Assembly: GCF_005503365.1 (NCBI RefSeq)
Contig: NZ_SCML01000015.1
Coordinates: forward strand, 1 to 64,000
Length of the DNA: 64,000 bases
Reading direction: 5' to 3'
Source of the DNA: Hydrogenophaga sp. 2FB
GTDB taxonomy: Bacteria; Pseudomonadota; Gammaproteobacteria; Burkholderiales; Burkholderiaceae_C
The notes below the pieces were generated by a model. It had not been told where the DNA came from. It worked only from the letters and a program-made list of their open reading frames with translations, and ran no database searches. Made by a program: the position numbers and the translations under genes. Each line of letters opens with the position of its first letter. Within the stretch, counting starts at the first letter, position 1. Positions 1 through 64,000 of this stretch are shown one piece after another.

Positions 1-41
1 TGCCTGAAGTGATGTGGTCGGCGCGCCTGCCCCCATCCCCA

Positions 42-62
42 CCTTCCCCCAGCGGGGGAAGG
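42..62. repeat. REP-like GC-rich hairpin
   Basis: A perfect 9-bp inverted repeat: arm CCTTCCCCC at 42–50 and arm GGGGGAAGG at 54–62, with loop AGC. It lies in the 176 bases before the end of the GST gene, where I see no coding sequence. There is no T-tract, so a terminator role is uncertain. Short G/C-run hairpins of this kind are often dispersed repeats in betaproteobacterial intergenic regions; that classification is inference because only one copy is visible here. Confidence 0.45.
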
Positions 63-176
63 AGCAAATCCGAACCCGTCGCCACAACCGCAGTTTTCGA
101 GGGGGCAGGAGAGACAGTTCAATCCCAGGCCGGCCGGAAGGTGACCCGTCGCGTCGACGTCCCGCCTGTGCCCGAC

Positions 177-821
177 CTAGCCGGCCTCCACCCGCGCACA
201 GTACGCCGCGAAGGCCCGCTGCCACGCGGGCCGAGCCAGGCACCGGTCCCGATACGACAAGAGGCCCGGGTACGGTGCGATCAATCGCTCGTCCTTGATG
301 CCCGACGAGAGCACGTGGGCCATCAGGATGTCGGCGACGGTGAAATCGGGTGTCGCGACGAAGTCGCGGCCCGCGAGCCAGCGCTCCAGGTTCCCCAGCG
401 CCCGATGCACCCAGCCGACCAGGAACTCGCGGTGCTTGCCGCAGCTGCCATCCGCCGTCCAGTCGAGCACCAACAGGCTCATCAGCGGCAGCTCGACCGT
501 GTTCATCGCGGCGAAGCACCAGCGCATCACCTGCGCCCCGCCGGCGCGGTCGTCGGGTATCAGGCGGCCCGATTTTTTTGACAGATAGATGAGGATGGCG
601 GCGGACTCGGACAGCACCAATCCGTCATCGTCGATCGACGGGATCTGTTCGAAGGGGCTGAGCCGGCGGTAGGCTTCGGTGCTGAGGTCGAGTGCGGGGT
701 GGTTCATGCCCACCAGCTCGAACGGCAACTGCATCTCTTCGAGTGCCCACAGCACGCGCAGGTCGCGGGTGTGGCCACGCGCGCCGGCGTTGACTTTCGA
801 AAATCCGTAGAGCTTGAGCAT
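177..821 (-). CDS. Glutathione S-transferase family protein
   Basis: 214 residues, the usual length for a cytosolic GST. The N-terminal thioredoxin-like domain (about 1–85) carries the expected cis-proline (IPS, residue 61) and the glutathione-contacting Glu-Ser in the SES motif (71–73), followed by an all-helical C-terminal domain. It probably conjugates glutathione to an electrophile or acts as a thiol-dependent reductase or isomerase; the substrate is unknown. The start is supported by an AAGGG-type ribosome site 8 bases upstream. It lies 113 bases downstream of the arylsulfatase gene on the same strand and may be the last gene of that operon. Family assignment is secure, specific role is not. 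Confidence 0.85.
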   Translation of the reverse strand: MLKLYGFSKVNAGARGHTRDLRVLWALEEMQLPFELVGMNHPALDLSTEAYRRLSPFEQIPSIDDDGLVLSESAAILIYLSKKSGRLIPDDRAGGAQVMRWCFAAMNTVELPLMSLLVLDWTADGSCGKHREFLVGWVHRALGNLERWLAGRDFVATPDFTVADILMAHVLSSGIKDERLIAPYPGLLSYRDRCLARPAWQRAFAAYCARVEAG

Positions 822-934
822 GGTGTCATCCCTTCGTTGAAGCGGCCTTGCCGCGAAGCGTACCGCCTCGCATCATTCTGACCGCTGCTCGGGGTGTCAA
901 CACACCGGCCAGCCACCGGCCCCCTCCAACACCT

Positions 935-3253
935 TCAGCTTGTTGCTGTGGTCGCTCGCATGCGCGCCTGCAGCTCCGCTTCGTTCTGCACCAGCGAAGT
1001 CTTCGCGGGCAAGGCACCGGGCTCGATCCGCACGCGCTCGATGGTGCCCGTGTAGCGGAATTCGCCGCGCGCTTCCAGCCGCTCCGCGACCGCGAGGCGA
1101 CGCGACAGCCCCACGTTCAGCCCGCCCGTGATGCGCAACAGCGTCGGCGACAGCTCCACGGCCTCCGTCACGGGAACGCCGTTGAGCACCAGGCGCCCTC
1201 GGCCTCTCCGGTCGCCCATGGCCTCGTAGTCGAACGTAAAACGCTGGGGCCCTTCGGACAGCGGGACCGGGGGCAAGGCCTTCGGGTTGAACCACCATTG
1301 GTAGACACAGTGCAAGGCCCCCTCCTCGACAAACACCACCAGCCCGCTGAACCGATCCCCGAGCGAAAACACAATGCCCTCGTCGCCGCGTTTCCAGCCG
1401 AAGTCCGCATGAATGCGGTAGCTGCGGTCGGCCACCAGCGGCGTGGTCACCATGCCCGGCAAGCCCTGTCCCGCACGGTGGCATTCGCGCGGCAGCAGCA
1501 TGCGCTCGACTTCGTGCGGCGGCACACCCATGGACCGCGCCTCGGTGCGGTTGTCCAGCGGGTAGACGTAGTTGGCATCCGCGTGCCGCTCGAATTCCGC
1601 GATCAGGCGCTGCAACACCTCCGGATGCTGGCTGGCCAGGTCGTGCTGCTCCACGGGGTCGTTCGCCAGGTCGAACAACATCCAGTTGTCAAGATCGATC
1701 GCCTTCTGCGGCGGCTGCAACGAAACGATCTTCCAGTCGCCGGAGATGAAGCCCCGGTTCGCCGCGAGTTCGTAGTACTGCTGGCTTCGCTGGGTGGGCG
1801 CCTGCGCATCGCGCAGCATGGCGCCGAAGCTGACCCCGTCGAGCGCGCGGGTGCGGTAACCGTTGAACTGCGCCGGCAGTTCGGCGCCGCAAGCCTCCAT
1901 CACGGTCGGCAGCACGTCGGTCACGTGGATCCACTGGGTGCGCACGGCCCCGCGATCGGGCTCGGCCACACCCTCGGGCCAGTGCAGCACGAAGGGCACG
2001 CGGATGCCGCCGTTCATCGTGGTGCGCTTGTAGAGCCGATAAGGCGTGTTCGACACCTGTGTCCATCCCGTCGGATAGGCGAGGTACGTGTCCCGCGCGC
2101 CGATGCGGTCTTCCTTCAACAGGCGCTGGTTCAGCGCGTCGTCGTCGCCGATGCCCACGCGTTGTCCCTGCAGGTTCATGACGCCTGTGGGACCGCCCAC
2201 GGAGTTCGCGCCGTTGTCGGACGTGATCATGATGATGGTGTTGTCCAGTTGGCCCAGGTGCTTCAGGTGCGCCACCAGCTTGCCGATGTTCTGGTCCACG
2301 TTGTCCACCAGTGCCGCGTAGACCTCCATGTAACGCGCATGCAGGGCGCGCGACTCGGGCGTGAGTTCGTCCCAGGCCGGGATGCCGGCGTTGCGGCCGA
2401 TGAACTGCGCGTTCGGCTCCAGCAGGCCGGCGGCGCACTGGCGTTCGAAGCGCGCCTGGCGCACCGCGTCCCAGCCCGCGTCGTAGCGGCCACGGTACTT
2501 GCGGATGTCCTCGGATTTGGCCTGCAGGGGCGCGTGCGGCGTCTGGTACGCCAGGTAGAGAAAGAAGGGTTTATCCGGCGACCCCGAGCGGTGGTCGGTA
2601 ATCCAGTCCAGCGAGCGCTGCGTGTAGTCGTCCGGCGCGAAGTAGTCGGGCGGGTAAACGCCGGCCTGGGCGGGCTGGTTGCCCTCCATCATGTTCTCGG
2701 GCTGGAAGTAGCTGGTCTCGGCCGCCTGGAAGCCATAGAAGCGCTCGAAGCCGCGTTGCACCGGCCAGGCGCTGGTGTCACCGCCCGGCACGTTGTTGCG
2801 GTCGTAGATGTTGTGCCATTTGCCAGCGGCCATGGTGCTGTAGCCGCGCAGGCGCAGCAGCTCGGCCATGGTGGGCGCATCCAGCGACATCTCGCCCTTG
2901 TAGCCCGGGTAGCCCGGGTCGCTGTGCGTGAGCCAGCCGCAGCCCACGCTGTGCGGGTTCTTGCCGGTCAGCAAGGCGGCGCGCGCTGGAGTGCACATGG
3001 GCACCGTGGTGTACCGGGAGAAGCGAAGGCCCTGCGCCGCCAGCGCATCGATGTTCGGCGTGTCGATGTCGCCGCCAAAGCAGCCGAAGTCGGAGTAGCC
3101 GAGGTCGTCGAGCAGGACCATGACCACGTTCGGTGCACCCTGCGGTGCGCGAACCGGCGCCGGCCAATGGGGCATGGAGTCGGTCAGGGTCTTGCCGATG
3201 CGGCCCTGGAAAGCCGGCTTCACGTGGGCTGCGATGCATTCGTTGTCGGACAT
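935..3253 (-). CDS. Arylsulfatase (long form, type I formylglycine sulfatase)
   Basis: 772 residues. The sulfatase signature C-T-P-A-R is at 87–91; Cys87 would be oxidised to formylglycine, the catalytic nucleophile. Asp49-Asp50 in the VLLDDLG segment are metal ligands. The sulfatase domain occupies roughly residues 38–560; a C-terminal beta-rich extension (about 590–772) resembles that of other long arylsulfatases of about 770–790 residues. No signal peptide is visible, so hydrolysis of sulfate esters is predicted to be cytoplasmic. The maturation enzyme (FGE) is not in the window. It follows a Bug protein gene by 58 bases, which suggests that uptake and desulfation of the same compound are linked. 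Substrate unknown. Confidence 0.9.
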   Translation of the reverse strand: MSDNECIAAHVKPAFQGRIGKTLTDSMPHWPAPVRAPQGAPNVVMVLLDDLGYSDFGCFGGDIDTPNIDALAAQGLRFSRYTTVPMCTPARAALLTGKNPHSVGCGWLTHSDPGYPGYKGEMSLDAPTMAELLRLRGYSTMAAGKWHNIYDRNNVPGGDTSAWPVQRGFERFYGFQAAETSYFQPENMMEGNQPAQAGVYPPDYFAPDDYTQRSLDWITDHRSGSPDKPFFLYLAYQTPHAPLQAKSEDIRKYRGRYDAGWDAVRQARFERQCAAGLLEPNAQFIGRNAGIPAWDELTPESRALHARYMEVYAALVDNVDQNIGKLVAHLKHLGQLDNTIIMITSDNGANSVGGPTGVMNLQGQRVGIGDDDALNQRLLKEDRIGARDTYLAYPTGWTQVSNTPYRLYKRTTMNGGIRVPFVLHWPEGVAEPDRGAVRTQWIHVTDVLPTVMEACGAELPAQFNGYRTRALDGVSFGAMLRDAQAPTQRSQQYYELAANRGFISGDWKIVSLQPPQKAIDLDNWMLFDLANDPVEQHDLASQHPEVLQRLIAEFERHADANYVYPLDNRTEARSMGVPPHEVERMLLPRECHRAGQGLPGMVTTPLVADRSYRIHADFGWKRGDEGIVFSLGDRFSGLVVFVEEGALHCVYQWWFNPKALPPVPLSEGPQRFTFDYEAMGDRRGRGRLVLNGVPVTEAVELSPTLLRITGGLNVGLSRRLAVAERLEARGEFRYTGTIERVRIEPGALPAKTSLVQNEAELQARMRATTATS

Positions 3254-3311
3254 GGCAAATCTCTTCGAAGGTGATGGAGGGCGTGAACAAGGCGCTGGGC
3301 CAACGGCGGCC

Positions 3312-4292
3312 TCAGGAGCCTTCCTTCAAGCCCAGGCGTTGCACAATGCGCCGCTCGGCGTCCAGGGCAGGCACCAGCCGCTTGCGGAATTCGGCTGGCG
3401 ATGTCACCAGATCGAGTTCACCGGCGACGCTTTGCAGGAACTTCCGGAAGACCTCGGTGTTCGCGGCCTGCGCGATGCCAGCGGCCAGGCGGTCCACCAC
3501 GTCGTCCGGTGTGCCGGCCGGCACCATGTACCCGCCCCAGGACTGGAAGTCGTAGGGGGTTCCGAGGGCCTCGGCAACGGTGGGCACGTCGGGCATCAGC
3601 GCGACGCGCCTGGCGGGCGTCACGGCCAGGATGCGCAGCTTGCCGGCCTTGAGGTGGGGCACGGCGGCACCCAATACACCGATGGTGAAATCGATCTGGC
3701 CGGCCAAGATCGCGTTGATCGACTCCACCGCGCCCTTGAAGGGCACGTGCAGCGCCTGGAAGTCCTTCAGCGCATCTTCCAGATGGGCCACCGCCATGTG
3801 GGCCGGCGAGCCCGCACCGGCCGTGCCGAAACTGAGCTTGCCGGGTTGCGCGCGCACGGCGACGACCAGTTCGGCCATGGTCTTGTAGGGCGATGCGGTG
3901 CTGACCAGCACGCCGAACGGCGAACCCGACACGCGCACCACGGGCTTCAATTCCTTGAGCAGATCGAACTTCGGATTCATGGCGCTCAGCGTGACCTGGC
4001 CCGTGGACACATAAGCCAGGGTGTAGCCATCGGCCGCGCTGGACGTGACGGCGCGCATGCCGATCAGCCCCGAGGCGCCCGGCTTCGCTTCCACGATCAC
4101 GCTGGTCTTGAGCACCGTGGCGAGCTGCTCGCCCAACACGCGCGTGGTCACGTCGGGTGTGCCGCCGGCCGGATACGGCACGACGATGCGGATGGGCCGG
4201 CGAGGCCAATCCGACTGGGCCATGGCCGTGCGGCCAAGCCAGGGGACGGCGACCAGGGCAGCGATGGCGGTGCGGCGGGTGGGATGGGTCAT
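3312..4292 (-). CDS. Bug-family (TctC-like) tripartite tricarboxylate transporter substrate-binding protein
   Basis: 326 residues with an N-terminal export signal ending near AMAQ (about residue 26), then the Bug-family opening motif IRIVVPYPAGGTPDV and the conserved GASGLIGMRAV and YVSTGQVTLSAMNP segments. These periplasmic proteins bind small carboxylates or similar ligands, usually for a TctAB membrane pair; none is encoded here. It sits between the GMC oxidoreductase (54 bases upstream) and the arylsulfatase (58 bases downstream), all co-directional, so it probably captures the substrate or product of that pathway. The ligand cannot be read from the sequence. Confidence 0.9.
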   Translation of the reverse strand: MTHPTRRTAIAALVAVPWLGRTAMAQSDWPRRPIRIVVPYPAGGTPDVTTRVLGEQLATVLKTSVIVEAKPGASGLIGMRAVTSSAADGYTLAYVSTGQVTLSAMNPKFDLLKELKPVVRVSGSPFGVLVSTASPYKTMAELVVAVRAQPGKLSFGTAGAGSPAHMAVAHLEDALKDFQALHVPFKGAVESINAILAGQIDFTIGVLGAAVPHLKAGKLRILAVTPARRVALMPDVPTVAEALGTPYDFQSWGGYMVPAGTPDDVVDRLAAGIAQAANTEVFRKFLQSVAGELDLVTSPAEFRKRLVPALDAERRIVQRLGLKEGS

Positions 4293-4346
4293 GGTTGTCT
4301 CCTTGTGGGCTGTCTGTCTGACGTGCTGTTTCGGATAACCGCTGTC

Positions 4347-6038
4347 TCAGGCGGGAATGCCTTCGCGCGGCCTGTTCTTCTGCGCGCGGTGGGCCTGCCT
4401 GCCCGTGCCCTCGGTGCGGGCGGCATTCAGGATCATGTCGGCGGCCTTTTCGCCGATGGCGATCGAACCCGCGTTCGTGTTGGACGACGGCATCGTCGGC
4501 ATGATCGACGAATCCACGACGCGCAGGCCTTCGATGCCGTGCACGCGGAGTTCGGCGTCCACCACGGACAGGGGATCGCGGCCCATCTTGCAGGTGCCGA
4601 TCGGATGCCAGGAAGTCTGGCCACAGGTGCGGATGTAGTCCAGCAATTCCTCGTCGGCGCGAATGTCGATGCCGGGGCGCGTCTCGCGTTTGACCAGGCG
4701 CGCCAGCCCAGGCTGCTGCGAGATCGTGCGCGACAGTTTGATCGCACCCAGCATGGTGGCGCGGTCCTCGTCGTGGGTGAGGTAGCGCGGCTCCATCGCC
4801 GGATCGGCCAGCGCGTCGGGGCTGGTGGCATGCACCCAGCCGCGCGACGCCGGCCGCAGGTTGAAGAAGCCGATCGCGAAGCCGGGGAAGGTGTCCATGC
4901 CGGCGCCCTTGGTGCGCGAATAGCGGTCAGCGCCGCTCAGGTGGTGCATCTGCACCTTCACCATCGGCCGGTCCTGCGTGGCGTCGAAGCGCGCCAACGC
5001 GTGCGCGCTCGCCGAGGGCGTGGCCATGACACCGCGCCGCGTCAGCAGATAGCGGGCGCCCATCAGGCCTTGGCGCCACGGGCTCTGCATGATCTCGTTG
5101 AGCGTCACGCGCTCGGTGCATTCGAAGGTGATGCGGCCTTGCAGATGGTCGCTGAGGTTTTCGCCCACGCCGGGCAGATCGTGCAGCACCGGCACGCCGA
5201 GACCGCGCAGGCGTTCCGCCTGGCCAATGCCCGACAGTTCGAGGATCTGCGGCGACTTGATCGGCCCGGCCGACAGGATCACCTCGGCCCGCGCGTGCGC
5301 CGTGCGCTTGACTCCGCGCTGCATGTACTCGACGCCGATCGCGCGGCGCCCTTCGAACAGCAGGCGCGTGGCCTGCGCTTCGGTGCGCAGGTCAAGCCCG
5401 GCCGGGCGCGTTTTGCCCAGGTAGCCGCGCGCGGTGCTGCAGCGCTCGCCGCCCTGGGTGCTGAGCTGCAGGTAGGAAACCCCCTCATAACCCCGGCCGT
5501 TGTAGTCGACCGCCTTGGGAATGCCGGCCTGCTCGCAGGCCGCGACGAAGGCATCGCCGAGCGAACTCGGGTCGTGCGCCAGGTTCGAGACACCGATGGG
5601 GCCGGAGCGCCCGCGCAACGCGTCGTCGCCATCGGCATACGACTCCATGCGCTTGAAATACGGCAGCAGATCGTCATAGCCCCAACCCGCGTTGCCGAGC
5701 CCGTCGCGCCAATGGTCGTACTCGCGCGGCTCGCCGCGCACGTAGATCATGCCGTTGACGGAACTCGATCCACCCGGCAGGCGGCCTCGCGGCCAGTAGA
5801 TGCGCTTGCCGTCCAGCGCGGCCTGGGGTTCGGTTTCGAAGGGCCAGACGTAGTCCGGGTTCAACAGCAGCTTGCCAATGCCCAGCGGCGTGCGCACCCA
5901 GAAGTCGTTCTGGCGGGGAGCGCCGGCCTCCAGCAACAGCACGCGCGCACCGGGTTGCGCCGCCAGGCGGTGCGCCACGGTGGCGCCCGAGGAGCCGGCA
6001 CCGATCACGATGTAGTCGAAGCTTTCCGTGGCGTCCAT
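4347..6038 (-). CDS. GMC-family FAD-dependent oxidoreductase (choline dehydrogenase-like)
   Basis: 563 residues. The N-terminal FAD-binding glycine motif GAGSSG is at 13–18, followed by LLLEAGAP. The GMC signature region [12 protein letters not shown] is near residue 90, and the C-terminal active-site segment [11 protein letters not shown] supplies the catalytic histidine, followed by [15 protein letters not shown]. The family oxidises primary alcohols to aldehydes. An 81-residue upstream extension in the same frame was rejected because it lies inside the neighbouring TPP-enzyme gene. The chosen ATG is one base past that gene's stop, so translational coupling is likely. Substrate unknown; an alcohol made in this sulfatase-linked pathway is a reasonable guess. 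Confidence 0.88.
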
Positions 6039-6039
6039 G

Positions 6040-6669
6040 TCATGCCCCTTGTTGTGCCAGCCAGGCTTGCAGCGCCTGGGTTTCGAGGCCCATGCGCTCG
6101 AACTGGATGTCGGGCATTTCGGTCTGCTCGAAACCTTCTTCCGCGCGCTGCGGCAGTGGCTGCACACGCAGTTCGACAAAGACCGGGCCCTGCATGGCCA
6201 ACAGCAGGGGGAAGCGCTGCGCCCACTCGGTCGCGTCCTCGATGCTTTCCACGTGCGCATAACCGGCGCTGCGCGCGCCACTGGCGAAATCGAAGTCCGG
6301 CGCGGGCGCCCGCAGATTGGCCAGTCCGTTGAACTGCGTGCCGTTGCGCACGACGATGTGCAGCAGGTTGCGCGGCCCGGCCGTGACCACCGACACCAGG
6401 CCGCTGAGTTCGAGCAGCAGGCTCGCGTCGCCGTCCATCACGATCACCTTGCGCTGGGGGTGCGACAGCGCAATGCCGGTGCCCAGGCCGGCGGCGCCGC
6501 CCATGAGCGGCACCGAGCTGATGCGCGTGGCGCGCGGCGCGCGGATCGTGTCGGCGATCTCCGCATCAAGGCGGTCCAGCACGTTCATCGAACTCATCGT
6601 GGCGACGAGGACGCTGTCTTCGGGGCGTTGCTGCGCGACCACTGCGCAGGCTTGCAGGGGGTTCATCAT
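6040..6669 (-). CDS. Thiamine-pyrophosphate enzyme, C-terminal TPP-binding subunit (sulfopyruvate/phosphonopyruvate decarboxylase beta-like)
   Basis: 209 residues, corresponding only to the TPP-binding (PP) domain of thiamine enzymes. The Mg/TPP motif starts GDA at 80–82 and ends with Asn109-Gly110, a variant of the usual GDG…NN. Upstream LMGGAAGLGTGIA (55–67) fits the conserved glycine-rich segment. It is preceded by the partner PYR-domain subunit (16-base gap) and followed after one base by the GMC gene. Two-subunit architecture is typical of archaeal ComDE sulfopyruvate decarboxylase and related phosphonopyruvate decarboxylases. Decarboxylation of a 2-oxo acid is the likely reaction; the exact substrate is inference. 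Confidence 0.75.
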   Translation of the reverse strand: MMNPLQACAVVAQQRPEDSVLVATMSSMNVLDRLDAEIADTIRAPRATRISSVPLMGGAAGLGTGIALSHPQRKVIVMDGDASLLLELSGLVSVVTAGPRNLLHIVVRNGTQFNGLANLRAPAPDFDFASGARSAGYAHVESIEDATEWAQRFPLLLAMQGPVFVELRVQPLPQRAEEGFEQTEMPDIQFERMGLETQALQAWLAQQGA

Positions 6670-6685
6670 GGTGTCGTCTCCGGGC

Positions 6686-7231
6686 TCAGTTCCAGGCCAT
6701 CGGGGTGCCGACCAGCAGCAGCGCGGCGGTACGGCGCTGCTCCGCGGTGGCGTACGCTTCTTCCATCTGCTCGAGATCGTTGGCGCTGTCGACGCGCCAG
6801 AACGGCAGGCCCAGCGTCTCCAGCACCGGCTCCAGAATGCGCACCATGGTGCGGCGCGACTGGCGCGGGTCCTGGCCCAGGTTGGCGTATTCGCGGCCGA
6901 ACTGGCCGACCATGAAGACGAGCGGAACGTGAGCGTCCATGCACACCGCGCGCAAGGTGTTGATGCAGTTGTAGAAGCCCTGGTTCTGCATCACCAGCAT
7001 CGGTCTGCGGCCTCCGAGCGTGAGGCCCGCGCCGATGGTGATGCACTGGTTCTCGCTGCAGGCGTTCAGCAACCGGATGCCGTCGGTGCCTTGTGCGAGC
7101 TGCGCGTGCATGGACAGCTGCACCCAGTCGGGCACCGTGACCACGTGATCGACGCGATTGCGCTGCAGTGCAGCAACGGCAGCGCGGCCGCCGAGAGGGA
7201 TCTTGACCGGGATCGGGTGGAGGGCTGTCAT
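6686..7231 (-). CDS. Thiamine-pyrophosphate enzyme, N-terminal PYR-domain subunit (sulfopyruvate decarboxylase alpha-like)
   Basis: 181 residues, the pyrimidine-binding half of a TPP-dependent decarboxylase split over two genes. Recognisable segments include DHVVTVPDW near the start, an LNACSENQCITIGAGLTLGG region, then MVMQNQGFYN and a central VFMVGQFG. The ATG at 7231 is preferred over longer in-frame starts because GAGG lies 6 bases before it. First gene of a minus-strand operon running through the TPP beta subunit, GMC oxidoreductase, Bug protein and arylsulfatase. The divergent Crp/Fnr-type gene begins 87 bases away and may control it. A full active site needs the partner subunit at 6040–6669. 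Confidence 0.72.
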   Translation of the reverse strand: MTALHPIPVKIPLGGRAAVAALQRNRVDHVVTVPDWVQLSMHAQLAQGTDGIRLLNACSENQCITIGAGLTLGGRRPMLVMQNQGFYNCINTLRAVCMDAHVPLVFMVGQFGREYANLGQDPRQSRRTMVRILEPVLETLGLPFWRVDSANDLEQMEEAYATAEQRRTAALLLVGTPMAWN

Positions 7232-7317
7232 GTGTATCCTCGTGGTTGTGGTGTGCATCGACTGTAGAAACCTGGCCGACCGCTGTATGTCGGATTCCGG
7301 ACGCAAAGGAGCAGATC

Positions 7318-8010
7318 GTGGGTGATCGGAAGGACCTTCCGGAGGCGGCCTGGCATGTCTTGCGCACGGCGCCCTGGCTGGCGGGGTGCGAAGACGCCGT
7401 GGTCGATCAACTGGCCGCTGCCAGCTGGCTGGAGAAGGTGCCAGCGGGCACCATCGTCGCCACGCGCGGGCACATCGCGGAGCACCTGATCGTCGTGGCC
7501 GAGGGTGCGATCGAGGTCGGCATGACGAACGCGGAGGGCAAACGCCACGTCACGAGCTGGCTCGGCCGCGGGCAGCTTTTCGGCCTCATCCCGGTGCTGG
7601 AGAACGGCCCGATGATCCACACCGCCACGACGGTCCGGCCCACGCGCCTGTTGCGGATGACACGCGCGACATTGCTGCAGACGCTGCAAGACCACCCGAG
7701 CCTCGCCCTGCGCCTGATCTACCTGGTGTGCCGGCGCGCCCGCGCGCAGTACGAAGCGCTCGCCGCACAGTCCTTGCTCACGCTGCCCATGCGTCTGATG
7801 CGGGTGCTCTCGGGACAGCTCCAGGACTACCCCGATGGGCGCATTCAGGCCAAGCAGGCCGACCTGGCCGATGTGCTGGGCGTGACGCGCCAGAGCCTGA
7901 ACCAGGAACTGCGCAAGCTCGAACGCGAAGGCCTGATCGAGCTGGGCCGCGGCCACATCTGCGTGCTCGATCGCACGGCGCTGGCGCGGGGTGCTGGCGG
8001 TGTCGAATGA
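7318..8010 (+). CDS. Crp/Fnr-family transcriptional regulator
   Basis: 230 residues: an N-terminal cyclic-nucleotide-binding-like beta barrel (about 15–125), a dimerisation helix (about 130–160) and a C-terminal winged helix (ADLADVLGVTRQSLNQELRKLEREGLIEL). Only isolated cysteines occur, not the N-terminal cluster of oxygen-sensing FNR, so an iron–sulfur FNR role is unlikely. GTG at 7318 is the chosen start because AAAGGAG lies 6 bases upstream; a longer in-frame ATG at 7246 has no such site. It is divergent from the TPP-enzyme/sulfatase operon and is a good candidate for its regulator (inference from position). Confidence 0.85.
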   Translation: MGDRKDLPEAAWHVLRTAPWLAGCEDAVVDQLAAASWLEKVPAGTIVATRGHIAEHLIVVAEGAIEVGMTNAEGKRHVTSWLGRGQLFGLIPVLENGPMIHTATTVRPTRLLRMTRATLLQTLQDHPSLALRLIYLVCRRARAQYEALAAQSLLTLPMRLMRVLSGQLQDYPDGRIQAKQADLADVLGVTRQSLNQELRKLEREGLIELGRGHICVLDRTALARGAGGVE

Positions 8011-8085
8011 GTGTGGTCGACCACGGCGACCTCGGCTACGATGGTTGGCTCCGGCCCGCAAGCGGCCATGCAGAAGCGAGGCACC

Positions 8086-8514
8086 ATGGAAAAGATCCAA
8101 GCCTATTTCGCGCGCTACGAAGAAGGAGCCAATACCTTCGACCCCGAATTGATGGGTTCTCTCTACATGTCGGAGTTCCTGGCCGGCGACCCGAACGGGG
8201 TCTCGTGCGGCAGGAACGATGAGAAGCTTCGGGCTTCCATCGTGCAGCGAAAGGCCTTCTTCGAGCAGATCGGCTTCAGGCGCGCCCAGGTGCTGGGTGT
8301 GGACGCAACACCTCTCGATGACAAGTACACGATGGCCAAAGTCCATTGGCAGATGACGTTCGAGAAAGAGCCGGGCCATCCCCTCGACTTCCGGTTCTTC
8401 ATCACCTACTTTCTGTTCGATGCGGGTGCCGGGCCCAAAGCCGCATTCTGGATTTCGCACGAGGATGAGCAGAAGGTCATGCGGGCAGCCGGTCTCATAC
8501 CGGAGCCAAACTGA
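8086..8514 (+). CDS. NTF2-like (SnoaL-type) hypothetical protein
   Basis: 142 residues. The pattern – an opening helix (KIQAYFARYEEGAN), a middle 'FDPELMGSLYMSEFLAGDPNG' type stretch, then strands rich in aromatic residues (KVHWQMTF, DFRFFITYFLF) – resembles the NTF2-like superfamily of small cone-shaped proteins, which include isomerases, hydrolases and ligand binders. No catalytic residues can be assigned. The start at 8086 follows a GCGAGG site; further upstream ATGs lie in the same frame but in sequence without family character. It is followed after 11 bases by a PAP2 phosphatase gene. Function unknown. Confidence 0.65.
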   Translation: MEKIQAYFARYEEGANTFDPELMGSLYMSEFLAGDPNGVSCGRNDEKLRASIVQRKAFFEQIGFRRAQVLGVDATPLDDKYTMAKVHWQMTFEKEPGHPLDFRFFITYFLFDAGAGPKAAFWISHEDEQKVMRAAGLIPEPN

Positions 8515-8525
8515 CGATCTGGCAG

Positions 8526-9335
8526 ATGGACAGCGATCTGGAACGAGCCCTGGCCTGGGCCGAGTGGACCGGGGCGCACGCGATGCCCCTGTTCGCGGTT
8601 GCGCTGCTGGGGTTGTTGGTAGGGGCCGCCGTGGCCGTCGTCAGCGTCAGACGGTACGGCGGGCGCATCGCGAAGGGCCCCTTGCCGCGCACGGTGCTGT
8701 TGAGCGTCTGGTTTGTCATCGGGGCGGGCATGTTGATGGCAACGGCCGCCTTGTTCGCCGAGATGATGGAAGCGTTGGACGCGGACGAAGAGATCGGACA
8801 GTTTGACGTTCGACTCACCGAGACGCTGTCGCGCGAACTGTCGGTTTCCACGCTGCGCTTCTTCGGCGCGGTGACCCACCTGGGCGATCCCATGCCGCTG
8901 ACGCTGTTGGTCCTCGCGGTGGCCGCTCTGCTGATCGCACGCCGGCAAACCTCGCTGGCGTTCGCCTGGTCCACGGCGTGCGCGGGTGGCGCCGTGCTCA
9001 ATCGGGTGCTCAAGCAGATCTTCGAGCGCGTTCGGCCCTTGCACGACCACGGCTTTGCATCGGCAGACGGCTTCAGTTTCCCCAGCGGACACACCTCCGG
9101 CTCGGTGGTGGTCTACGGGATGTTGGCCTATTTGTGCGTGCGGCTGCTGCCGTCGCGCTGGCACCTTCCCGGCGCCCTGCTGGCCGCCACCTTGGCCTTC
9201 AGCACAGGGTGGAGCCGTGTGTTCCTGCAAGTGCACTGGGCCAGCGACGTCGTCGCCGGATTCGCTGTGGGCTTCGCCTGGTTGACGGTGTGCATGGCGG
9301 CGATCGAGATGGCGCGGCGCTATGCGCGCTCCTAG
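8526..9335 (+). CDS. PAP2-family membrane phosphatase
   Basis: 269 residues with about six hydrophobic segments. The three phosphatase motifs of the type 2 phosphatidic acid phosphatase superfamily are present in order: K163-(x6)-R170-P171, P186-S-G-H189, and S230-R231…H237…D241. His189 and His237 would be the catalytic and nucleophilic histidines. Such enzymes dephosphorylate lipid phosphates or undecaprenyl pyrophosphate at the outer face of the inner membrane, or act on other small phosphates. The start lacks a strong ribosome site, so coupling with the NTF2-like gene 11 bases upstream is possible. Substrate not determinable. Confidence 0.88.
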   Translation: MDSDLERALAWAEWTGAHAMPLFAVALLGLLVGAAVAVVSVRRYGGRIAKGPLPRTVLLSVWFVIGAGMLMATAALFAEMMEALDADEEIGQFDVRLTETLSRELSVSTLRFFGAVTHLGDPMPLTLLVLAVAALLIARRQTSLAFAWSTACAGGAVLNRVLKQIFERVRPLHDHGFASADGFSFPSGHTSGSVVVYGMLAYLCVRLLPSRWHLPGALLAATLAFSTGWSRVFLQVHWASDVVAGFAVGFAWLTVCMAAIEMARRYARS

Positions 9336-9348
9336 CCGACCAGATGCA

Positions 9349-10338
9349 TCAATCCGGGGCCGACGCCGTGTGCGGGTTGCTCATCGCCGTCCTTCGCGCC
9401 ACCTCGCGCTTGGCATACGCGGTGGGCGACAGGCCCGACCAACGCCGGAACGCCCGCGCGAACACCTTGTCCGACTCGTAGCCCGCGTCCTGTGCCACCT
9501 GCGCCAGCGGCAGGTAGCCGGCCTCCAGTTGTTCCGCCGCCAGCGCCATGCGGTGCCCACCCAGATAGCCCATGGGCGTGTCACCCACCAAGGCCTTGAA
9601 GCGGTCGCTGAAGCGCGAGCGCGACATCGCGGCCTCGCGCGCCAGCGCTTCCACCGTCCAGCTGCGCGCGGGTTCGCGGTGCATCGCGGCGATGGCGCGG
9701 GCGATGGCGGGATCGGACAGACCGCGCCACCAGTTGGCCTCGGCCGCGCCCGCGCCACGCAACAGGTGCCCGCGCAGGATGTTGATCAACAGCAGCTCGC
9801 CCATGCGGCTGGCCGAGAGGCGCCAGCCCGGGCGCTGGTCGAGCGTTTCGGTCACCAGCGACTCCATCGACGCCGCGAGCGTGACCGCCGTGGGCAGTTC
9901 GCTCGCGCGCACATGGATCAGCGGTGGCAACACGCTCAACACCGAGTGCCGGCAGTAGGCGGAGAACCACAGCAGCGCGCTGAACATCTCGCAGCCGTCG
10001 CCGCCACCACCGTGGCGCAGATCCAGCGGCGCTTCGTCGCGCGCACCAGGCGTGCGCTGCGTGAGCAACTGGGCGAAAGGCACGGTGGGCGCATCGGGTG
10101 TGGAGCCCATGCGGTGCGCCGCGCCGAGCGGCATCATCACCAGGTCGCCCGGCTCCACGCGCAACGGCGCGCCGCCACCGGCCGCCTCCACCCACCAGGG
10201 CGCGCCGCGCGCCATGCGGATCATGGCGGCGCCCGACACCCCGTTGGAGTGCAAGCCCCAGGGCGATGAGAGGTGGAACCGCGCCGTCACCGCGCGTTCG
10301 GCGCGGCAGATGGCGAGGACTTCGCTGAGGACATCCAT
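9349..10338 (-). CDS. AraC-family transcriptional regulator with N-terminal cupin
   Basis: 329 residues. The first 180 residues form a cupin sensor (LRVEPGDLVMMPLGAAHRMG typical of AraC ligand-binding barrels). The last 100 carry two helix-turn-helix motifs, including ALAREAAMSRSRFSDRFKALVG and LAQVAQDAGYESDKVFARAFRRWSGLSP. It is divergent from the FAD monooxygenase–Bug–sulfatase operon, with only 92 bases between the two start codons, and most probably activates that operon in response to its substrate. It ends 13 bases from the convergent PAP2 gene. Confidence 0.9.
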   Translation of the reverse strand: MDVLSEVLAICRAERAVTARFHLSSPWGLHSNGVSGAAMIRMARGAPWWVEAAGGGAPLRVEPGDLVMMPLGAAHRMGSTPDAPTVPFAQLLTQRTPGARDEAPLDLRHGGGGDGCEMFSALLWFSAYCRHSVLSVLPPLIHVRASELPTAVTLAASMESLVTETLDQRPGWRLSASRMGELLLINILRGHLLRGAGAAEANWWRGLSDPAIARAIAAMHREPARSWTVEALAREAAMSRSRFSDRFKALVGDTPMGYLGGHRMALAAEQLEAGYLPLAQVAQDAGYESDKVFARAFRRWSGLSPTAYAKREVARRTAMSNPHTASAPD

Positions 10339-10372
10339 GGACGAATCGTACCCATTTCGAGCGTCCGGGCGG

Positions 10373-10401
10373 TTGAGTGCACAGGGCTTGCGCTGAACAA
10401 T
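10373..10401 (+). promoter_or_regulatory. Candidate sigma-70 promoter of the FAD monooxygenase–Bug–sulfatase operon
   Basis: TTGAGT at 10373–10378, a 17-base spacer and AACAAT at 10396–10401, each matching four of six consensus positions. It lies in the 92-base divergent region between the AraC regulator and the FAD monooxygenase, 30 bases before the monooxygenase ATG (CAGGAG ribosome site at about 10418–10423). Weak boxes fit an activator-dependent promoter. Prediction by eye only. Confidence 0.35.
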
Positions 10402-10430
10402 GCGCAGATCGTCAACGCAGGAGCAAACCC

Positions 10431-11570
10431 ATGGGCAGTTTGAAAATCGGTATCGCTGGTGGCGGCGTGGGCGGACTGGCCGCCGCCATCGCCTTGCGAA
10501 AGCAAGGCCATGACGTCACCGTGTTCGAGCAGGCCAAGGGCTTCTCGCGCGTGGGGGCGGACATCAACCTCACACCGAACGTGGTGCGCGCCATCGATGG
10601 CCTCGGCGCGGGCCAGGCGATTCGCGAACGCGGCGGGCGCCCGACCTTTCGCATCAGCCGCGACTGGGACACGGGCAAGGAAACCTCGCGCCTGGGCATG
10701 GGCAACATCGCCGAGGAGCAGTACGGCGCGCCACAGGTCACGATCCACCGCGCCGACATCATCAACGCACTGGCCGAGAACTTTCCGCTCGAGAACATCC
10801 AGTTCGACAAGCGCATCGACACGCTCACGCAAAACGGCGACGGCGTGCGCGTGAAGTTCCAGGACGGTGGTGAAGCGACCTTCGACGTGGTGGTGGGGGC
10901 CGACGGTATCCACTCGCGCGTGCGCACCGCGCTGTTCGGCGAAGAGCATCCGCGCTTCACCGGCGTGGTGTCCTTCCGCTCCGTGGTGCCCACCGAGCGC
11001 GTGCGCAACGTGCCCGAGATCGAAGCCTTCACCAAGTGGTGGGGGCCGAACCCGCAGAGCCAGATCGTCACCTTCCCGCTCAACCAGGGCAAGGACACCT
11101 TCATTTTCGCCACCACCGGGCAGGATTCCTGGCACGAAGAATCGTGGACCAGCGAAGGCGACGTGAACGAACTGCGCGGCTTCTACAAAGACTTCCATGC
11201 CGATGCACGCGCGCTGCTCGAGGCTTGCGACAGCACCCTCAAGAGCGCTTTGTACGAACGCGACCCGCTGCCGCAATGGTCGGTGGGCACGGTCACGCTG
11301 CTGGGCGACGCCAGCCACCCCATGTTGCCCTTCATGGCACAGGGCGCGGGCATGGCGATTGAGGATGCGGTGGTGCTGGGCCGCGCGCTGGCCGGTGTGA
11401 GCACCCGCGCGCAAGCCGAAGCCGCGCTGCGCCGCTACGAGAAGACGCGCCAGGAACGCACCGCCAAGATCCAGATCGGCTCGCGCGGCAACCAGTGGAT
11501 GAAGGGCCAGGGCAACGCCGACTGGGTGTACGGCTACGACGCCTGGAACGAGCCGCTGGCCGCAGCCTGA
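10431..11570 (+). CDS. FAD-dependent monooxygenase (6-hydroxynicotinate/salicylate hydroxylase-like)
   Basis: 379 residues, group A flavoprotein monooxygenase. It has the N-terminal GxGxxG dinucleotide motif (GIAGGGVGG, about 7–15), the central DG motif VVGADGIHSRVR, and the C-terminal GD motif GDASHPMLPFMAQGAGMAIEDA that contacts FAD ribose. These enzymes hydroxylate aromatic rings using NAD(P)H and O2. The ATG at 10431 has CAGGAG upstream; an earlier in-frame ATG at 10377 lacks this. First gene of a three-gene operon with a Bug protein and a sulfatase, suggesting a sulfated or sulfate-yielding aromatic as substrate (inference). Confidence 0.85.
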   Translation: MGSLKIGIAGGGVGGLAAAIALRKQGHDVTVFEQAKGFSRVGADINLTPNVVRAIDGLGAGQAIRERGGRPTFRISRDWDTGKETSRLGMGNIAEEQYGAPQVTIHRADIINALAENFPLENIQFDKRIDTLTQNGDGVRVKFQDGGEATFDVVVGADGIHSRVRTALFGEEHPRFTGVVSFRSVVPTERVRNVPEIEAFTKWWGPNPQSQIVTFPLNQGKDTFIFATTGQDSWHEESWTSEGDVNELRGFYKDFHADARALLEACDSTLKSALYERDPLPQWSVGTVTLLGDASHPMLPFMAQGAGMAIEDAVVLGRALAGVSTRAQAEAALRRYEKTRQERTAKIQIGSRGNQWMKGQGNADWVYGYDAWNEPLAAA

Positions 11571-11606
11571 ACACCCCACCGATCACCACATCAACAGGAG
11601 ACCACC

Positions 11607-12593
11607 ATGACCGCCTTCCACAAGCGCACCTTCACCCTCGGCCTGCTCGGCACGCTGCTCGCAGCCGCCGCGCCCTTCGCGATGGCGCAAGCCTTCCCCG
11701 GCAAGCCCATCACCATCGTCGTGCCCTTCCCGCCCGGCGGTGGCCCAGACCTCGCCGCGCGCGTGCTGGCCGAGAAGCTCGCGCCCAAGCTCGGCCAAGC
11801 CGTGGTGGTGGACAACCGCCCTGGCGCCGGCGCGCTGCTCGGCGCGGGCATGGTGGCTCGCTCGGCCGCCGACGGCCACACCATCCTGCTCACGCCCAAC
11901 ACCATGGTGATCTCGCCCCACGTGCTGCCGGCCGGCGCGGGCAGCGGCCTGGACGTGCACAAGGACCTGGTGCCGGTGATCTCGCCCGCCACCACGCCAA
12001 TGGTGCTGGTGGCCAACCCGACCTTGGGCGTGACCACGCTCAAAGCTGCGCTGGACGCGGCGAAGAAGTCGCCCGGCCTGCCCTACGGCAGCCCCGGCAA
12101 CGGTTCGCCCATGCACTTCGCTGGCGAGATGCTCAAGCGCGCCGCGAACGTCGACCTGATGCACGTGCCCTACCGCGGTGTCGGCCCCTCGATCACGGCA
12201 GCGCTCAGCGGCGAAGTCAAGCTGCTGTTTACCGGCCTGGGGGGCGCCGTGCCACACATCAAGAGCGGCAAGCTCGTGCCGCTCGCGCTGACGGAGAAGA
12301 AGCGCTCGCCGCTGCTGCCCGACGTGCCCACCGCCACCGAGCAAGGCATTGCAGGCGTTGAGGTCAACGCCTGGTACGGCGTGTTCGTGCCCACGGGCAC
12401 GCCGGCCGCCGTGGTCACGCGCCTGAACAAGGAGTTCAACGACGCGCTGCAGCTGCCCGACGTGCGCGAGAAGCTTGCCGGCGCCGGCCTGGACATCCTC
12501 GGTGGTTCGCCGCAAGTGCTGGCCGATTTCATGAAGGCCGACAACGAGCGCTACGGCAGGCTCGCCAAGGAACTCAACATCAAGGCCGATTGA
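11607..12593 (+). CDS. Bug-family (TctC-like) substrate-binding protein
   Basis: 328 residues with a signal peptide ending at AMAQ (about residue 28). Family landmarks follow: ITIVVPFPPGGGPDLAAR, VVVDNRPGAGALLGAG, LLTPNTMVISPHVL, PYGSPGNGSPMHFAGE and KLVPLALTEKKRSPLLPDVPT. It would bind a small organic ligand in the periplasm. It lies between the FAD monooxygenase (36 bases) and the second sulfatase (13 bases) and is co-directional with both. No TctA or TctB is nearby, so it must rely on membrane subunits elsewhere or act as a sensor. Confidence 0.9.
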   Translation: MTAFHKRTFTLGLLGTLLAAAAPFAMAQAFPGKPITIVVPFPPGGGPDLAARVLAEKLAPKLGQAVVVDNRPGAGALLGAGMVARSAADGHTILLTPNTMVISPHVLPAGAGSGLDVHKDLVPVISPATTPMVLVANPTLGVTTLKAALDAAKKSPGLPYGSPGNGSPMHFAGEMLKRAANVDLMHVPYRGVGPSITAALSGEVKLLFTGLGGAVPHIKSGKLVPLALTEKKRSPLLPDVPTATEQGIAGVEVNAWYGVFVPTGTPAAVVTRLNKEFNDALQLPDVREKLAGAGLDILGGSPQVLADFMKADNERYGRLAKELNIKAD

Positions 12594-12606
12594 TCTGACG
12601 GAGAGC

Positions 12607-14199
12607 ATGGTGATGACCAGCAAGCGCCCCAACTTCCTGCTGTTCATCACCGACCAGCACCGCGCCGACCACCTCGGCTGCTACGGCAACACCGAGGTGC
12701 GCACGCCGCACATCGACGCGCTGGCTCAACAAGGCTGCCGCTTCGATCACTTCCACGTCGCCACGCCGATCTGCCAGCCCAACCGGGCCTCGCTCATGAC
12801 GGGGCGCTTGCCGAGCGTGCACGGCCTGCAGATGAACGGACGTGAGCTCTCGCTGGGCGAGCACACCTTCGTCGAGACGCTGCGCGAAGCCGGCTACCAG
12901 ACCGGCCTGGTCGGCAAATGCCACCTGCAGAACATCACCACCATTCCAGCGCTCTGGCCCAGGCCCGAGCAGCGACTGCCGCACGATGCGCTGACCGCCT
13001 TCCCGGGACGCTACGGCCAGGAAGTGTGGAAACGCTGGGAAGACGACCCGAGCTTCGAGCTGGACCTGCCCTACTACGGCTTTGAACAGGTGCGTCTGAC
13101 CATCGGCCACGCCGACGAACAGCACGGCCACTGGCGGCGCTGGCTGCGCGAGCAGACGCCCGAGGCCGATCGGCTCATCGGCCCGGACAACGCCATCCCC
13201 ACGCCCGGCCTGCACCTGGCCGCCCTGCGCCAGGCCTGGCGCACGCGCGTGCCCGAAGAGCTCTACCCCACGGCCTACATCGCCCAGCAGACCGGCGACA
13301 TGCTGGCGCGCATGGCCAGCGAAGACCGACCCTTCTTCGTGCAGTGCTCGTTCCCCGACCCGCACCACCCCTTCACGCCACCGGGCCGTTACTGGGACAT
13401 GTTCCGGCCAGAAGACGTGTCGTTGCCGGCCTCGTTCAACGCCGAGCTCATCGACCCGCCGCCCCCCATCGTCTTTCTGCGCGAGCAGCGGCGCGGCAAC
13501 CCGGCGTTCCGGCCTGGCTACGGCAGCTTCGCCAGCTCGGAGCAGGAAGTGCGCGAAGCGCTGGCGCTGAACCATGGCAGCCTCGCGCACATCGACCACA
13601 GCATCGGCCGCGTGATGGACCGGCTGTGCGAACTCGGGCTGGACCAGAACACCGTGGTGATGTTCACCAGCGACCATGGCGACTTGCTGGGCGAGCGCGG
13701 CCTGATGTTCAAGGGCGGCCTGCACTACCCGGCCCTCACGCGCGTGCCCTTCATCTGGCGCGATGGCGCGCAAGACAGCGCAACCCGTGTGAGCGACGCC
13801 CTGTCACAGACCATCGACATCCCGGCCACCGTGCTCGAACGCGCGGGCCTGCAACCCAGCAACGGCATGCAGGGCGCTTCCCTGCTCCCGGTGATGGCAG
13901 GCGACGGTGCCGCCGCTGTGCGCGAGCACCTGCTGATCGAAGAAGAAAGCCAACGCAGCGACTTCGGCATGGACCGGCGCGTGCGCATGCGCACGCTGCG
14001 CGACCACCGGTACCGCCTGACGGTGTACGACGGTCAGCCCTGGGGCGAGCTGATCGACCTGCAGGCCGACCCCCTGGAACTGCGCAATCTCTGGGACGAT
14101 GCGGCCTCTCTGCCATTGCGGCGCGAGCTGATGGAACGCCTGGCGCGGGCCATGCTCTCCACGGCGGACAACAGCCCGTATCCGGGCGCGGCGGCGTAA
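12607..14199 (+). CDS. Sulfatase (type I, formylglycine-dependent)
   Basis: 530 residues. It opens with RPNFLLFITDQHRADHLGCYGN, where Asp16 is an expected metal ligand, followed by the sulfatase signature C56-Q-P-N-R60. The metal-binding segment FTSDHGDLLGERGLMFKGG is conserved. It differs strongly from the 772-residue enzyme at 935–3253 and lacks its C-terminal extension, so the two belong to different sulfatase subfamilies. No signal peptide is visible, indicating cytoplasmic action. Start: ATG at 12607 after GGAGAGC; ATG at 12613 is an alternative. Last gene of the monooxygenase–Bug–sulfatase operon, with a strong terminator 105 bases downstream. Confidence 0.88.
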   Translation: MVMTSKRPNFLLFITDQHRADHLGCYGNTEVRTPHIDALAQQGCRFDHFHVATPICQPNRASLMTGRLPSVHGLQMNGRELSLGEHTFVETLREAGYQTGLVGKCHLQNITTIPALWPRPEQRLPHDALTAFPGRYGQEVWKRWEDDPSFELDLPYYGFEQVRLTIGHADEQHGHWRRWLREQTPEADRLIGPDNAIPTPGLHLAALRQAWRTRVPEELYPTAYIAQQTGDMLARMASEDRPFFVQCSFPDPHHPFTPPGRYWDMFRPEDVSLPASFNAELIDPPPPIVFLREQRRGNPAFRPGYGSFASSEQEVREALALNHGSLAHIDHSIGRVMDRLCELGLDQNTVVMFTSDHGDLLGERGLMFKGGLHYPALTRVPFIWRDGAQDSATRVSDALSQTIDIPATVLERAGLQPSNGMQGASLLPVMAGDGAAAVREHLLIEEESQRSDFGMDRRVRMRTLRDHRYRLTVYDGQPWGELIDLQADPLELRNLWDDAASLPLRRELMERLARAMLSTADNSPYPGAAA

Positions 14200-14303
14200 C
14201 GGCGTTCAGCGCAACGCGCGAGGCGCCTCATGGCGAGCGCCGCGATCAGCGGCCCGGAAAAGATGTTGGGCAGCGCACCGCCACCTTGCGCTGCAACTTG
14301 CAG

Positions 14304-14330
14304 AAATGCCACCTTTCGAGGGTGGCATTT
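14304..14330. terminator. Bidirectional rho-independent terminator
   Basis: A perfect 10-bp stem, AAATGCCACC (14304–14313) with GGTGGCATTT (14321–14330), and a 7-base loop. Arm ends provide T-runs in both directions, with TTCTT following on the plus strand. It lies between the convergent sulfatase and lipase genes and can serve both. Confidence 0.85.
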
Positions 14331-14350
14331 TTCTTGAGTGCGGCGCTCTC

Positions 14351-15493
14351 TTAGCGGCAGTCGTTGGGAAGCGTCTGGTTCGACAGCGCGGACGAGATGA
14401 AGCGGAGCGAATCCGCACTGGAGGCCATGATCAGCGAGCCGTGATCCTGGCCGGGATATTCCTTGTACTGGATGCGCGCACCCTTGGCGCACAAGGCCCC
14501 CATCATCTGCCGCGTCGTGGGTGGCGTAACCGTGGTTTGGTCCTTCTCGGCTTGTGCGATGAACAGCGGCACCTGCAGCTTGAGCTGAGCGGGATCCTGA
14601 GCAGCGAAGAACTTCGCCATCTTCTCGAAGTCCGGGCCCTTCTTCAGGTACTGCCCGGGCTGCAGCACAGGCATGCCAAACAAGCCACCAATGCAGGTGG
14701 ACTTCGCTGCGTCGATCTGGGATTTCATCGCCGGGTTCGTGAGCTTGTCCAGATCGATGCTCGGGTCCGCCACCTTCGCGGCCAACGCCGTGATCGCCAC
14801 GAAAGGTTGGGCGCCCGCCGATACGGGTTGGCCGTCGGCCACATCGTTCAGGAACTTCAGCACACCGGGCCCGGTGGGGGCGAGCGCAACGGCCGCCTTC
14901 AACGGATAGGACGGTGTGCGCTCCTTCATCGAAGCCACCCAGATGGCCGCGCCCCCGCCCTGGCTGTGTCCGGCGGCGATCCATTCGTTGCTCAGCTGGA
15001 TGGGCAGGGCGTGCGCGGCAGTGACCAGATCGGCCATCGCATAGGCGTTGCTGCGGCCTTCCAGATCGGGTCGCCCTGCGAATGCACCCCAGCCCTCATA
15101 GTCGGTGCGCAGCACGGCGTAACCCTGCTTCAACAGCACGTTCTGGAACTCCAGCCGCGATGGTGCTGCCGCCAGGGAAGGTGCGCATTGCGGCGCCACA
15201 CCGGTGGTGCCCGTGCCCCAGCTCACAACCGGGTAGCCGCCGGCAGGAGGCGGTGTTTTCGGCAGATCGATCAAGCCCTGGACCACGGTGTTCTGGCCCG
15301 CGTGCGAGGTGGAGATGTAAGACACCAGCCAGCGCTGCGATGACTCTGAAAGCAGCGACCGGGTTTGCGGTTGCACGTTCACCACGTGGCCGGGAGCCAG
15401 TTGGGCGCCTGGAATGGCAGAGGTGCTGGTACACGCAGCGAGGGCGGACAAACCGCCAAGGGAGAGCACCAGAACGTGACGCCGGACAAACAT
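14351..15493 (-). CDS. Secretory-lipase-like alpha/beta hydrolase, predicted lipoprotein
   Basis: 380 residues. The N-terminus is a lipoprotein signal: basic residues, a hydrophobic core, and lipobox LAAC with Cys21 as the lipidation site. The catalytic nucleophile is Ser177 in GHSQGG; the acid is probably the Asp in FIAQAEKDQTTV and the histidine the one in YPGQDHGSL. The overall pattern resembles the secretory lipase (LIP) family, so it would hydrolyse esters or lipids at the cell envelope. AAAGGAA precedes the ATG by about 7 bases. It is separated from the molybdenum-hydroxylase operon by 196 bases containing a perfect palindrome (15541–15558), so it probably has its own promoter. Confidence 0.8.
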   Translation of the reverse strand: MFVRRHVLVLSLGGLSALAACTSTSAIPGAQLAPGHVVNVQPQTRSLLSESSQRWLVSYISTSHAGQNTVVQGLIDLPKTPPPAGGYPVVSWGTGTTGVAPQCAPSLAAAPSRLEFQNVLLKQGYAVLRTDYEGWGAFAGRPDLEGRSNAYAMADLVTAAHALPIQLSNEWIAAGHSQGGGAAIWVASMKERTPSYPLKAAVALAPTGPGVLKFLNDVADGQPVSAGAQPFVAITALAAKVADPSIDLDKLTNPAMKSQIDAAKSTCIGGLFGMPVLQPGQYLKKGPDFEKMAKFFAAQDPAQLKLQVPLFIAQAEKDQTTVTPPTTRQMMGALCAKGARIQYKEYPGQDHGSLIMASSADSLRFISSALSNQTLPNDCR

Positions 15494-15540
15494 GGATGTT
15501 CCTTTCTGTGGAATGGGTGAGCACTGAAAACAGCGTTGTA

Positions 15541-15558
15541 TGTTTTATTGATAAAACA
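15541..15558. promoter_or_regulatory. Candidate operator palindrome upstream of the lipase gene
   Basis: TGTTTTATTGATAAAACA: two perfect 8-base arms (TGTTTTAT and ATAAAACA) with a 2-base spacer, 47 bases before the lipase start. This AT-rich perfect palindrome stands out in a GC-rich background and sits where a promoter is expected. TetR- or GntR-type dimer binding would fit; the regulator is unknown. Confidence 0.5.
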
Positions 15559-15689
15559 ACGGTTCGCATAGGAACCACCCCAATGGTATGGATGGGCGAT
15601 GAATGCCCAAATGGGGAGATTCCCTGTGCAGAAATTCCAAGGAAGAAACAGGGCCGCTCGCCCGCAAACTCAGGCCGTCGACCTGCGTG

Positions 15690-16451
15690 CTACACCAGCG
15701 TGCGCAGCCAGGCCGCGCAGTCCTGCGAAGCCTGCACCGGCCAGTGCACGGTGATGGTGGTGTCGCCGCGGCGGACTTCCACGCGGATGTCCTGGCCCGT
15801 GGCGGCAGACGGGCCGCCCAGCAGGCGCGCCCAGAAGCCTGTGCGCTGTGTGACACGCGCTGGCACGGCTGGCGGTGTGGGTCCGCCCTGCGCCGCTGTC
15901 GGCTGCTGTGGCGCCGCCGGGGCAGGCACCTCGACCGGTGGGGCCGTGGGCACTGAAGCCGGCGCCACCACTTCGACGGCGACCCCAGCGGGAGCCGCCA
16001 CCGAAGCCCCACCCAAACGCGCCGCCGCGTTCACCCCGAACTCATCCCACATGCGATCGGCCTTGGTCTTCATCACCCCCAGACCAAACGTGCCCATGCG
16101 CCCGAGCACATCCACCTTGACCTTCATGCGCAGCTCCGTGCCACCACCCTCGCGTTCTTGCAGCCACATCTCGCTGGTCTGCTTGAGCGAGCTGGCCACG
16201 GAGGCGTCTTCGCCCGTGCCTTCGGCGCGCAGGTAGCGCGGTTCGTCGCGTTCGACGATGCGGGTCTTGAGCTTGAAGCGCGCACTGATGAAGGCGATCT
16301 TCACCTTCATCACGGCGACGTACTCGTCGTCGCTGATCACGTCGATGGATTCCATGCCGGGCACGCAAGCCCCCATGGCGTTCGGGTCGAGCAGCAGGGC
16401 CCAGACACGCGCAGGCGGCGCGTCCAGCATCAGGGTTTTTTCAATTTCCAC
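15690..16451 (-). CDS. CoxG-like (SRPBCC superfamily) protein with C-terminal extension
   Basis: 253 residues. Residues 1–150 match the CoxG/START-like fold found beside molybdenum hydroxylases (opening MEIEKTLMLDAPPARVWALLLDP, then ACVPGMESI). After about residue 150 come an Ala/Pro/Val-rich linker and a small C-terminal domain ending in a tryptophan-containing helix. CoxG proteins are thought to help membrane anchoring or maturation of the hydroxylase; the exact role here is unknown. The start overlaps the end of the 2Fe-2S subunit gene by 11 bases, so they are co-translated. Confidence 0.8.
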   Translation of the reverse strand: MEIEKTLMLDAPPARVWALLLDPNAMGACVPGMESIDVISDDEYVAVMKVKIAFISARFKLKTRIVERDEPRYLRAEGTGEDASVASSLKQTSEMWLQEREGGGTELRMKVKVDVLGRMGTFGLGVMKTKADRMWDEFGVNAAARLGGASVAAPAGVAVEVVAPASVPTAPPVEVPAPAAPQQPTAAQGGPTPPAVPARVTQRTGFWARLLGGPSAATGQDIRVEVRRGDTTITVHWPVQASQDCAAWLRTLV

Positions 16452-16917
16452 GCATCTTCTCCGCAGCGGTCAGGATGGATTCGACGATCTGGGTGTAGCC
16501 GGTGCAGCGGCACAGGTTGCCGTTGAGGCCATGGCGCACTTCTTCTTCGCTGGGCGACGGGTTGTTCGCCAGCATCGCGCACGAGGTCATGAGAAAGCCC
16601 GGCGTGCAGTAGCCGCATTGCAGGCCGCCGCATTGCATGAAGCTCTCCTGCAAAGGGTGCAGTGGTTCGCCCTGCGACAGGCCTTCGACGGTGGTGATGG
16701 CGCGGCCGTTGTGTTGCACGGCCAGGCTCAGGCAGGACTTCACGACCTGCCCGTCGACCAGCACCGAGCAGGCGCCGCAGATGCCGGTTTCGCAACCGCG
16801 TTTGGTGCCGGTGAGGTGCAGGTCGTCGCGCAGAAAGTCGGACAGCAGGCGCCGCGCGGGCACGGTGCTTTGTACGGCCTCGCCGTTGACGGTCAGGGTG
16901 ATCGGGTGTTGGCTCAT
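16441..16917 (-). CDS. Molybdenum hydroxylase small subunit, (2Fe-2S)-binding (CoxS/XdhC-like)
   Basis: 158 residues, the normal length. The plant-type ferredoxin cluster is ligated by Cys42, Cys47, Cys50 and Cys62 (motif CETGICGAC). The second cluster lies in the helical domain with C101-GYC104 and C136-RC138. It passes electrons from the molybdopterin subunit to the FAD subunit. It begins 3 bases after the FAD-subunit stop and overlaps CoxG-like by 11 bases. All cluster ligands are present, so it should be functional. Confidence 0.95.
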   Translation of the reverse strand: MSQHPITLTVNGEAVQSTVPARRLLSDFLRDDLHLTGTKRGCETGICGACSVLVDGQVVKSCLSLAVQHNGRAITTVEGLSQGEPLHPLQESFMQCGGLQCGYCTPGFLMTSCAMLANNPSPSEEEVRHGLNGNLCRCTGYTQIVESILTAAEKMRGN

Positions 16918-16920
16918 GGC

Positions 16921-17787
16921 TTACTCCTGGGGCAGGCCGAACAGGCCGGCGATGTTGCGTCGGGCGACCACTTGCACCATGTCGCGGCGGAAGTCGGCGT
17001 CGCCGCGCGCGTCGGACACGGGTTCGATGTCGGCGGCGACGATGGCCGCGGCTTCGGCCGCCACGTCGGCCGTCACGGTCTTGCCGGCCAGGTAGGCTTC
17101 GGCACGCGGCAGGCGCAAGGGGATCGGGGTGGAAGCACCGACGGCGATGCGCGCTTCGGTGCACACCGCGCCCTGGCGCCGTGTGACGAACGCCACGCTA
17201 ACCAGTGGCCGGTGCTCGGCCGCCGTGCGCAGGAAGCGCGCGTACTGGCCGCTCGCATCGCTCGGCATGGCGGGCACGCGGATCTCGCTGAGCAACTCGT
17301 CGGGCTCGAGCGCGGTGGTGTAGTAGTCCACCAGAAATTCGGCCATGGACAAGACACGTTCGCCACGCTGGCTCGCCAGCACCACCTGTGCGTTGAGCGC
17401 CATCAAACAACCCGGTGGATCGGTGGACGGATCGGCGTAGCAAAGGTTGCCGCCGATCGTGCCCTGGTTGCGCACCTGCGGGTTGGCCACGCGCGAGGCC
17501 ATGCTGGCCAACATGGGCCAGCGCTCGCGCACCAGGGGCGAGGCCGCGACTTCGGCGTGCAGCGTGAGCGCGCCGATGCGCAGGCCACCGCGCTCGTCCA
17601 ATGCGATGCCGCGCAAGGTACCGATCCGGCCCAGCGACACCAGGTGCGAAGGCGTGAGCATGCGCTGGCGCATGCCAAGCATGAGCGCGGTGCCGCCCGC
17701 GATGACGCGGCATTCATCGCCCAGGTCGGCCAACATGCGGCTGGCTTCGGCCACGCTCGCGGGTTCGAGGAAATCGAAATCAAGCAT
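16921..17787 (-). CDS. Molybdenum hydroxylase medium subunit, FAD-binding (CoxM-like)
   Basis: 288 residues. The FAD-contacting motifs AGGTALM near residue 30 and GTIGGNLCYADPSTDPPG near residue 105 are conserved. It accepts electrons from the 2Fe-2S subunit and passes them to NAD+ or a respiratory acceptor. The ATG at 17787 (MLDFDFLEPASV) is the true start; it lies inside the last 8 bases of the large-subunit gene, and an extension further upstream would only read through that gene in the wrong frame. Confidence 0.93.
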   Translation of the reverse strand: MLDFDFLEPASVAEASRMLADLGDECRVIAGGTALMLGMRQRMLTPSHLVSLGRIGTLRGIALDERGGLRIGALTLHAEVAASPLVRERWPMLASMASRVANPQVRNQGTIGGNLCYADPSTDPPGCLMALNAQVVLASQRGERVLSMAEFLVDYYTTALEPDELLSEIRVPAMPSDASGQYARFLRTAAEHRPLVSVAFVTRRQGAVCTEARIAVGASTPIPLRLPRAEAYLAGKTVTADVAAEAAAIVAADIEPVSDARGDADFRRDMVQVVARRNIAGLFGLPQE

Positions 17788-20065
17788 GGGTGGTCTCCCG
17801 CAGGGCGCGCAGCGCGGCCAGCACTTTCTGCGGCGTGATGGGCAGGTCGGTGATGCGCACGCCCACGGCGTCGTACACCGCATTCGCGATCGCCGGTGCG
17901 CCCGGCAGGATGGCGGTTTCGCTCGCACCCTTGGCGCCGTGCGGGCCATTGGGTTCGTTCGATTCGACCAGGCCGCCACGCAGCATGGGCACGGCGTCTG
18001 CCGTGGGCATGTTGTAGTCGGCGAAGTTGCCGTTCATGATGCGGCCGCCTTCCACTTGCAGTTGTTCGTAGAGCGTCCAGCCCATGGCCTGCACGGTCGC
18101 GCCGTTGGTCTGGCCGTGGACTGCCAGCGGGTTCAGGGCCTTGCCGCAGTCGTCGCTGACGAAGCTGTCGAGCACCGTGACCTGGCCGGTCTGCGTGTCC
18201 ACTTCCACTTCGACGGCCTGCGCCGCGAACGAATAGGCGGGCGCGATGTTGCCGTAGACGTTGGCGTCGTGCATCTGCGTCTGGGCGTCCCAACTGCCAG
18301 AGACCTGGATGCCTTCGCCGCCGTGGCGCCAGATGTGCTGGCGGGCCAGCTCGGCGAGCGTGCGCTTCTGCTGGGGATCGTCGCGCACCTGCACTGCGCC
18401 TGCCACGAACTCTAGTTGGTCTGTGGCCACGCCGAGCATCTGCGCGGCCACGGCCAGCAGCTTGTCCTGCGCGGCGCGCGCCGCGACGATGGCCGCGTTG
18501 CCCGCTGCCATGGTCACGCGCGAGGCGAGTGTGCCGATGCAGAATGGCGCGGTGTCGGTGTCGGGCGCGAGCACGTGCACATGCGCCAACGGCAGCTGGA
18601 GTTCGTGCGCCACGATCTGGCTCAGCATGGTCATCGCGCCCTGCCCCATGTCGCCTTCGCTGGATTGCACCACCACGCGGCCGTCTTCGTTGACCTTGAT
18701 CACCACGGTGGAGCCGTCCCAGTTGCCGATGGTGCGGTTGCCGCTCACGTGCATGGCCGCGGCCATGCCCACGCCACGCCGCTTCGCGCCGTGTTGCGCA
18801 GGCCGTGCGCGCTTCTGTTTCCAGCCAATGGCTTCGGTGCACTGGGCGATGCATTCGAGCAAACCGGTGCTGCCGATCTCCCAACCGTGGATGGACGTTT
18901 CGCCGCGCCCGATGGCGTTGCGTTTGTGGATGTCCACCGGGTCGAGCCCGAGCTGCTCGGCCATGGTGTGGATGTGGCTGTTGAGCGCGAACAGCATCTG
19001 CGTGCCGCCAAAGCCACGAAACGCCCCGTGCGGCGGCGTGTGGGTGTAGGCCATGGTGGCGTGCGAGCGCACGTTCTTCAGCCGGTGCATGTTGTCGCTG
19101 CGCATGGCGCTGACGTGCATGACCTCGGGCGACAGGCCGCAGTAGGCGCCGCAGTCGGCCACGATGCGCACGTCCTTGGCGACGATGAGGCCGTCGCGCG
19201 TCATGCCCAGCTTGAGCGTGATGCGCTCGGGCACGCTGGAGCATGCGGCCTGGAAGTCTTCCAGCCGGTTGTTGACGAGGCGCACCGCGCGCCCGGTCTT
19301 GAGCGCGAGCAGCCCAGCCACCAGCTGGTTGTCGTCCTCGATGATCTTTCCGCCGAAGCCACCACCCACCGTGGCAGCCACCACGCGCACGCGCGAGACC
19401 GGCAACTCCAGCGCCGCGGCCAGGCGCGCGCGGGCCAGGAACACCGACTGCGTCGAGGTCCAGACCTGCAGACGGCCGTCCGGGTCGAGCGATGCCACGC
19501 TGGCCATGGGTTCGAGGTAGCCGGGGTACTGCGCGTGCGTGGTGTAAGTGGCCTCAAAGATCAGGTCCGCCTGCGCGAAGCCGTCTTCGATGTTGCCGCG
19601 CTCGAATTGAATCTGATGCGCCACGTTGCCGCGCCCGGGGTGCACGCCGGGTGCGTCGTCGTCCAGCGCTTCCTCGGGCGTGAGGATCGCGGGCAGTTCC
19701 TCGTACTCGATGTGGATCAGGTCCAGCGCATCGCGCGCGATCTCTTCGGTGGTGGCCGCCACGGCCGCCACCTCTTCGCCCGCGAAGCGCACCACGCCCT
19801 CGGCCAGGATGCGGCGCTCTTTCTGGTGCACGCCCCACAACGCGCGCGGCGCGTCGGCGCCGGTGAGGACCGCCTTGACGCCGGGCAAGGCCAACGCGGC
19901 CGAGGTGTCCACGCTGACGATGCGCGCGTGCGGATACGGGCTGCGCAGGATCTTGCCGTGCAGCATGCCGGCGACCTTGATGTCGCCCGCGTACACCGCG
20001 CGGCCCAGCACCTTGGCGCGCGCGTTGACCTGTGGCGTGTCCCGGCCCAGGGTGGATGCGCTCAT
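17780..20065 (-). CDS. Molybdenum hydroxylase large subunit, molybdopterin-binding (xanthine dehydrogenase family)
   Basis: 761 residues, typical of the family. Visible landmarks are the N-terminal AVYAGDIKVAGMLHGKILRSPYPHARI, the GGGFGGK segment, the active-site loop GAFRGFGG with Arg350, and the C-terminal KGASETA with the likely catalytic Glu. The AYxCSFR loop of true CO dehydrogenase is absent, so this is a hydroxylase of an aromatic, N-heterocyclic or related substrate and not CODH. The ATG at 20065 starts 2 bases after the stop of the Bug gene. Ordered Bug–large–medium–small–CoxG, the operon couples uptake to hydroxylation. Confidence 0.92.
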   Translation of the reverse strand: MSASTLGRDTPQVNARAKVLGRAVYAGDIKVAGMLHGKILRSPYPHARIVSVDTSAALALPGVKAVLTGADAPRALWGVHQKERRILAEGVVRFAGEEVAAVAATTEEIARDALDLIHIEYEELPAILTPEEALDDDAPGVHPGRGNVAHQIQFERGNIEDGFAQADLIFEATYTTHAQYPGYLEPMASVASLDPDGRLQVWTSTQSVFLARARLAAALELPVSRVRVVAATVGGGFGGKIIEDDNQLVAGLLALKTGRAVRLVNNRLEDFQAACSSVPERITLKLGMTRDGLIVAKDVRIVADCGAYCGLSPEVMHVSAMRSDNMHRLKNVRSHATMAYTHTPPHGAFRGFGGTQMLFALNSHIHTMAEQLGLDPVDIHKRNAIGRGETSIHGWEIGSTGLLECIAQCTEAIGWKQKRARPAQHGAKRRGVGMAAAMHVSGNRTIGNWDGSTVVIKVNEDGRVVVQSSEGDMGQGAMTMLSQIVAHELQLPLAHVHVLAPDTDTAPFCIGTLASRVTMAAGNAAIVAARAAQDKLLAVAAQMLGVATDQLEFVAGAVQVRDDPQQKRTLAELARQHIWRHGGEGIQVSGSWDAQTQMHDANVYGNIAPAYSFAAQAVEVEVDTQTGQVTVLDSFVSDDCGKALNPLAVHGQTNGATVQAMGWTLYEQLQVEGGRIMNGNFADYNMPTADAVPMLRGGLVESNEPNGPHGAKGASETAILPGAPAIANAVYDAVGVRITDLPITPQKVLAALRALRETTHA

Positions 20066-20067
20066 GG

Positions 20068-21048
20068 TCAGTCGGCCTGGATGTTCAGGTCTTTGATCAG
20101 CCGGGACAGGCGCGCGTGGTCGTCGGCGTTGATCTTGGCCAGCGCCTCGGGTTTGCCACCCACCGGACGCGAGCCGAAGGTGGCCATCTTCTCGACCACG
20201 TCGGGCATGCGCAGGATCTCGTTCAGGTGCTCGTTGAGCAGCTTGACCACGGCCGGCGGCGTGCCCTTGGGCGCGAAGATGCCGTTCCACGCGCCGAGCT
20301 TCACGTCCTTGTAGCCCTGCTCGGCCACCGTGCTCAGGTTCGGGATCAGCGGGCTGCGCTCGCCGTCGGTGAGCGCCACGGCCACCAGCTTGCCGCTCTT
20401 GAGGTGCTGCTCCACCACGCCCAGCGTGACGTAGCCCATGCTGACGCGGCCGGCGAGCATGTCGGGAATCATCGGGCCCACGCCACGGAACGGCACGTGC
20501 TGCACCTGGATGCCCGCCGCGCGGTTGAGCCACTCGGCCACGATGTGCATCGGCGAACCCGCGCCGGGGCTGGCGTAGGTGAGCGGCTTGCCCGCCTTGG
20601 CCTGCGCCACCACGTCGGCCACGCTCTTGATGCCGCTGTCCGGGTGCGTCACCAGCAGCACCGACTGCATCGCCGTCAGCGCGACCGGCTCGAAGCCATT
20701 GAGCACGTCGTAGGTGGCGTTGGGCGCGAGCTTGAGCACCATGGGTGCGGTGGTGAAGGGGTTGGGCGTGAACAGCAGCGTGTAGCCATCGGGCTTGGCG
20801 CGGCTGACGTAGGTGTTGCCCACCGTGCCGCCCGCGCCCGGCTTGTTCTCCACGATCACGGGCTGCTTGAGCCGCTGCGACAGCTTGTCGGCGAACAAGC
20901 GCGCCGTGGCGTCGGAATCGCCACCGGGCGGATAGGCCACCACCAGGCTGATGGTTTTGTCCGGGTAGGCCTGGGCGGCAGCGCCACCCGCAAACAAGGC
21001 CGTGGCCGCCAAGGCCAGAGCCATCCACTGTCGACGATCCGTTTTCAT
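20068..21048 (-). CDS. Bug-family (TctC-like) substrate-binding protein
   Basis: 326 residues. The signal peptide ends near GAAAQ (about residue 25), followed by ISLVVAYPPGGDSDATARLFADKL and KPGAGGTVGNTYVSRAKPDGYTLLFTPNPF, all family hallmarks. Start ATG at 21048 (MKTDRRQWM) follows AGGAG by 7 bases; longer in-frame starts lack this. It leads the molybdenum-hydroxylase operon, with only 2 bases to the large subunit, so its ligand is very probably the hydroxylase substrate or a close relative. Confidence 0.92.
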   Translation of the reverse strand: MKTDRRQWMALALAATALFAGGAAAQAYPDKTISLVVAYPPGGDSDATARLFADKLSQRLKQPVIVENKPGAGGTVGNTYVSRAKPDGYTLLFTPNPFTTAPMVLKLAPNATYDVLNGFEPVALTAMQSVLLVTHPDSGIKSVADVVAQAKAGKPLTYASPGAGSPMHIVAEWLNRAAGIQVQHVPFRGVGPMIPDMLAGRVSMGYVTLGVVEQHLKSGKLVAVALTDGERSPLIPNLSTVAEQGYKDVKLGAWNGIFAPKGTPPAVVKLLNEHLNEILRMPDVVEKMATFGSRPVGGKPEALAKINADDHARLSRLIKDLNIQAD

Positions 21049-21119
21049 CCATGCACTCCTGTGAAGGTGATTCATGCCATTGGTGGGGTTTCGGTCCGGT
21101 CGGTTGGTGCCGGTACACG

Positions 21120-21154
21120 GTTTCATATTGGAAACATAGGTTCACAACAGAAAC
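21120..21154. promoter_or_regulatory. Twin GTTTC-N6-GAAAC operator, molybdenum-hydroxylase operon
   Basis: A perfect GTTTC-N6-GAAAC palindrome at 21120–21135 and an imperfect copy (GGTTC-N6-GAAAC) at 21139–21154, with centres 19 bases apart. The pair begins at the predicted transcription start of the Bug/molybdenum-hydroxylase operon. The same pair, with the same spacing and placement, occurs upstream of the extradiol/Rieske operon at 25168–25202, which argues for a shared regulator. The binding protein is not identified. Confidence 0.6.
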
Positions 21155-21160
21155 GCATTC

Positions 21161-21189
21161 ATCGTATTCCTTCGTCGTTGACTGATCAA
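21161..21189 (-). promoter_or_regulatory. Candidate promoter of the molybdenum-hydroxylase operon
   Basis: Reading the minus strand: TTGATC at 21189–21184, a 17-base spacer, then TACGAT at 21166–21161; each box matches four of six sigma-70 positions. The -35 box lies within the palindrome 21175–21192, so a bound repressor would block polymerase. Predicted start of transcription is near 21154. Confidence 0.45.
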
Positions 21190-21192
21190 CGA
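21175..21192. promoter_or_regulatory. Palindromic operator 1 (TCGTTGA-N4-TCAACGA), likely MarR site
   Basis: Perfect 7-base arms TCGTTGA and TCAACGA with spacer CTGA. It overlaps the -35 box of the leftward molybdenum-hydroxylase promoter. A nearly identical palindrome lies 51 bases away (21226–21243) at the start of the MarR gene's own transcript. Size and symmetry fit MarR-family operators; assignment to the adjacent MarR protein is inference from position. Confidence 0.55.
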
Positions 21193-21218
21193 TGATTTCC
21201 CGATTTCTCACAACTTGT

Positions 21219-21243
21219 TACAATTTTGTTGATCGATCAACGA
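21219..21243 (+). promoter_or_regulatory. MarR-gene -10 box and palindromic operator 2
   Basis: TACAAT at 21219–21224 is a good -10 hexamer for rightward transcription; the -35 box is poor. Immediately downstream, TTGTTGA-N4-TCAACGA (21226–21243) repeats operator 1 with one mismatch and would cover the transcription start, consistent with autorepression by the MarR protein encoded from 21297. Confidence 0.5.
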
Positions 21244-21296
21244 CGAGATCGGGGCGCATCGTCGGCGAACGGGGTGGCTTCCACGAGAATGCCCGC

Positions 21297-21863
21297 ATGC
21301 CCGAACACAAGACCGCCAAGACCTCGCCCATCCAGCCGGCCCTGCCCCCGGAACCGGGCCTCGACACCAGCAACCCCTGGACCGATCTGCCGCCCGATGG
21401 CGCGGGCCTGGCCGTGCACGACTTCCTGACCACGATGTTCAGCCACACCAGCAATGCGCTGCGGCGTGCCATCACCCTGCCCTACGCCGACCGTTTCCAG
21501 CTCACGGTGTCGGAATGGCGCATCCTCTCGGTGCTGGCGCACGCGGGCTCACTGCCGTTTTCGGAACTGGTGGAACTCGCGGCCGCCGACAAGGCGCAGG
21601 TCAGCCGCGCACTGCGCCTGCTGGGGGACCGGGGTCTGGTGGAGATGCAGACGCCAGGCCCCAAGGGCCGCAAGGGGCTGATCTGCCTGATGACACAGGC
21701 CGGTCAGGCACTGTACGAGGAGATCATGCCGCTGGCACGGCGCAGCCAGGCGGAGATGATCCTCACGCTCAGCCGGGAAGAGCGCAGCACGCTCTACACC
21801 GTGCTGGGGAAACTGCGGCGCCAGTGTGGCGCGGGCGCCGCGGACGTTTCGATCGACGCTTAG
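21297..21863 (+). CDS. MarR-family transcriptional regulator
   Basis: 188 residues. The winged-helix core runs from about 45 to 160: FQLTVSEWRILSVLAHAGSLPFSELVELAAADKAQVSRALRLLGDRGLVEMQTP, followed by a wing rich in Gly/Lys and the dimerisation helices. The start at 21297 is preferred to an in-frame ATG 105 bases earlier, because that longer form would read through the operator region. It is divergent from the Bug/molybdenum-hydroxylase operon and tail-to-tail with the reductase gene, the two stop codons overlapping within 4 bases. It probably controls itself and the hydroxylase operon. Confidence 0.88.
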   Translation: MPEHKTAKTSPIQPALPPEPGLDTSNPWTDLPPDGAGLAVHDFLTTMFSHTSNALRRAITLPYADRFQLTVSEWRILSVLAHAGSLPFSELVELAAADKAQVSRALRLLGDRGLVEMQTPGPKGRKGLICLMTQAGQALYEEIMPLARRSQAEMILTLSREERSTLYTVLGKLRRQCGAGAADVSIDA

Positions 21864-22825
21864 ATATCGAGCACGAGCCGATCGCTCTTGCAGCCCGAGA
21901 CGCAGACCATCATGGCCTTGTTGGTCGCGCGCTCGGCGTCGGTCAACACCATGTCGCGGTGGTCGGGCACGCCTTCGAGCACGCGCGTTTCGCACGAGCC
22001 GCAGATGCCCTCTTCGCAGCTGAACGGCACGTCGGCGTTGATCTCGATCAGGCGCTTGTGCAGCGTGGTGTCGGGTGTCACCTCGAACATCTGGCCGCTG
22101 CGGCGCAGCTCGACGGTGAACGAGGTCTTCGCATCTTCCGCGGCCGCGACTTCCACAGCCGTGAAGCGTTCGATGTGCGCGTTCGTGTGGCCGAGCGCGG
22201 CGCAGGTCTTCTCGAAGTTGTCGAGCATCACGGCCGGGCCGCAGGCGTAGTAGTGCTCGCTGCCGGTGACGGGCCGCTTGCCCAGCAGCGCGGTCAGGTC
22301 CGGCGGGCCGCCCTTCTCGTCGTCGAAGTGCCAGGTGACGGGCACGCCGAGCGCCTCGATTTCGTCGACGAAGGCCGCGCTCTTGCGCGAGCGGGCGAAG
22401 TACAGGAACTCGAAGTTCTTGCCCAGGTCCTTCAGGCGGCGCGCCATGCACAGCACCGGCGTCACGCCAATGCCACCGGCCACCAGCACCGAGTGCGTGG
22501 CGTCTTCGTGCAAGGCAAAGAGGTTGCGCGGCTCGCTGATGGTGATGCGCATGCCCACGCGCAGCTGCTCGTGCACGCAGCGCGAGCCGCCGCGGCTGGC
22601 GCGGTCTTTCAACACGCCCACGACGTAGCGGTGGCGCTCGTGGCTGCTGTTGCACAGCGAGTAGCTGCGCACCATGCCGTTGGGCAGGTGCAGGTCGATG
22701 TGGGAGCCGGCGGCGAACGCGGGGAACACCACGTCGGGCGCGGGACGCAGGTCCACGCTGATGATGTCGTCGGCCTCGTAACGCAGTGTGTGGACCCAGG
22801 CCTGCAAAGTGTTGATCGTGCTCAT
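21860..22825 (-). CDS. PDR/VanB-type oxygenase reductase (FMN, NAD(P)H, 2Fe-2S)
   Basis: 321 residues with the phthalate dioxygenase reductase domain order: a flavin-binding barrel with RSYSLCNSS (about residue 50), an NAD(P)H domain with GGIGVTPVLCMARRL, and a C-terminal plant-type ferredoxin with motif CEEGICGSC plus a last Cys in VCVSGC. It delivers electrons to the Rieske oxygenase encoded 10 bases upstream. Complete and apparently intact. It is the last gene of the extradiol–small protein–Rieske–reductase operon. Confidence 0.93.
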   Translation of the reverse strand: MSTINTLQAWVHTLRYEADDIISVDLRPAPDVVFPAFAAGSHIDLHLPNGMVRSYSLCNSSHERHRYVVGVLKDRASRGGSRCVHEQLRVGMRITISEPRNLFALHEDATHSVLVAGGIGVTPVLCMARRLKDLGKNFEFLYFARSRKSAAFVDEIEALGVPVTWHFDDEKGGPPDLTALLGKRPVTGSEHYYACGPAVMLDNFEKTCAALGHTNAHIERFTAVEVAAAEDAKTSFTVELRRSGQMFEVTPDTTLHKRLIEINADVPFSCEEGICGSCETRVLEGVPDHRDMVLTDAERATNKAMMVCVSGCKSDRLVLDI

Positions 22826-22835
22826 CCCGCGATTC

Positions 22836-23864
22836 TCACACGGGCTTGTCGAGCTGGGCCTTGGCCAGGTTTCTCAGGTGGCGTCGCAGGCGCACGATAC
22901 CCATGTCGTGCGCGTACAGGTGCTCGCGCTTGTTGGCGTCGGGCTCCATGTTTTCCACGGCCACACGGTCTTGCTCGAGCACGTTCCAGTGGCGCTCTTC
23001 CAGGCGGTTCTTGTAGAGGAAGCGCCAGGTGTCGCGCTGCCAGCCGGTCACGCGGCGGCAACGCCAGTGGAAGACACCCGAGGTGCGGTTGCTGATGGGC
23101 GTGTAGCTGCCGATGATGGTGAAGTTGCCACCAGGGCCGCCGGTCTTGGGGTACGGAATTTCCAGGCGCATCACGTGGATGCCGGTGTCCATCCATTCGG
23201 TCCAGTCGAAGTTCACGCCGCGCTGGCCCTTCTTCTCGAAGCAGAAGCCGTTGGGGATGTCGCGGATCTGGAACTCGGCCTCGCTCGCGCCTTCGCTCAT
23301 GGTGTGCGACTGCTTGTGCAGGTACACGCCGTGCATCGGGTCCATCACGTTGTCGACCACGTAGCGGTAGTCGCCGCCCCACTCGGTGTAGCAGAGGAAG
23401 TTCGACCACTCGGGCGAAGTCAGTTCTTCCGGCAGTTGCAGCGGCGGCGCTTCGTCCAGGATCGGGTTGCTCGCGTTGTAGAGAAAGATCGCGCCGGCGG
23501 CTTCGGCGGCGTGGAACATGCGCGCGGGGCGCGAGCCCTCGAGCTTGCAGCCGGGGCTGCCGGGCACGCGGGTGACGGTGCCGTCGCAGCGCACTTCAAC
23601 GCCGTGGTACGGGCAGGCCAGGCGGTCGCCGAGGTTCACGCCGAGCGAGAGCGGCGCGCCGCGGTGCGGGCAGTGGTCTTCAAGCGCGTGCACCTGGCCG
23701 GCCTGGTCGCGCCAGAGCGCGATCTTGTAGCCCAGGCGGCGCAGCGAGATCGGGTCGTTCTTGACGAAACTGGACGGGCAGACCGGGAACCACAGGTCTT
23801 TGAGGCCGACTTCGAGGGCGGCGTCGACCGGGTCGAGCTGGACGTTGATGACAGAGGTATCCAT
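22836..23864 (-). CDS. Rieske non-heme iron oxygenase, alpha subunit (VanA/phthalate-oxygenase type)
   Basis: 342 residues. The Rieske cluster ligands are Cys65-x-His67 and Cys84-x2-His87 (CPHRG…CPYHG). The mononuclear iron site follows at D175…H178-x4-H183, with the bridging aspartate expected between subunits. The length and reductase type place it with the VanA/phthalate 4,5-dioxygenase group, which hydroxylates or O-demethylates aromatics. The product would be a diol or phenol suited to the extradiol dioxygenase of the same operon. Substrate unidentified. Confidence 0.92.
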   Translation of the reverse strand: MDTSVINVQLDPVDAALEVGLKDLWFPVCPSSFVKNDPISLRRLGYKIALWRDQAGQVHALEDHCPHRGAPLSLGVNLGDRLACPYHGVEVRCDGTVTRVPGSPGCKLEGSRPARMFHAAEAAGAIFLYNASNPILDEAPPLQLPEELTSPEWSNFLCYTEWGGDYRYVVDNVMDPMHGVYLHKQSHTMSEGASEAEFQIRDIPNGFCFEKKGQRGVNFDWTEWMDTGIHVMRLEIPYPKTGGPGGNFTIIGSYTPISNRTSGVFHWRCRRVTGWQRDTWRFLYKNRLEERHWNVLEQDRVAVENMEPDANKREHLYAHDMGIVRLRRHLRNLAKAQLDKPV

Positions 23865-23908
23865 GGACGTGTCTCCTGGCGGGTGGGGCTGTGTGTGTGG
23901 GGCGCGGT

Positions 23909-24133
23909 TCAGGCGCCGAGGCGGGCCATTTCCTGCTGGAAGGACGCTTCCGTCCAGCGCTGGCCATTGGGTCCGGAGGGGCCCGCGTCGTTGAGGTAGC
24001 CCACGACGCCTGCCAGGTCGTGGATGCCCTGCGCGTAGGCGCGCTCGATCGAGTCGCCCAACAGGCCTTCGTAGGACGTCGGCGGCGCGGTGCGCGTCTG
24101 GTGGGTTTCGTTGTACAGATCAGGGGTTCGCAT
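23909..24133 (-). CDS. Small conserved protein of Rieske oxygenase operon, unknown function
   Basis: 74 residues, no signal peptide or membrane segment. Two helices flank a Gly/Pro turn; the C-terminal half (QRWTEASFQQEMARLGA) looks like a small helical interaction module. I recall similar short proteins described as having a recombinase-like helix domain near Rieske oxygenases, but cannot verify it. It lies 18 bases after the extradiol gene and 44 bases before the oxygenase gene, with coding-like composition and a GGAG-type site before its ATG, so it is a real gene of the operon. It might assist the oxygenase; that is a guess. Confidence 0.65.
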   Translation of the reverse strand: MRTPDLYNETHQTRTAPPTSYEGLLGDSIERAYAQGIHDLAGVVGYLNDAGPSGPNGQRWTEASFQQEMARLGA

Positions 24134-24151
24134 GTCTTGTCTCCTTGATGA

Positions 24152-25126
24152 TCATTCCGTGGGCGGCTTGACCTTGTCGGTCATGAACTTGCCGGTGGGC
24201 GCGGCGGCGTTGATCTGGCGGCGCGTATTGCCGTCGATGCCGCCCTTGATGGCCCATTCGGCGAACAGGGTCGGGCCGGGCGTGAATTCGCGCGGCTCCC
24301 AGTCGGCGGTGAGCTCGTCTTCGTCGGTGTAGTACTCCACCAGCGCACCCGCGGGGCTTTCGAAATACCAGAACATGGCCGATGAAATCGGGTGGCGGCC
24401 GGGGCCGAGTTCGGTGGTCCAGCCGCTGCGCGACATGTGCATGCCGCCGCCCACCACTTCGTGCAGATCGCGCACCGAGAAGGCCACGTGGTTCAGGCCC
24501 TTGCGCGGCTCGGGCGGCTGCAGCAGGAACAGATCGTGGTGGCCGCCTTCGGGTGCGCAGCGCAGGAACAGGCCGCGGTTGGGGTAGCTGTCGGAGACGG
24601 CGAAATCGAGGTTCTCGGTATAGAACGCGCCGGTGGCCTTGAGGTCGGTCACGAAGAACACCACGTGGCCCACTTCGACCGGCGTGGCGCGGTCGTAGGC
24701 CGGGCTACGCTGGTTCACGCGCTTGCGCTCGCTCCAGGTGTTGACGATGGCGCTTTCGATCTTCACGGCGCGTTTTTTCGTGAGCTGCAGGCGCACCGCC
24801 AGGCCGTTGGGATCGGTGCAGCCGATGCGGCCGTCGGCATCGACGAAGCCGGGTTGGCTCTGCAGGCGGCTGCGGTACAGCGCCAGGCTCTCGGGCGTGT
24901 CCACGCCCCAGACCACTTCGCGCAGCGTCGGGTCGGGCTCGACGCCAGCGGGCAGGCCGGGCTTGTCGGAATGGGCCACGACCACGCGGCAACCGTTGAG
25001 CGATTCGAACACCAGCTCTTGAGCGGCCTCGCTCACCAGCGTGAGGCCCCAGTCCAGGAAGAACTGCCGGCAACGCGGCAGATCGGCAGCGCCGTAAGTG
25101 ATTTGATCAATGCCCAACACGCTCAT
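24152..25126 (-). CDS. Two-domain extradiol ring-cleavage dioxygenase (VOC superfamily, type I)
   Basis: 324 residues forming two VOC modules (about 1–120 and 148–275). The catalytic C-terminal module has His154 (VGHVVFF), His213 (LNHVAFSV) and Glu264 (LVEYYTDE), which match the Fe(II) ligands of BphC-type extradiol dioxygenases in order and spacing. His197 and His245 match its acid–base histidines, so the active site looks complete. It should cleave a catechol-like ring meta to the hydroxyls. ATG at 25126 has AAGGAA upstream. First gene of the operon with the Rieske oxygenase and reductase. The ring substrate is unknown. Confidence 0.82.
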   Translation of the reverse strand: MSVLGIDQITYGAADLPRCRQFFLDWGLTLVSEAAQELVFESLNGCRVVVAHSDKPGLPAGVEPDPTLREVVWGVDTPESLALYRSRLQSQPGFVDADGRIGCTDPNGLAVRLQLTKKRAVKIESAIVNTWSERKRVNQRSPAYDRATPVEVGHVVFFVTDLKATGAFYTENLDFAVSDSYPNRGLFLRCAPEGGHHDLFLLQPPEPRKGLNHVAFSVRDLHEVVGGGMHMSRSGWTTELGPGRHPISSAMFWYFESPAGALVEYYTDEDELTADWEPREFTPGPTLFAEWAIKGGIDGNTRRQINAAAPTGKFMTDKVKPPTE

Positions 25127-25167
25127 GCTGTCTTCCTTGAAGTGCCTGGCCTTCGTGTCGGCCAAGC

Positions 25168-25202
25168 GTTTCTTTAGTAAATCCGTGTTTCCTACTTGAA
25201 AC
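25168..25202. promoter_or_regulatory. Twin GTTTC-N6-GAAAC operator, extradiol/Rieske operon
   Basis: A perfect GTTTC-N6-GAAAC palindrome at 25187–25202 and a degenerate copy (GTTTC-N6-AAATC) at 25168–25183, with centres 19 bases apart. It starts 7 bases downstream of the predicted -10 box of the extradiol operon. It matches the pair at 21120–21154 in sequence, spacing and position, with perfect and imperfect copies in swapped order. Confidence 0.6.
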
Positions 25203-25209
25203 GACTTGA

Positions 25210-25238
25210 ATTTTACCGATAATTCTCTCCAGTGGGAA
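25210..25238 (-). promoter_or_regulatory. Candidate promoter of the extradiol/Rieske operon
   Basis: On the minus strand: TTCCCA (25238–25233), a 17-base spacer, and TAAAAT (25215–25210). The -10 box matches five of six consensus positions. Transcription would begin near 25203, directly at the edge of the twin operator. It lies in the 144-base gap after the EthD-like gene. Confidence 0.5.
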
Positions 25239-25270
25239 GGGACTCGCAGAGTAATTTGCTCGGCTATGTT

Positions 25271-25636
25271 CTACACACGTTCGGCGACCCCGCTTTCAGC
25301 GGCCTGGACGGCTTCGTCCGCCAGCACTTTTTGTGTGATGTGGAACAACCGTCCATGGAAAAACGGCCAGATCTGCGCGATCCTGGCCTTCAGCGCCTGG
25401 CGAACGGGGTCGGCAAACGCGCGCTCCATGGCTTCCACCGAGTCGTAGCACGATTCGAAGGTCATGTACAACCGCGGCCCCTCGTCTTCAATGGACAAAG
25501 CCCGCAGCACGCGCACGGACCTGACGCCGGGAAAGTGCTTCATCAGCGGCACCACCTCGTCGGCCACGAAGGCATCAAAGCGATCGACGTCCTCCGGTTT
25601 GACAGTCCCTTCGAAACAAGCGGTTCGAACGATCAT
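25271..25636 (-). CDS. EthD-like dimeric alpha/beta-barrel protein
   Basis: 121 residues resembling EthD/ABM-type small ferredoxin-fold proteins: MIVRTACFEGTVKPEDVDRFDAFV, a central PGVRSVRVLRAL strand and an LYMTFESCYDSVEAMERAF segment. Such proteins occur in catabolic operons as accessory enzymes (decarboxylase, muconolactone-isomerase-like or monooxygenase roles), but no active site can be assigned. The longer in-frame extension covers the SDR gene and was rejected. It follows the SDR by 10 bases and is last in the porin–Bug–hydrolase–SDR operon. Confidence 0.7.
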   Translation of the reverse strand: MIVRTACFEGTVKPEDVDRFDAFVADEVVPLMKHFPGVRSVRVLRALSIEDEGPRLYMTFESCYDSVEAMERAFADPVRQALKARIAQIWPFFHGRLFHITQKVLADEAVQAAESGVAERV

Positions 25637-25646
25637 GGCGCCCGCC

Positions 25647-26396
25647 TCAGAGACCGAGGCCGCCGAGCGACTTGCCACCGTCCACAAAGAGCGTCTGGCC
25701 CGTGATGAAGCTGGTGCGCGGCGACGCGAGGAACGCGATGGCATTGGCGATCTCGCGGGGATCGGCAGGCCGCCCCATGGGCTCCAGCGCGCTGGCAGCC
25801 GCATGCTGCTCGGGCGTCATCGCGCGCGTCATGCCGGTGTCGGTAAAGCCCGGAGCGATCGAGTTGACCGCGATCTGTCGTCCGCGAAGGTCCATCGCCA
25901 TGGCCCGGGTCAGGCCGACCACCGCGGCTTTCGACGCGACGTAATGCGCAAAGCCGGTCCCGCCCAAGGCCGCGCGCGAGGACACCGTCACGACCCTGCC
26001 GCCAGGCTTCATCCGCCGCGTGGCTTCCTGCGCGGCGATAAAAACGCCCAGCACATTCACGTCCAGGACGGCGCGAAAGTCCTCGTCGCTGATGTCGTCG
26101 AATGGCCGGGATGGGCCAATCCCCGCAGCGCACACCATGACGTCGACGCGAGCCTCCGCGGCGATCAGCGCCGCCACCTTCGGGCGGTCGCACACGTCGA
26201 CGGCGTGGCCGGCAGCGTCATGCCCTGCCTGCGTGAGTTCCGCGACCAGTGTTTCGACGGGCTGTGCATCGCGATCGATCACCACGACGCGAAACCCGTC
26301 CTCGGCCAGCCGCAACGCGGTGGCGCGGCCGATGCCGGAGGCGCCACCGGTGATGAAAGCCGTTTCCTTGCCGGCGGGGGCGGGTGAAGTCTGCAT
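25647..26396 (-). CDS. Short-chain dehydrogenase/reductase (classical SDR)
   Basis: 249 residues. The cofactor motif TGGASGIG is at 16–23, DVCD near 67–70 follows, and the catalytic tetrad is Asn114, Ser140, Tyr152 and Lys156. PG near residue 180 and the C-terminal VDGG are typical. Asp41 after the second strand (VVVIDRD) favours NAD(H) over NADP(H). It probably oxidises a hydroxyl intermediate. ATG at 26396 has AAAGGA 6 bases upstream; an earlier in-frame ATG at 26468 overlaps the hydrolase gene. Part of the porin operon. Confidence 0.92.
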   Translation of the reverse strand: MQTSPAPAGKETAFITGGASGIGRATALRLAEDGFRVVVIDRDAQPVETLVAELTQAGHDAAGHAVDVCDRPKVAALIAAEARVDVMVCAAGIGPSRPFDDISDEDFRAVLDVNVLGVFIAAQEATRRMKPGGRVVTVSSRAALGGTGFAHYVASKAAVVGLTRAMAMDLRGRQIAVNSIAPGFTDTGMTRAMTPEQHAAASALEPMGRPADPREIANAIAFLASPRTSFITGQTLFVDGGKSLGGLGL

Positions 26397-26422
26397 TTTT
26401 TTCCTTTCAATACCGAACGCGT

Positions 26423-27313
26423 TCATGGTCGGCCGACCTTCAGAAGGTCCGCAAGACGCGAGTACCACGCTGCATCCGATTCGCGCAGGCAGGTGTGCGT
26501 CAAGAAATGGTCGAGGCCGGGCTCTTCATGCAGCTGGGACAGCCCCGGCTGCCTCGCCAGCAAGGCCGCCATGCGGCGATTCGAATCCACGACCCTGGCG
26601 CTATCGAATTCGCCATAACTGAGAACCATCGGGATGGTGTTTCCCACTGTCCAGCACAGCGGACTCATCACGGCATCGTCCGCGACATCCCTCAACACCA
26701 TGCTGTAAACGCGTTCTTCCAGGCTGCCCGCTGCGGGCTCGGGGTGGTGCAGGTCCATGATGCCGCTCACGGGCAAGCAGGCTCGGATCGCGCTGGGCGG
26801 AATCCCGGCCCTGATCGCATCGTCCCGCCGCAAAGCCACCAGCGCGGCCAGGTGCGCGCCGGCGGAATGCCCTGCCAGATAGATGTGGTCGCTGCGACCG
26901 CCAAAGTGGGCCGCGTTGGCGATCACATGGCCCGTGACGGCCATGCTGTCTTCAAACGCCGCGGGCAGCCGGTGCGCCGGCGCCAGCCGGTAGTCCGGCG
27001 CCACCAGCACCATGCCCAGACCAACGACGGCCTGCGCCATGAAGGCCACGTACTCCTTGTAGCCATTGGTCCACCCTCCTCCGTGCCAGAAGATCAGGAT
27101 CGGCGCGTCTTGCGCATCGCTCGACCGGTACACGTCGTAGCGCTGGTGCGGATCGGGGCCGTAGGCGCAATCGCGTGTCACGGCTATGCCGGGCGGTAGC
27201 GACTGATCGCGTGCCCAGGCCAACACGGTGTCTTCGTAGCGCTGCGCGGCTTCGAAGGGAAGTGCCTCTTGTTTCGGGAGGCGAGAAATGGGGTTCTGTG
27301 GATGGCTGTTCAC
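26423..27313 (-). CDS. Alpha/beta hydrolase (HGGG-type esterase, kynurenine formamidase-like)
   Basis: 296 residues. Oxyanion-hole motif HGGGW is at 77–81, nucleophile Ser150 in GHSAG, with the acid in a GEFDSARVV segment and the histidine in GLDHFLTH. Features match the HSL/BD-FAE-like esterases, some of which are kynurenine formamidases. It could open a lactone, hydrolyse an ester or amide, or cleave a ring-fission product. It starts 12 bases after the Bug gene stop. No signal peptide, so cytoplasmic. Confidence 0.85.
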   Translation of the reverse strand: MNSHPQNPISRLPKQEALPFEAAQRYEDTVLAWARDQSLPPGIAVTRDCAYGPDPHQRYDVYRSSDAQDAPILIFWHGGGWTNGYKEYVAFMAQAVVGLGMVLVAPDYRLAPAHRLPAAFEDSMAVTGHVIANAAHFGGRSDHIYLAGHSAGAHLAALVALRRDDAIRAGIPPSAIRACLPVSGIMDLHHPEPAAGSLEERVYSMVLRDVADDAVMSPLCWTVGNTIPMVLSYGEFDSARVVDSNRRMAALLARQPGLSQLHEEPGLDHFLTHTCLRESDAAWYSRLADLLKVGRP

Positions 27314-27325
27314 GTGTTTTGCAGG

Positions 27326-28321
27326 TCAGTCCGCCTTGATGCCGAATTCGCTGACGAGTTTGCCGTAGCGAACATAGTCGGTGGCCACCAGTCTGGCCAG
27401 CTTCGCGGAATCGCCGCCCGCTGGCGTGAGCGCAATGACCTCCATGCGCGCGATGACATCGGGCATTTGCAGGATCTCGTTGACGTGCTGGTTGAGCAGC
27501 CGAACCAGATCGGCAGGCATGCCCTTGGGGCCCATCAGCGCCTGCCAGGCACCCACCTCGGCCCCTGCAATGCCCTGCTCCGCCAGCGTGGGCACATCCG
27601 GCAGGAAGGGCGAGCGCTTCGTGTCCGCAACGGCCAGCGGGATCAGCTTGCCCGATTTGATGTGCGGCGCGGCGGGGCCGAGCGTGGTGTACATCATCGG
27701 CACCGCCCCACCCACCATATCGGCGATGGCCGGCATGCTGCCGCGGTAGGGAATCTGCGTGATCTTCACGCCCGTGGCCTTGTTGAACAGTTCACCCAGG
27801 ATGTGCATGGGCGAACCGTTGCCGGGGCTGGCGTAGCTGGCGATGCTGCCCGCCTTGGCCTTGGCGACCAGGTCCTTGACGGAGGTGGTCCCCGTTGCGG
27901 TCGCGGCCACGACGAACAGCGATTGGCTGCCGAGCTGGGCGATGGAGGTCAGGTCGGTGGTCGGGTCGACCGTGCTGCCCGCGCTGCCCGTGAGCACATG
28001 CGGCGTGATGGCGACGGTGTTGGGCGCGAGCAGCAAGGTGTGGCCATCCGGACGCGCCTTGGACACGTAGCCCGCCCCGATGGTGCCGGCGGCGCCCGTG
28101 CGGTTGTCGACCACGACGGGCTGCCCCAGTCGCGGGCCGAGCTTTTCCGCGATCAGGCGCGCCAGCACGTCGGTGTCGCCGCCCGCGGGATAGCCCACCA
28201 CGATCGTGATCGGCCTGTTCGGGAAGCTCTGCGCGTGTGCAAGCGATGGCAGCGCCACTGCGGCGACGATGGAAAGAAGGAGGCGGGAAAGTGCCCTGCG
28301 GCTGTGATGTGGGGTGGTCAT
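27326..28321 (-). CDS. Bug-family (TctC-like) substrate-binding protein
   Basis: 331 residues. The signal peptide ends at LAHAQ (about residue 30), followed by ITIVVGYPAGGDTDVLARLIAEKL, VVVDNRTGAAGTIGAGYVSKARPDGHTLLLAPNTVAITPHVL and SYASPGNGSPMHILGE. The start at 28321 (MTTPHHSRRAL) begins a proper signal peptide though no strong ribosome site is visible. It lies 51 bases after the porin and 12 bases before the hydrolase, so porin, periplasmic binder and enzymes form one uptake-and-degradation operon. Confidence 0.92.
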   Translation of the reverse strand: MTTPHHSRRALSRLLLSIVAAVALPSLAHAQSFPNRPITIVVGYPAGGDTDVLARLIAEKLGPRLGQPVVVDNRTGAAGTIGAGYVSKARPDGHTLLLAPNTVAITPHVLTGSAGSTVDPTTDLTSIAQLGSQSLFVVAATATGTTSVKDLVAKAKAGSIASYASPGNGSPMHILGELFNKATGVKITQIPYRGSMPAIADMVGGAVPMMYTTLGPAAPHIKSGKLIPLAVADTKRSPFLPDVPTLAEQGIAGAEVGAWQALMGPKGMPADLVRLLNQHVNEILQMPDVIARMEVIALTPAGGDSAKLARLVATDYVRYGKLVSEFGIKAD

Positions 28322-28372
28322 GGTGTGCGGTTCGGAAGAAGAGGAGTGGGAGGGGTCAGGGGGCGCAAGCAC

Positions 28373-29410
28373 TCAGAACGCGTGGCGGATGCCGATGTTG
28401 GTGGCCTTGTCTCCCAGCCCTTGTTCGGTGGCGTTGCCGACGCGGTAGAAGCCCGTGGCCGAGCCCGCTGGCGCGTTGTTGTCGGTGCGTGCGATCGAGG
28501 CGTAGAGGCTGGTTCGCTTCGACAGCGCATGCGTGTAGCCCAGCGCCAGTTGGTTCGCGTCGTGGTTGGCCGCGGTGCGATCGTTCTTGCGGATGTACGA
28601 CGCCATGAAACGCCCCGGGCCCACCGGCACGGACACGCCGAGCAGGACGTCGCGCGAATCGGCGTTCACCAGGCCAAACACCGCCGAGCCCTTGTTCACG
28701 ACATAGTTGAAATGCGCCGTCGCCATGCCGAAGTCGTATTTCGCACCGAGGAAGGTGATCCTGGCCGGCACCGACGCCGCGCTGTTGGCGTTGTGATGGC
28801 CCAGCTTGACGTAGACCGGGCCCGACACATAACCGATGGCGCCACCGAACTGGCGCCGGGCGCTGCTGTCGCCGGGCGTTTCGCCCAGGCCGTAGACCAC
28901 ATCGGCCGTCCAGCCGGATTTGGCCACGTAGGCGTAGCGCACCGTGTTGTCCATGCGGTTGTTGCCACCCGCGCCGCCCGCGCTGATCAGGTTGGCGGAG
29001 GTGCCGGCCAGGCCTGTACTGAACGCGTCCGTCTCGGCCTGGATGAGGGCGACCGGTGTGTACTGGCGCCCGAGCGACAGGCTGCCGAAGCGGCCCTGCA
29101 GGCCCACGAGCGACTGCCGCCCGAACGCGAGACCGCCCTGCCCCAGCGTGCCGGTGTCGGCGTTGAGGCCCATTTCAAGGGTGTAGAACGCGGAGAGCCC
29201 GCCGCCGAGGTCTTCCGTGCCGCGAAAGCCCAGCCGCGACCCCGCGGACACGCCGCTGGTGAGCTTGGTGGCGCTTGCGCCATTGGGCCCGCCGCTCTCG
29301 TGCACGAGGCCCAGGTCGATCAGACCATAGACCGTGCTGGTGCCCTGCGACCAGGCGGCGCCCGCCACCAGAGCCATTGCGGGAAGAAAGGCGCAGTGTT
29401 TGAGTTTCAT
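28373..29410 (-). CDS. Gram-negative general porin (betaproteobacterial type)
   Basis: 345 residues. A signal peptide ends near AAWSQG (about residue 21); the mature chain opens with TSTVYGLIDLGLVHESGG and shows alternating strands (SRLGFRGTEDLGGGLSAFYTLEMG) and a C-terminal phenylalanine in RHAF, the outer-membrane assembly signal. Sixteen-stranded trimeric porins of this group conduct small anions. ATG at 29410 follows GAAAGA. First gene of the catabolic operon and divergent from the GntR regulator, so it probably serves the pathway substrate. Confidence 0.92.
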   Translation of the reverse strand: MKLKHCAFLPAMALVAGAAWSQGTSTVYGLIDLGLVHESGGPNGASATKLTSGVSAGSRLGFRGTEDLGGGLSAFYTLEMGLNADTGTLGQGGLAFGRQSLVGLQGRFGSLSLGRQYTPVALIQAETDAFSTGLAGTSANLISAGGAGGNNRMDNTVRYAYVAKSGWTADVVYGLGETPGDSSARRQFGGAIGYVSGPVYVKLGHHNANSAASVPARITFLGAKYDFGMATAHFNYVVNKGSAVFGLVNADSRDVLLGVSVPVGPGRFMASYIRKNDRTAANHDANQLALGYTHALSKRTSLYASIARTDNNAPAGSATGFYRVGNATEQGLGDKATNIGIRHAF

Positions 29411-29522
29411 GGGTTCTTTCAAAAATCAGGTGGGTGAAAGCCCAGCGCCTCGCCGCCCAGGAAACCCCGCGCCCCGTGCCCGCCCTGGGGTGCGATAATT
29501 TCCTCGTTTGCGAAAACCTCTG

Positions 29523-29572
29523 GATTTCATGAAATATACAGATTTCATTAAATCTATTGATTCGTATAAATC
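29523..29572. promoter_or_regulatory. Three phased palindromes (18-bp period), GntR operator array
   Basis: GATTTCATGAAATA (29523–29536), GATTTCATTAAATC (29541–29554) and GATTCGTATAAATC (29559–29572) are three related palindromes whose centres are exactly 18 bases apart. The third contains TATAAA, a likely -10 box of the GntR gene that starts at 29585, so binding would give autorepression. A weaker TTCATGAA lies across the start codon at 29582–29589. The array lies between divergent porin and GntR genes and is the likely control region of both. Confidence 0.6.
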
Positions 29573-29584
29573 TCTATTTACTTC

Positions 29585-30274
29585 ATGAATCAGTTCGTTG
29601 TAGAAGACAGCCCCGTGGATGCGGGTTCGCGAACCGAGCGCGCCTACCAGCGCCTGCGACAGGAAATCCTGCTGGGCGAGTTGGCGGCGAACGAGCGTCT
29701 GCGTGTCGCCGACCTGGAAGCGCGCTTCCATCTGGGTCTGACGCCGATCCGTGAGGCGCTCGCCCGCCTGGCCAGTGAAGGGCTGGTGTCCATGGAAGCC
29801 AACCGCGGCGCCCGTGTGCTGGAGGTTTCGCCCACGGAACTGGCGGATCTGATGAAGACGCGCCGTGAAATCGAACGCCTTTGCCTGAGCGAATCCATCC
29901 GCCGCGGCGATTCACGCTGGGAGGCAGACGTCATCGCCGCCTTGCACGTCCTGGGCCGCACGCCATTGCCCGATGGCAGCGACAGCGCCACGAACCTGGA
30001 ATGGGAGGCGCACCACCGCCGCTTTCATGCGGCACTGGTGAGCGCCTGCGGTTCGGAATGGCTGTTGCGGTTCTGGAACCAGCTGATGGACCATTCGCAG
30101 CGCTACCGCAAGGTCCGGCTCAAGGGACAGTTGATGGCGCGCGACGTGCAAGCGGACCACCAGGCGATCCTCGAGGCGGTGCTGCGCAGGGACGCTGACG
30201 CAGCGGTCGCCTTGATGGAGCGCCATCTGCTCGACACGGAGAAGGCGGCCCACGCCGCCATGCTGCAGCGCTAG
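29585..30274 (+). CDS. GntR-family regulator, FadR subgroup (FCD domain)
   Basis: 229 residues. The winged helix is at about 18–85 (TERAYQRLRQEILLGELAANERLRVADLEARFHLGLTPIREALARLASEGLV). The C-terminal FCD ligand domain (about 95–220) has the histidines typical of its metal site (HHRRFHAAL, DHQAILEAV and MERHL). Such proteins repress catabolic operons until a carboxylate effector binds. ATG at 29585 has no ribosome site and a very short leader. Its phased operators and divergent porin operon mark it as that operon's regulator. Confidence 0.88.
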   Translation: MNQFVVEDSPVDAGSRTERAYQRLRQEILLGELAANERLRVADLEARFHLGLTPIREALARLASEGLVSMEANRGARVLEVSPTELADLMKTRREIERLCLSESIRRGDSRWEADVIAALHVLGRTPLPDGSDSATNLEWEAHHRRFHAALVSACGSEWLLRFWNQLMDHSQRYRKVRLKGQLMARDVQADHQAILEAVLRRDADAAVALMERHLLDTEKAAHAAMLQR

Positions 30275-30281
30275 CTGGCGG

Positions 30282-31163
30282 TCAGGGCTGCGCCTGCCAG
30301 CCGCCGTCGGTGGACAGGGCTTCCGGGCGGTGCACGGGCATCAGCCAGCCGTGCTCGCGGCTGGTCTGCGCCGAGATGTCGATGCGCGGAGCCTGGCTGT
30401 TCACGCCGCCGAAGATGGTGGCGAAGGAGGCGTCGGCCGCGTCGCGCCCGGTGCCGATGCGCACGAAGCCCATGGGGATCGCGGTGCCCGACGGATCGAA
30501 GATGTACCAGCGGTGGCCGATGTACGCCTCCACGTAGGCGTGGAAGTCGGTCGGCCCCAGCGCGGGATCGGCGCCGAAGTCGATCGCGGTGGTGAAGCGC
30601 GCGGGGATGTTGAGCGCGCGGCACATCGTGATCATGAGGTGCGCGAAATCGCGGCACACACCCTGGCGGTCTTTCATCGTGTCCAGCGCCGAGGTCATGG
30701 AGTTGCTCGCGCCCGACGTGAACGTCACCTGGCTCTGCACCCACTGCTGAATGGCCTGCACGCGGCGGTAGCCCCGGGGCAGGCCGCCGAACAATTCGTT
30801 GGCCATGGCGGTCACGCAGTCGGACTGGCAGTAGCGGCTGGGGTAGATGTAGGCCAGCGCCTCGGGCGGCAGTTGGGCCACCGGCGTCTCTTCCACGCTA
30901 TCGGGGTCGGCCACGTGGTGCGCGATGTCCAGCGTGGCGCGGTAGCGCACCGACAAGGCACCGGGGTCGGCCGTGAGGCGCAAGGTGCGGGTGCGCGTCG
31001 CGGCGTCGGTGTGCATCAGCAAGGGCACAGGCTGGCTGACCTGCAATTGCTCCCAACTCACCGTCTGCTGTGGCGAGTACGCGGCCTGCACGTTGAAGAT
31101 GAAATCGGCGCTGGGTGGCTGGATCTCGTATTGAAGATCGATGGCGAGGTGGATGCGAACCAT
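30282..31163 (-). CDS. Transglutaminase-like cysteine protease family protein
   Basis: 293 residues. An N-terminal beta domain (1–120, with the HLAIDLQYEIQPPSADF opening seen in this group) precedes the transglutaminase core with a full triad: Cys170 in GVCRDFAHL, His208 in DFHAYVEAY and Asp223 in IFDPSG. No signal peptide. Bacterial members are predicted peptidases or crosslinking enzymes of unknown target. ATG at 31163 is chosen; the in-frame extension upstream lacks conserved character. Convergent with GntR (8-base gap). Confidence 0.87.
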   Translation of the reverse strand: MVRIHLAIDLQYEIQPPSADFIFNVQAAYSPQQTVSWEQLQVSQPVPLLMHTDAATRTRTLRLTADPGALSVRYRATLDIAHHVADPDSVEETPVAQLPPEALAYIYPSRYCQSDCVTAMANELFGGLPRGYRRVQAIQQWVQSQVTFTSGASNSMTSALDTMKDRQGVCRDFAHLMITMCRALNIPARFTTAIDFGADPALGPTDFHAYVEAYIGHRWYIFDPSGTAIPMGFVRIGTGRDAADASFATIFGGVNSQAPRIDISAQTSREHGWLMPVHRPEALSTDGGWQAQP

Positions 31164-31324
31164 GGGGATCACCGTGAAGAACGGGTGGACCTGCCTTTCG
31201 GCGGGCGGTAACGCGCGAAGCGCGCCGGGTGATCGGTGAACGCCGGAGAAGCGTTGGGGCCATGGTACGCGCACATCCGGGTTGCCGTCGGTGCGCTGCC
31301 CCACCAAGCGCTAAGCTCAACGCC

Positions 31325-33874
31325 ATGCGCGCCCTGCTCTCCACCTTCTCCTTGCAAGAGCTGCGCCACCACCCCTGGCGCAACGCCTCGGCGATCGTGG
31401 CGGTGTTGCTGGGTGTGGCGCTGGCGTTCGCGGTGCATCTCATCAACGCGTCGGCGCTGGCGGAGTTCTCCAGCGCGGTGAGTTCGGTCAACGGGCAGCC
31501 CGATGTGGAACTGCGCGCGCGCCAGGGTGCGCTGGACGATGCTCTGCTCGCGCGCGTGGCCGCGCACCCCGGCGTCGCGCTGGCCAGCCCGGTGCTGGAG
31601 CTGCCCTTGCAGGTGATCGCACCCGATGGCAAGCGCCTGGACGTGAGGGCGGTGGGCGTGGACGCGCTGGTGGTGGCCGGGCTCTCGCCTGCGTTGATGC
31701 CGGTGACCGATACCGCTGCCGCCGACACCGGCACACGCCGCTTCGACCTCTTTGCGCCCGATGCCGTGTTTCTCAACGCGGCCGCGCAACAGGCCTTCGC
31801 CGGGCAGACCTCATTGCCATTGGCGAGTGGCCCACGTTTGCGCGTGGCCGGCCGCGTGAACGCGCCCGGCACGCCACTGCTGGTGATGGACGTGGCCGCC
31901 GCGCAAGCGCTGTCGCACCGCGAAGGGGAGCTCAGCCGCATCGACTTGCGCCTGGCGCCCGGCGCGCGCGCGAGCGATGTGCTGGCCACGCTGGAACTGC
32001 CCGCGAACGTCATCGCGCAACGGCCCGAGCAATCCGGCGAGCGCGTGAGCAACCTCTCGCGCGCCTACCGCGTCAACCTCACCGTGCTCGCGCTGGTGGC
32101 GCTGTTCACCGGCGCCTTCCTGGTGTTCTCGGTGTTGTCGCTGTCGGTGGCGCGGCGGCAGCCGCAGTTCGCGCTGCTGGGCGTGCTCGGTCTGTCCAGC
32201 CGCGAGCGCCTGCGCCTGGTGCTGGCCGAGTCGGCCCTGCTCGGCCTGCTGGGCAGCGCGCTCGGCATCGCCTTGGGCACGGGCTTGGCCGCGCTCGCGC
32301 TGCGCCTGCTGGGGGGTGACCTGGGTGGGGGCTACTTCTCGGGCGAGACGCCACCGCTGCTGTGGAGCCCATGGGCCGCCGCCGTGTACCTGCTGCTCGG
32401 CGTCGCCGCGTCGCTCGTGGGCGGTTGGTGGCCCGCGCGCGCGACCGCGCGCATGGCGCCCGCGCTGGCGCTCAAAGGCCTGGGCGCGCCCGCGCCGCCC
32501 GGCGCGCGCCGCCACACGCTGGCGATGGGCCTCGTGTTGCTGGCCGGTGCGCTGGCCTGGGCGCCACCGGTGGCGGGCATTCCACTGGCCGCGTATGTGT
32601 CGGTCGGTCTGCTGCTGGTGGGCGGCATCGCGGCGCTGCCGCTGGGTGTGGGCTGGCTGCTCGACCGCATCGCGCCGCGCATCACACGCCGCGCGCTGCC
32701 GGTGCTCGCGGTGGAACGCGCGCGCCGCCTGCGCGAAACCGCCGCCGTGGCCACCAGCGGTGTGGTGGCGAGCCTGGCGCTGTCGGTCGCGCTCACGGTC
32801 ATGGTGGCGAGCTTTCGCGACTCGGTCACGCAATGGCTCGATGCGGTGCTGCCCGCGCAGCTCTATGTGCGCAGCGCGGGTGGCGTGGGCGACCACCACC
32901 ATTTGCCGCCCGACTTCGTGGCGGCGGTGGCGCAGGTGGATGGCGTGGCGCGCGTGGACACCTTGCGCGCCACACCGCTGCAACTGGACCCGGCGCGCCC
33001 TGCCGTGGCGCTGCTCATCCGCCCACTCGATATGAAACCGGGTGGCGCGCTCAGCCTGCCGCTGGTGGGCAATCCCCTGCCCGCGCCCGAGGGCGAGCGC
33101 GTGGTGATGGTGTACGTGAGCGAGGCCATGGTGGACCTGTACGGCGCGAGGCCGGGCGGCTGGTTGCCCGCGATGGCACAGGCGTTTGCCGAACCGCCGG
33201 TGCGGGGCACGCGCTTCTTCGTGGCCGGCGTGTGGCGCGACTACGCACGCCAGCACGGCAGCGTTGTGATGGACCGCGCCGACTTCGTGCGCCTCACGGG
33301 CGACGCGCGGGTGAACGATCTCGCGCTGCACCTGCGCGATGGCGCGGACGAGAACGCGGTGCGCGAGCGCATCCGCGCCGTGGCTGCGCGGCACGGGGCG
33401 CAAGACCAGATCGAGTTTGCCTCGGTCGGCCAGATCCGCGCGAACTCGCTGCGCATTTTCGACCGCAGCTTTGCCGTCACCGTGTGGCTGCAGGCGGTGG
33501 CAATCGGCATTGGTCTCTTCGGCGTGGCCGCGAGTTTCAGCGCGCAGGTGCTGGCGCGGCGGCGCGAGTTTGGCTTGCTGGCCCACCTGGGCCTCACGCG
33601 CGGGCAGATCCTGGGCGTGGTCGCGCTCGAAGGTTTGGCCTGGACGGTGCTCGGCGCGATCGCGGGCCTGGCGCTCGGCCTGGCGGTGAGCCTGGTGCTG
33701 GTGCATGTGGTGAACCCACAGAGTTTTCACTGGACGATGGACCTGGTGTTGCCGTGGGCCCGGCTGCTAACGCTGTGCGCCGCGGTGGTGGTGGCCGGCA
33801 CGCTCACCGCGTGGCTCGCGGGCCAGGCCGCGGCGAGCCGCGATGCCGTGCGCGCGGTGAAGGAGGATTGGTGA
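31325..33874 (+). CDS. FtsX-type ABC transporter permease (LolC/MacB-like, two-module)
   Basis: 849 residues. Transmembrane segments occur near residue 20, in a cluster at about 235–420 and again near 700–845, with two large extracytoplasmic loops, the standard layout of a duplicated FtsX permease. No signal peptide cleavage expected. These permeases need a separate ATPase for lipoprotein or lipid extraction; none is adjacent. It overlaps the AttH-like gene by 4 bases (GTGA), so both are co-translated. The true start may be at 31325 (MRALLSTFSLQELRHHPWR) though no strong ribosome site is seen. Confidence 0.87.
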   Translation: MRALLSTFSLQELRHHPWRNASAIVAVLLGVALAFAVHLINASALAEFSSAVSSVNGQPDVELRARQGALDDALLARVAAHPGVALASPVLELPLQVIAPDGKRLDVRAVGVDALVVAGLSPALMPVTDTAAADTGTRRFDLFAPDAVFLNAAAQQAFAGQTSLPLASGPRLRVAGRVNAPGTPLLVMDVAAAQALSHREGELSRIDLRLAPGARASDVLATLELPANVIAQRPEQSGERVSNLSRAYRVNLTVLALVALFTGAFLVFSVLSLSVARRQPQFALLGVLGLSSRERLRLVLAESALLGLLGSALGIALGTGLAALALRLLGGDLGGGYFSGETPPLLWSPWAAAVYLLLGVAASLVGGWWPARATARMAPALALKGLGAPAPPGARRHTLAMGLVLLAGALAWAPPVAGIPLAAYVSVGLLLVGGIAALPLGVGWLLDRIAPRITRRALPVLAVERARRLRETAAVATSGVVASLALSVALTVMVASFRDSVTQWLDAVLPAQLYVRSAGGVGDHHHLPPDFVAAVAQVDGVARVDTLRATPLQLDPARPAVALLIRPLDMKPGGALSLPLVGNPLPAPEGERVVMVYVSEAMVDLYGARPGGWLPAMAQAFAEPPVRGTRFFVAGVWRDYARQHGSVVMDRADFVRLTGDARVNDLALHLRDGADENAVRERIRAVAARHGAQDQIEFASVGQIRANSLRIFDRSFAVTVWLQAVAIGIGLFGVAASFSAQVLARRREFGLLAHLGLTRGQILGVVALEGLAWTVLGAIAGLALGLAVSLVLVHVVNPQSFHWTMDLVLPWARLLTLCAAVVVAGTLTAWLAGQAAASRDAVRAVKEDW

Positions 33875-34989
33875 ACATCGGTAGACGCCCCCTGTTGATC
33901 GCATCGGCCGGCGCACTCGCGCTGCCGCTTGCCCATGCGCAACACCGCCCCGGCGATGCGCTGAAACCGCGCGCCCTCGTGTTCCCGCGCGACCACGGCA
34001 CGCACAACGAGACGCGCACCGAGTGGTGGTACCTCACCGGCCAGGCCCAGGACGCCGCGGGGCGCGATTTCGGCTTCCAGGTCACCTTCTTCCGCAGCCG
34101 CGTCGGCGGCACGCAGGACCTGCGCAGCACGCTGGCGGCCAAGCAACTGCTGTTCGCCCACGCGGCCATCACCGACGTGCGGGACAAACGCCTGGTGCAC
34201 GACCAACGCATCGCCCGCTGGAACGGCGAGCCACCGGCGCAGACCGCGCGCGGCGCGTTCGCGAGCGAGAAGGACACGCACGTGGCCCTGCGCGACTGGT
34301 CGCTGCAGCGCCACGCGGACGGCCACTACACCGCGCGCATCAGCACCAACGAATTCGGCATCGACCTGAATACCGTGCCACAACAGGCCTGGCTGCTGCA
34401 AGGTGACAACGGCTTCTCGCGCAAGGGGCCAGCCCCCTCGCAAGCCAGCTTCTACGTGAGCCAGCCCCACCTGGCCGTGCAAGGCACGCTGGCCCTTCAA
34501 GGCCAGCGTTTTCAGGTGCGCGGGCGTGCATGGCTCGACCACGAATGGAGCGAAGCGATCCTGCACCCCGAGGCGGTGGGCTGGGACTGGATCGGCATGA
34601 ACCTGCTCGACGGCCACAGCCTCACCGCGTTCCAGTTGCGCCGCAAGGACGGCAGCAAGCTCTGGGCGGGCGGCTCGTTCCGCGCCGCGGGCAGCGCGAA
34701 GAGCCCCACCGACCTCTACCGCTTCACCCCCGGCGAGGTCGACTTCAAACCCCAGCGCTGGTGGACCAGCCCGCTCACGCGCGCACGCTACCCGGTGGAA
34801 TGGGTGATCCGCACGCCGGGCGATTTCTACACGGTGAAGGCGGTGATCGACCCGCAGGAACTCGACAGCCGCTCCAGCACCGGAACGGTGTACTGGGAAG
34901 GCCTGTCCGACCTGTTCGACAGCAACGGCAAGGCCGTGGGGCGCGGCTACCTGGAGATGACGGGCTACGTGCAACGGCTGGTGCTGTAG
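33871..34989 (+). CDS. AttH/CrtC-like lipocalin-fold secreted protein
   Basis: 372 residues from a GTG start that overlaps the permease stop, with AAGGAGG 4 bases upstream. A twin-arginine-like leader (NIGRRPLLIASAGALALPLAHAQ) is followed by FPRDHGTHNETRTEWWYLTG and GFQVTFFRSRVG, hallmarks of the AttH/carotenoid 1,2-hydratase group. WLDHEWSEAILHPEAVGWDWIGMNL is strongly conserved. No carotenoid genes are near, so a lipid- or substrate-handling role with the permease is more likely than carotenoid synthesis. Function unproven. Confidence 0.82.
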   Translation: MNIGRRPLLIASAGALALPLAHAQHRPGDALKPRALVFPRDHGTHNETRTEWWYLTGQAQDAAGRDFGFQVTFFRSRVGGTQDLRSTLAAKQLLFAHAAITDVRDKRLVHDQRIARWNGEPPAQTARGAFASEKDTHVALRDWSLQRHADGHYTARISTNEFGIDLNTVPQQAWLLQGDNGFSRKGPAPSQASFYVSQPHLAVQGTLALQGQRFQVRGRAWLDHEWSEAILHPEAVGWDWIGMNLLDGHSLTAFQLRRKDGSKLWAGGSFRAAGSAKSPTDLYRFTPGEVDFKPQRWWTSPLTRARYPVEWVIRTPGDFYTVKAVIDPQELDSRSSTGTVYWEGLSDLFDSNGKAVGRGYLEMTGYVQRLVL

Positions 34990-35118
34990 CGCGGCCAATT
35001 AGTTACGAACAGCAACTGTGCCCAAGCTTGTGGATAACCGCAGGCACAACTGCGGCAAGCCACGGCCCGTCTGGCTCCGCAGACTTTGCCCAAAAATCAG
35101 GCATGGCGAAGCGCAGGC

Positions 35119-36216
35119 TCAGCGCACGCCGTCCGGCTGCCACTCGCGAAAGTAGCGGATGCGTTCCTCGTGGTCCGGGTGGCTGGCGATGGCGATCGGC
35201 AGCGACACGCTGCGTTCGTCGCCATCCGCACCCGTGTCCTTCTCGCCCTCCCCGCCTTTCGCATCCTCTTCCAGCATGCGCTCGAAGAACACCGCCATCG
35301 CCGCCGGCGCGATGCCGCTGCGGTGCAGCAAGCGCGCCGCATGCGCATCCGCACGGCGCTCGGCGTCGCGCGAATAGGCCTGCGTGGCCAGGGTGGCGGG
35401 CACGGTGGCGAGGAAGCCGCTGGCGTCGCCCAGCACCACGCCCACCATGGCACTCACCAGGCTGGCGCGCACCAGCATGTCCAACCCGTCGCGGTGCTGC
35501 ACGTGGCCGAGTTCGTGCGCGAGCACGCCCACGATCGCATCGGGCTGGTCGTGCAGCAGCTGCACCAGGTCATCGGTGATGACCATGAAGCCGCCCGGCA
35601 AGGCAAAGGCGTTGGCACCGAGCACGGGCGACGCGTGGAAGGCCAGCGTCCATGGCGGCGCGTCGTCTTGCGGGTAGCCGTTCTCCACCACGGTCTTGAA
35701 GCGCTGGCGCAGGTCGTCCTGCTGCGCTTGCGGCAAGGCGCTGGGGCGCAGGAACAGGCGATCGAGCTGCTGCAAGCTCTGGCGACCGATGTGGGTGTCG
35801 AGCGACTGCGGTATCTGATGCGCCAGCGTCTGGCTCAACCAGGGCACGCCCCAGACCCAGGCCACCGCCAGAAACGCCACCGTGCCGCCCAGCGCCCACA
35901 AGGTCGCGCGCCAGCTCTGCATCCAGCCCACCACCGCGCTCTCGCGCTGGCCGCTGGCTTGCCACCAGGCGTCCCATTCGGCGGCGTTGGCATGCTGGAT
36001 CAACCCACCGTCGGGCAGTTCGGCCTGGCGCTGGCCGTGCGTGCGGCGTTCGGGCCAGCGCACGCGGTTCAGTGGATAGCGCCGCTCGGGGTGGGCTGCA
36101 TCGTCGTGCACCCGCATGCGCAGCTCCGCGCCTTCGATGCGCAGCGTGACGGCGCGGGCTTTGGGTGAATGGCCGTCAAACCAGTGCGATTCGAGCGCGC
36201 CGGATTCGCTCATCAC
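35119..36216 (-). CDS. M48-family zinc metallopeptidase, membrane-associated
   Basis: 365 residues. A membrane segment at about 104–125 precedes the protease domain, in which H234-E235-x-x-H238 (HELGH) binds zinc and the third ligand is probably the Glu in SRDAERRADAHAARL. A long N-terminal region (1–100) is cytoplasmic. It is of the HtpX/Ste24-like class, likely involved in membrane protein quality control. It begins 4 bases inside the end of the DUF898 gene (ATGA overlap), so both are made together. Confidence 0.87.
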   Translation of the reverse strand: MMSESGALESHWFDGHSPKARAVTLRIEGAELRMRVHDDAAHPERRYPLNRVRWPERRTHGQRQAELPDGGLIQHANAAEWDAWWQASGQRESAVVGWMQSWRATLWALGGTVAFLAVAWVWGVPWLSQTLAHQIPQSLDTHIGRQSLQQLDRLFLRPSALPQAQQDDLRQRFKTVVENGYPQDDAPPWTLAFHASPVLGANAFALPGGFMVITDDLVQLLHDQPDAIVGVLAHELGHVQHRDGLDMLVRASLVSAMVGVVLGDASGFLATVPATLATQAYSRDAERRADAHAARLLHRSGIAPAAMAVFFERMLEEDAKGGEGEKDTGADGDERSVSLPIAIASHPDHEERIRYFREWQPDGVR

Positions 36217-37385
36217 AGGCCCATGTCGATACCGAAGAAGTCACCCGCGGCATCGCCCAGCACGCCCTTGTTCGATTTCTGCGCGCGCGCGAGCCACTCG
36301 TCCACCGGGCCCTGCACGTCCAGCGACATGGCTTCGAGCTTCAGGCGCGCGGTGCGCACTTTGGCGAAAGGCCAGTACAGGCCCAGCGTGATCACGATCA
36401 ACAACCAGTTGACCAGCGTGACGCGGAACAGCGCGCGAAAGCGCAGGCTGCTGTCGAAGTGAATCTTGTGGCTGCGCGTGCCACCCCAGATCAGGTTCTG
36501 CATGCGCGCGGTGACATAGGGCATGGTCAGGAGCGGCACCAGCAGGTAGATCACCGCCAGCGCTGCCGTGATCAGCAAAGGCGCGAGCGCCCCGCCCAAC
36601 AGGAACAGTGGCGCGATCAGCACCACGCCCGCCAACACCCCCACGGCGATGCTCAGGCCCAAGGTCTTCAGGAACAACAGGTAGAAGCTGCCTGCGCCCA
36701 CTTTCAAGGCCGTGCGCTCCTGCGCAAAAGCGTAGCCGCCATGCTGGTAGCGCTTCATCCGGGCAAACAACCACGGCAACAAGGCCATGAAAGCCAACGT
36801 GACCAAGCCCACCACCTGCATGCTGCGCTGCGCCGCTTCGCGCGCCATTTTTTCGCCCTCTTCCATCTCGGGCAGGAACAGCACGAACACCAGGGCTGGC
36901 AAGAAAAACGGCAGCATGCTCAGGTAGGCCGACTTGAGATCACCCACGAAGGACAGACGCACGCCGCGCCAGCTCGTGTTGCGCAGACGGAACTGCAGCG
37001 ACGCGCGCCACAGCGCGGGCCACAGCGCCGCGAACACCGCCAGCGCGATCCAGGTCAGGCCGGGCTGGAAGTTCGACACGGCCCAGTACGCCACACCGAG
37101 CAGGAGCACCAGCAGGTAACCACGGAACATCTTCCACGGGTCGGCGTGAAAGCCCAAAGGATCGCCGCCCACCAGCGTGTTGTTCTGGAAGTAGGCGATG
37201 CGGCGCGCACGCGCAAAGGGCACGTAGAGCGTGAACGTCACCAGCGTGAGCAGGAGGTTCACGATCCAGATGCGGAAATACTCGCTGCCCGAGCCGGTGA
37301 ACCGGATATCGAGCGATTGCATCGGCCGGGACGCGTCCGTGCCTGGCAGCACCTCGGTGGGTGCGAAATCGTCTTGTTGTGCCAT
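36213..37385 (-). CDS. YjgN/DUF898-family multi-pass membrane protein
   Basis: 390 residues with about eight hydrophobic segments. It opens with FTGSGSEYFRIWIVNLLLTLVTFTLYVPFARAR and repeats a similar half at RFRALFRVTLVNWLLIVITLGLYWPFAKVR near the C-terminus, the internal duplication characteristic of YjgN/DUF898. Function is unknown in the family. The ATG at 37385 (MAQQDDFAP) was taken; the longer in-frame extension crosses the divergent exporter gene. Coupled to the M48 peptidase downstream; divergent from the exporter, 91 bases apart. Confidence 0.85.
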   Translation of the reverse strand: MAQQDDFAPTEVLPGTDASRPMQSLDIRFTGSGSEYFRIWIVNLLLTLVTFTLYVPFARARRIAYFQNNTLVGGDPLGFHADPWKMFRGYLLVLLLGVAYWAVSNFQPGLTWIALAVFAALWPALWRASLQFRLRNTSWRGVRLSFVGDLKSAYLSMLPFFLPALVFVLFLPEMEEGEKMAREAAQRSMQVVGLVTLAFMALLPWLFARMKRYQHGGYAFAQERTALKVGAGSFYLLFLKTLGLSIAVGVLAGVVLIAPLFLLGGALAPLLITAALAVIYLLVPLLTMPYVTARMQNLIWGGTRSHKIHFDSSLRFRALFRVTLVNWLLIVITLGLYWPFAKVRTARLKLEAMSLDVQGPVDEWLARAQKSNKGVLGDAAGDFFGIDMGL

Positions 37386-37476
37386 CCTCTGCCCTTGAAG
37401 TGATTGATTTCGGGCGCATCCTAGCACCGCGCCCCGCACGTTCGGGGTCGCCCATCGGACCTCCATCGGAACCACC

Positions 37477-39264
37477 ATGCCACAACCCTTCGCCGCCGAA
37501 CGCCCCAAGGCCACCACGCCCACCTCGCTCGGTGGCCTCGTCCCATTCATGCGGCCGTACCGGACCCAGATCGGGCTGGCCATGCTGTTCCTGGTGCTCG
37601 CAGCGGTCGCCACGCTGTTGTTTCCCGTCGCGCTGCGGGGACTGATCGATGGCGGTCTCGTCGCGAGCGACCGCAGTGCGCAGGCCATGGGCTTGCGCGG
37701 CCACTTCCTCGAACTCTTCGCCGTGGCGGTGGCGCTCGGTCTGTTTTCCGCGGCGCGCTTCTACCTCGTGAGCTGGCTGGGCGAGCGCATCACCGCCGAC
37801 CTGCGCACCGCCGTCTACAGCCACGTGCTGCGACAAAGTCCGCAGTTCTTCGAGACCACGCAAACGGGCGAAGTGCTCTCGCGCCTGACCACCGACACCA
37901 CGCTGGTGCAGACCGTGGTGGGCTCGTCGCTCTCCATGGGCCTGCGCAACGCGGTGATGGGCATCGGCGCGCTGATCATGCTGGTGTGGACCAACCCCTA
38001 CGTGATGCTGCAGGTGCTGCTGATCATCCTGCTGGTGGTGCTGCCCAGCATGTGGTTCGGCCGGCGCGTGCGCAAGCTCTCCCGCGCCAGCCAGGACCGC
38101 GTGGCCGACTCCAGCGCGATCGCGGCCGAAGTACTCAACGCCATCCCGATCGTGCAGAGCTACACCGCCGAAGACCGCGAAGCATCGCGCTTTCGCGGCT
38201 CGACCGAGAGCGCCTTCGTCACCGCGATCCGCCGCACCAAGGCACGCGCCGGCATGGTGGCCTTCATCATCATCACCACGGCCGCGCTGCTGCTCTGGGG
38301 CCTGTACCAGGGCACGCAAGCGGTGCTGGCGGGCACCATCACACCGGGCCACCTGGGGCAGACCGTGGTCTACATCATCATCCTCGCGGGTGCCGTGGGC
38401 GTGCTGGGCGAGGTGTACGGCGATCTGCTGCGCGCCGCGGGTGCGAGCGAACGGTTGATGGAGCTGCTGGCCAGCGAATCGCCGGTGCAATCACCTGCGG
38501 TTCCGCAGCAGGCCCCGTCGCCACAGGGCGGCAGCGCGCTGGCGTTTGATGGCGTCACCTTCCACTATCCCTCGCGCCCCGCGCAAGCCGCGCTCAGCGG
38601 TTTCACGCTGGACGTGCAACCGGGGAAAACCGTGGCGCTCGTCGGCCCCAGCGGCGCGGGCAAGACGACCGTGTTCGGTTTGCTGCTGCGCTACTACGAC
38701 CCGGCGCAAGGCAGCATCCGGCTCGATGGCGTGCCCATCCACCAGCTGGACCTGCACGCGCTGCGCCAACGCATCGGCATCGTGCCGCAGGACCCGGTGA
38801 TCTTCTCCAGCAGCGCCTTGGAAAACATCCGCTACGGCAAGCCCGACGCCAGCGACGCCGAGGTGCGCGCCGCCGCCGCCGCGGCCTTCGCGGACGAGTT
38901 CATCGAAAAACTGCCCGAGGGCTACGACACCTTCCTGGGCGAACGCGGCGTGCGCCTGTCGGGCGGCCAGCGCCAGCGCATCGCCATTGCGCGCGCCATG
39001 CTCAAGAACCCACCCCTGCTGCTGCTCGACGAAGCCACCAGCGCGCTGGACGCGCAGAGCGAACGCATGGTGCAGGCGGCGCTGGAATCGGCCATGAAAG
39101 ACCGCACGACGCTGGTGATCGCCCACCGCCTGGCCACCGTGCAAAAGGCCGACCTGATCGTGGTGCTGGACCACGGGCGGCTGGTGGAGCAAGGCACGCA
39201 CGCCGAGCTGGTGGCGCATGGCGGCGTGTACGCGGGGTTGGCGGCGCTGCAGTTCAACGCCTGA
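37477..39264 (+). CDS. ABC exporter, fused permease/ATPase (MsbA-like)
   Basis: 595 residues: six transmembrane helices (about 25–330) followed by an ATPase domain. Walker A GPSGAGKTT is at 390–398, the signature LSGGQ at 494–498, Walker B LLLLDE at 514–519 and the H-loop His near VIAHRL. It exports lipids or hydrophobic compounds; the substrate cannot be told. The start ATG has no strong ribosome site. The gene ends 9 bases from the convergent NAD-glutamate dehydrogenase, with a hairpin across both stop codons. Confidence 0.93.
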   Translation: MPQPFAAERPKATTPTSLGGLVPFMRPYRTQIGLAMLFLVLAAVATLLFPVALRGLIDGGLVASDRSAQAMGLRGHFLELFAVAVALGLFSAARFYLVSWLGERITADLRTAVYSHVLRQSPQFFETTQTGEVLSRLTTDTTLVQTVVGSSLSMGLRNAVMGIGALIMLVWTNPYVMLQVLLIILLVVLPSMWFGRRVRKLSRASQDRVADSSAIAAEVLNAIPIVQSYTAEDREASRFRGSTESAFVTAIRRTKARAGMVAFIIITTAALLLWGLYQGTQAVLAGTITPGHLGQTVVYIIILAGAVGVLGEVYGDLLRAAGASERLMELLASESPVQSPAVPQQAPSPQGGSALAFDGVTFHYPSRPAQAALSGFTLDVQPGKTVALVGPSGAGKTTVFGLLLRYYDPAQGSIRLDGVPIHQLDLHALRQRIGIVPQDPVIFSSSALENIRYGKPDASDAEVRAAAAAAFADEFIEKLPEGYDTFLGERGVRLSGGQRQRIAIARAMLKNPPLLLLDEATSALDAQSERMVQAALESAMKDRTTLVIAHRLATVQKADLIVVLDHGRLVEQGTHAELVAHGGVYAGLAALQFNA

Positions 39265-39280
39265 CGCGCGGCGTCAGGCG
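39258..39280. terminator. Hairpin spanning two convergent stop codons
   Basis: A perfect 10-bp stem, CGCCTGACGC (39258–39267) and GCGTCAGGCG (39271–39280), with 3-base loop GCG. The plus-strand stop TGA (39262–39264) and minus-strand stop (39274–39276) both fall inside the arms. There is no T-tract, so it may limit read-through or protect the 3' ends rather than act as a classic terminator. Confidence 0.55.
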
Positions 39281-42200
39281 AGCTGGCGCAGCTCCCGCAA
39301 CGCGACCGACACCGGCGCCAGATCGGGCGCCTGGTTGGCGATGCTCTCGTGCATGGCGTTGACGCGTTCAATCGCCTTGGCGTGGCGCTCCTGCCATGAG
39401 GTCAGCTCCTGCTGGCTGCTCAGCAGCGACAACACCAGTTGCCCGGCGATGGAGTACACGTCGTCGCGCGCGCTGGCACGGGCCTGGGTCTGCCACAGCG
39501 AGTCGGTCGGCAGCTTGCCGATGTGCTGGCGCCAGCGGTCCAGGCCGAGCGTGCTCTCGATCGCGAAATAGGTCCGCGCGGCCTGCTCCAGCGTGCTGCC
39601 GGCCTTGGCCGCCACATCGACCAAGTCCAGCACCGGGTACAGGTGGTCGAGCACGGTCAGGTCGTCGGCCAGCTGGGCATCCACACCCGCCTGCACCAGG
39701 CGGGCGCTGGCCACCTTCCATTGCTCGCGGGCGGTGGCGGGCAGCCATTGCTCGACGTGCTGGCGCAGCGTGCGGGCCGCCGGGCGGTACTTGGCGATCA
39801 GCGTGGGCAGGTCGCCCTGGCCGCGCTGGCGCAGCATCCAGCGGCTGGCGCGCTGGGCGATGGCGGCCAGCTGGGTGAGCAGGCTCAGCTGCAGTTCGGT
39901 CGTGACCTTGTTGTCCAGCGCGTCGATCTGATCCCAGATCGGTTCGAGTGCAAACACCTCGCGCGCCAGGGTGTAGGCGCTGACCACCTCGGCCGCGGTG
40001 CACAAGGCCTCGTTGGCCAGGAAGTTGACGAAGGTGGCGCCGACGCGGTTGGCCACGGTGTTGGTCATGAAGGTGGCGATGATCTCGCGCTTGAGTGGAT
40101 GCCGCGCGATGAAGTCGCCATGGCGTTCGCCCAGCACCACCGGGAAATACATCTTGAGCACGCGCGCGTAGAACGGGTCGTCGGGCAGCTCGCTGCCGCA
40201 CAACTCGTCGAACAGGTTCATCTTGGCGTAGGCCAGCAGCACGGCGTTTTCGGGGCGCGTCAGGCCCCGCCCGTCGCGCTTGCGCTTGCCCAGTTCTTCA
40301 TCGCTCGGCAGAAACTCGATGGCGCGCTTGAGCAGGCCGATGTGTTCGAGCCGGCGCATCAGGTTCTGCTGCCCGTCGAGCAGGTAGACGGGCCGGGTGG
40401 CGGCCAGTTCGATCTGCTGCGTCTGGTAGTAGTTGTCCTGCAACACGAGATGGCCGACCTCGTCGGTCATGCTGGCGAGCAGGTCGTTGCGGCTCTCCAG
40501 CGTGAGCCCACCGGCTTCCTGCACCGCACCCAGCAGGATCTTGATGTTGACCTCGTGGTCGGAGCAGTCCACGCCGGCCGAGTTGTCGATGGCGTCGGTG
40601 TAGATCAGGCCGCCGGCCTGGGCGAACTCGATGCGGCCGTTCTGCGTGCAGCCCAGGTTGCCGCCTTCGCCGAACACTTTGCAGCGCAGCTCGTTGCCGT
40701 TGACGCGGAAGGCATCGCCCGCCTTGTCACCCACCTGGGCGTGGCTCTCGAAGCTGGCTTTCACGTAGGTGCCGATGCCGCCGTTGTAGACCAGATCCAC
40801 CGGTGCCTTGAGGATGGCGTTGAGCAGCTCGTTGGGCGCCATCTCAGTGGCCTCGGTGCCGATGACGGCGCGCGCCTGTGCACTCAACGGGATCGACTTC
40901 GCGCTGCGCGGGAAGACGCCACCGCCTTCGCTGATGAGGCCCTTGTCGTAGTCGGCCCAGCTGGAGCGAGGCAGCTTGAACAACCGCTCGCGCTCGGCGT
41001 AGCTGGCCGCGAGATCGGAGGGGTTGGGGTCGATGAAGATGTGGCGGTGGTCAAAGGCCAGCACCAGCCGGATCTGGGTGGACAGCAGCATGCCATTGCC
41101 GAACACGTCGCCCGACATGTCGCCGATGCCGGCCACGTTGAAGGGCTGGGTTTGCGTGTCCACGCCCAGGCCGCGGAAATGGCGCTTGACCGATTCCCAG
41201 GCGCCGCGCGCGGTGATGCCCATCTTCTTGTGGTCGTAGCCGACCGAGCCGCCCGACGCGAACGCGTCGCCCAACCAGAAGCCGTAGGTCGCGCTCACGC
41301 TGTTGGCGATGTCGCTGAACGTCGCCGTGCCCTTGTCGGCGGCGACCACCAGATAGGGGTCGTCCTCATCGTGGCGCACCACGTCAGGGGGCGGCACCAC
41401 CGCGCCCTTGACCAGGTTGTCGGTGATGTCGAGCAGACCCGACAGGAAGGTCTTGTAGCAGGCCACGCCTTCGGCCAGATAGGCTTCGCGCTCGCTCGCG
41501 GGCGGGGCCTTCTTCAGCACGAAGCCCCCCTTGGAGCCCACGGGCACGATCACCGTGTTCTTCACCATCTGCGCCTTGACCAGGCCGAGGATTTCGGTGC
41601 GGAAATCCTCGCGCCGGTCCGACCAGCGCAGGCCCCCGCGCGCGACCTTGCCACCGCGCAGGTGCAGGCCCTCGAAGCGGGGCGAATAGACCCAGATCTC
41701 GAACAGGGGTTTGGGCTCGGGCACGTTGGGGATGTCGCGCGGGCTGAGCTTGAAGCTCATGTAGTCCTTGCCGCGCTGGTAGACATTGGTGCGCAGCGTG
41801 GCCTGGATGGTGCTGAGGAACTGGCGCAGCACGCGGTCTTCTTCCAGGCTGGCCACGTCCGCCAGCAGGGCTTCCAGCGCGCGCACCTTGGCTTGCGTGC
41901 GTTCGCTGCGTCCGTCGGCCTGCGCCGGATCGAAGCGGACCGCGAACAGCTCGGCCAGGCCCTGCGCGATGGCCGGGTTCTTGTTGAGGGTGTCTTCGAT
42001 GTAGCTCTGGCTGAAGGCGAAACCCAGTTGCTTGAAGTAGCGCACATAGGCGCGCAGCACGGCAATGGCGCGGGCATCCAGCTCGGTGGACAGCACCAGG
42101 CGGTTGAGCGCGTCGATCTCCATCTCCTGGCGCCAGACGGCCTGGAACAGCTCCTCGAAGCGGAACTTGAGGCGGTCGACGTCCAGCGACTGGGCAAACT

Positions 42201-43902
42201 GCAGGCCCCAGTCGTGCAGCCAGTAGCCCGGTGCGGCCAGGTGGTAGGGATGCTCGTCGAGCACCCGCGCGCCCATGGACTCCATCACGGGCATCGCGTC
42301 CGACAGCGTGATCTTCTGTGTGGCGTAGGTCTTGAAACGCACCTGCCCGTCGCGCTGGTACAGCTTGAGCGCCAGCGGCTGCTGTTCGCTCAGGCCGTTG
42401 AGGACGGCCGCATCGCTGGCGGCGGTGTCGGCGTCGAAGTCCTCGCGGTAGGCGGTCGGGAACGCCGCCACCAGGGCTTCCAGGCCGCCGGCACTGCGGC
42501 CGTTCTGCGCCAGCAGCACGGCGTTCACGCCGTCGACCCAGCGCTTGCAGGCCTGGGCCACCCGGGCTTCGAGCTGGACCAGATCCACCTGCGCGGGCAG
42601 CTTGTCCTTGGCGCGCACGATGTAGTGGATGCGCGCGAGCGCGCTGTCGGTGAGCATGGGCGTGAACTCGATCGACGCGGCGTCGAACGCCTCGGTGAAC
42701 ATGGCCCCGAGTTTCACGCGCAACTCGGTGGTGTACACCTCGCGCGGCACATACACCAGCAGGGAGACCAGGCTGCCGTAGGCACCGCGGCGCATGAACA
42801 GGCGCACGCGCTGGCGCTCCTGCAGGCGCAGGATGCCCATGGCGTGCTGCTCCAGGGTGGCCGCATCGATTTGCAGCATCTCGTCGCGCGGGTAATTCTC
42901 CAGGATCGCCTGCAAGGCCTTGTGGGCGTGGCTGCCCTTGACCACGCCGGCATTGGCCATGACCCGCGCCACGTGCTGGCGCACCACCGGGATCTGCTCG
43001 ACCGAAGCGGCATAGGCCGCCGAGGTGTACAGCCCCAGGAACCGGCTCTCCCCCACCAGCTTGCCGGCCGCATCCAGCCGCTTGACGCTGATGGCGTCGA
43101 GCCACGCGGGGCGGTGCACGGTGGAGCGGCTCATGGCCTTGGTGGACAGCACCAGATCGGGGTTGGCCACGAAGACATCCGCGGGCTGGACCGGCAGGGC
43201 CTGGGCCCCCGGGGCCTTGAGCATGCCCAGTGCCGTGCCAGGCAGGGGCACCAGCACATCGCCCCGGAGTTCGTAGTCTTCGGCGGCCAGGAAGGTGAAG
43301 TGGCCTTGTTCGAGCCAGGTCAGAAAGGCCTTGGCTTCGTCGGCGACGGACGCGTCCAGCGCGGTGAAGCTGGCGTTGAGCACCTGCACGCGCGACAGCA
43401 TGGCGCGCCAGTCATGCACGGCCAGGCGCACATCCTGCAAGGTGTCTTCAATGGCCTTGCACAGCGCCACGCCCTCGGGGTCGGACGCGAGCCGGTCGCA
43501 CTCGACCAGCATGCACGAGACCACCTGGCCCTCGCTGGTGCCTGGTTTCGCCGCGTCGGTGATCTGGGCCACATGGCCCGCCGCATCGCGCGTGACGCGC
43601 AGCAGGGGGTGGACGATCCAGTGCAGGGTGCGCCCGCTGCGGTTGACCGCCATGCCCACCGAGTCCACCAGGAAAGGCATATCCGGGTGCACGATCTGCA
43701 GCACATGCGTGCCACTTTCCTTGGCCAGCTTCCTGGGCAGCTCCAGGATCTGCACCCGCACCTCGCCCACCGTCGACGCGCTCAGCAGGGCCTGGTGCGC
43801 GGCGGCCATGGTCTTGAGCAAGGCGGGGTCGCGGCTGCGCATTTCCTCGGGGTCGGCGGCGGCGAAATACAGGTCCTGAAAACTGGGGTTCATGATCGGC
43901 AT
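39274..43902 (-). CDS. NAD-specific glutamate dehydrogenase, large (about 170 kDa) type
   Basis: 1542 residues, matching the single-chain bacterial NAD-GDH family, somewhat shorter than its largest members (about 1,600). It shows the family's long N-terminal regulatory region (ACT-like; VLQIVHPDMPFLVDSVGMAVNRSG), a dehydrogenase core with GGLRWSDRREDFRTEILGLVKAQMVKN and PVGSKGGFVLKK, and a helical C-terminal region. It oxidatively deaminates glutamate to 2-oxoglutarate and ammonium with NAD. It begins at 43902 or 9 bases later (MNPSF). Transcribed after a strong terminator, so it has its own promoter. Confidence 0.95.
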   Translation of the reverse strand: MPIMNPSFQDLYFAAADPEEMRSRDPALLKTMAAAHQALLSASTVGEVRVQILELPRKLAKESGTHVLQIVHPDMPFLVDSVGMAVNRSGRTLHWIVHPLLRVTRDAAGHVAQITDAAKPGTSEGQVVSCMLVECDRLASDPEGVALCKAIEDTLQDVRLAVHDWRAMLSRVQVLNASFTALDASVADEAKAFLTWLEQGHFTFLAAEDYELRGDVLVPLPGTALGMLKAPGAQALPVQPADVFVANPDLVLSTKAMSRSTVHRPAWLDAISVKRLDAAGKLVGESRFLGLYTSAAYAASVEQIPVVRQHVARVMANAGVVKGSHAHKALQAILENYPRDEMLQIDAATLEQHAMGILRLQERQRVRLFMRRGAYGSLVSLLVYVPREVYTTELRVKLGAMFTEAFDAASIEFTPMLTDSALARIHYIVRAKDKLPAQVDLVQLEARVAQACKRWVDGVNAVLLAQNGRSAGGLEALVAAFPTAYREDFDADTAASDAAVLNGLSEQQPLALKLYQRDGQVRFKTYATQKITLSDAMPVMESMGARVLDEHPYHLAAPGYWLHDWGLQFAQSLDVDRLKFRFEELFQAVWRQEMEIDALNRLVLSTELDARAIAVLRAYVRYFKQLGFAFSQSYIEDTLNKNPAIAQGLAELFAVRFDPAQADGRSERTQAKVRALEALLADVASLEEDRVLRQFLSTIQATLRTNVYQRGKDYMSFKLSPRDIPNVPEPKPLFEIWVYSPRFEGLHLRGGKVARGGLRWSDRREDFRTEILGLVKAQMVKNTVIVPVGSKGGFVLKKAPPASEREAYLAEGVACYKTFLSGLLDITDNLVKGAVVPPPDVVRHDEDDPYLVVAADKGTATFSDIANSVSATYGFWLGDAFASGGSVGYDHKKMGITARGAWESVKRHFRGLGVDTQTQPFNVAGIGDMSGDVFGNGMLLSTQIRLVLAFDHRHIFIDPNPSDLAASYAERERLFKLPRSSWADYDKGLISEGGGVFPRSAKSIPLSAQARAVIGTEATEMAPNELLNAILKAPVDLVYNGGIGTYVKASFESHAQVGDKAGDAFRVNGNELRCKVFGEGGNLGCTQNGRIEFAQAGGLIYTDAIDNSAGVDCSDHEVNIKILLGAVQEAGGLTLESRNDLLASMTDEVGHLVLQDNYYQTQQIELAATRPVYLLDGQQNLMRRLEHIGLLKRAIEFLPSDEELGKRKRDGRGLTRPENAVLLAYAKMNLFDELCGSELPDDPFYARVLKMYFPVVLGERHGDFIARHPLKREIIATFMTNTVANRVGATFVNFLANEALCTAAEVVSAYTLAREVFALEPIWDQIDALDNKVTTELQLSLLTQLAAIAQRASRWMLRQRGQGDLPTLIAKYRPAARTLRQHVEQWLPATAREQWKVASARLVQAGVDAQLADDLTVLDHLYPVLDLVDVAAKAGSTLEQAARTYFAIESTLGLDRWRQHIGKLPTDSLWQTQARASARDDVYSIAGQLVLSLLSSQQELTSWQERHAKAIERVNAMHESIANQAPDLAPVSVALRELRQLA

Positions 43903-44055
43903 CCGGTCAAATGGGGTCGTTGGGGGGGGAGGATGTGCGCGATTCTAGGATCGCTCCACGCACCCGAACGGCCCCAGACAAGGATTGCATGGACCCATGC
44001 CATGCCGTCATGCGTAACGTGCATGATGCGCCCCCAGGCCGCACCCGGCCACAAA
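43903..44055. other. Promoter region of NAD-glutamate dehydrogenase
   Basis: Non-coding. On the minus strand TAGAAT at 43947–43942 is a plausible -10 box, without a good -35 box. An inverted repeat CATGC-N7-GCATG lies at 44009–44025 amid several CATG copies, and may be a regulator site. A run of G residues (43922–43929) lies near the gene start. Nothing else recognisable. Confidence 0.35.
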
Positions 44056-44078
44056 AAAACCCCGCGCGGCGGGGTTTT
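44056..44078 (-). terminator. Rho-independent terminator of the NUDIX–DUF1178 end of the nuo operon
   Basis: A perfect 10-bp stem, AAAACCCCGC (44056–44065) and GCGGGGTTTT (44069–44078), with loop GCG. In the leftward direction it runs into at least seven T residues. It lies 19 bases after the DUF1178 stop and separates the long complex I transcript from the NAD-GDH gene. Confidence 0.9.
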
Positions 44079-44097
44079 GCAAGGGATGCGGCGGACC

Positions 44098-44577
44098 CTA
44101 TTGCAGGGTTTCCTTGATCGCCGGCAGCATCGGCAGGGCAATGACTTCAACGCCCTCTTCCATCAACTCCAGCGCCTCCTGCGGGCTTGCCTGGCCGCGG
44201 ATCTGCCGGTGTTCGACCTCGCCGTGGTGCATGGCGCGCGCCTCGTCGGCAAAACGTTCGCCCACGTCTTCCGTGTTCGCCATCACTTCGCGCAAGGCTT
44301 TCAGGATGCGCGCCTGCATCGCCGCGATCTCCGGCTTGCCACCGTGGTTGCTCATGGCCACCGCGTGGCTCTCGGACGGTGCGGCGGGCGGCTTGGCGTC
44401 CTGATGGCTCGCCCGCAGATTCAACCGCGGCGCGGAGAGCATCTTCTGAATGTGTGCATCGCCGCACAACGGGCACGACACGAGGCCGCGCTCCATCTGG
44501 CTCGCGAAGTCGTCTTCGGAGCCGAACCAGCCTTCAAAGTCGTGCTGCTGCGCGCATTGCAGGTTGAGAACCTTCAT
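44098..44577 (-). CDS. DUF1178 family protein
   Basis: 159 residues. It begins MKVLNLQCAQQHDFEGWFGSEDDFASQ, the fixed N-terminus of DUF1178, with further CPLCGD (about residues 36–41) that could bind zinc together with the first Cys. A Ser/Ala-rich centre is followed by an acidic, helical C-terminal half. Function is unknown in the family. It overlaps the NUDIX gene by 4 bases and ends before a strong terminator, so it closes the nuo–DUF2818–NUDIX transcript. Confidence 0.85.
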   Translation of the reverse strand: MKVLNLQCAQQHDFEGWFGSEDDFASQMERGLVSCPLCGDAHIQKMLSAPRLNLRASHQDAKPPAAPSESHAVAMSNHGGKPEIAAMQARILKALREVMANTEDVGERFADEARAMHHGEVEHRQIRGQASPQEALELMEEGVEVIALPMLPAIKETLQ

Positions 44578-45185
44578 GCCGTGGATTTTCCAGCATCCAC
44601 CGCGTCATGGGCTGCGGTCCATTCCAGAGACCACTCCCCTTGCAGGACGTTGTGCAGCCACATCGAACCGATCAAGGTCTTGCTGTCGATCACCTCGCCG
44701 TTGAAGCACCAGGCCTTCAACTCGGCCGGCGTGGCGCTGAACACGTCGAGGAATTCACCGTCGTCGAGGCGGCGCGCGCCCAGCGTGAGGCCGCGCGCGA
44801 ACCAGATATCGATGACTTCGTCGGAATAGGCGATGGTGGGTGCGAGCCGGCCGGCAAACGCCCACTCACGCGCGCTGTAACCCGTTTCTTCGAGCAGCTC
44901 ACGCTGCGCGCAGGCCAGGCTGCCCTCGCCCGCGTCAAGCTTGCCCGCGGGAAACTCGATCATCACGGCCTGCATGGGGTGGCGGAACTGCCGTTCCAGC
45001 ACCACGCGGCCGTCGTCCAGCAGGCCGATCACCATCACCGCGCCGGGATGCAGCACGTATTCGCGCGTCGCTTCGGCTTCGTTGGGCAGGCGCACGGTGT
45101 CGCGCACCACGTGCAGGAAATTGCCGCGCAGCAACTCGGTGCGCGACAGCGTGGTTTCTCGCAGGTGGCGGTCGTCCTGGTTCAT
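44574..45185 (-). CDS. NUDIX hydrolase (ADP-ribose pyrophosphatase-like)
   Basis: 203 residues. The Nudix box is complete: G81-x5-E87-x7-R95-E96-L-L-E99-E100-x-G102. It most resembles ADP-ribose pyrophosphatases (NudF type), hydrolysing ADP-ribose to AMP and ribose-5-phosphate. ATG at 45185 (MNQDDRHLRE) starts 4 bases inside the DUF2818 stop. Linked with complex I genes in this lineage; it could help recycle NAD breakdown products. Confidence 0.9.
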   Translation of the reverse strand: MNQDDRHLRETTLSRTELLRGNFLHVVRDTVRLPNEAEATREYVLHPGAVMVIGLLDDGRVVLERQFRHPMQAVMIEFPAGKLDAGEGSLACAQRELLEETGYSAREWAFAGRLAPTIAYSDEVIDIWFARGLTLGARRLDDGEFLDVFSATPAELKAWCFNGEVIDSKTLIGSMWLHNVLQGEWSLEWTAAHDAVDAGKSTA

Positions 45186-45487
45186 CCGCGGTGCCGGTAC
45201 AGGTAGCGGTAAACAAAACCCGGGAAGGCCAGCGTGAGGAAGAGCGCGCCGGTGGTGGCGTAGAACTCCCAGCCTTGCGGGGCGATCTGCCCGGCGCGCT
45301 GCTCCAGCGCCAAACCGAGCGCGCCGACCAGGAAGTACAACACCACCAGCTCCCCCACGCGCATCCACAAGGTCTTCTTCGGCGCGCGACGCGGCACGAC
45401 GGCGAACCAGCGCTCGTTGACGAAGGGAAGGTTGGCGGCGATGAAGGCGGCGATCAACACCAGCCAGACGGAAAGGGTATGGGTCAT
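45182..45487 (-). CDS. DUF2818 family small membrane protein
   Basis: 101 residues with three predicted membrane helices (about 6–24, 45–62 and 75–93). It matches the DUF2818 pattern (AANLPFVNERWF, KKTLWMRVGELVVLYFLVGALG, GWEFYATTGALFLTLAFPGFVYRYL). Known only as a companion of the nuo operon in betaproteobacteria; an assembly or accessory role with complex I is conceivable but unproven. It is 61 bases downstream of nuoN and overlaps the NUDIX gene by 4 bases. Confidence 0.87.
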   Translation of the reverse strand: MTHTLSVWLVLIAAFIAANLPFVNERWFAVVPRRAPKKTLWMRVGELVVLYFLVGALGLALEQRAGQIAPQGWEFYATTGALFLTLAFPGFVYRYLYRHRG

Positions 45488-45548
45488 GGAACGGTGTGTG
45501 AGCCGGCGGCCACCGGCAAGTTCACCGGCAACCGCAAGTCTCTGGCCT

Positions 45549-47045
45549 TCAGGCGAACAATTGCGCCACAGCCTGGGCGCACAAGGTCATGAGACCACCC
45601 GGCACGATGCCCAGCACCAGCACCAGCGCGCCGTTGAGGGTGAGCACCGAGCGCGCGTCCAGGCCGGCTTCGATCTCGGCCGTCTGGGTGGGTGCGTCGA
45701 AGTACATGACCTTGACGACGCGCAGGTAGTAGAAAGCGCCGATCAGCGACATGACCACCGCGAAGACGGCCAGGCCCACGTAGAACGCGCCGCTCGACGC
45801 CAGCAGCGCCTGCAGCACCGACAGCTTGGCGTAGAAGCCCACCAGCGGCGGCACGCCGGCCAGCGAGAACATGCAGACCGCCATCACGCCGGCGTACAGC
45901 GGGCTGCGCTGGTTCAAGCCGGCGAGGTCGGTGATGTTCTCCGACTCGAAGCCGTTGCGCGAGAGCAGCAGGATCACGCCGAAGGTGCCCAGCGTGGTCA
46001 GCACGTAGGTGATGACGTAGAACATGGACGAGCCGTAGGCGTTGGCCATGTTGCCCGCATCGCCCTGCACCACGCCCGCCAGCAAGCCCAGCAGCATGAA
46101 GCCCATCTGCGAGATGGTGGAGAACGCGAGCATGCGTTTGATGTTGGTCTGCGCGATGGCGGCCAGGTTGCCGATCAGCAGCGACATGACGGACAACACG
46201 GCCAGCATCTGCTGCCAGTCCACGGCGAGTGGCAACAGGCCTTCGACCAGCAGCCGGATCACGATGGCGAAAGCGGCCAGCTTGGGCGCGCCACCGATGA
46301 CGAGCGTGATGGCGGTGGGGGCACCGTGGTACACGTCGGGCACCCACATGTGGAAGGGCACGACACCGAGCTTGAACGCCAGGCCGGCGACCACGAACAC
46401 GAGACCCAGCGTGAGCACCTGGGCCGAGCCCTTGAGCGTGGCCTCGCCACCGGCGATAGCCTTCAACACCTCGGTCACGTCGAGCGAGCCGGTCGCGCCG
46501 TACACCATGGACAGGCCGTAGAGCAGGAAACCGCTGGCCAGCGCACCGAGCACGAAGTACTTCATGGCCGCTTCGGTGGCTTGCACGTTGTCCCGGCGCA
46601 GCGCCACCAGGGCGTAGCTGGAAAGCGTGAGCAGTTCCAGGCCGAGGTAGATCACCAGGAAGTTGTGGCCCGAGATCATGACGAACATGCCCAGCAACGC
46701 GAACATGCCCAGCGTGAACAGTTCGCCACCGCGCAGCATGTCGCGCTGGCCGGAATAACCACGGCCGTACACCAGGGTGACCATCATGGCGATCGACGCG
46801 AAGCACTTGAGCCAGTTGCCCATGGGGTCGCTGACGATCATGCCGCCAAAGCCCACCACGGTGCTGCCCGATGCCGCCGCCATGCCTTGCAGCACGGCGA
46901 TGACCGCGAGGGTGAGCAGCGTCAGACCGTAGGTGGCGCCACGCAGCGGCGTCTTCACGCCCAGGTCCACCAGCGCGATCACGCAGGCCATCGTCAGCAG
47001 AAGAATTTCTGGGTAGGCCGCGACCCAGCTGAGCTTGTCAATCAT
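45549..47045 (-). CDS. nuoN: NADH-quinone oxidoreductase subunit N
   Basis: 498 residues, about fourteen transmembrane helices. It is one of the three antiporter-like proton-pumping subunits; the central lysine-bearing helices are seen in VVAGLAFKLGVVPFHMWVPDVYHGAP and in the MSLLIGNLAAIAQTNIKRMLAFSTISQMGFML stretch. Last structural gene of the complex I operon, 37 bases after nuoM. Membrane-located and complete. Confidence 0.97.
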   Translation of the reverse strand: MIDKLSWVAAYPEILLLTMACVIALVDLGVKTPLRGATYGLTLLTLAVIAVLQGMAAASGSTVVGFGGMIVSDPMGNWLKCFASIAMMVTLVYGRGYSGQRDMLRGGELFTLGMFALLGMFVMISGHNFLVIYLGLELLTLSSYALVALRRDNVQATEAAMKYFVLGALASGFLLYGLSMVYGATGSLDVTEVLKAIAGGEATLKGSAQVLTLGLVFVVAGLAFKLGVVPFHMWVPDVYHGAPTAITLVIGGAPKLAAFAIVIRLLVEGLLPLAVDWQQMLAVLSVMSLLIGNLAAIAQTNIKRMLAFSTISQMGFMLLGLLAGVVQGDAGNMANAYGSSMFYVITYVLTTLGTFGVILLLSRNGFESENITDLAGLNQRSPLYAGVMAVCMFSLAGVPPLVGFYAKLSVLQALLASSGAFYVGLAVFAVVMSLIGAFYYLRVVKVMYFDAPTQTAEIEAGLDARSVLTLNGALVLVLGIVPGGLMTLCAQAVAQLFA

Positions 47046-47082
47046 GATGTGAGCGTTCTCTTGTGTAGCGTGCCCGGGAGGC

Positions 47083-48558
47083 TCAGTTCAGTTTGGAGAT
47101 GGCGACGTGGCGCAGCAGCTCGGCCACGGACGCGTCCATCACATCGGTGAAGGGCTTGGGATAGACACCCATGTAGAGCACGGCCAGCGCCAGCACACCC
47201 AGCACGAGGAATTCGCGCTTGTTGATGTCGGTCAGCGCCTTGACGTTGTCGTTGCCCACGCTGCCCAGGTAGACGCGCTTGTACATCCACAGCGAGTAGG
47301 CGGCGCCGAAGATCAGGGCCGACGCGGCCATCAGGCCGATCCAGAAGTTGGCCTTGACGGCGGCGATGATCACCATCCACTCGCCCACGAAACCGGCTGT
47401 GGCGGGCAGGCCGCAATTGGCCATGGTGAACAGCAGCGCGAAGGCGGCGAAATTGGGCATGGTGTTGACCACACCGCCGTAGTCGGCGATTTCGCGCGAG
47501 TGCACGCGGTCGTACAACACGCCGATGCAGAGGAACATGGCGGCCGAGACGAAGCCGTGGGCGATCATCTGCACGATCGCACCGGACACGCCGAGGTCGC
47601 TGAAGATGAAGAAGCCGAGCGTGACGAAACCCATGTGCGCCACCGACGAGTAAGCCACCAGTTTCTTCATGTCCTGCTGGACCATCGCCACCAGGCCGAC
47701 GTAGATCACGGCGATGATGGAGAGCGCGATCATCAGCCAGGCCCATTCATGGGACGCGTCGGGCAGGATGGGCAGCGAGAAGCGCAGGAAGCCGTAGGCG
47801 CCCAGCTTGAGCATGATGGCCGCCAGCACGGCGGAGCCGCCGGTGGGCGCTTCCACGTGCACGTCGGGCAACCAGGTGTGCACCGGCCACATCGGCACCT
47901 TCACGGCGAAGGCGGCGAACAAGGCGAAGAACAGCAGCGTTTGCGCGGTGCCACCGAGCGGCAGCTTGTACCAGTCGGCCAGTGCGAAGCTGCCGCCGGA
48001 CTGCGTGTACAGGTAGATCAGCGCGATCAGCATGAGCAGCGAGCCCAGCAGCGTGTAGAGGAAGAACTTGAACGCCGCGTAGATCTTGTTCGGGCCGCCC
48101 CAGATGCCGATGATCAGGTACATCGGGATCAGCGTGGCTTCGAAGAACACGTAGAACAGCATCGCGTCCTGCGCGCTGAAGACGCCGATCATCAGACCCG
48201 AGAGAATCAGGAACGCGGCCATGTACTGGTTCACGCGCGAGGTGATCGACTCCCAGCTCGCCACGATCACCACCACGTTGATGAACGCGGTCAGCAGGAT
48301 CAGCCAGAGCGAGATGCCGTCCACGCCGAGGTGGTAGTTGACGTTGAAGCGTTCGATCCAGACGCCCTTCTCGACAAACTGCATCGCCGCGGTGCCGAGC
48401 TCGAAGCCCGTGTACAGCGGCACCGTCACGGCCAGGCTGACAATGGCGCCGATCAGCGCGATCCAACGCACCACATGCGCCTGATCGTCGCGGCCCAGGG
48501 CCAGCAGCACGACGCCAAAAAAGATCGGCGTCCAGATTGCAAGGCTCAGCAAACCCAT
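47083..48558 (-). CDS. nuoM: NADH-quinone oxidoreductase subunit M
   Basis: 491 residues, about fourteen transmembrane helices. It is an antiporter-like proton-channel subunit of the distal membrane arm, with the conserved VKVPMWPVHTWLPDVHVEAPTGGSAVLAAIMLKLGAYGFLRF region carrying charged residues of the proton path, and MVQQDMKKLVAYSSVAHMGFV. Sixteen bases after nuoL. Complete. Confidence 0.97.
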   Translation of the reverse strand: MGLLSLAIWTPIFFGVVLLALGRDDQAHVVRWIALIGAIVSLAVTVPLYTGFELGTAAMQFVEKGVWIERFNVNYHLGVDGISLWLILLTAFINVVVIVASWESITSRVNQYMAAFLILSGLMIGVFSAQDAMLFYVFFEATLIPMYLIIGIWGGPNKIYAAFKFFLYTLLGSLLMLIALIYLYTQSGGSFALADWYKLPLGGTAQTLLFFALFAAFAVKVPMWPVHTWLPDVHVEAPTGGSAVLAAIMLKLGAYGFLRFSLPILPDASHEWAWLMIALSIIAVIYVGLVAMVQQDMKKLVAYSSVAHMGFVTLGFFIFSDLGVSGAIVQMIAHGFVSAAMFLCIGVLYDRVHSREIADYGGVVNTMPNFAAFALLFTMANCGLPATAGFVGEWMVIIAAVKANFWIGLMAASALIFGAAYSLWMYKRVYLGSVGNDNVKALTDINKREFLVLGVLALAVLYMGVYPKPFTDVMDASVAELLRHVAISKLN

Positions 48559-48574
48559 CTTGTTATCCCTCTTC

Positions 48575-50617
48575 TTATTTGGCGAGCCAGACGAAGTACG
48601 TCATGAACAGCAGCACGCCCACGATCATCATGAGCGCGTAGTGGTACAGGTAGCCGGTCTGCGCACGGCGCACCACCGACGACACCGCGCCCACGATCTT
48701 CCAGCTGGCGTTGACCACGCCGCCTTCGATCACGCCGCGGTCGCCGCCCTTCCACAGGCCCACGCCCAGACCGCGCGCGGCCTTGGCCAGCACGTTCTCG
48801 TTGAACCAGTCCATGTAGTACTTGTTCTCCAGCACCACCACGATCGGGCGCAACGCGCGGGCGATGGCGGCGGGCACGGCCGGGTTGATCAGGTACATGT
48901 ACCAGGCGAGCACCGCACCGGCCAGGGCCAGATACAGCGGCGCCGTCTTCAGGGCATGCAGCGCCATGGCCAGCGGGCCGTGGAACTCTTCGGCGAACCT
49001 GGCGACGGCGGGGTGGGCCGCCGAGTTGATGGTGATCGCGTCCTTGAAGAACTCACCGAACAGCATGGGCTCGATGGTCATGTAGCCGATCACCACCGAG
49101 GGAATCGCCAGCAGGAGCAGCGGCACTGTCACCACCCAGGGCGACTCGTGCGGCTTGCCGTCACCATGCCCGTGGCCATGGTCCTCGTGCGCGTGGTCGT
49201 CGTGGTGGTCATCGTGGTGCGCGTCCGGGTTCTGGTCGTAGCGCTCCTTGCCGTGGAACACCAGGAAGTAGAGGCGGAACGAATAGAACGAGGTGACGAA
49301 CACACCGGCGAGCACCGCGAAGTGCGCGAAGCCAGCGGCGGGCAGCGTGCTGAAGTGCACCGCCTCGATGATGCTGTCCTTGGAATAGAAGCCGGAGAAC
49401 AGCGGCGTGCCGATCAGCGCCAGCGTACCCAGCAGCGAGGTGATCCAGGTGATGGGCATGTACTTGCGCACGGCGCCCATCCAGCGGATGTCCTGGTTGT
49501 GGTGCAGGCCCATGATGACCGAGCCGGCCGCGAGGAACAGCAGGGCCTTGAAGAAGGCGTGGGTCATGAGGTGGAACACCGCCACCGAGTAGGCCGACGC
49601 GCCCAGCGCCACCGTCATGTAGCCCAGCTGCGAGAGCGTGGAGTACGCGACCACGCGCTTGATGTCGTTCTGGATGATGCCCAGGAAGCCCATGAACAGC
49701 GCGGTGATGGCGCCGATGATGAGGATGAAGTTGAGCGCGGTGTCCGACAGCTCGAACAGCGGCGACATGCGCGCGACCATGAAGATGCCGGCCGTCACCA
49801 TGGTGGCGGCGTGGATCAGCGCAGAGATTGGCGTGGGGCCTTCCATGGAGTCGGGCAGCCAGACGTGCAGCGGGAACTGTGCGCTCTTGCCCATGGCGCC
49901 GATGAACAGGCAGATGCAGATCACGGTGATCAGCAGCCAGTCGGTGCCGGGGAAGCCCAGCGCGCCGAGTTCAGGCGCCTTGGCGAACACCTCGGTGTAG
50001 TTCATGGTGCCGGCATAGGCCACGATCAGGCCGATGCCGAGGATGAAGCCGAAGTCGCCCACGCGGTTGACCAGGAAGGCCTTCATGTTGGCGAAGATCG
50101 CCGTGGGCTTGTTGAACCAGAAACCGATCAGCAGGTACGACACCAGGCCCACCGCTTCCCAGCCGAAGAACAGCTGCAGCAGGTTGTTGCTCATGACCAG
50201 CATGAGCATGGAGAAGGTGAACAGCGAGATGTAGGCGAAGAAGCGGTTGTAGCCGTCGTCTTCTTCCATGTAGCCGATGGTGTAGACGTGCACCATGAGC
50301 GAGACGAAGGTGACCACCACCATCATCATCGCGGTGAGGCCGTCGACCAGGAAACCGATCTCCATCTTCAGCCCGCCCACCACCATCCAGGTGTAGAGGG
50401 TTTCGTTGAAGCGCGCACCGTCCATGGCCACGCTCTTGAGCGTCATGGCCGAGAGGATGAAGGCGATCAACACGCCCAGGATGGTGAAGGTGTGCGAGGT
50501 GCGGCGGCCGATCACGTTGCCGCCGAAGGTCGTGCCCAGAATGCCGGCGATCAACGAACCGACCAGAGGGGCCAGCGGGACGGCGAGCAAGGTGCTTGCA
50601 GAGAGGGTGGTGCTCAT
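48575..50617 (-). CDS. nuoL: NADH-quinone oxidoreductase subunit L
   Basis: 680 residues, the largest antiporter-like membrane subunit. The core motif SAQFPLHVWLPDSMEGPTPISALIHAATMVTAGIFM (245–280) is typical. A 30-residue hydrophilic loop at 461–490 contains ten histidines and eight aspartates, unusual against the E. coli protein, just before the last helices and the long lateral helix expected near the C-terminus. Otherwise complete. Separated by 39 bases from nuoK. Confidence 0.97.
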   Translation of the reverse strand: MSTTLSASTLLAVPLAPLVGSLIAGILGTTFGGNVIGRRTSHTFTILGVLIAFILSAMTLKSVAMDGARFNETLYTWMVVGGLKMEIGFLVDGLTAMMMVVVTFVSLMVHVYTIGYMEEDDGYNRFFAYISLFTFSMLMLVMSNNLLQLFFGWEAVGLVSYLLIGFWFNKPTAIFANMKAFLVNRVGDFGFILGIGLIVAYAGTMNYTEVFAKAPELGALGFPGTDWLLITVICICLFIGAMGKSAQFPLHVWLPDSMEGPTPISALIHAATMVTAGIFMVARMSPLFELSDTALNFILIIGAITALFMGFLGIIQNDIKRVVAYSTLSQLGYMTVALGASAYSVAVFHLMTHAFFKALLFLAAGSVIMGLHHNQDIRWMGAVRKYMPITWITSLLGTLALIGTPLFSGFYSKDSIIEAVHFSTLPAAGFAHFAVLAGVFVTSFYSFRLYFLVFHGKERYDQNPDAHHDDHHDDHAHEDHGHGHGDGKPHESPWVVTVPLLLLAIPSVVIGYMTIEPMLFGEFFKDAITINSAAHPAVARFAEEFHGPLAMALHALKTAPLYLALAGAVLAWYMYLINPAVPAAIARALRPIVVVLENKYYMDWFNENVLAKAARGLGVGLWKGGDRGVIEGGVVNASWKIVGAVSSVVRRAQTGYLYHYALMMIVGVLLFMTYFVWLAK

Positions 50618-50656
50618 GGGGTTCTTGCCTGAGTTCTCGTGTGGGTGGCCCTGGCC

Positions 50657-50965
50657 TCAACCCTTGAGGGTGTTGAGTTCTTCGACGCTGATCGACGACT
50701 TGTTGCGGAACAGCAGCACCAGAATGGCCAGACCGATCGCCGATTCGGCGGCGGCCACGGTCAGGATGAAAAACACGAAGATCTGGCCGTGCATGTCGCC
50801 CAGATAGTGCGAGAACGCCACGAAGTTCATGTTGACGGCCAGCAGCATCAGCTCGATGGCCATGAGCAACACGATGAGGTTCTTGCGGTTGAGAAAAATG
50901 CCCACGACCGAGATCGCAAACAGGATCGCGCCGACGGCGAGGAAATGGCCCAGGGTCAGGTTCAT
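50657..50965 (-). CDS. nuoK: NADH-quinone oxidoreductase subunit K
   Basis: 102 residues with three transmembrane helices, the usual length. The membrane-buried glutamates of the proton path are in [18 protein letters not shown] and [13 protein letters not shown]. Overlaps nuoJ by 4 bases, indicating coupled translation. Membrane-arm core subunit. Confidence 0.97.
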
Positions 50966-51612
50966 GGCTTCTGGCCCTCCGGGGCGGCGGCCGCTTCCAC
51001 AATGGGCGCGGCTTTCTGCGTGGCGTTCATCGGCAGCACCACCAGACGGTCCTTGGCGCGCACGTGCACTTGCAGGTTGGGGTTGATGGCCTTGCTGTCC
51101 TTGCGTTGGCGCAGGGTCAACGCGATGGCGGTGATCATCGCCACCAGCAGGATCACACCCGCCACCTGAATGGGGTACAGGTACTCGGTGTAGAGCAACA
51201 CACCCAGCTCGCGGGTGTTGGAGTAGTTGGCGGCCTTGGCGGCCACTTCAGGGCTGGCCGAGATGGACGGGAAACCGGCCCACAGCACGGCAATGAGCTC
51301 GGCGGCCACGAAGACGCCGAGCACCGTGGCCATCGGGAAATGTTTCCAGAAGCCCTGGCGCACGGTGTCCAGGTTGATGTCGAGCATCATCACGACAAAC
51401 AGGAACAGCACCATCACGGCGCCCAGGTACACCAGCACCAGCGTGATGCCCAGGAACTCGGCCTTGAGCAGCAGCCACAGTGCGGCCGCTTGCGAGAACG
51501 CCAGCATGAGGAACAACACGGCGTGCACCGGGTTGCGCGCGGTGATCACGCGGTAGCCGGCAAACAGCAGCACCGCGGAGAAGAGGTAAAAAAAGCCGGT
51601 CTGGTAGTCCAT
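50962..51612 (-). CDS. nuoJ: NADH-quinone oxidoreductase subunit J
   Basis: 216 residues with five transmembrane helices at the N-terminal side ([33 protein letters not shown] pattern) and a hydrophilic C-terminal tail of about 40 residues rich in Ala/Pro. A membrane-arm subunit near the quinone site. It starts 51 bases after nuoI stop and shares a 4-base overlap with nuoK. Confidence 0.96.
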
Positions 51613-51663
51613 GGCGTCTTGGTTCTTGTGTCGTCTGGTCAGGCCGAATCGGTTCGGCGTGGA

Positions 51664-52176
51664 TCAGCGATAGGGGGCGTCAGCGGCCCGGGCGGCGGCA
51701 ATTTCGGATTCGTAGCGGTCGCCCACGGCCAGCAGCATTTCCTTGGTGAAGTACAGGTCACCGCGCTTCTCGCCGTGGTACTCCAGGACATGCGTCTCGA
51801 CGATGGAATCCACCGGGCAGCTCTCTTCGCAGAAGCCGCAGAAGATGCACTTGGTCAGGTCGATGTCGTAACGCGTGGTGCGGCGCGAACCGTCGTCGCG
51901 CACCTCGGACTCGATGGTGATCGCCAAGGCCGGGCACACGGCTTCGCAGAGCTTGCAGGCAATGCAACGCTCTTCGCCGTTTTCATAGCGGCGCAGCGCG
52001 TGCAGGCCACGGAAGCGCGGCGACAGTGGTGTTTTTTCCTCGGGGAACTGCACCGTGATCTTGCGCTTGAAAGCGTAGCGGCCGGTCAGGGCCATGCCCT
52101 TGAACAGCTCCACCAGCAGAAAGCTGTTGAAGAAGTCGCGGAAGGAGAAAGGCGCAACGGCCGTGGTGGTGGACAT
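51664..52176 (-). CDS. nuoI: NADH-quinone oxidoreductase subunit I
   Basis: 170 residues from the ATG at 52176. Two 4Fe-4S clusters (N6a, N6b) are ligated by C71, C74, C77, C81 and by C110, C113, C116, C120. It conducts electrons from the peripheral arm to N2. A TTG codon two codons earlier (52182) is an alternative start but the ATG is preferred. Fifteen bases after nuoH. Confidence 0.97.
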
Positions 52177-52191
52177 GGTCAATCGCCCTGC

Positions 52192-53268
52192 TTATTTCCA
52201 GATGTTCCAAGGTGTCTGCATGAACGCACCCACGAGGAGCAGCCAGATCAACGTGACAGGAATGAAAATCTTCCAGCCCAGACGCATGATCTGGTCGTAG
52301 CGGAAGCGTGGAAAGGTGGCGCGGATCCAGATGAACATGGACACCACGACACAGGTCTTGATGCCGAGCCAGATCCAGCCCGGGATGAAGTCCAGCGCGC
52401 CGATCGGCGAGAGCCAGCCACCCAGGAACATCAGCACGGCCAGTACCGACACCAGCCACATGCTGGCGTACTCGGCCAGGAAGAAGATGGCAAAGCCCAT
52501 GCCCGAGTACTCGACCATGTGGCCCGCGACGATTTCCGCCTCGCCTTCCACCACGTCGAACGGGTGGCGGTTGGTTTCGGCCACGCCGGAGATCAGGTAG
52601 ACGAAGAAGATGGGCAGCAGCGGCAGCCAGTTCCACGACAGGAAACCCAGACCCATGTTGGCGCCCATGCCGCGCGATTGCGAGGCCACGATTTCGCCCA
52701 GGTGCAGGCTGCCGGCGGTCATGACGACCACGAGGAAGCAGAAGCCAATGGCAATTTCGTAGCTCACCATCTGCGCCGAGGCGCGCAGCGCGCCCAGGAA
52801 GGCGTACTTCGAGTTGGACGCCCAGCCCGCGATGATCACGCCATACACCTCGATCGAGGTGATGGCCAGCACCACCAGCAGGCCCGCGTTCACGTTGGCG
52901 ATGATCGCCTCCGGACCAAACGGGATCGCGACCCACGCGGCCAGTGCCGGCATGATGGCCATCACCGGGCCCAGGCGGAACAAACCATTGCTCGCGGCGC
53001 TGGGGCGGATCAGTTCCTTGGTCAGCAGCTTGAGCGCGTCGGCGATCGGCTGCAGCAGGCCCATGGGGCCCACGCGGTTGGGACCGTGGCGCACCTGGAT
53101 CCAGCCCAGCAGCTTGCGCTCCCACAGCGTGAGGTAGGCCACCAGGCCCATCAGCGGCGCGAGCACGGCCACGATCTTGATCAGGTTCCAGATGACGGGC
53201 CAGGCGCCGGTCGACCACCAGGTGGCGTTGATCAGGCCCAGGCCGCCGTTGTACATCGCATCGATCAC
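52192..53268 (-). CDS. nuoH: NADH-quinone oxidoreductase subunit H
   Basis: 358 residues, about eight transmembrane helices. It forms the quinone chamber with NuoB and NuoD; the motifs [32 protein letters not shown] and [15 protein letters not shown] are conserved. The GTG at 53268 is chosen because it overlaps the nuoG stop by 4 bases (GTGA), has AAGGAG upstream and gives the usual MIDA N-terminus; ATG at 53256 is an alternative. Confidence 0.95.
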
Positions 53269-55400
53269 GCTGCGGCTCCTTCCACGGCTTGAGCGCTCAT
53301 CCGCGCGTCGGCGGTGAGTTGCAGGGCGGTCGAGCGGCGCACCAGGCCGTCGAGCTGGTAGATGGAGGCGACGCACGGCGCGGCGGTGGCCGGGCTCATG
53401 TCGATCGCCGCAGTGCTGGCGTTCGACAGGCGGGCGGCATCGACCACATCACCACTGGCGACACCCGGCAGCGCGGCGGACAGCACGGCTTGCGACGAAT
53501 CGGCGTCGAAGCCCGGCAGGGCCAGCAGGTTGCCCAGCACGCGCAGAACCTTCCAAGCCGGACGCGTATCGCCCAGCGGACGCACGACGGCGTGGAAACT
53601 TTGCAGGCGGCCTTCGGCGTTCACGAAGGAACCCGAGGTTTCGGTGAACGGTGCGATGGGCAGCAGCACGTCGCTGATGTCCAGGTTGGTCTTGAACGGG
53701 CTGAGCGTGACCACCATGCCAGCAGAAGCCAAGCCTTGTGCACCGGCTGCGGTGTCCTGCGCGGGTTCGGTGTTCAGCAGGATCGCGGCGCGCAGTTGGC
53801 CACCGAGCATCTGGCTGGCGTTCAGACCGCCCTGCCCTGGCACGGCGTTCACCAGTTGCGCGCCCACGGTGTTGGCCGCTTCGGTCAGGTAGCCGACGGT
53901 GGCGCCGGTCTGTTGCGCGATCCAGTTGGCCAGCGCGAGCAGGCTCGACGCCTTGGCGTGGTGCGCCGCGGCGTTGCCCAGCAGGATGGCCTTGTGCTCG
54001 CCACCCAGCAACGACTTGGCCACCGCGCGGTGCGCGTCCGTGGCGTCGCCACTCACAGGTGCGGCAGCGCCGGTTTCGGCACCGATGGCAGCGGCGATGC
54101 CCGCCAGGGCCGAGACCCATTCAGCGCTGTCGGCCAGCACGGTGTTCTTCACCGGCATGGCCCAGTCTTGCGCCACGGCGTTGAGCACGTTGACCTGGGC
54201 GCCCTTGCGTTGCGCCTGGCGGATGCGCTGCGCGAACAGCGGATGGTCCTTGCGCAGGTTCGAGCCGATGACCAGCACGCGTTGCAGCATGGAGAGCGAA
54301 GCGATCGGCAACCCGAGCCAACGAGCAGCACCGCTGGATGCGGCGTTGGCAAAGTCGGCGTGGCGCAGGCGCGCATCGATGTTCTGGCTGCCCAGACCCC
54401 GCACCAGCGCGCCGGCCAACGCGAGTTCTTCGAGCGTGCTGTGCGGGCTGGCGAGCACGCCAATGCCGGCGGCGCCGTTCTCGGTCTTGACCTGCTTCAG
54501 GCCATTGGCCACGTATTCGAGCGCGGTCTGCCAATCCACCGTGTGCCACTCGCCGCCCTGCTTGAGCATGGGCGCGGTCAGGCGCTCTTCGCTGTTGACG
54601 GCTTCGTACGAGAAGCGGTCGCGGTCGGCGATCCAGCATTCGTTGACGGCTTCGTTCTCCAGCGGCACCACGCGCATGACCTTGTGGTTCTTCACCTGAA
54701 CGATCAGGTTGGCCCCGGTCGAATCGTGCGGGCTCACGCTCTTGCGGCGCGAGAGTTCCCAGGTGCGGGCGCTGTAGCGGAACGGCTTGCTGGTGAGCGC
54801 GCCGACCGGGCAGATGTCGATCATGTTGCCCGACAGCTCGGAGTCCACCGTGTCGCCGAGGAAGGTTTCGATCTCGGCGTGTTCACCGCGGTGCGACATG
54901 CCCAGCTCCATCACGCCGGCCACTTCCTGGCCAAAGCGCACGCAGCGGGTGCAATGGATGCAGCGGCTCATCTCTTCCATCGAGATCAGCGGGCCCACGT
55001 CCTTGTGGAACACCACACGCTTTTCTTCTTCGTAGCGCGAACCGGAGCCACCGTAGCCCACGGCCAGATCTTGCAGCTGGCACTCGCCGCCCTGGTCGCA
55101 GATCGGGCAGTCCAGCGGGTGGTTGATGAGCAGGAACTCCATCACCGACTGCTGGGCCTTGATCGCCTTGTCGCTCTTGGTGCGCACGATCATGCCCTGC
55201 GTCACCGGCGTGGCGCAGGCGGGCATGGGCTTGGGCGCCTTCTCCACGTCGACCAGGCACATGCGGCAGTTGGCCGCGATGGACAGTTTCTTGTGATAGC
55301 AGAAGTGCGGGATGTAGGTGCCTGCCTTTTCGGCCGCATGCATCACCATGCTGCCCGGGGGCACTTCCACCTTCTTGCCGTCGAGTTCGATTTCAACCAT
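53265..55400 (-). CDS. nuoG: NADH-quinone oxidoreductase subunit G
   Basis: 711 residues, a betaproteobacterial NuoG. Cluster ligands are visible: 2Fe-2S N1b at C34, C45, C48, C62; N3-type site H94, C98, C101, C107; and 4Fe-4S N4 at C147, C150, C153 and C197. The molybdopterin-like C-terminal domain lacks a catalytic role. It carries electrons along the peripheral arm. Twenty-one bases after nuoF. The last residues overlap nuoH by 4 bases. Confidence 0.96.
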
Positions 55401-55421
55401 GGGGTTTTCTTCTCTGGAGCC

Positions 55422-56795
55422 TTAAGCAGCCTTGGCGGGCGACTGAGCGGCCGCGATCTTGGCCTCGAACTCATGCCGGAAGTGTTTGATCATGGCGCGC
55501 ACCGGCATGGCCGCTGCGTCGCCCAGGGCGCAGATGGTGCGGCCCATGATGTTCTCGGCCACGTTGTCGAGCAGCGCCATGTCGGCGGGTTTGCCCAGGC
55601 CGCGGTCGATGCGGTCGACCACGCGCCAGAGCCAGCCCGTGCCTTCGCGGCACGGCGTGCACTGGCCGCAGGATTCGTGCATGTAGAAGTAGGACAGGCG
55701 CTTGAGCGACTCGACCATGTCGCGCGAATCGTCCATCACGATGACGGCGCCCGAGCCCAGCATGGAGCCGGCCTTGGCGATGGAGTCGTAGTCCATCGTG
55801 CACTCCATCATGATGTGAGCAGGCAGCACCGGTGCCGACGAGCCACCGGGGATCACCGCCTTGAGCGTGCGGCCCTTGCGCACACCACCGGCGAGTTCCA
55901 GCAGCTTGCTGAAGGGGGTGCCCAGCGGCACTTCGTAGTTGCCCGGCATTTCGACGTCGCCCGACACCGAATAGATCTTGGTGCCGCCGTTGTTCGGCTT
56001 GCCGCAGGCGAGATACGCCGCGCCGCCGTTGCGGATGATCCAGGGCACCGCGGCAAAGGTCTCGGTGTTGTTGATCGTGGTCGGCTTGCCGTACAGGCCA
56101 AAGCTGGCCGGGAACGGCGGCTTGAAGCGCGGCTGGCCCTTCTTGCCTTCGAGCGATTCGAGCAGCGCGGTTTCTTCGCCGCAGATGTAGGCGCCAAAAC
56201 CGTGGGCCGCATGCAACTGGAAGTTGAAGCCGCTGCCCATGATGCCGTCGCCGAGGAAGCCCGCGGCACGCGCTTCTTCCAGCGCGGCTTCGAAGCGGTC
56301 GTAGGCTTCGAAGATCTCGCCGTGGATGTAGTTGTAGCCCACGCTGATGCCCATGGCGTACGCCGCGATCGCCATGCCTTCGATGACGATGTGCGGGTTG
56401 TACATCAGGATGTCGCGGTCCTTGCAGGTGCCGGGCTCGCCTTCGTCCGAGTTGCACACCAGGTACTTCTGACCCGGGAACTGGCGCGGCATGAAGCTCC
56501 ACTTCAGGCCGGTCGGGAAGCCTGCACCGCCACGGCCGCGCAGCGCCGATTCCTTCAGCGTGGCGATGACCTGGTCCTGCGTCATGCCCGCCACAGGCGG
56601 ATCGCCCGCGGGTGGCGCGCCGTCCTGGCCCAGCACCTTGCGCAGGGCCTGGTAGCCACCACGCGCGACGTAGTCCTTGAGCGACCAGTTGTTGCCATCG
56701 AGACCCGCGTAAATCTGCGGCTCGATGTGGCGACCGTGGAAGCAGGTCTGCACGCCGGTGGCGCGGAACTGCGAGAGGATCTGCTCGGCGTTCAT
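55422..56795 (-). CDS. nuoF: NADH-quinone oxidoreductase subunit F
   Basis: 457 residues. The NADH/FMN site is marked by [10 protein letters not shown] (87–96) and [16 protein letters not shown]; the N3 4Fe-4S cluster lies in a C-terminal SCGQCTPC motif with a further Cys in CALGDAA. It oxidises NADH and passes electrons to NuoE and NuoG. Overlaps nuoE by 4 bases. Confidence 0.97.
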
Positions 56796-57316
56796 GCTTG
56801 TCCTTCCGATGCCTGCACCGATGATTTGAGGCCATCGACCAGCTGGTCCAGCTTCTCATTGCTCATGAAGCTGCACATGTGGCGGTCGTTGACCAGCATC
56901 ACGGGCGAATCGGCGCAGGCGCCCAGGCATTCGCTCTGCTGCAGCGTGAACAGGCCATCGGCCGTGGTCTCGCCCATGGCGATGCCCAGCTTGTGCTCCA
57001 GGTGGTGCAAGGCCTTGTTGCCGTCGCGCAGTTGGCACGGCAGGTTGGTGCAGACGTTGAGCTTGAACTTGCCCACCGGCCGCTGGTTGTACATGTTGTA
57101 GAAGGTCGTGACCTCGTGCACAGCGATCGGTTCGACACGCAGGTAGGCGGCCAGCGCCACCTCGGCTTCGGGGCTCACGTAGCCCTCTTCCTGCTGGATG
57201 ATGGCCAGGCAGGCCATCACCGCGGAAATGCGCTGCTCGTCAGGGTACTTGGCGGCCTCGCGGTCGAAGCGCCGAATCGTGGCCTCTTTGAAGGACTCGG
57301 GCGTGACGGTGCTCAT
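56792..57316 (-). CDS. nuoE: NADH-quinone oxidoreductase subunit E
   Basis: 174 residues. The thioredoxin-like 2Fe-2S domain binds the N1a cluster through C89, C94, C130 and C134. Opening helices ([35 protein letters not shown]) are conserved. It partners NuoF in the NADH dehydrogenase module. Four-base overlaps on both sides (nuoD, nuoF) indicate tight translational coupling. Confidence 0.97.
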
Positions 57317-58566
57317 CGGTCGATCTCTCCGAAAACGATGTCCATGGTGCCGATGATGGCGACCGCATCGGCCAGCATGTGACCGCGCGCCATTTCGTCC
57401 ATGGTGGCGAGGTGCGCAAAACCGGGCGCGCGAATCTTCAGGCGGTAGGGCTTGTTGGCGCCGTCGCTGACGAGGTAAATGCCGAACTCGCCCTTGGGGT
57501 GTTCGACTGCCGCGTAGGCCTCGCCTTCGGGCACGTGGAAGCCTTCGGTGAAGAGCTTGAAGTGGTGGATCAGCTCTTCCATGTTGGCCTTCATGGCCTC
57601 ACGGGCGGGTGCAGCCACCTTGTGGTTATCGGTGATCACCGGGCCGGGGTTGGCGCGCAGCCACTTCACGCACTGCTCGATGATGCGGTTGGACTGCTTC
57701 ATCTCTTCCATGCGGACGAGGTAGCGGTCGTAGCAGTCGCCGGTCTTGCCCACCGGGATGTCGAAATCCATCTGGCCGTACACGTCGTACGGCTGTTTCT
57801 TGCGCAAGTCCCAGGCGATGCCGGAGCCGCGCAGCATCGGGCCGGTCATGCCCAGGTTGAGGGCACGCTCGGGCGTGACCACGCCAATACCAACGGTGCG
57901 CTGTTTCCAGATGCGGTTGTCGGTCAGCAGCGTGTGGTACTCGGCCAGGTAGGTCGGGAAGCGCTTGGTGAAGTCGTCGATGAAGTCGAGCAGCGAACCC
58001 TGGCGGTTCGTGTTCATCTCGGCCATCGCGCGCGCGTTGCGGATCTTGCTGTGCTTGTACTGCGGCATGCTGTCCGGCAGGTCGCGGTAGACACCACCCG
58101 GACGGAAGTAGGCCGCGTGCATGCGCGCGCCGGAAACAGCCTCGTACATGTCGAACAGGTCTTCGCGTTCGCGGAACGCGTAGATGAGGATGGTCGAGCT
58201 GCCGCAGTCGTTGCCGTGCGAACCCAGCCACATCAGGTGGTTCAGCAGGCGCGTGATCTCGCTGAACATCACGCGGATGTACTGCGCGCGAATCGGCACC
58301 TCGATGCCCAGCAGCTTTTCAATGGCCAGGCAGTAGGCGTGCTCGTTGCACATCATCGACACGTAATCGAGCCGGTCCATGTAGGGCAGCGACTGGATGT
58401 AGGTCTTGTGCTCGGCCAGCTTTTCGGTGGCGCGGTGCAGCAGCCCGATGTGCGGGTCGGCGCGTTGCACGACCTCGCCGTCGAGTTCCAGCACGAGGCG
58501 CAGCACGCCGTGCGCGGCCGGGTGCTGCGGGCCGAAGTTCAGGGTGTAGTTCTTGATCTCTGCCAT
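57313..58566 (-). CDS. nuoD: NADH-quinone oxidoreductase subunit D
   Basis: 417 residues, the normal length for separate NuoD. Conserved [22 protein letters not shown] opening and [22 protein letters not shown] form part of the quinone-binding chamber; an [16 protein letters not shown] region and the C-terminal [31 protein letters not shown] are family hallmarks. Twenty-six bases after nuoC. Confidence 0.98.
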
Positions 58567-58592
58567 GACGATTCACACAACGGGCCGAGGCC

Positions 58593-59216
58593 TCAGTGCA
58601 GGCCCCCGTAGTTGTCTTCGCGGATGATGCGCGGCGTGATTTCGCGCGGCTCGATGGTCACCGGTTCGTAGATCACGCGCTGGCGCTCGGCGTCGTAGCG
58701 CATCTCGACGTGGCCCGACAGCGGGAAGTCCTTGCGGAACGGGTGGCCGATGAAGCCGTAGTCGGTCAGGATGCGGCGCAGATCGTCGTGGCCTTCGAAC
58801 ACGATGCCGTACAGGTCGAACGCCTCGCGCTCGAACCAGTTGGCACCAGCCCACACCGAGGTGACCGACGCGAGCACTGGGAAGTCGTCCTCGTCGCAGA
58901 ACACGCGCACGCGCACACGGTGGTTGTGGGTGATCGAAAGCAGGTGCGACACGGCAGCGAAACGCTGGCCTTCCCAGCGGCCGTCACCGTAGGTCTGGTA
59001 GTCCATGCCGCAGAGATCGATGAGCTGTTCGAAGCGGGCCTGCGGCGCATCGCGCAAGGTTTGCATGACGGCCAGATAGTCGGCCGCCTTCACGGTCAGC
59101 GTGACCTCTTCGCGCACCACCAGGATCGACTGAGCCTTCTCACCCAGCAAGCCTTCGAGCGTGGTTTTCAACGCCTCGGGCTCGACGGCGTGGGGAGTCA
59201 TGGCGGTGTCGGTCAT
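58593..59216 (-). CDS. nuoC: NADH-quinone oxidoreductase subunit C
   Basis: 207 residues, the 30-kDa subunit type. Conserved [18 protein letters not shown], and the signature [10 protein letters not shown]-like stretch (here [42 protein letters not shown]). A connecting module subunit; not fused to NuoD. The ATG at 59216 ([11 protein letters not shown]) is chosen; an earlier in-frame start would be 144 bases longer and overlaps nuoB. Starts 46 bases after the nuoB stop. Confidence 0.96.
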
Positions 59217-59262
59217 GAACGTGGTTCTTTCTGAGCCAATAACGTGCGAGCGGGCGCCGCCC

Positions 59263-59742
59263 TCAGGCCCGCGCGATGGTTTGGGTGCGGCGGATCTTCT
59301 GCTGCAGCTGGATGATTCCGTAGAGCAACGCCTCGGCCGTGGGTGGGCAACCGGGCACATACACGTCTACCGGCACGATGCGGTCGCAACCGCGCACCAC
59401 CGAATAGCTGTAGTGGTAGTAGCCACCGCCGTTGGCGCACGAACCCATGGAGAGCACCCAGCGCGGCTCGGCCATCTGGTCGTACACCTTGCGCAGGGCG
59501 GGCGCCATCTTGTTGCACAGCGTGCCGGCCACGATCATCAGGTCGGACTGGCGCGGGCTGGCGCGGAACACTTCGGAGCCGAAGCGGCCGATGTCGTAAC
59601 GCGCGGCGGCCGCATGCATCATCTCGACCGCGCAGCAGGCCAGGCCGAAGGTCATGGGCCAGAGCGACCCGGTCTTGGCCCAGTTCACCACCGAGTCGTA
59701 GCTGGTGGTGACGAAACCTTCTTTGAAAACGCCTTCAATCAT
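59263..59742 (-). CDS. nuoB: NADH-quinone oxidoreductase subunit B
   Basis: 159 residues. The N2 4Fe-4S cluster is bound by Cys36-Cys37, Cys102 and Cys132, spaced as in E. coli NuoB. It donates electrons to quinone at the NuoB/NuoD/NuoH interface. Thirty-six bases after nuoA. Complete. Confidence 0.98.
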
Positions 59743-59778
59743 GTAGCACTCCGGTGCGCGCGCCCGCGTGTGTGGAAA

Positions 59779-60138
59779 TCACTCCCAATCCAATGCGCCT
59801 TTTTTCCACTCGTAGGCAAAACCCACGGTGAGGATGGCCAGGAACACCACGCCCGCAATGAAGCCGGTGACGCCGATGTCGCTGAAAGCGACGGCCCAGG
59901 GAATGAGAAATGCGATTTCGAGGTCGAAAAGAATGAAGAGGATGGCGACCAGGTAATAGCGCACATCGAACTTCATGCGGGCATCTTCGAAAGCTTCGAA
60001 GCCGCATTCGTAAGGCGAGTTCTTCTCAGCGTCAGGAAGATTGGGACCCAGGATATAGCCCAATACCTGCGGGATGATCCCAACAGCAATACCCACCAAA
60101 ATAAACAAGAGAACGGGGAGGTATTGTTCGAGACTCAT
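59779..60138 (-). CDS. nuoA: NADH-quinone oxidoreductase subunit A
   Basis: 119 residues with three transmembrane helices, the standard length. Starts [17 protein letters not shown]; the conserved [33 protein letters not shown] is at about 42–75. First gene of the 14-gene complex I operon. A longer in-frame start (60228) would run into the tRNA gene and was rejected. It lies 48 bases downstream of tRNA-Leu. Confidence 0.97.
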
Positions 60139-60186
60139 CGTGGGTAACTTCCGCTGACACGGCGTGGGGCCGTGTTGTCCAATGAT

Positions 60187-60271
60187 TGGTGCCGACGGCG
60201 AGACTCGAACTCGCACAGCTTTCGCCACTACCCCCTCAAGATAGCGTGTCTACCAATTTCACCACGTCGGC
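60187..60271 (-). tRNA. tRNA-Leu, anticodon GAG
   Basis: An 85-base gene including the encoded CCA (complement of 60187–60189). The seven-pair acceptor stem closes GCCGACG with CGTCGGC. The anticodon arm has loop TTGAGGG, giving anticodon GAG for CUC/CUU codons, and a long variable arm as expected for a class II leucine tRNA. It lies between secG and nuoA in the same orientation, as in other Burkholderiales. Confidence 0.95.
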
Positions 60272-60415
60272 TAAGTCTGCATTGATGGGCTCGCGAGGAA
60301 TGGTGCGAGCCTTGCTGACAACCCATAGAGTTTACCCTGAAACACTCACCATTTCGGGGCGACGCTTTGGTTTTTCCGAAGGAATCGGTCGGGCTGTCAT
60401 TGCGTCAGAAAAGGC

Positions 60416-60439
60416 CCGCTCGGCACCGTGTCCGAGCGG
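60416..60439 (-). terminator. Likely terminator after secG
   Basis: Stem CCGCTCGG (60416–60423) with CCGAGCGG (60432–60439), loop of 8 bases, followed in the leftward direction by CCTTTTC. It is 24 bases past the secG stop and would end the tpiA–secG transcript before tRNA-Leu. A perfect 14-base palindrome TCGCGAATTCGCGA (60441–60454) lies just before it. Confidence 0.65.
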
Positions 60440-60463
60440 ATCGCGAATTCGCGAACTAGTGGC

Positions 60464-60880
60464 TTACTTCGCCGGAATCTGGGCCGCGCCGGAGCCGGTG
60501 GCGGCTTCGCCACCAGGAACCGCTGCGGGCGCCGAGGAAGCTGGTGCAGGCGCTGTGGTCGTGCCCGGAATCTGCTGTGCGGGTTGCGTCGGCACAGCAG
60601 CACCTTCCAGCACGCTGCCCGCGCTCGGTGCCACCGTGCGCAGGTTGCCAAAGTAGGCCAGGCCCAGTGTGCAGGCCAGGAACACCGCGGCCAGCACGGC
60701 GGTGGTGCGGGACAGGAAGTTCGCACCGCCCGATGCACCGAACAGGCTGGCCGAACCAGCGCCACCACCAAAGGCCGCGCCCGCGTCGGCGCCCTTGCCG
60801 TGCTGCATGAGGATCAGGCCGATCATGCCCAGCGCGGCCAGGATCTGGACGACCTGCAGGATGGTCAACAAAACGTTCAT
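60464..60880 (-). CDS. secG: Preprotein translocase subunit SecG
   Basis: 138 residues. Two transmembrane helices (about 4–24 and 56–76) with the Gly/Ala-rich cytoplasmic loop (HGKGADAGAAFGGGAGSASLFG) are typical of SecG. A Pro/Ala-rich C-terminal tail of about 55 residues is longer than in E. coli (110 residues). SecG assists SecYE in protein export. ATG at 60880 has GGAG 7 bases upstream. It follows tpiA by 53 bases. Confidence 0.95.
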   Translation of the reverse strand: MNVLLTILQVVQILAALGMIGLILMQHGKGADAGAAFGGGAGSASLFGASGGANFLSRTTAVLAAVFLACTLGLAYFGNLRTVAPSAGSVLEGAAVPTQPAQQIPGTTTAPAPASSAPAAVPGGEAATGSGAAQIPAK

Positions 60881-60933
60881 TCTTTTCTCCGGGAGTTCGG
60901 TTGTTGTCGCGCCACCCAGGACGCGAACAGGGA

Positions 60934-61680
60934 TTAAGGGGCCGAGGCCACGATCTGAAGGAAGTCGGGCGCCTTGAGCGACGCGCCGCCAATGAGGCCG
61001 CCGTCGATATCGGGCTGGGCCAGCAGGCTGACGGCGTTGGCCGCGTTCATGCTGCCGCCGTACAGGATGTGGACACGCCCGGCGTTCTGCGTCGCGGCCG
61101 AGATTTGCGCGCGCAACACGGCATGCACCTGCTGCGCCTGTTCGGGCGTGGCGGTCTTGCCGGTGCCGATCGCCCAGACCGGTTCGTAAGCCACCACGAT
61201 TTCTGTGATGCAGTGGCCACAGAGATGGACCACGGCAGCCAGCTGGCGCTTGACGACTTCTTCGGTGTGGCCGGCTTCGCGTTCGGCCAGCGTTTCGCCC
61301 ACACAGACGATGGGCGTGATGCCCTTCGCCAATGCGGCCTTCGCCTTCTCCGCCACCAAGGCATCGGTTTCGCCGTGGTACTGGCGGCGCTCGGAGTGGC
61401 CCACGATGGCGTAGCGGCAACCGAAGTCGCGCAGCATCGCCGCCGACACCTCACCGGTGTAGGCGCCCTGCTCCTGGTTCGACACGTCCTGCGCACCCCA
61501 GGCGACCGGGCTGCCTTGCAGCAAGGTGCCCAGCTGTGCGAGGTACGGTGCCGGCGCGCACAGCGCCATGTCCGCCTTGGGCGACTGCCCGTCGAGGCCA
61601 TCGAGCATGGCCTTGACCAACGCCTCGTTGGCGGCCAGCGAGCCGTTCATCTTCCAGTTGCCTGCGATCAGTTTTCTCAT
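60934..61680 (-). CDS. tpiA: Triosephosphate isomerase
   Basis: 248 residues, a TIM barrel. Active-site residues are present: Asn8 and Lys10 in GNWKMNG, His95 in VGHSERR, and Glu166 in [14 protein letters not shown]. The C-terminal phosphate-binding GGSMNAANA is intact. It interconverts glyceraldehyde-3-phosphate and dihydroxyacetone phosphate. Followed by secG, preceded by a quinone oxidoreductase (22-base gap). Confidence 0.98.
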
Positions 61681-61702
61681 GGCTGTTTTTTCTTCAACCT
61701 GT

Positions 61703-62692
61703 TCAAGCCCAGCTCAGCACGAGCTTGCCGACGTGCTGGTTGGACTCCATCAGCGTGTGCGCTGCGGCGGCCTGAGCAGCCGGGAAGACCTGGTGGATCA
61801 CCGGCTTGATGCGCCCATCGACCAACAACGGCCAGACGTTCGCACGCAATGCCGCGGCGATGGCGGCCTTGAACGACACCGGACGTGGGCGCAGCGTGGA
61901 GCCCGTGATGGTCAGGCGGCGGCGCAACACCAGGCCGGCGTTGAACTCGGCCTTCGTGCCGCCCTGCACCGCGATGATCACCAATCGGCCGTCTTCGGCC
62001 AGGCATTCGATCTCTCGCGCCGCATAAGAGCCCGCCACCATGTCAAGAATGACGTCCACGCCCTTCTTGCCCGTGAGTTCGGCCACCGCGGTGACGAAAT
62101 CCTGGGTCTTGTAGTTGATGGCGTGGTCGGCACCCAGCTTCAGGCAGGCCGCGCACTTGTCGTCGCTGCCGGCGGTGGCGATCACGCGCGCGCCCAGGGC
62201 CTTGGCCATCTGGATCGCGGTCACGCCGATGCCACTGGTACCGCCTTGCACCAGCAAGGTTTCGCCCGCCTGCAAACGCCCGCGGTCGAACACGTTGCTC
62301 CAGACGGTGAAGAAGGTTTCGGGGAGCGAAGCGGCCGCAATGTCGTCCAGCCCATCGGGCACTGGCAGACATTGCGCGGCAGGCGCCACGCACCACTGCG
62401 CGTAGCCACCACCCGCGACCAACGCGCACACACGGTCACCGGTCTTCAGTCCCGCGGCGGCCATGGCCACCGCATCGCCCGACTCGATCACCCCCGCCAC
62501 TTCGAGGCCGGGAATGTCGGACGCGCCGGGCGGCACCGGGTAGTTGCCGGTGCGCTGCAGCACGTCGGGGCGGTTCACGCCCGATGCGCTCACGCGGATC
62601 AAGACCTCGCCCGCACCCGCGACCGGCACCGGGCGTTCGCCCAGACGCAGGACATCGGGTGCGCCGAACGCGCTGATTTCAACGGCTTGCAT
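61703..62692 (-). CDS. NAD(P)H-quinone oxidoreductase (PIG3-type MDR, zinc-independent)
   Basis: 329 residues of the medium-chain dehydrogenase superfamily. No zinc-ligand cysteines occur; the [30 protein letters not shown] opening and [32 protein letters not shown] Rossmann motif point to quinone oxidoreductase of the PIG3 group. ATG at 62692 is preferred; a GTG 12 bases earlier is an alternative. It begins 21 bases after the pnp stop. Confidence 0.9.
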
Positions 62693-62713
62693 GACCGGCA
62701 CCACCGCTTGCGA

Positions 62714-64000
62714 TCAGGACTGAGGTTGCTGCTGCGGCTGCTCGCCGTTGTTGCGCTCGGCCAGTGCCTTCATGGACAGCTTGACGCGGCCCTTTTCGTC
62801 GGTCTCGAGCACCTTCACGCGCACAACCTGGCCTTCGGTCAGGTAGTCGGTGACCTTCTCGACACGTTCGTGGGCGATCTGGCTGATGTGCAGCAGGCCA
62901 TCCTTGCCAGGCAGCAGATTGATCAGCGCACCGAAGTCGAGGATCTTGGTGACCGGGCCTTCGTAGATCTTGCCCACTTCCACTTCGGCGGTGATCTGCT
63001 CGATGCGGCGCTTGGCTTCGTCGGCCTTGGCCGAGTCGGTCGAGGCGATGGTGATGGTGCCGTCTTCGTCGATGTTGATCTGCGTGCCGGTTTCTTCGGT
63101 CAGCGCGCGGATGACGGAGCCGCCCTTGCCGATCACGTCGCGGATCTTCTCGGGGTTGATCTTCATGGTGAAGAGCTTGGGCGCGAAATTGGACACTTCG
63201 GTCTTGGCTTCGCCCATGGCGTCCTGCATCTTGCCCAGAATGTGCATGCGGGCTTCCTTGGCCTGGGCCAGCGCGACCTGCATGATTTCCTTGGTGATGC
63301 CCTGGATCTTGATGTCCATCTGCAGCGCCGAGATGCCGTTGGTGGTACCGGCCACCTTGAAGTCCATGTCGCCCAGGTGATCTTCGTCACCCAGGATGTC
63401 GGTCAGCACGGCGAAGCGGTTGCCGTCCTTGATCAGACCCATGGCGATACCGGCCACGTGCGCCTTCATGGGCACGCCAGCGTCCATCAACGCCAGGCAG
63501 CCACCGCAAACGGAAGCCATCGACGACGAGCCGTTGGACTCGGTGATTTCGGACACCACGCGCATGGTGTAAGGGAAGTCTTCCTTGCTCGGCAGCGCGG
63601 CGATCAGCGCGCGCTTGGCCAGGCGGCCGTGGCCGATTTCGCGGCGCTTGGGCGTGCCGAAGCGGCCGGCTTCGCCAGTGGCGAAGGGAGGCATGTTGTA
63701 GTGCAGCATGAAGCGGTCTTCGAACTCGCCGGCCAGCGCGTCGATGCGCTGCGCATCGCGGTCGGTGCCGAGCGTGGCCACGACGAGCGCCTGGGTTTCA
63801 CCGCGGGTGAACAGGGCCGAGCCGTGGGTGCGGGGCAGCACGCCGTTGCGGATTTCGATGGCGCGCACGGTGCGCGTGTCGCGACCGTCGATGCGGGGTT
63901 CGCCAGCCAGAATCTGGCCGCGCACGATCTTGGCTTCGATTTCGAACAGCAGGGCTTCGATGGCCACGCTGTCGAAGTCCACGCCTTCGGCCTTCAAGGC
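62714..64000 (-). CDS. pnp: Polyribonucleotide nucleotidyltransferase, C-terminal part (runs off the window)
   Basis: The last ~428 residues only; the 5' end lies beyond the right edge, so the frame is open to base 64000. Seen in order: the second RNase PH domain ([28 protein letters not shown] and [21 protein letters not shown]), the KH domain (GKGG within [16 protein letters not shown]) and the S1 RNA-binding domain ([39 protein letters not shown]). It degrades RNA 3'-to-5' phosphorolytically. No break seen. Confidence 0.97.

Follow-up and report, generated by a model that had tools for sequence, protein, structure and literature searches.

A 35-bp twin-palindrome operator and its probable IclR-family regulator at four putative transcription units of Hydrogenophaga sp. 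2FB

Suvorova and Gelfand (2021, PMC8222616) have reported, in the portions of their study cited here, that IclR-family tandem operators consist of two palindromes with centers 18–22 nt apart, mainly 19–21, in 94 orthologous groups, and have read such tandem palindromes as the site of a tetramer. The regulons described there concern aromatic catabolism and transport, and the regulators control their own and adjacent operons. For BhcR of Paracoccus denitrificans, a tetrameric DNA-binding form has been suggested together with a potential palindromic site (PMC11323563, in the part cited here). A search of the literature on the regulon proposed below returned no paper on it and only the general IclR study PMC8222616.

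The window, i.e., the whole stretch of 64,000 nucleotides of Hydrogenophaga sp. 2FB that was analyzed, contains the motif GTTTC-N6-GAAAC without mismatch at 21120–21135 and 25187–25202. The first-pass annotation had described a degenerate partner 19 nt from each copy, and scanning the window confirmed both (21139–21154 with one mismatch and 25168–25183 with two, each exactly 19 nt off). The resulting unstranded 35-bp twin operators lie at 21120–21154, ahead of a Bug/molybdenum-hydroxylase operon, and at 25168–25202, ahead of an extradiol/Rieske operon. In each, the two arms 19 nt apart leave a central GAAWC-RNY-GWTTC palindrome, and each 35-bp operator consists of four alternating half-site boxes. 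The single 16-bp motif at up to two mismatches occurs 17 times in the window against 12.8 expected, and 13 of 100 shuffles reach 17. Scattered perfect copies, which the first-pass annotation had feared as a sign against its reading, do exist: the genome (6.31 Mb) holds eight, three of them within long reading frames (L005, L007, and L008). Two of the perfect single copies, L003 and L006, lie near genes resembling, by eye, GntR and HxlR regulators. Lone copies occur near chance frequency, the one point in favor of reading the twin sites as chance similarity or a repeat element, and counting them is uninformative; the tandem is the special feature. The genome-wide scan for it that had been proposed earlier, with two arms separated by N3 and at most three mismatches, returned three places in 6.31 Mb, namely 21120–21154, 25168–25202, and 1175–1209 of contig C62, and none for the reversed control. 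None of the other six perfect copies is paired with a second arm 19 nt away at this limit. The tandem arrangement, its 19-nt spacing, its rarity, and its co-occurrence with an iclR gene, given below, leave a practically negligible probability for chance or a repeat.

The number of promoters given earlier, two, was an undercount. The site on contig C62 stands ahead of an ABC-transporter operon. A further unstranded 35-bp site with 19-nt spacing lies at 15542–15576, upstream of a gene for a secretory-lipase-like hydrolase (14351–15493, minus strand); its halves carry two mismatches each and so fall outside the three-mismatch limit of the tandem scan. It was found by a weight matrix built from the genus, with 32.1 bits, as a site outside the training set. 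With a matrix from other genera, trained on sites recovered with the genus matrix and only partly independent of it, this site, at 33.7 bits, is the second-highest-scoring position of the window, where the best non-site position reaches 12.2. A sequence model at E ≤ 10 returned only the four twin-site places in 6.31 Mb; scoring covered 150 of the 311 candidates, with a ceiling of 150 first-look candidates per genome, and all four places belonged to its training set. The regulon would thus include at least four promoters in this genome.

The Bug operon, on the minus strand, begins with a Bug/TctC solute-binding protein (20068–21048) and continues with the large subunit (17780–20068, approximate ends), FAD subunit (16921–17979), and 2Fe-2S subunit (16441–16917) of a molybdenum hydroxylase and a CoxG-like gene (15690–16451). 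The extradiol operon, also on the minus strand, begins with a type I extradiol (glyoxalase-fold) dioxygenase (24152–25126), followed by a 74-aa HTH_62 ('recombinase-like HTH') protein (23909–24133), a Rieske oxygenase with a VanA-type C-terminal domain (22836–23864), and a reductase with a C-terminal 2Fe-2S domain (PDR/VanB-like; 21860–22825). Plasmid relatives, including those of Caballeronia, carry a similar gene set under generic names; the corresponding B. stagnalis stretch is unannotated.

Promoter elements were predicted by eye, all on the minus strand. The Bug operon has a predicted -10, TACGAT (21161–21166), and a candidate -35, TTGATC (21184–21189), with a 17-nt spacer. The extradiol operon has TAAAAT (25210–25215) and a weak -35, TTCCCA (25233–25238), and the lipase-like gene has TACCAT (15583–15588) and TTGGGC (15605–15610) with a 16-nt spacer. 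Between the predicted -10 and the operator, again by eye, lie 6 nt at the Bug promoter and 7 at the extradiol promoter, in agreement with the 6–7 bases noted before, and 6 at the lipase and 1 at the ABC promoter. Across four orthologous Bug promoters the -10 is TACGAT in three and TACCAT in one; among eight extradiol promoters it is TAAAAT or TAGAAT in six, and the remaining two have TATAAT and TACGAT. The orthologous promoters retain the operator beside a -10 (by eye). Since the operator lies 1–7 nt downstream of the predicted -10, over the expected start site, this is the geometry of a repressor. A regulator that binds these sites yet activates, in the manner of PcaU and PobR, is unlikely: PcaR/PcaU/PobR is the best NCBIfam subfamily of the candidate protein described next (TIGR02431, 178.3 bits, below the cut-off of 284.75), but the position just past the predicted -10 in all four promoters is awkward for an activator.

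The candidate owner of the sites is an IclR-family protein encoded on contig C1 at 2793–3686 (minus strand; the same positions in L155), within the fourth operon. It has the N-terminal HTH_IclR domain (PF09339, 57.1 bits, cut-off 22) and the C-terminal IclR_C domain (PF01614, 126.7 bits, cut-off 24) that define the family. Its second-best NCBIfam match, BhcR (NF045644), reaches 150.7 bits, far below the cut-off of 350, and the protein is also below the NCBIfam cut-offs for KdgR and IclR. Because about 46 residues of the NMT1 gene that joins contigs C62 and C1 are absent between them, the link between the two contigs is drawn from H. palleronii (G012), in which the operon is colinear and places iclR downstream of the fourth operator. 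An orthologue of the IclR protein is encoded by H. palleronii NBRC 102513. In the genus sample, the IclR orthologue (E ≤ 1e-90) is present in 9 of 67 genomes and the twin site in 10; all nine IclR-positive genomes are among the ten, and the tenth site is a chance-like match (Fisher p = 2.3e-10). In the family sample of 399 genomes, the site was found in 27, the IclR (E ≤ 1e-60) in 36, and the two together in 18 (p = 4e-15, or 1.3e-14 when the own genus is left out). Nine of the 27 site-bearing genomes, at up to three mismatches, are without the IclR. Conversely, 18 of the 36 IclR-bearing genomes have no site at up to three mismatches; the matrix gives at least 18 bits near the IclR gene in 14 of them, and 4 are still without a site. 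A physical or phylogenetic link to an IclR gene, as expected of an IclR-family tandem operator, was found in 9/9 IclR-positive genomes of the genus and in 14 of 17 non-genus genomes holding both, where the site lies 2.2–6.4 kb from the gene. The own genome contains 34 IclR-like stretches (E ≤ 0.001), from which this orthologue was picked by co-occurrence and linkage only.

The MarR and GntR regulators encoded nearby, which the first-pass annotation had put forward for footprinting, are probably not the owners. The MarR gene (21297–21863, plus strand; Pfam) adjoins the Bug operon in divergent orientation, which speaks for it as the protein that would bind the twin sites and coordinate both operons, yet just four of the 67 genus genomes (G000, G027, G043, and G051) encode its orthologue (E ≤ 1e-30), against nine with IclR-linked sites. 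In addition, there are sequences that are better candidates for MarR binding. The motif GTTGATCNNTCAAC occurs without mismatch only twice in the 6.31-Mb genome, each time in the intergenic region of marR: GTTGATCAGTCAAC at 21177–21190, which overlaps the Bug -35, and GTTGATCGATCAAC at 21228–21241, between the Bug promoter and marR (both unstranded). The palindrome at 21177–21190 may form a separate, local layer of control on the Bug promoter. MarR is not encoded wherever the twin site occurs and was rejected as its owner, a role that we regard as extremely improbable for it. Ownership by the GntR/FCD regulator (29585–30274, plus strand), by a different factor, for instance the 74-aa HTH_62 protein, or by another IclR paralogue is very improbable. 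In their favor, the GntR gene lies less than 5 kb from the extradiol operator, the HTH_62 gene accompanies that of the Rieske oxygenase both in this window and on two Caballeronia plasmids, and IclR paralogues are many in this genome. Against these stand the lack of a GntR relative among the genes called in 17 fetched loci, which leaves that candidate unsupported, a genome (G023) in which IclR and site are present and the extradiol gene is absent, and the fact that in other genera the sites accompany this particular IclR gene.

Comparison with relatives, as had been proposed, revealed that the 35-bp pair is preserved whole in three sets of orthologous promoters. The Bug-operon operator is conserved in G027, G043, and G051. 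For the extradiol gene the site is upstream in 8/8 genus genomes carrying the gene, although in G006 it lies one called gene further upstream. The lipase-like gene has no relative among the genes called, by a crude G+C-based script, in the 17 fetched loci, and so no orthologous promoter to compare. At 18 bits or more, the weight matrix gave 62 matches in 57 loci against 0–1 for 20 permuted palindromic matrices; training sites are counted among these matches, as among those of the sequence model, and 44 of the 62 are non-training sequences, from 40 later-fetched loci (other genera and the own contig C1). The site is present in 55 of 80 named IclR loci, many of them interrelated or from the same genomes as those numbered with G here, and 100 permuted matrices give at most 3. 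The other 25 of the 80 have no matrix site; many, not all, of these loci are short or truncated. Within the 80 loci, an arm of N6 with a center of N3 gave 46 matches against 0–1 for 15 other spacings, and pairs exactly 19 nt apart number 23, with none in five Markov controls. The Caballeronia and B. stagnalis relatives, with an IclR identity of about 47–52%, reach a matrix score of at most 7 bits.

The twin sites are very probably 35-bp operators of one trans-acting, autoregulated IclR-family repressor of four transcription units. The earlier proposal, in which a single dimeric regulator binds each promoter twice and coordinates the operons, gains computational support from the conserved 35-bp unit, the tracking with IclR, and the published tandem-dimer arrangement. 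From the sites, their spacing, co-occurrence, conservation, and promoter placement, as seen in the sequence, we infer binding, a tetramer, repression, and an inducer. Two IclR dimers (a tetramer) would occupy one face of the DNA immediately past the -10 and would prevent initiation as long as no pathway metabolite weakens their binding. With an operator ahead of the operon that contains iclR, the regulator would control its own gene too. The units would be the lipase-like gene; the Bug/molybdenum-hydroxylase operon; the extradiol/Rieske/reductase operon; and an operon for an ABC transporter, SDR, cupin, hydrolase, IclR, TPP enzyme, aspartate dehydrogenase, and aldehyde dehydrogenase. If IclR regulates all four sites, scattered aromatic-degradation genes would be switched on and off in coordination. 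Such a regulon would unite regulator, operator, and scattered genes (molybdenum hydroxylase, Rieske oxygenase, extradiol dioxygenase, TPP enzyme, aspartate dehydrogenase, and transporters) in one testable unit with an operator that is found again in several Burkholderiales genera, and its membership suggests which genes serve one aromatic pathway.

Overall, twin palindromes are a published IclR trait, and the orthologous group here may be among the 181 of PMC8222616. As described in the cited portions of that study, its tandem operators have GTTTC/GAAAC boxes and a 19-nt center distance in common with the sites here, where the centers are 19 nt apart, within the published 18–22. The arms here are GTT-10-AAC (16 bp) and the published group 1 subgroups have 11 or 12; arms of N7 or N8, as the group 1 consensus GKTYCRYW3-4RYGRAMC (17–18 bp) would need, gave 0–1 matches against the 46 for N6/N3. 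The group 2 core TGRAACAN1-2TGTTYCA is present: symmetrized counts over 32 sites give TGAAACA-N-TGTTTCA (N1) at positions 11–25 as the commonest bases, from which individual sites depart in places. With a central pair that matches group 2 as well, the four boxes alternate. Tentatively, and with some doubt, a tetramer might read the outer group-1-like pairs (short N6) and the inner group-2 pair of one four-box operator simultaneously. If so, the element would provide a natural, fixed test for the two proposed IclR dimerization modes and would represent a short-spacer operator class kept across several Burkholderiales genera, and this compact operator would be useful for asking how IclR tetramers read four boxes. 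Among the operators covered in the cited portions of PMC8222616, those of KdgR and E. coli IclR include the KdgR motif GAAACGNCGTTTC, which the central GAAWC-RNY-GWTTC resembles, whereas here outer arms flank the central palindrome. The PcaU and PobR extra-box operators share alternating boxes, an IclR protein, and aromatic catabolism; however, there are four boxes here and three there, the core is TTTC here and TTCG there, and the operator here is downstream of the predicted -10. The potential BhcR site, as given in the cited part of PMC11323563, is upstream of the bhcA -35 and belongs to another pathway, whereas the sites here are downstream of the predicted -10.

The tandem GTTTC-N6-GAAAC sites (two arms 19 nt apart, 35 bp) at 21120-21154, before the Bug/molybdenum-hydroxylase operon, and at 25168-25202, before the extradiol/Rieske operon, have the sequence read there in the first-pass annotation. 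The tandem pair stands out and the single site does not. Lone copies with up to two mismatches are unremarkable in the window (17 matches vs. 12.8 expected), and three of the eight perfect copies in the 6.31-Mb genome lie within long reading frames. The genome-wide scan that the first-pass annotation had proposed as a check found the tandem to be rare: GTTTCN6GAAACN3GTTTCN6GAAAC, with at most three mismatches, occurs at three places and its reversed control at none. The third place, C62:1175-1209 on a separate contig, is 5' of an ABC-transporter ATPase gene, its family taken from the orthologue in another Hydrogenophaga genome, G012. A symmetric weight matrix trained on 17 genus sites added a window site at 15542-15576; the gene downstream of it, secretory-lipase-like, starts 48 bases away. 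By a matrix trained on 12 sites of other genera the three window sites rank 1-3 (36.0, 33.7, and 32.6 bits; best remaining window place, 12.2), a test only partly independent of the first because those 12 sites were gathered with the first matrix. A sequence-only model of the tandem site, R1, returned four places in the genome at E<=10 and no fifth among the 150 of 311 first-look candidates that were scored; because all four were training sites and 150 of the 311 candidates were scored, this result counts for the absent fifth place.

One of the genes in the G012 operon belongs to the IclR family. Its counterpart at C1:2796-3686 (87% identity, the best of 34 IclR-like stretches in the genome) has a surrounding gene order that matches G012. 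The start of contig C62 and contig C1 (locus L155) are apparently neighbours, with an NMT1 gene split across their ends and about 46 residues missing between; because of this split, we infer the operon link of the fourth operator to iclR from G012. Among 67 genus genomes, ten carry the tandem (up to three mismatches), and the nine with IclR are these ten minus G007 (p=2.3e-10), whose match is G+C-rich, unlike the remaining sites. A family sample of 399 genomes has the tandem in 27, IclR in 36, and both in 18 (p=4e-15; own genus removed, p=1.3e-14), nine genomes having the site and no IclR. Outside the genus, 17 genomes have both, and in 14 of them a site is 2.2-6.4 kb from the IclR gene. A close tandem is absent from 18 IclR-bearing family genomes; in 14 of them the matrix finds a match of at least 18 bits near the gene, and none was detected at that threshold in loci L139, L140, L147, and L150. 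Across 57 loci the matrix gave 62 matches of at least 18 bits, vs. 0-1 for 20 permuted matrices; 44 of the 62, none of them a training sequence, fall in 40 later-fetched loci (other genera and contig C1).

Around IclR relatives, 55 of 80 named loci, which overlap with the genus genomes and with one another's kin, carry a site by matrix and 25 do not; 100 permuted matrices reach at most three loci. Site-bearing records include Limnohabitans, Curvibacter, Polaromonas, Rhodoferax, Ramlibacter, Variovorax, Pandoraea, Herbaspirillum, and Collimonas. A crude gene caller places 68 of 69 sites of at least 22 bits outside its reading frames or at their ends. Counted independently of the matrix, the 364 16-bp copies (up to two mismatches) in these loci form 23 pairs at exactly 19 nt and no more than four at each other spacing of up to 60 nt; five Markov controls gave no 19-nt pair. 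When 16 arm and centre spacings were compared, N6/N3 gave 46 matches and the others 0-1. The symmetrised base counts from 32 sites give the consensus GTTTC-N6-GAAWC-RNY-GWTTC-N6-GAAAC, in which each of the four boxes is well conserved.

Within the genus, the site is 5' of the extradiol gene in all eight genomes with that gene (in G006 with one more called gene between), the Bug operator is present in 4/4 genomes with the MarR gene, and the operator of the iclR-containing operon in 9/9 with IclR. The first gene behind the latter in G063 is an SDR instead of the transporter ATPase. R1 alone detected this operator in G006 (C66:133396) and G043 (C34:4145); the former probably precedes the iclR operon, judging from an IclR gene 5 kb away, and the latter is so placed by elimination. 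With up to 150 candidates scored per genome, 13 of the 15 IclR-lacking genus genomes scanned with R1 gave no match at E<=0.5, and two gave partial matches (E 0.14 and 0.24). Comparison of promoters across related strains, also proposed in the first-pass annotation, showed by eye that the operator is the best-kept block of the stacked stretches and adjoins a -10-like hexamer.

The local MarR gene (21297-21863) is present in only 4 of the 67 genomes. Between bug and marR are MarR-type palindromes GTTGATCNNTCAAC at 21177-21190 and 21228-21241; this sequence has no other perfect match in the genome, and one of the two copies overlaps the predicted -35 of Bug. Similar palindromes occur twice each in G027 and G043 and once in G051. 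MarR presumably binds this palindrome, and the Bug operon therefore appears to be controlled at two levels, by its local MarR and by the shared IclR. An imperfect palindrome 5' of the extradiol promoter, GAGCAAATTACTCTGC (25246-25261, minus strand), is kept in six of eight orthologous promoters, one with a single change, and looks like the site of a second factor. Between the extradiol and Rieske genes lies a 74-aa HTH_62 ('recombinase-like HTH') protein (23909-24133, minus strand), which adjoins a Rieske gene also in two Caballeronia plasmids. A/T-rich dyads ATTTCATGAAAT and TTTCATTAAAT at 29520-29590, immediately 5' of the GntR/FCD gene, are possibly its own operator. At 9349-14199 an AraC regulator is divergent from a FAD monooxygenase/Bug/sulfatase gene row, relatives of which recur in several fetched loci; the matrix found no twin operator of at least 12 bits in this region.

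By eye, the operator begins 6 (Bug), 7 (extradiol), 6 (lipase), and 1 nt (ABC) past the predicted -10, and the 6-7 base gap noted earlier for the first two holds. A protein bound there would therefore cover the expected transcription start, an arrangement that speaks for repression relieved by a compound of the pathway. We infer IclR binding, its oligomeric state, repression, and the inducer: IclR at the operator would block the start and a pathway compound would release it. The circuit would be self-regulated because the iclR gene sits in the fourth unit. The putatively co-regulated genes encode molybdenum hydroxylase, Rieske oxygenase and reductase, extradiol dioxygenase, alpha/beta hydrolase, a TPP enzyme, aspartate dehydrogenase, and aldehyde dehydrogenase, with Bug and ABC proteins for uptake; as a guess from gene families, their common substrate would be a single aromatic compound that possibly contains nitrogen.

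A literature search found no publication on this regulon. Suvorova and Gelfand (PMC8222616) have divided IclR motifs into two groups and also described sites of three boxes. In 94 orthologous groups they report tandem sites spaced 18-22 nt and connect these with binding as a tetramer. The operator found here is of this tandem kind. It departs from the described sites in its 16-bp arms (vs. 17-18 bp) and in its four alternating boxes (PMC8222616).
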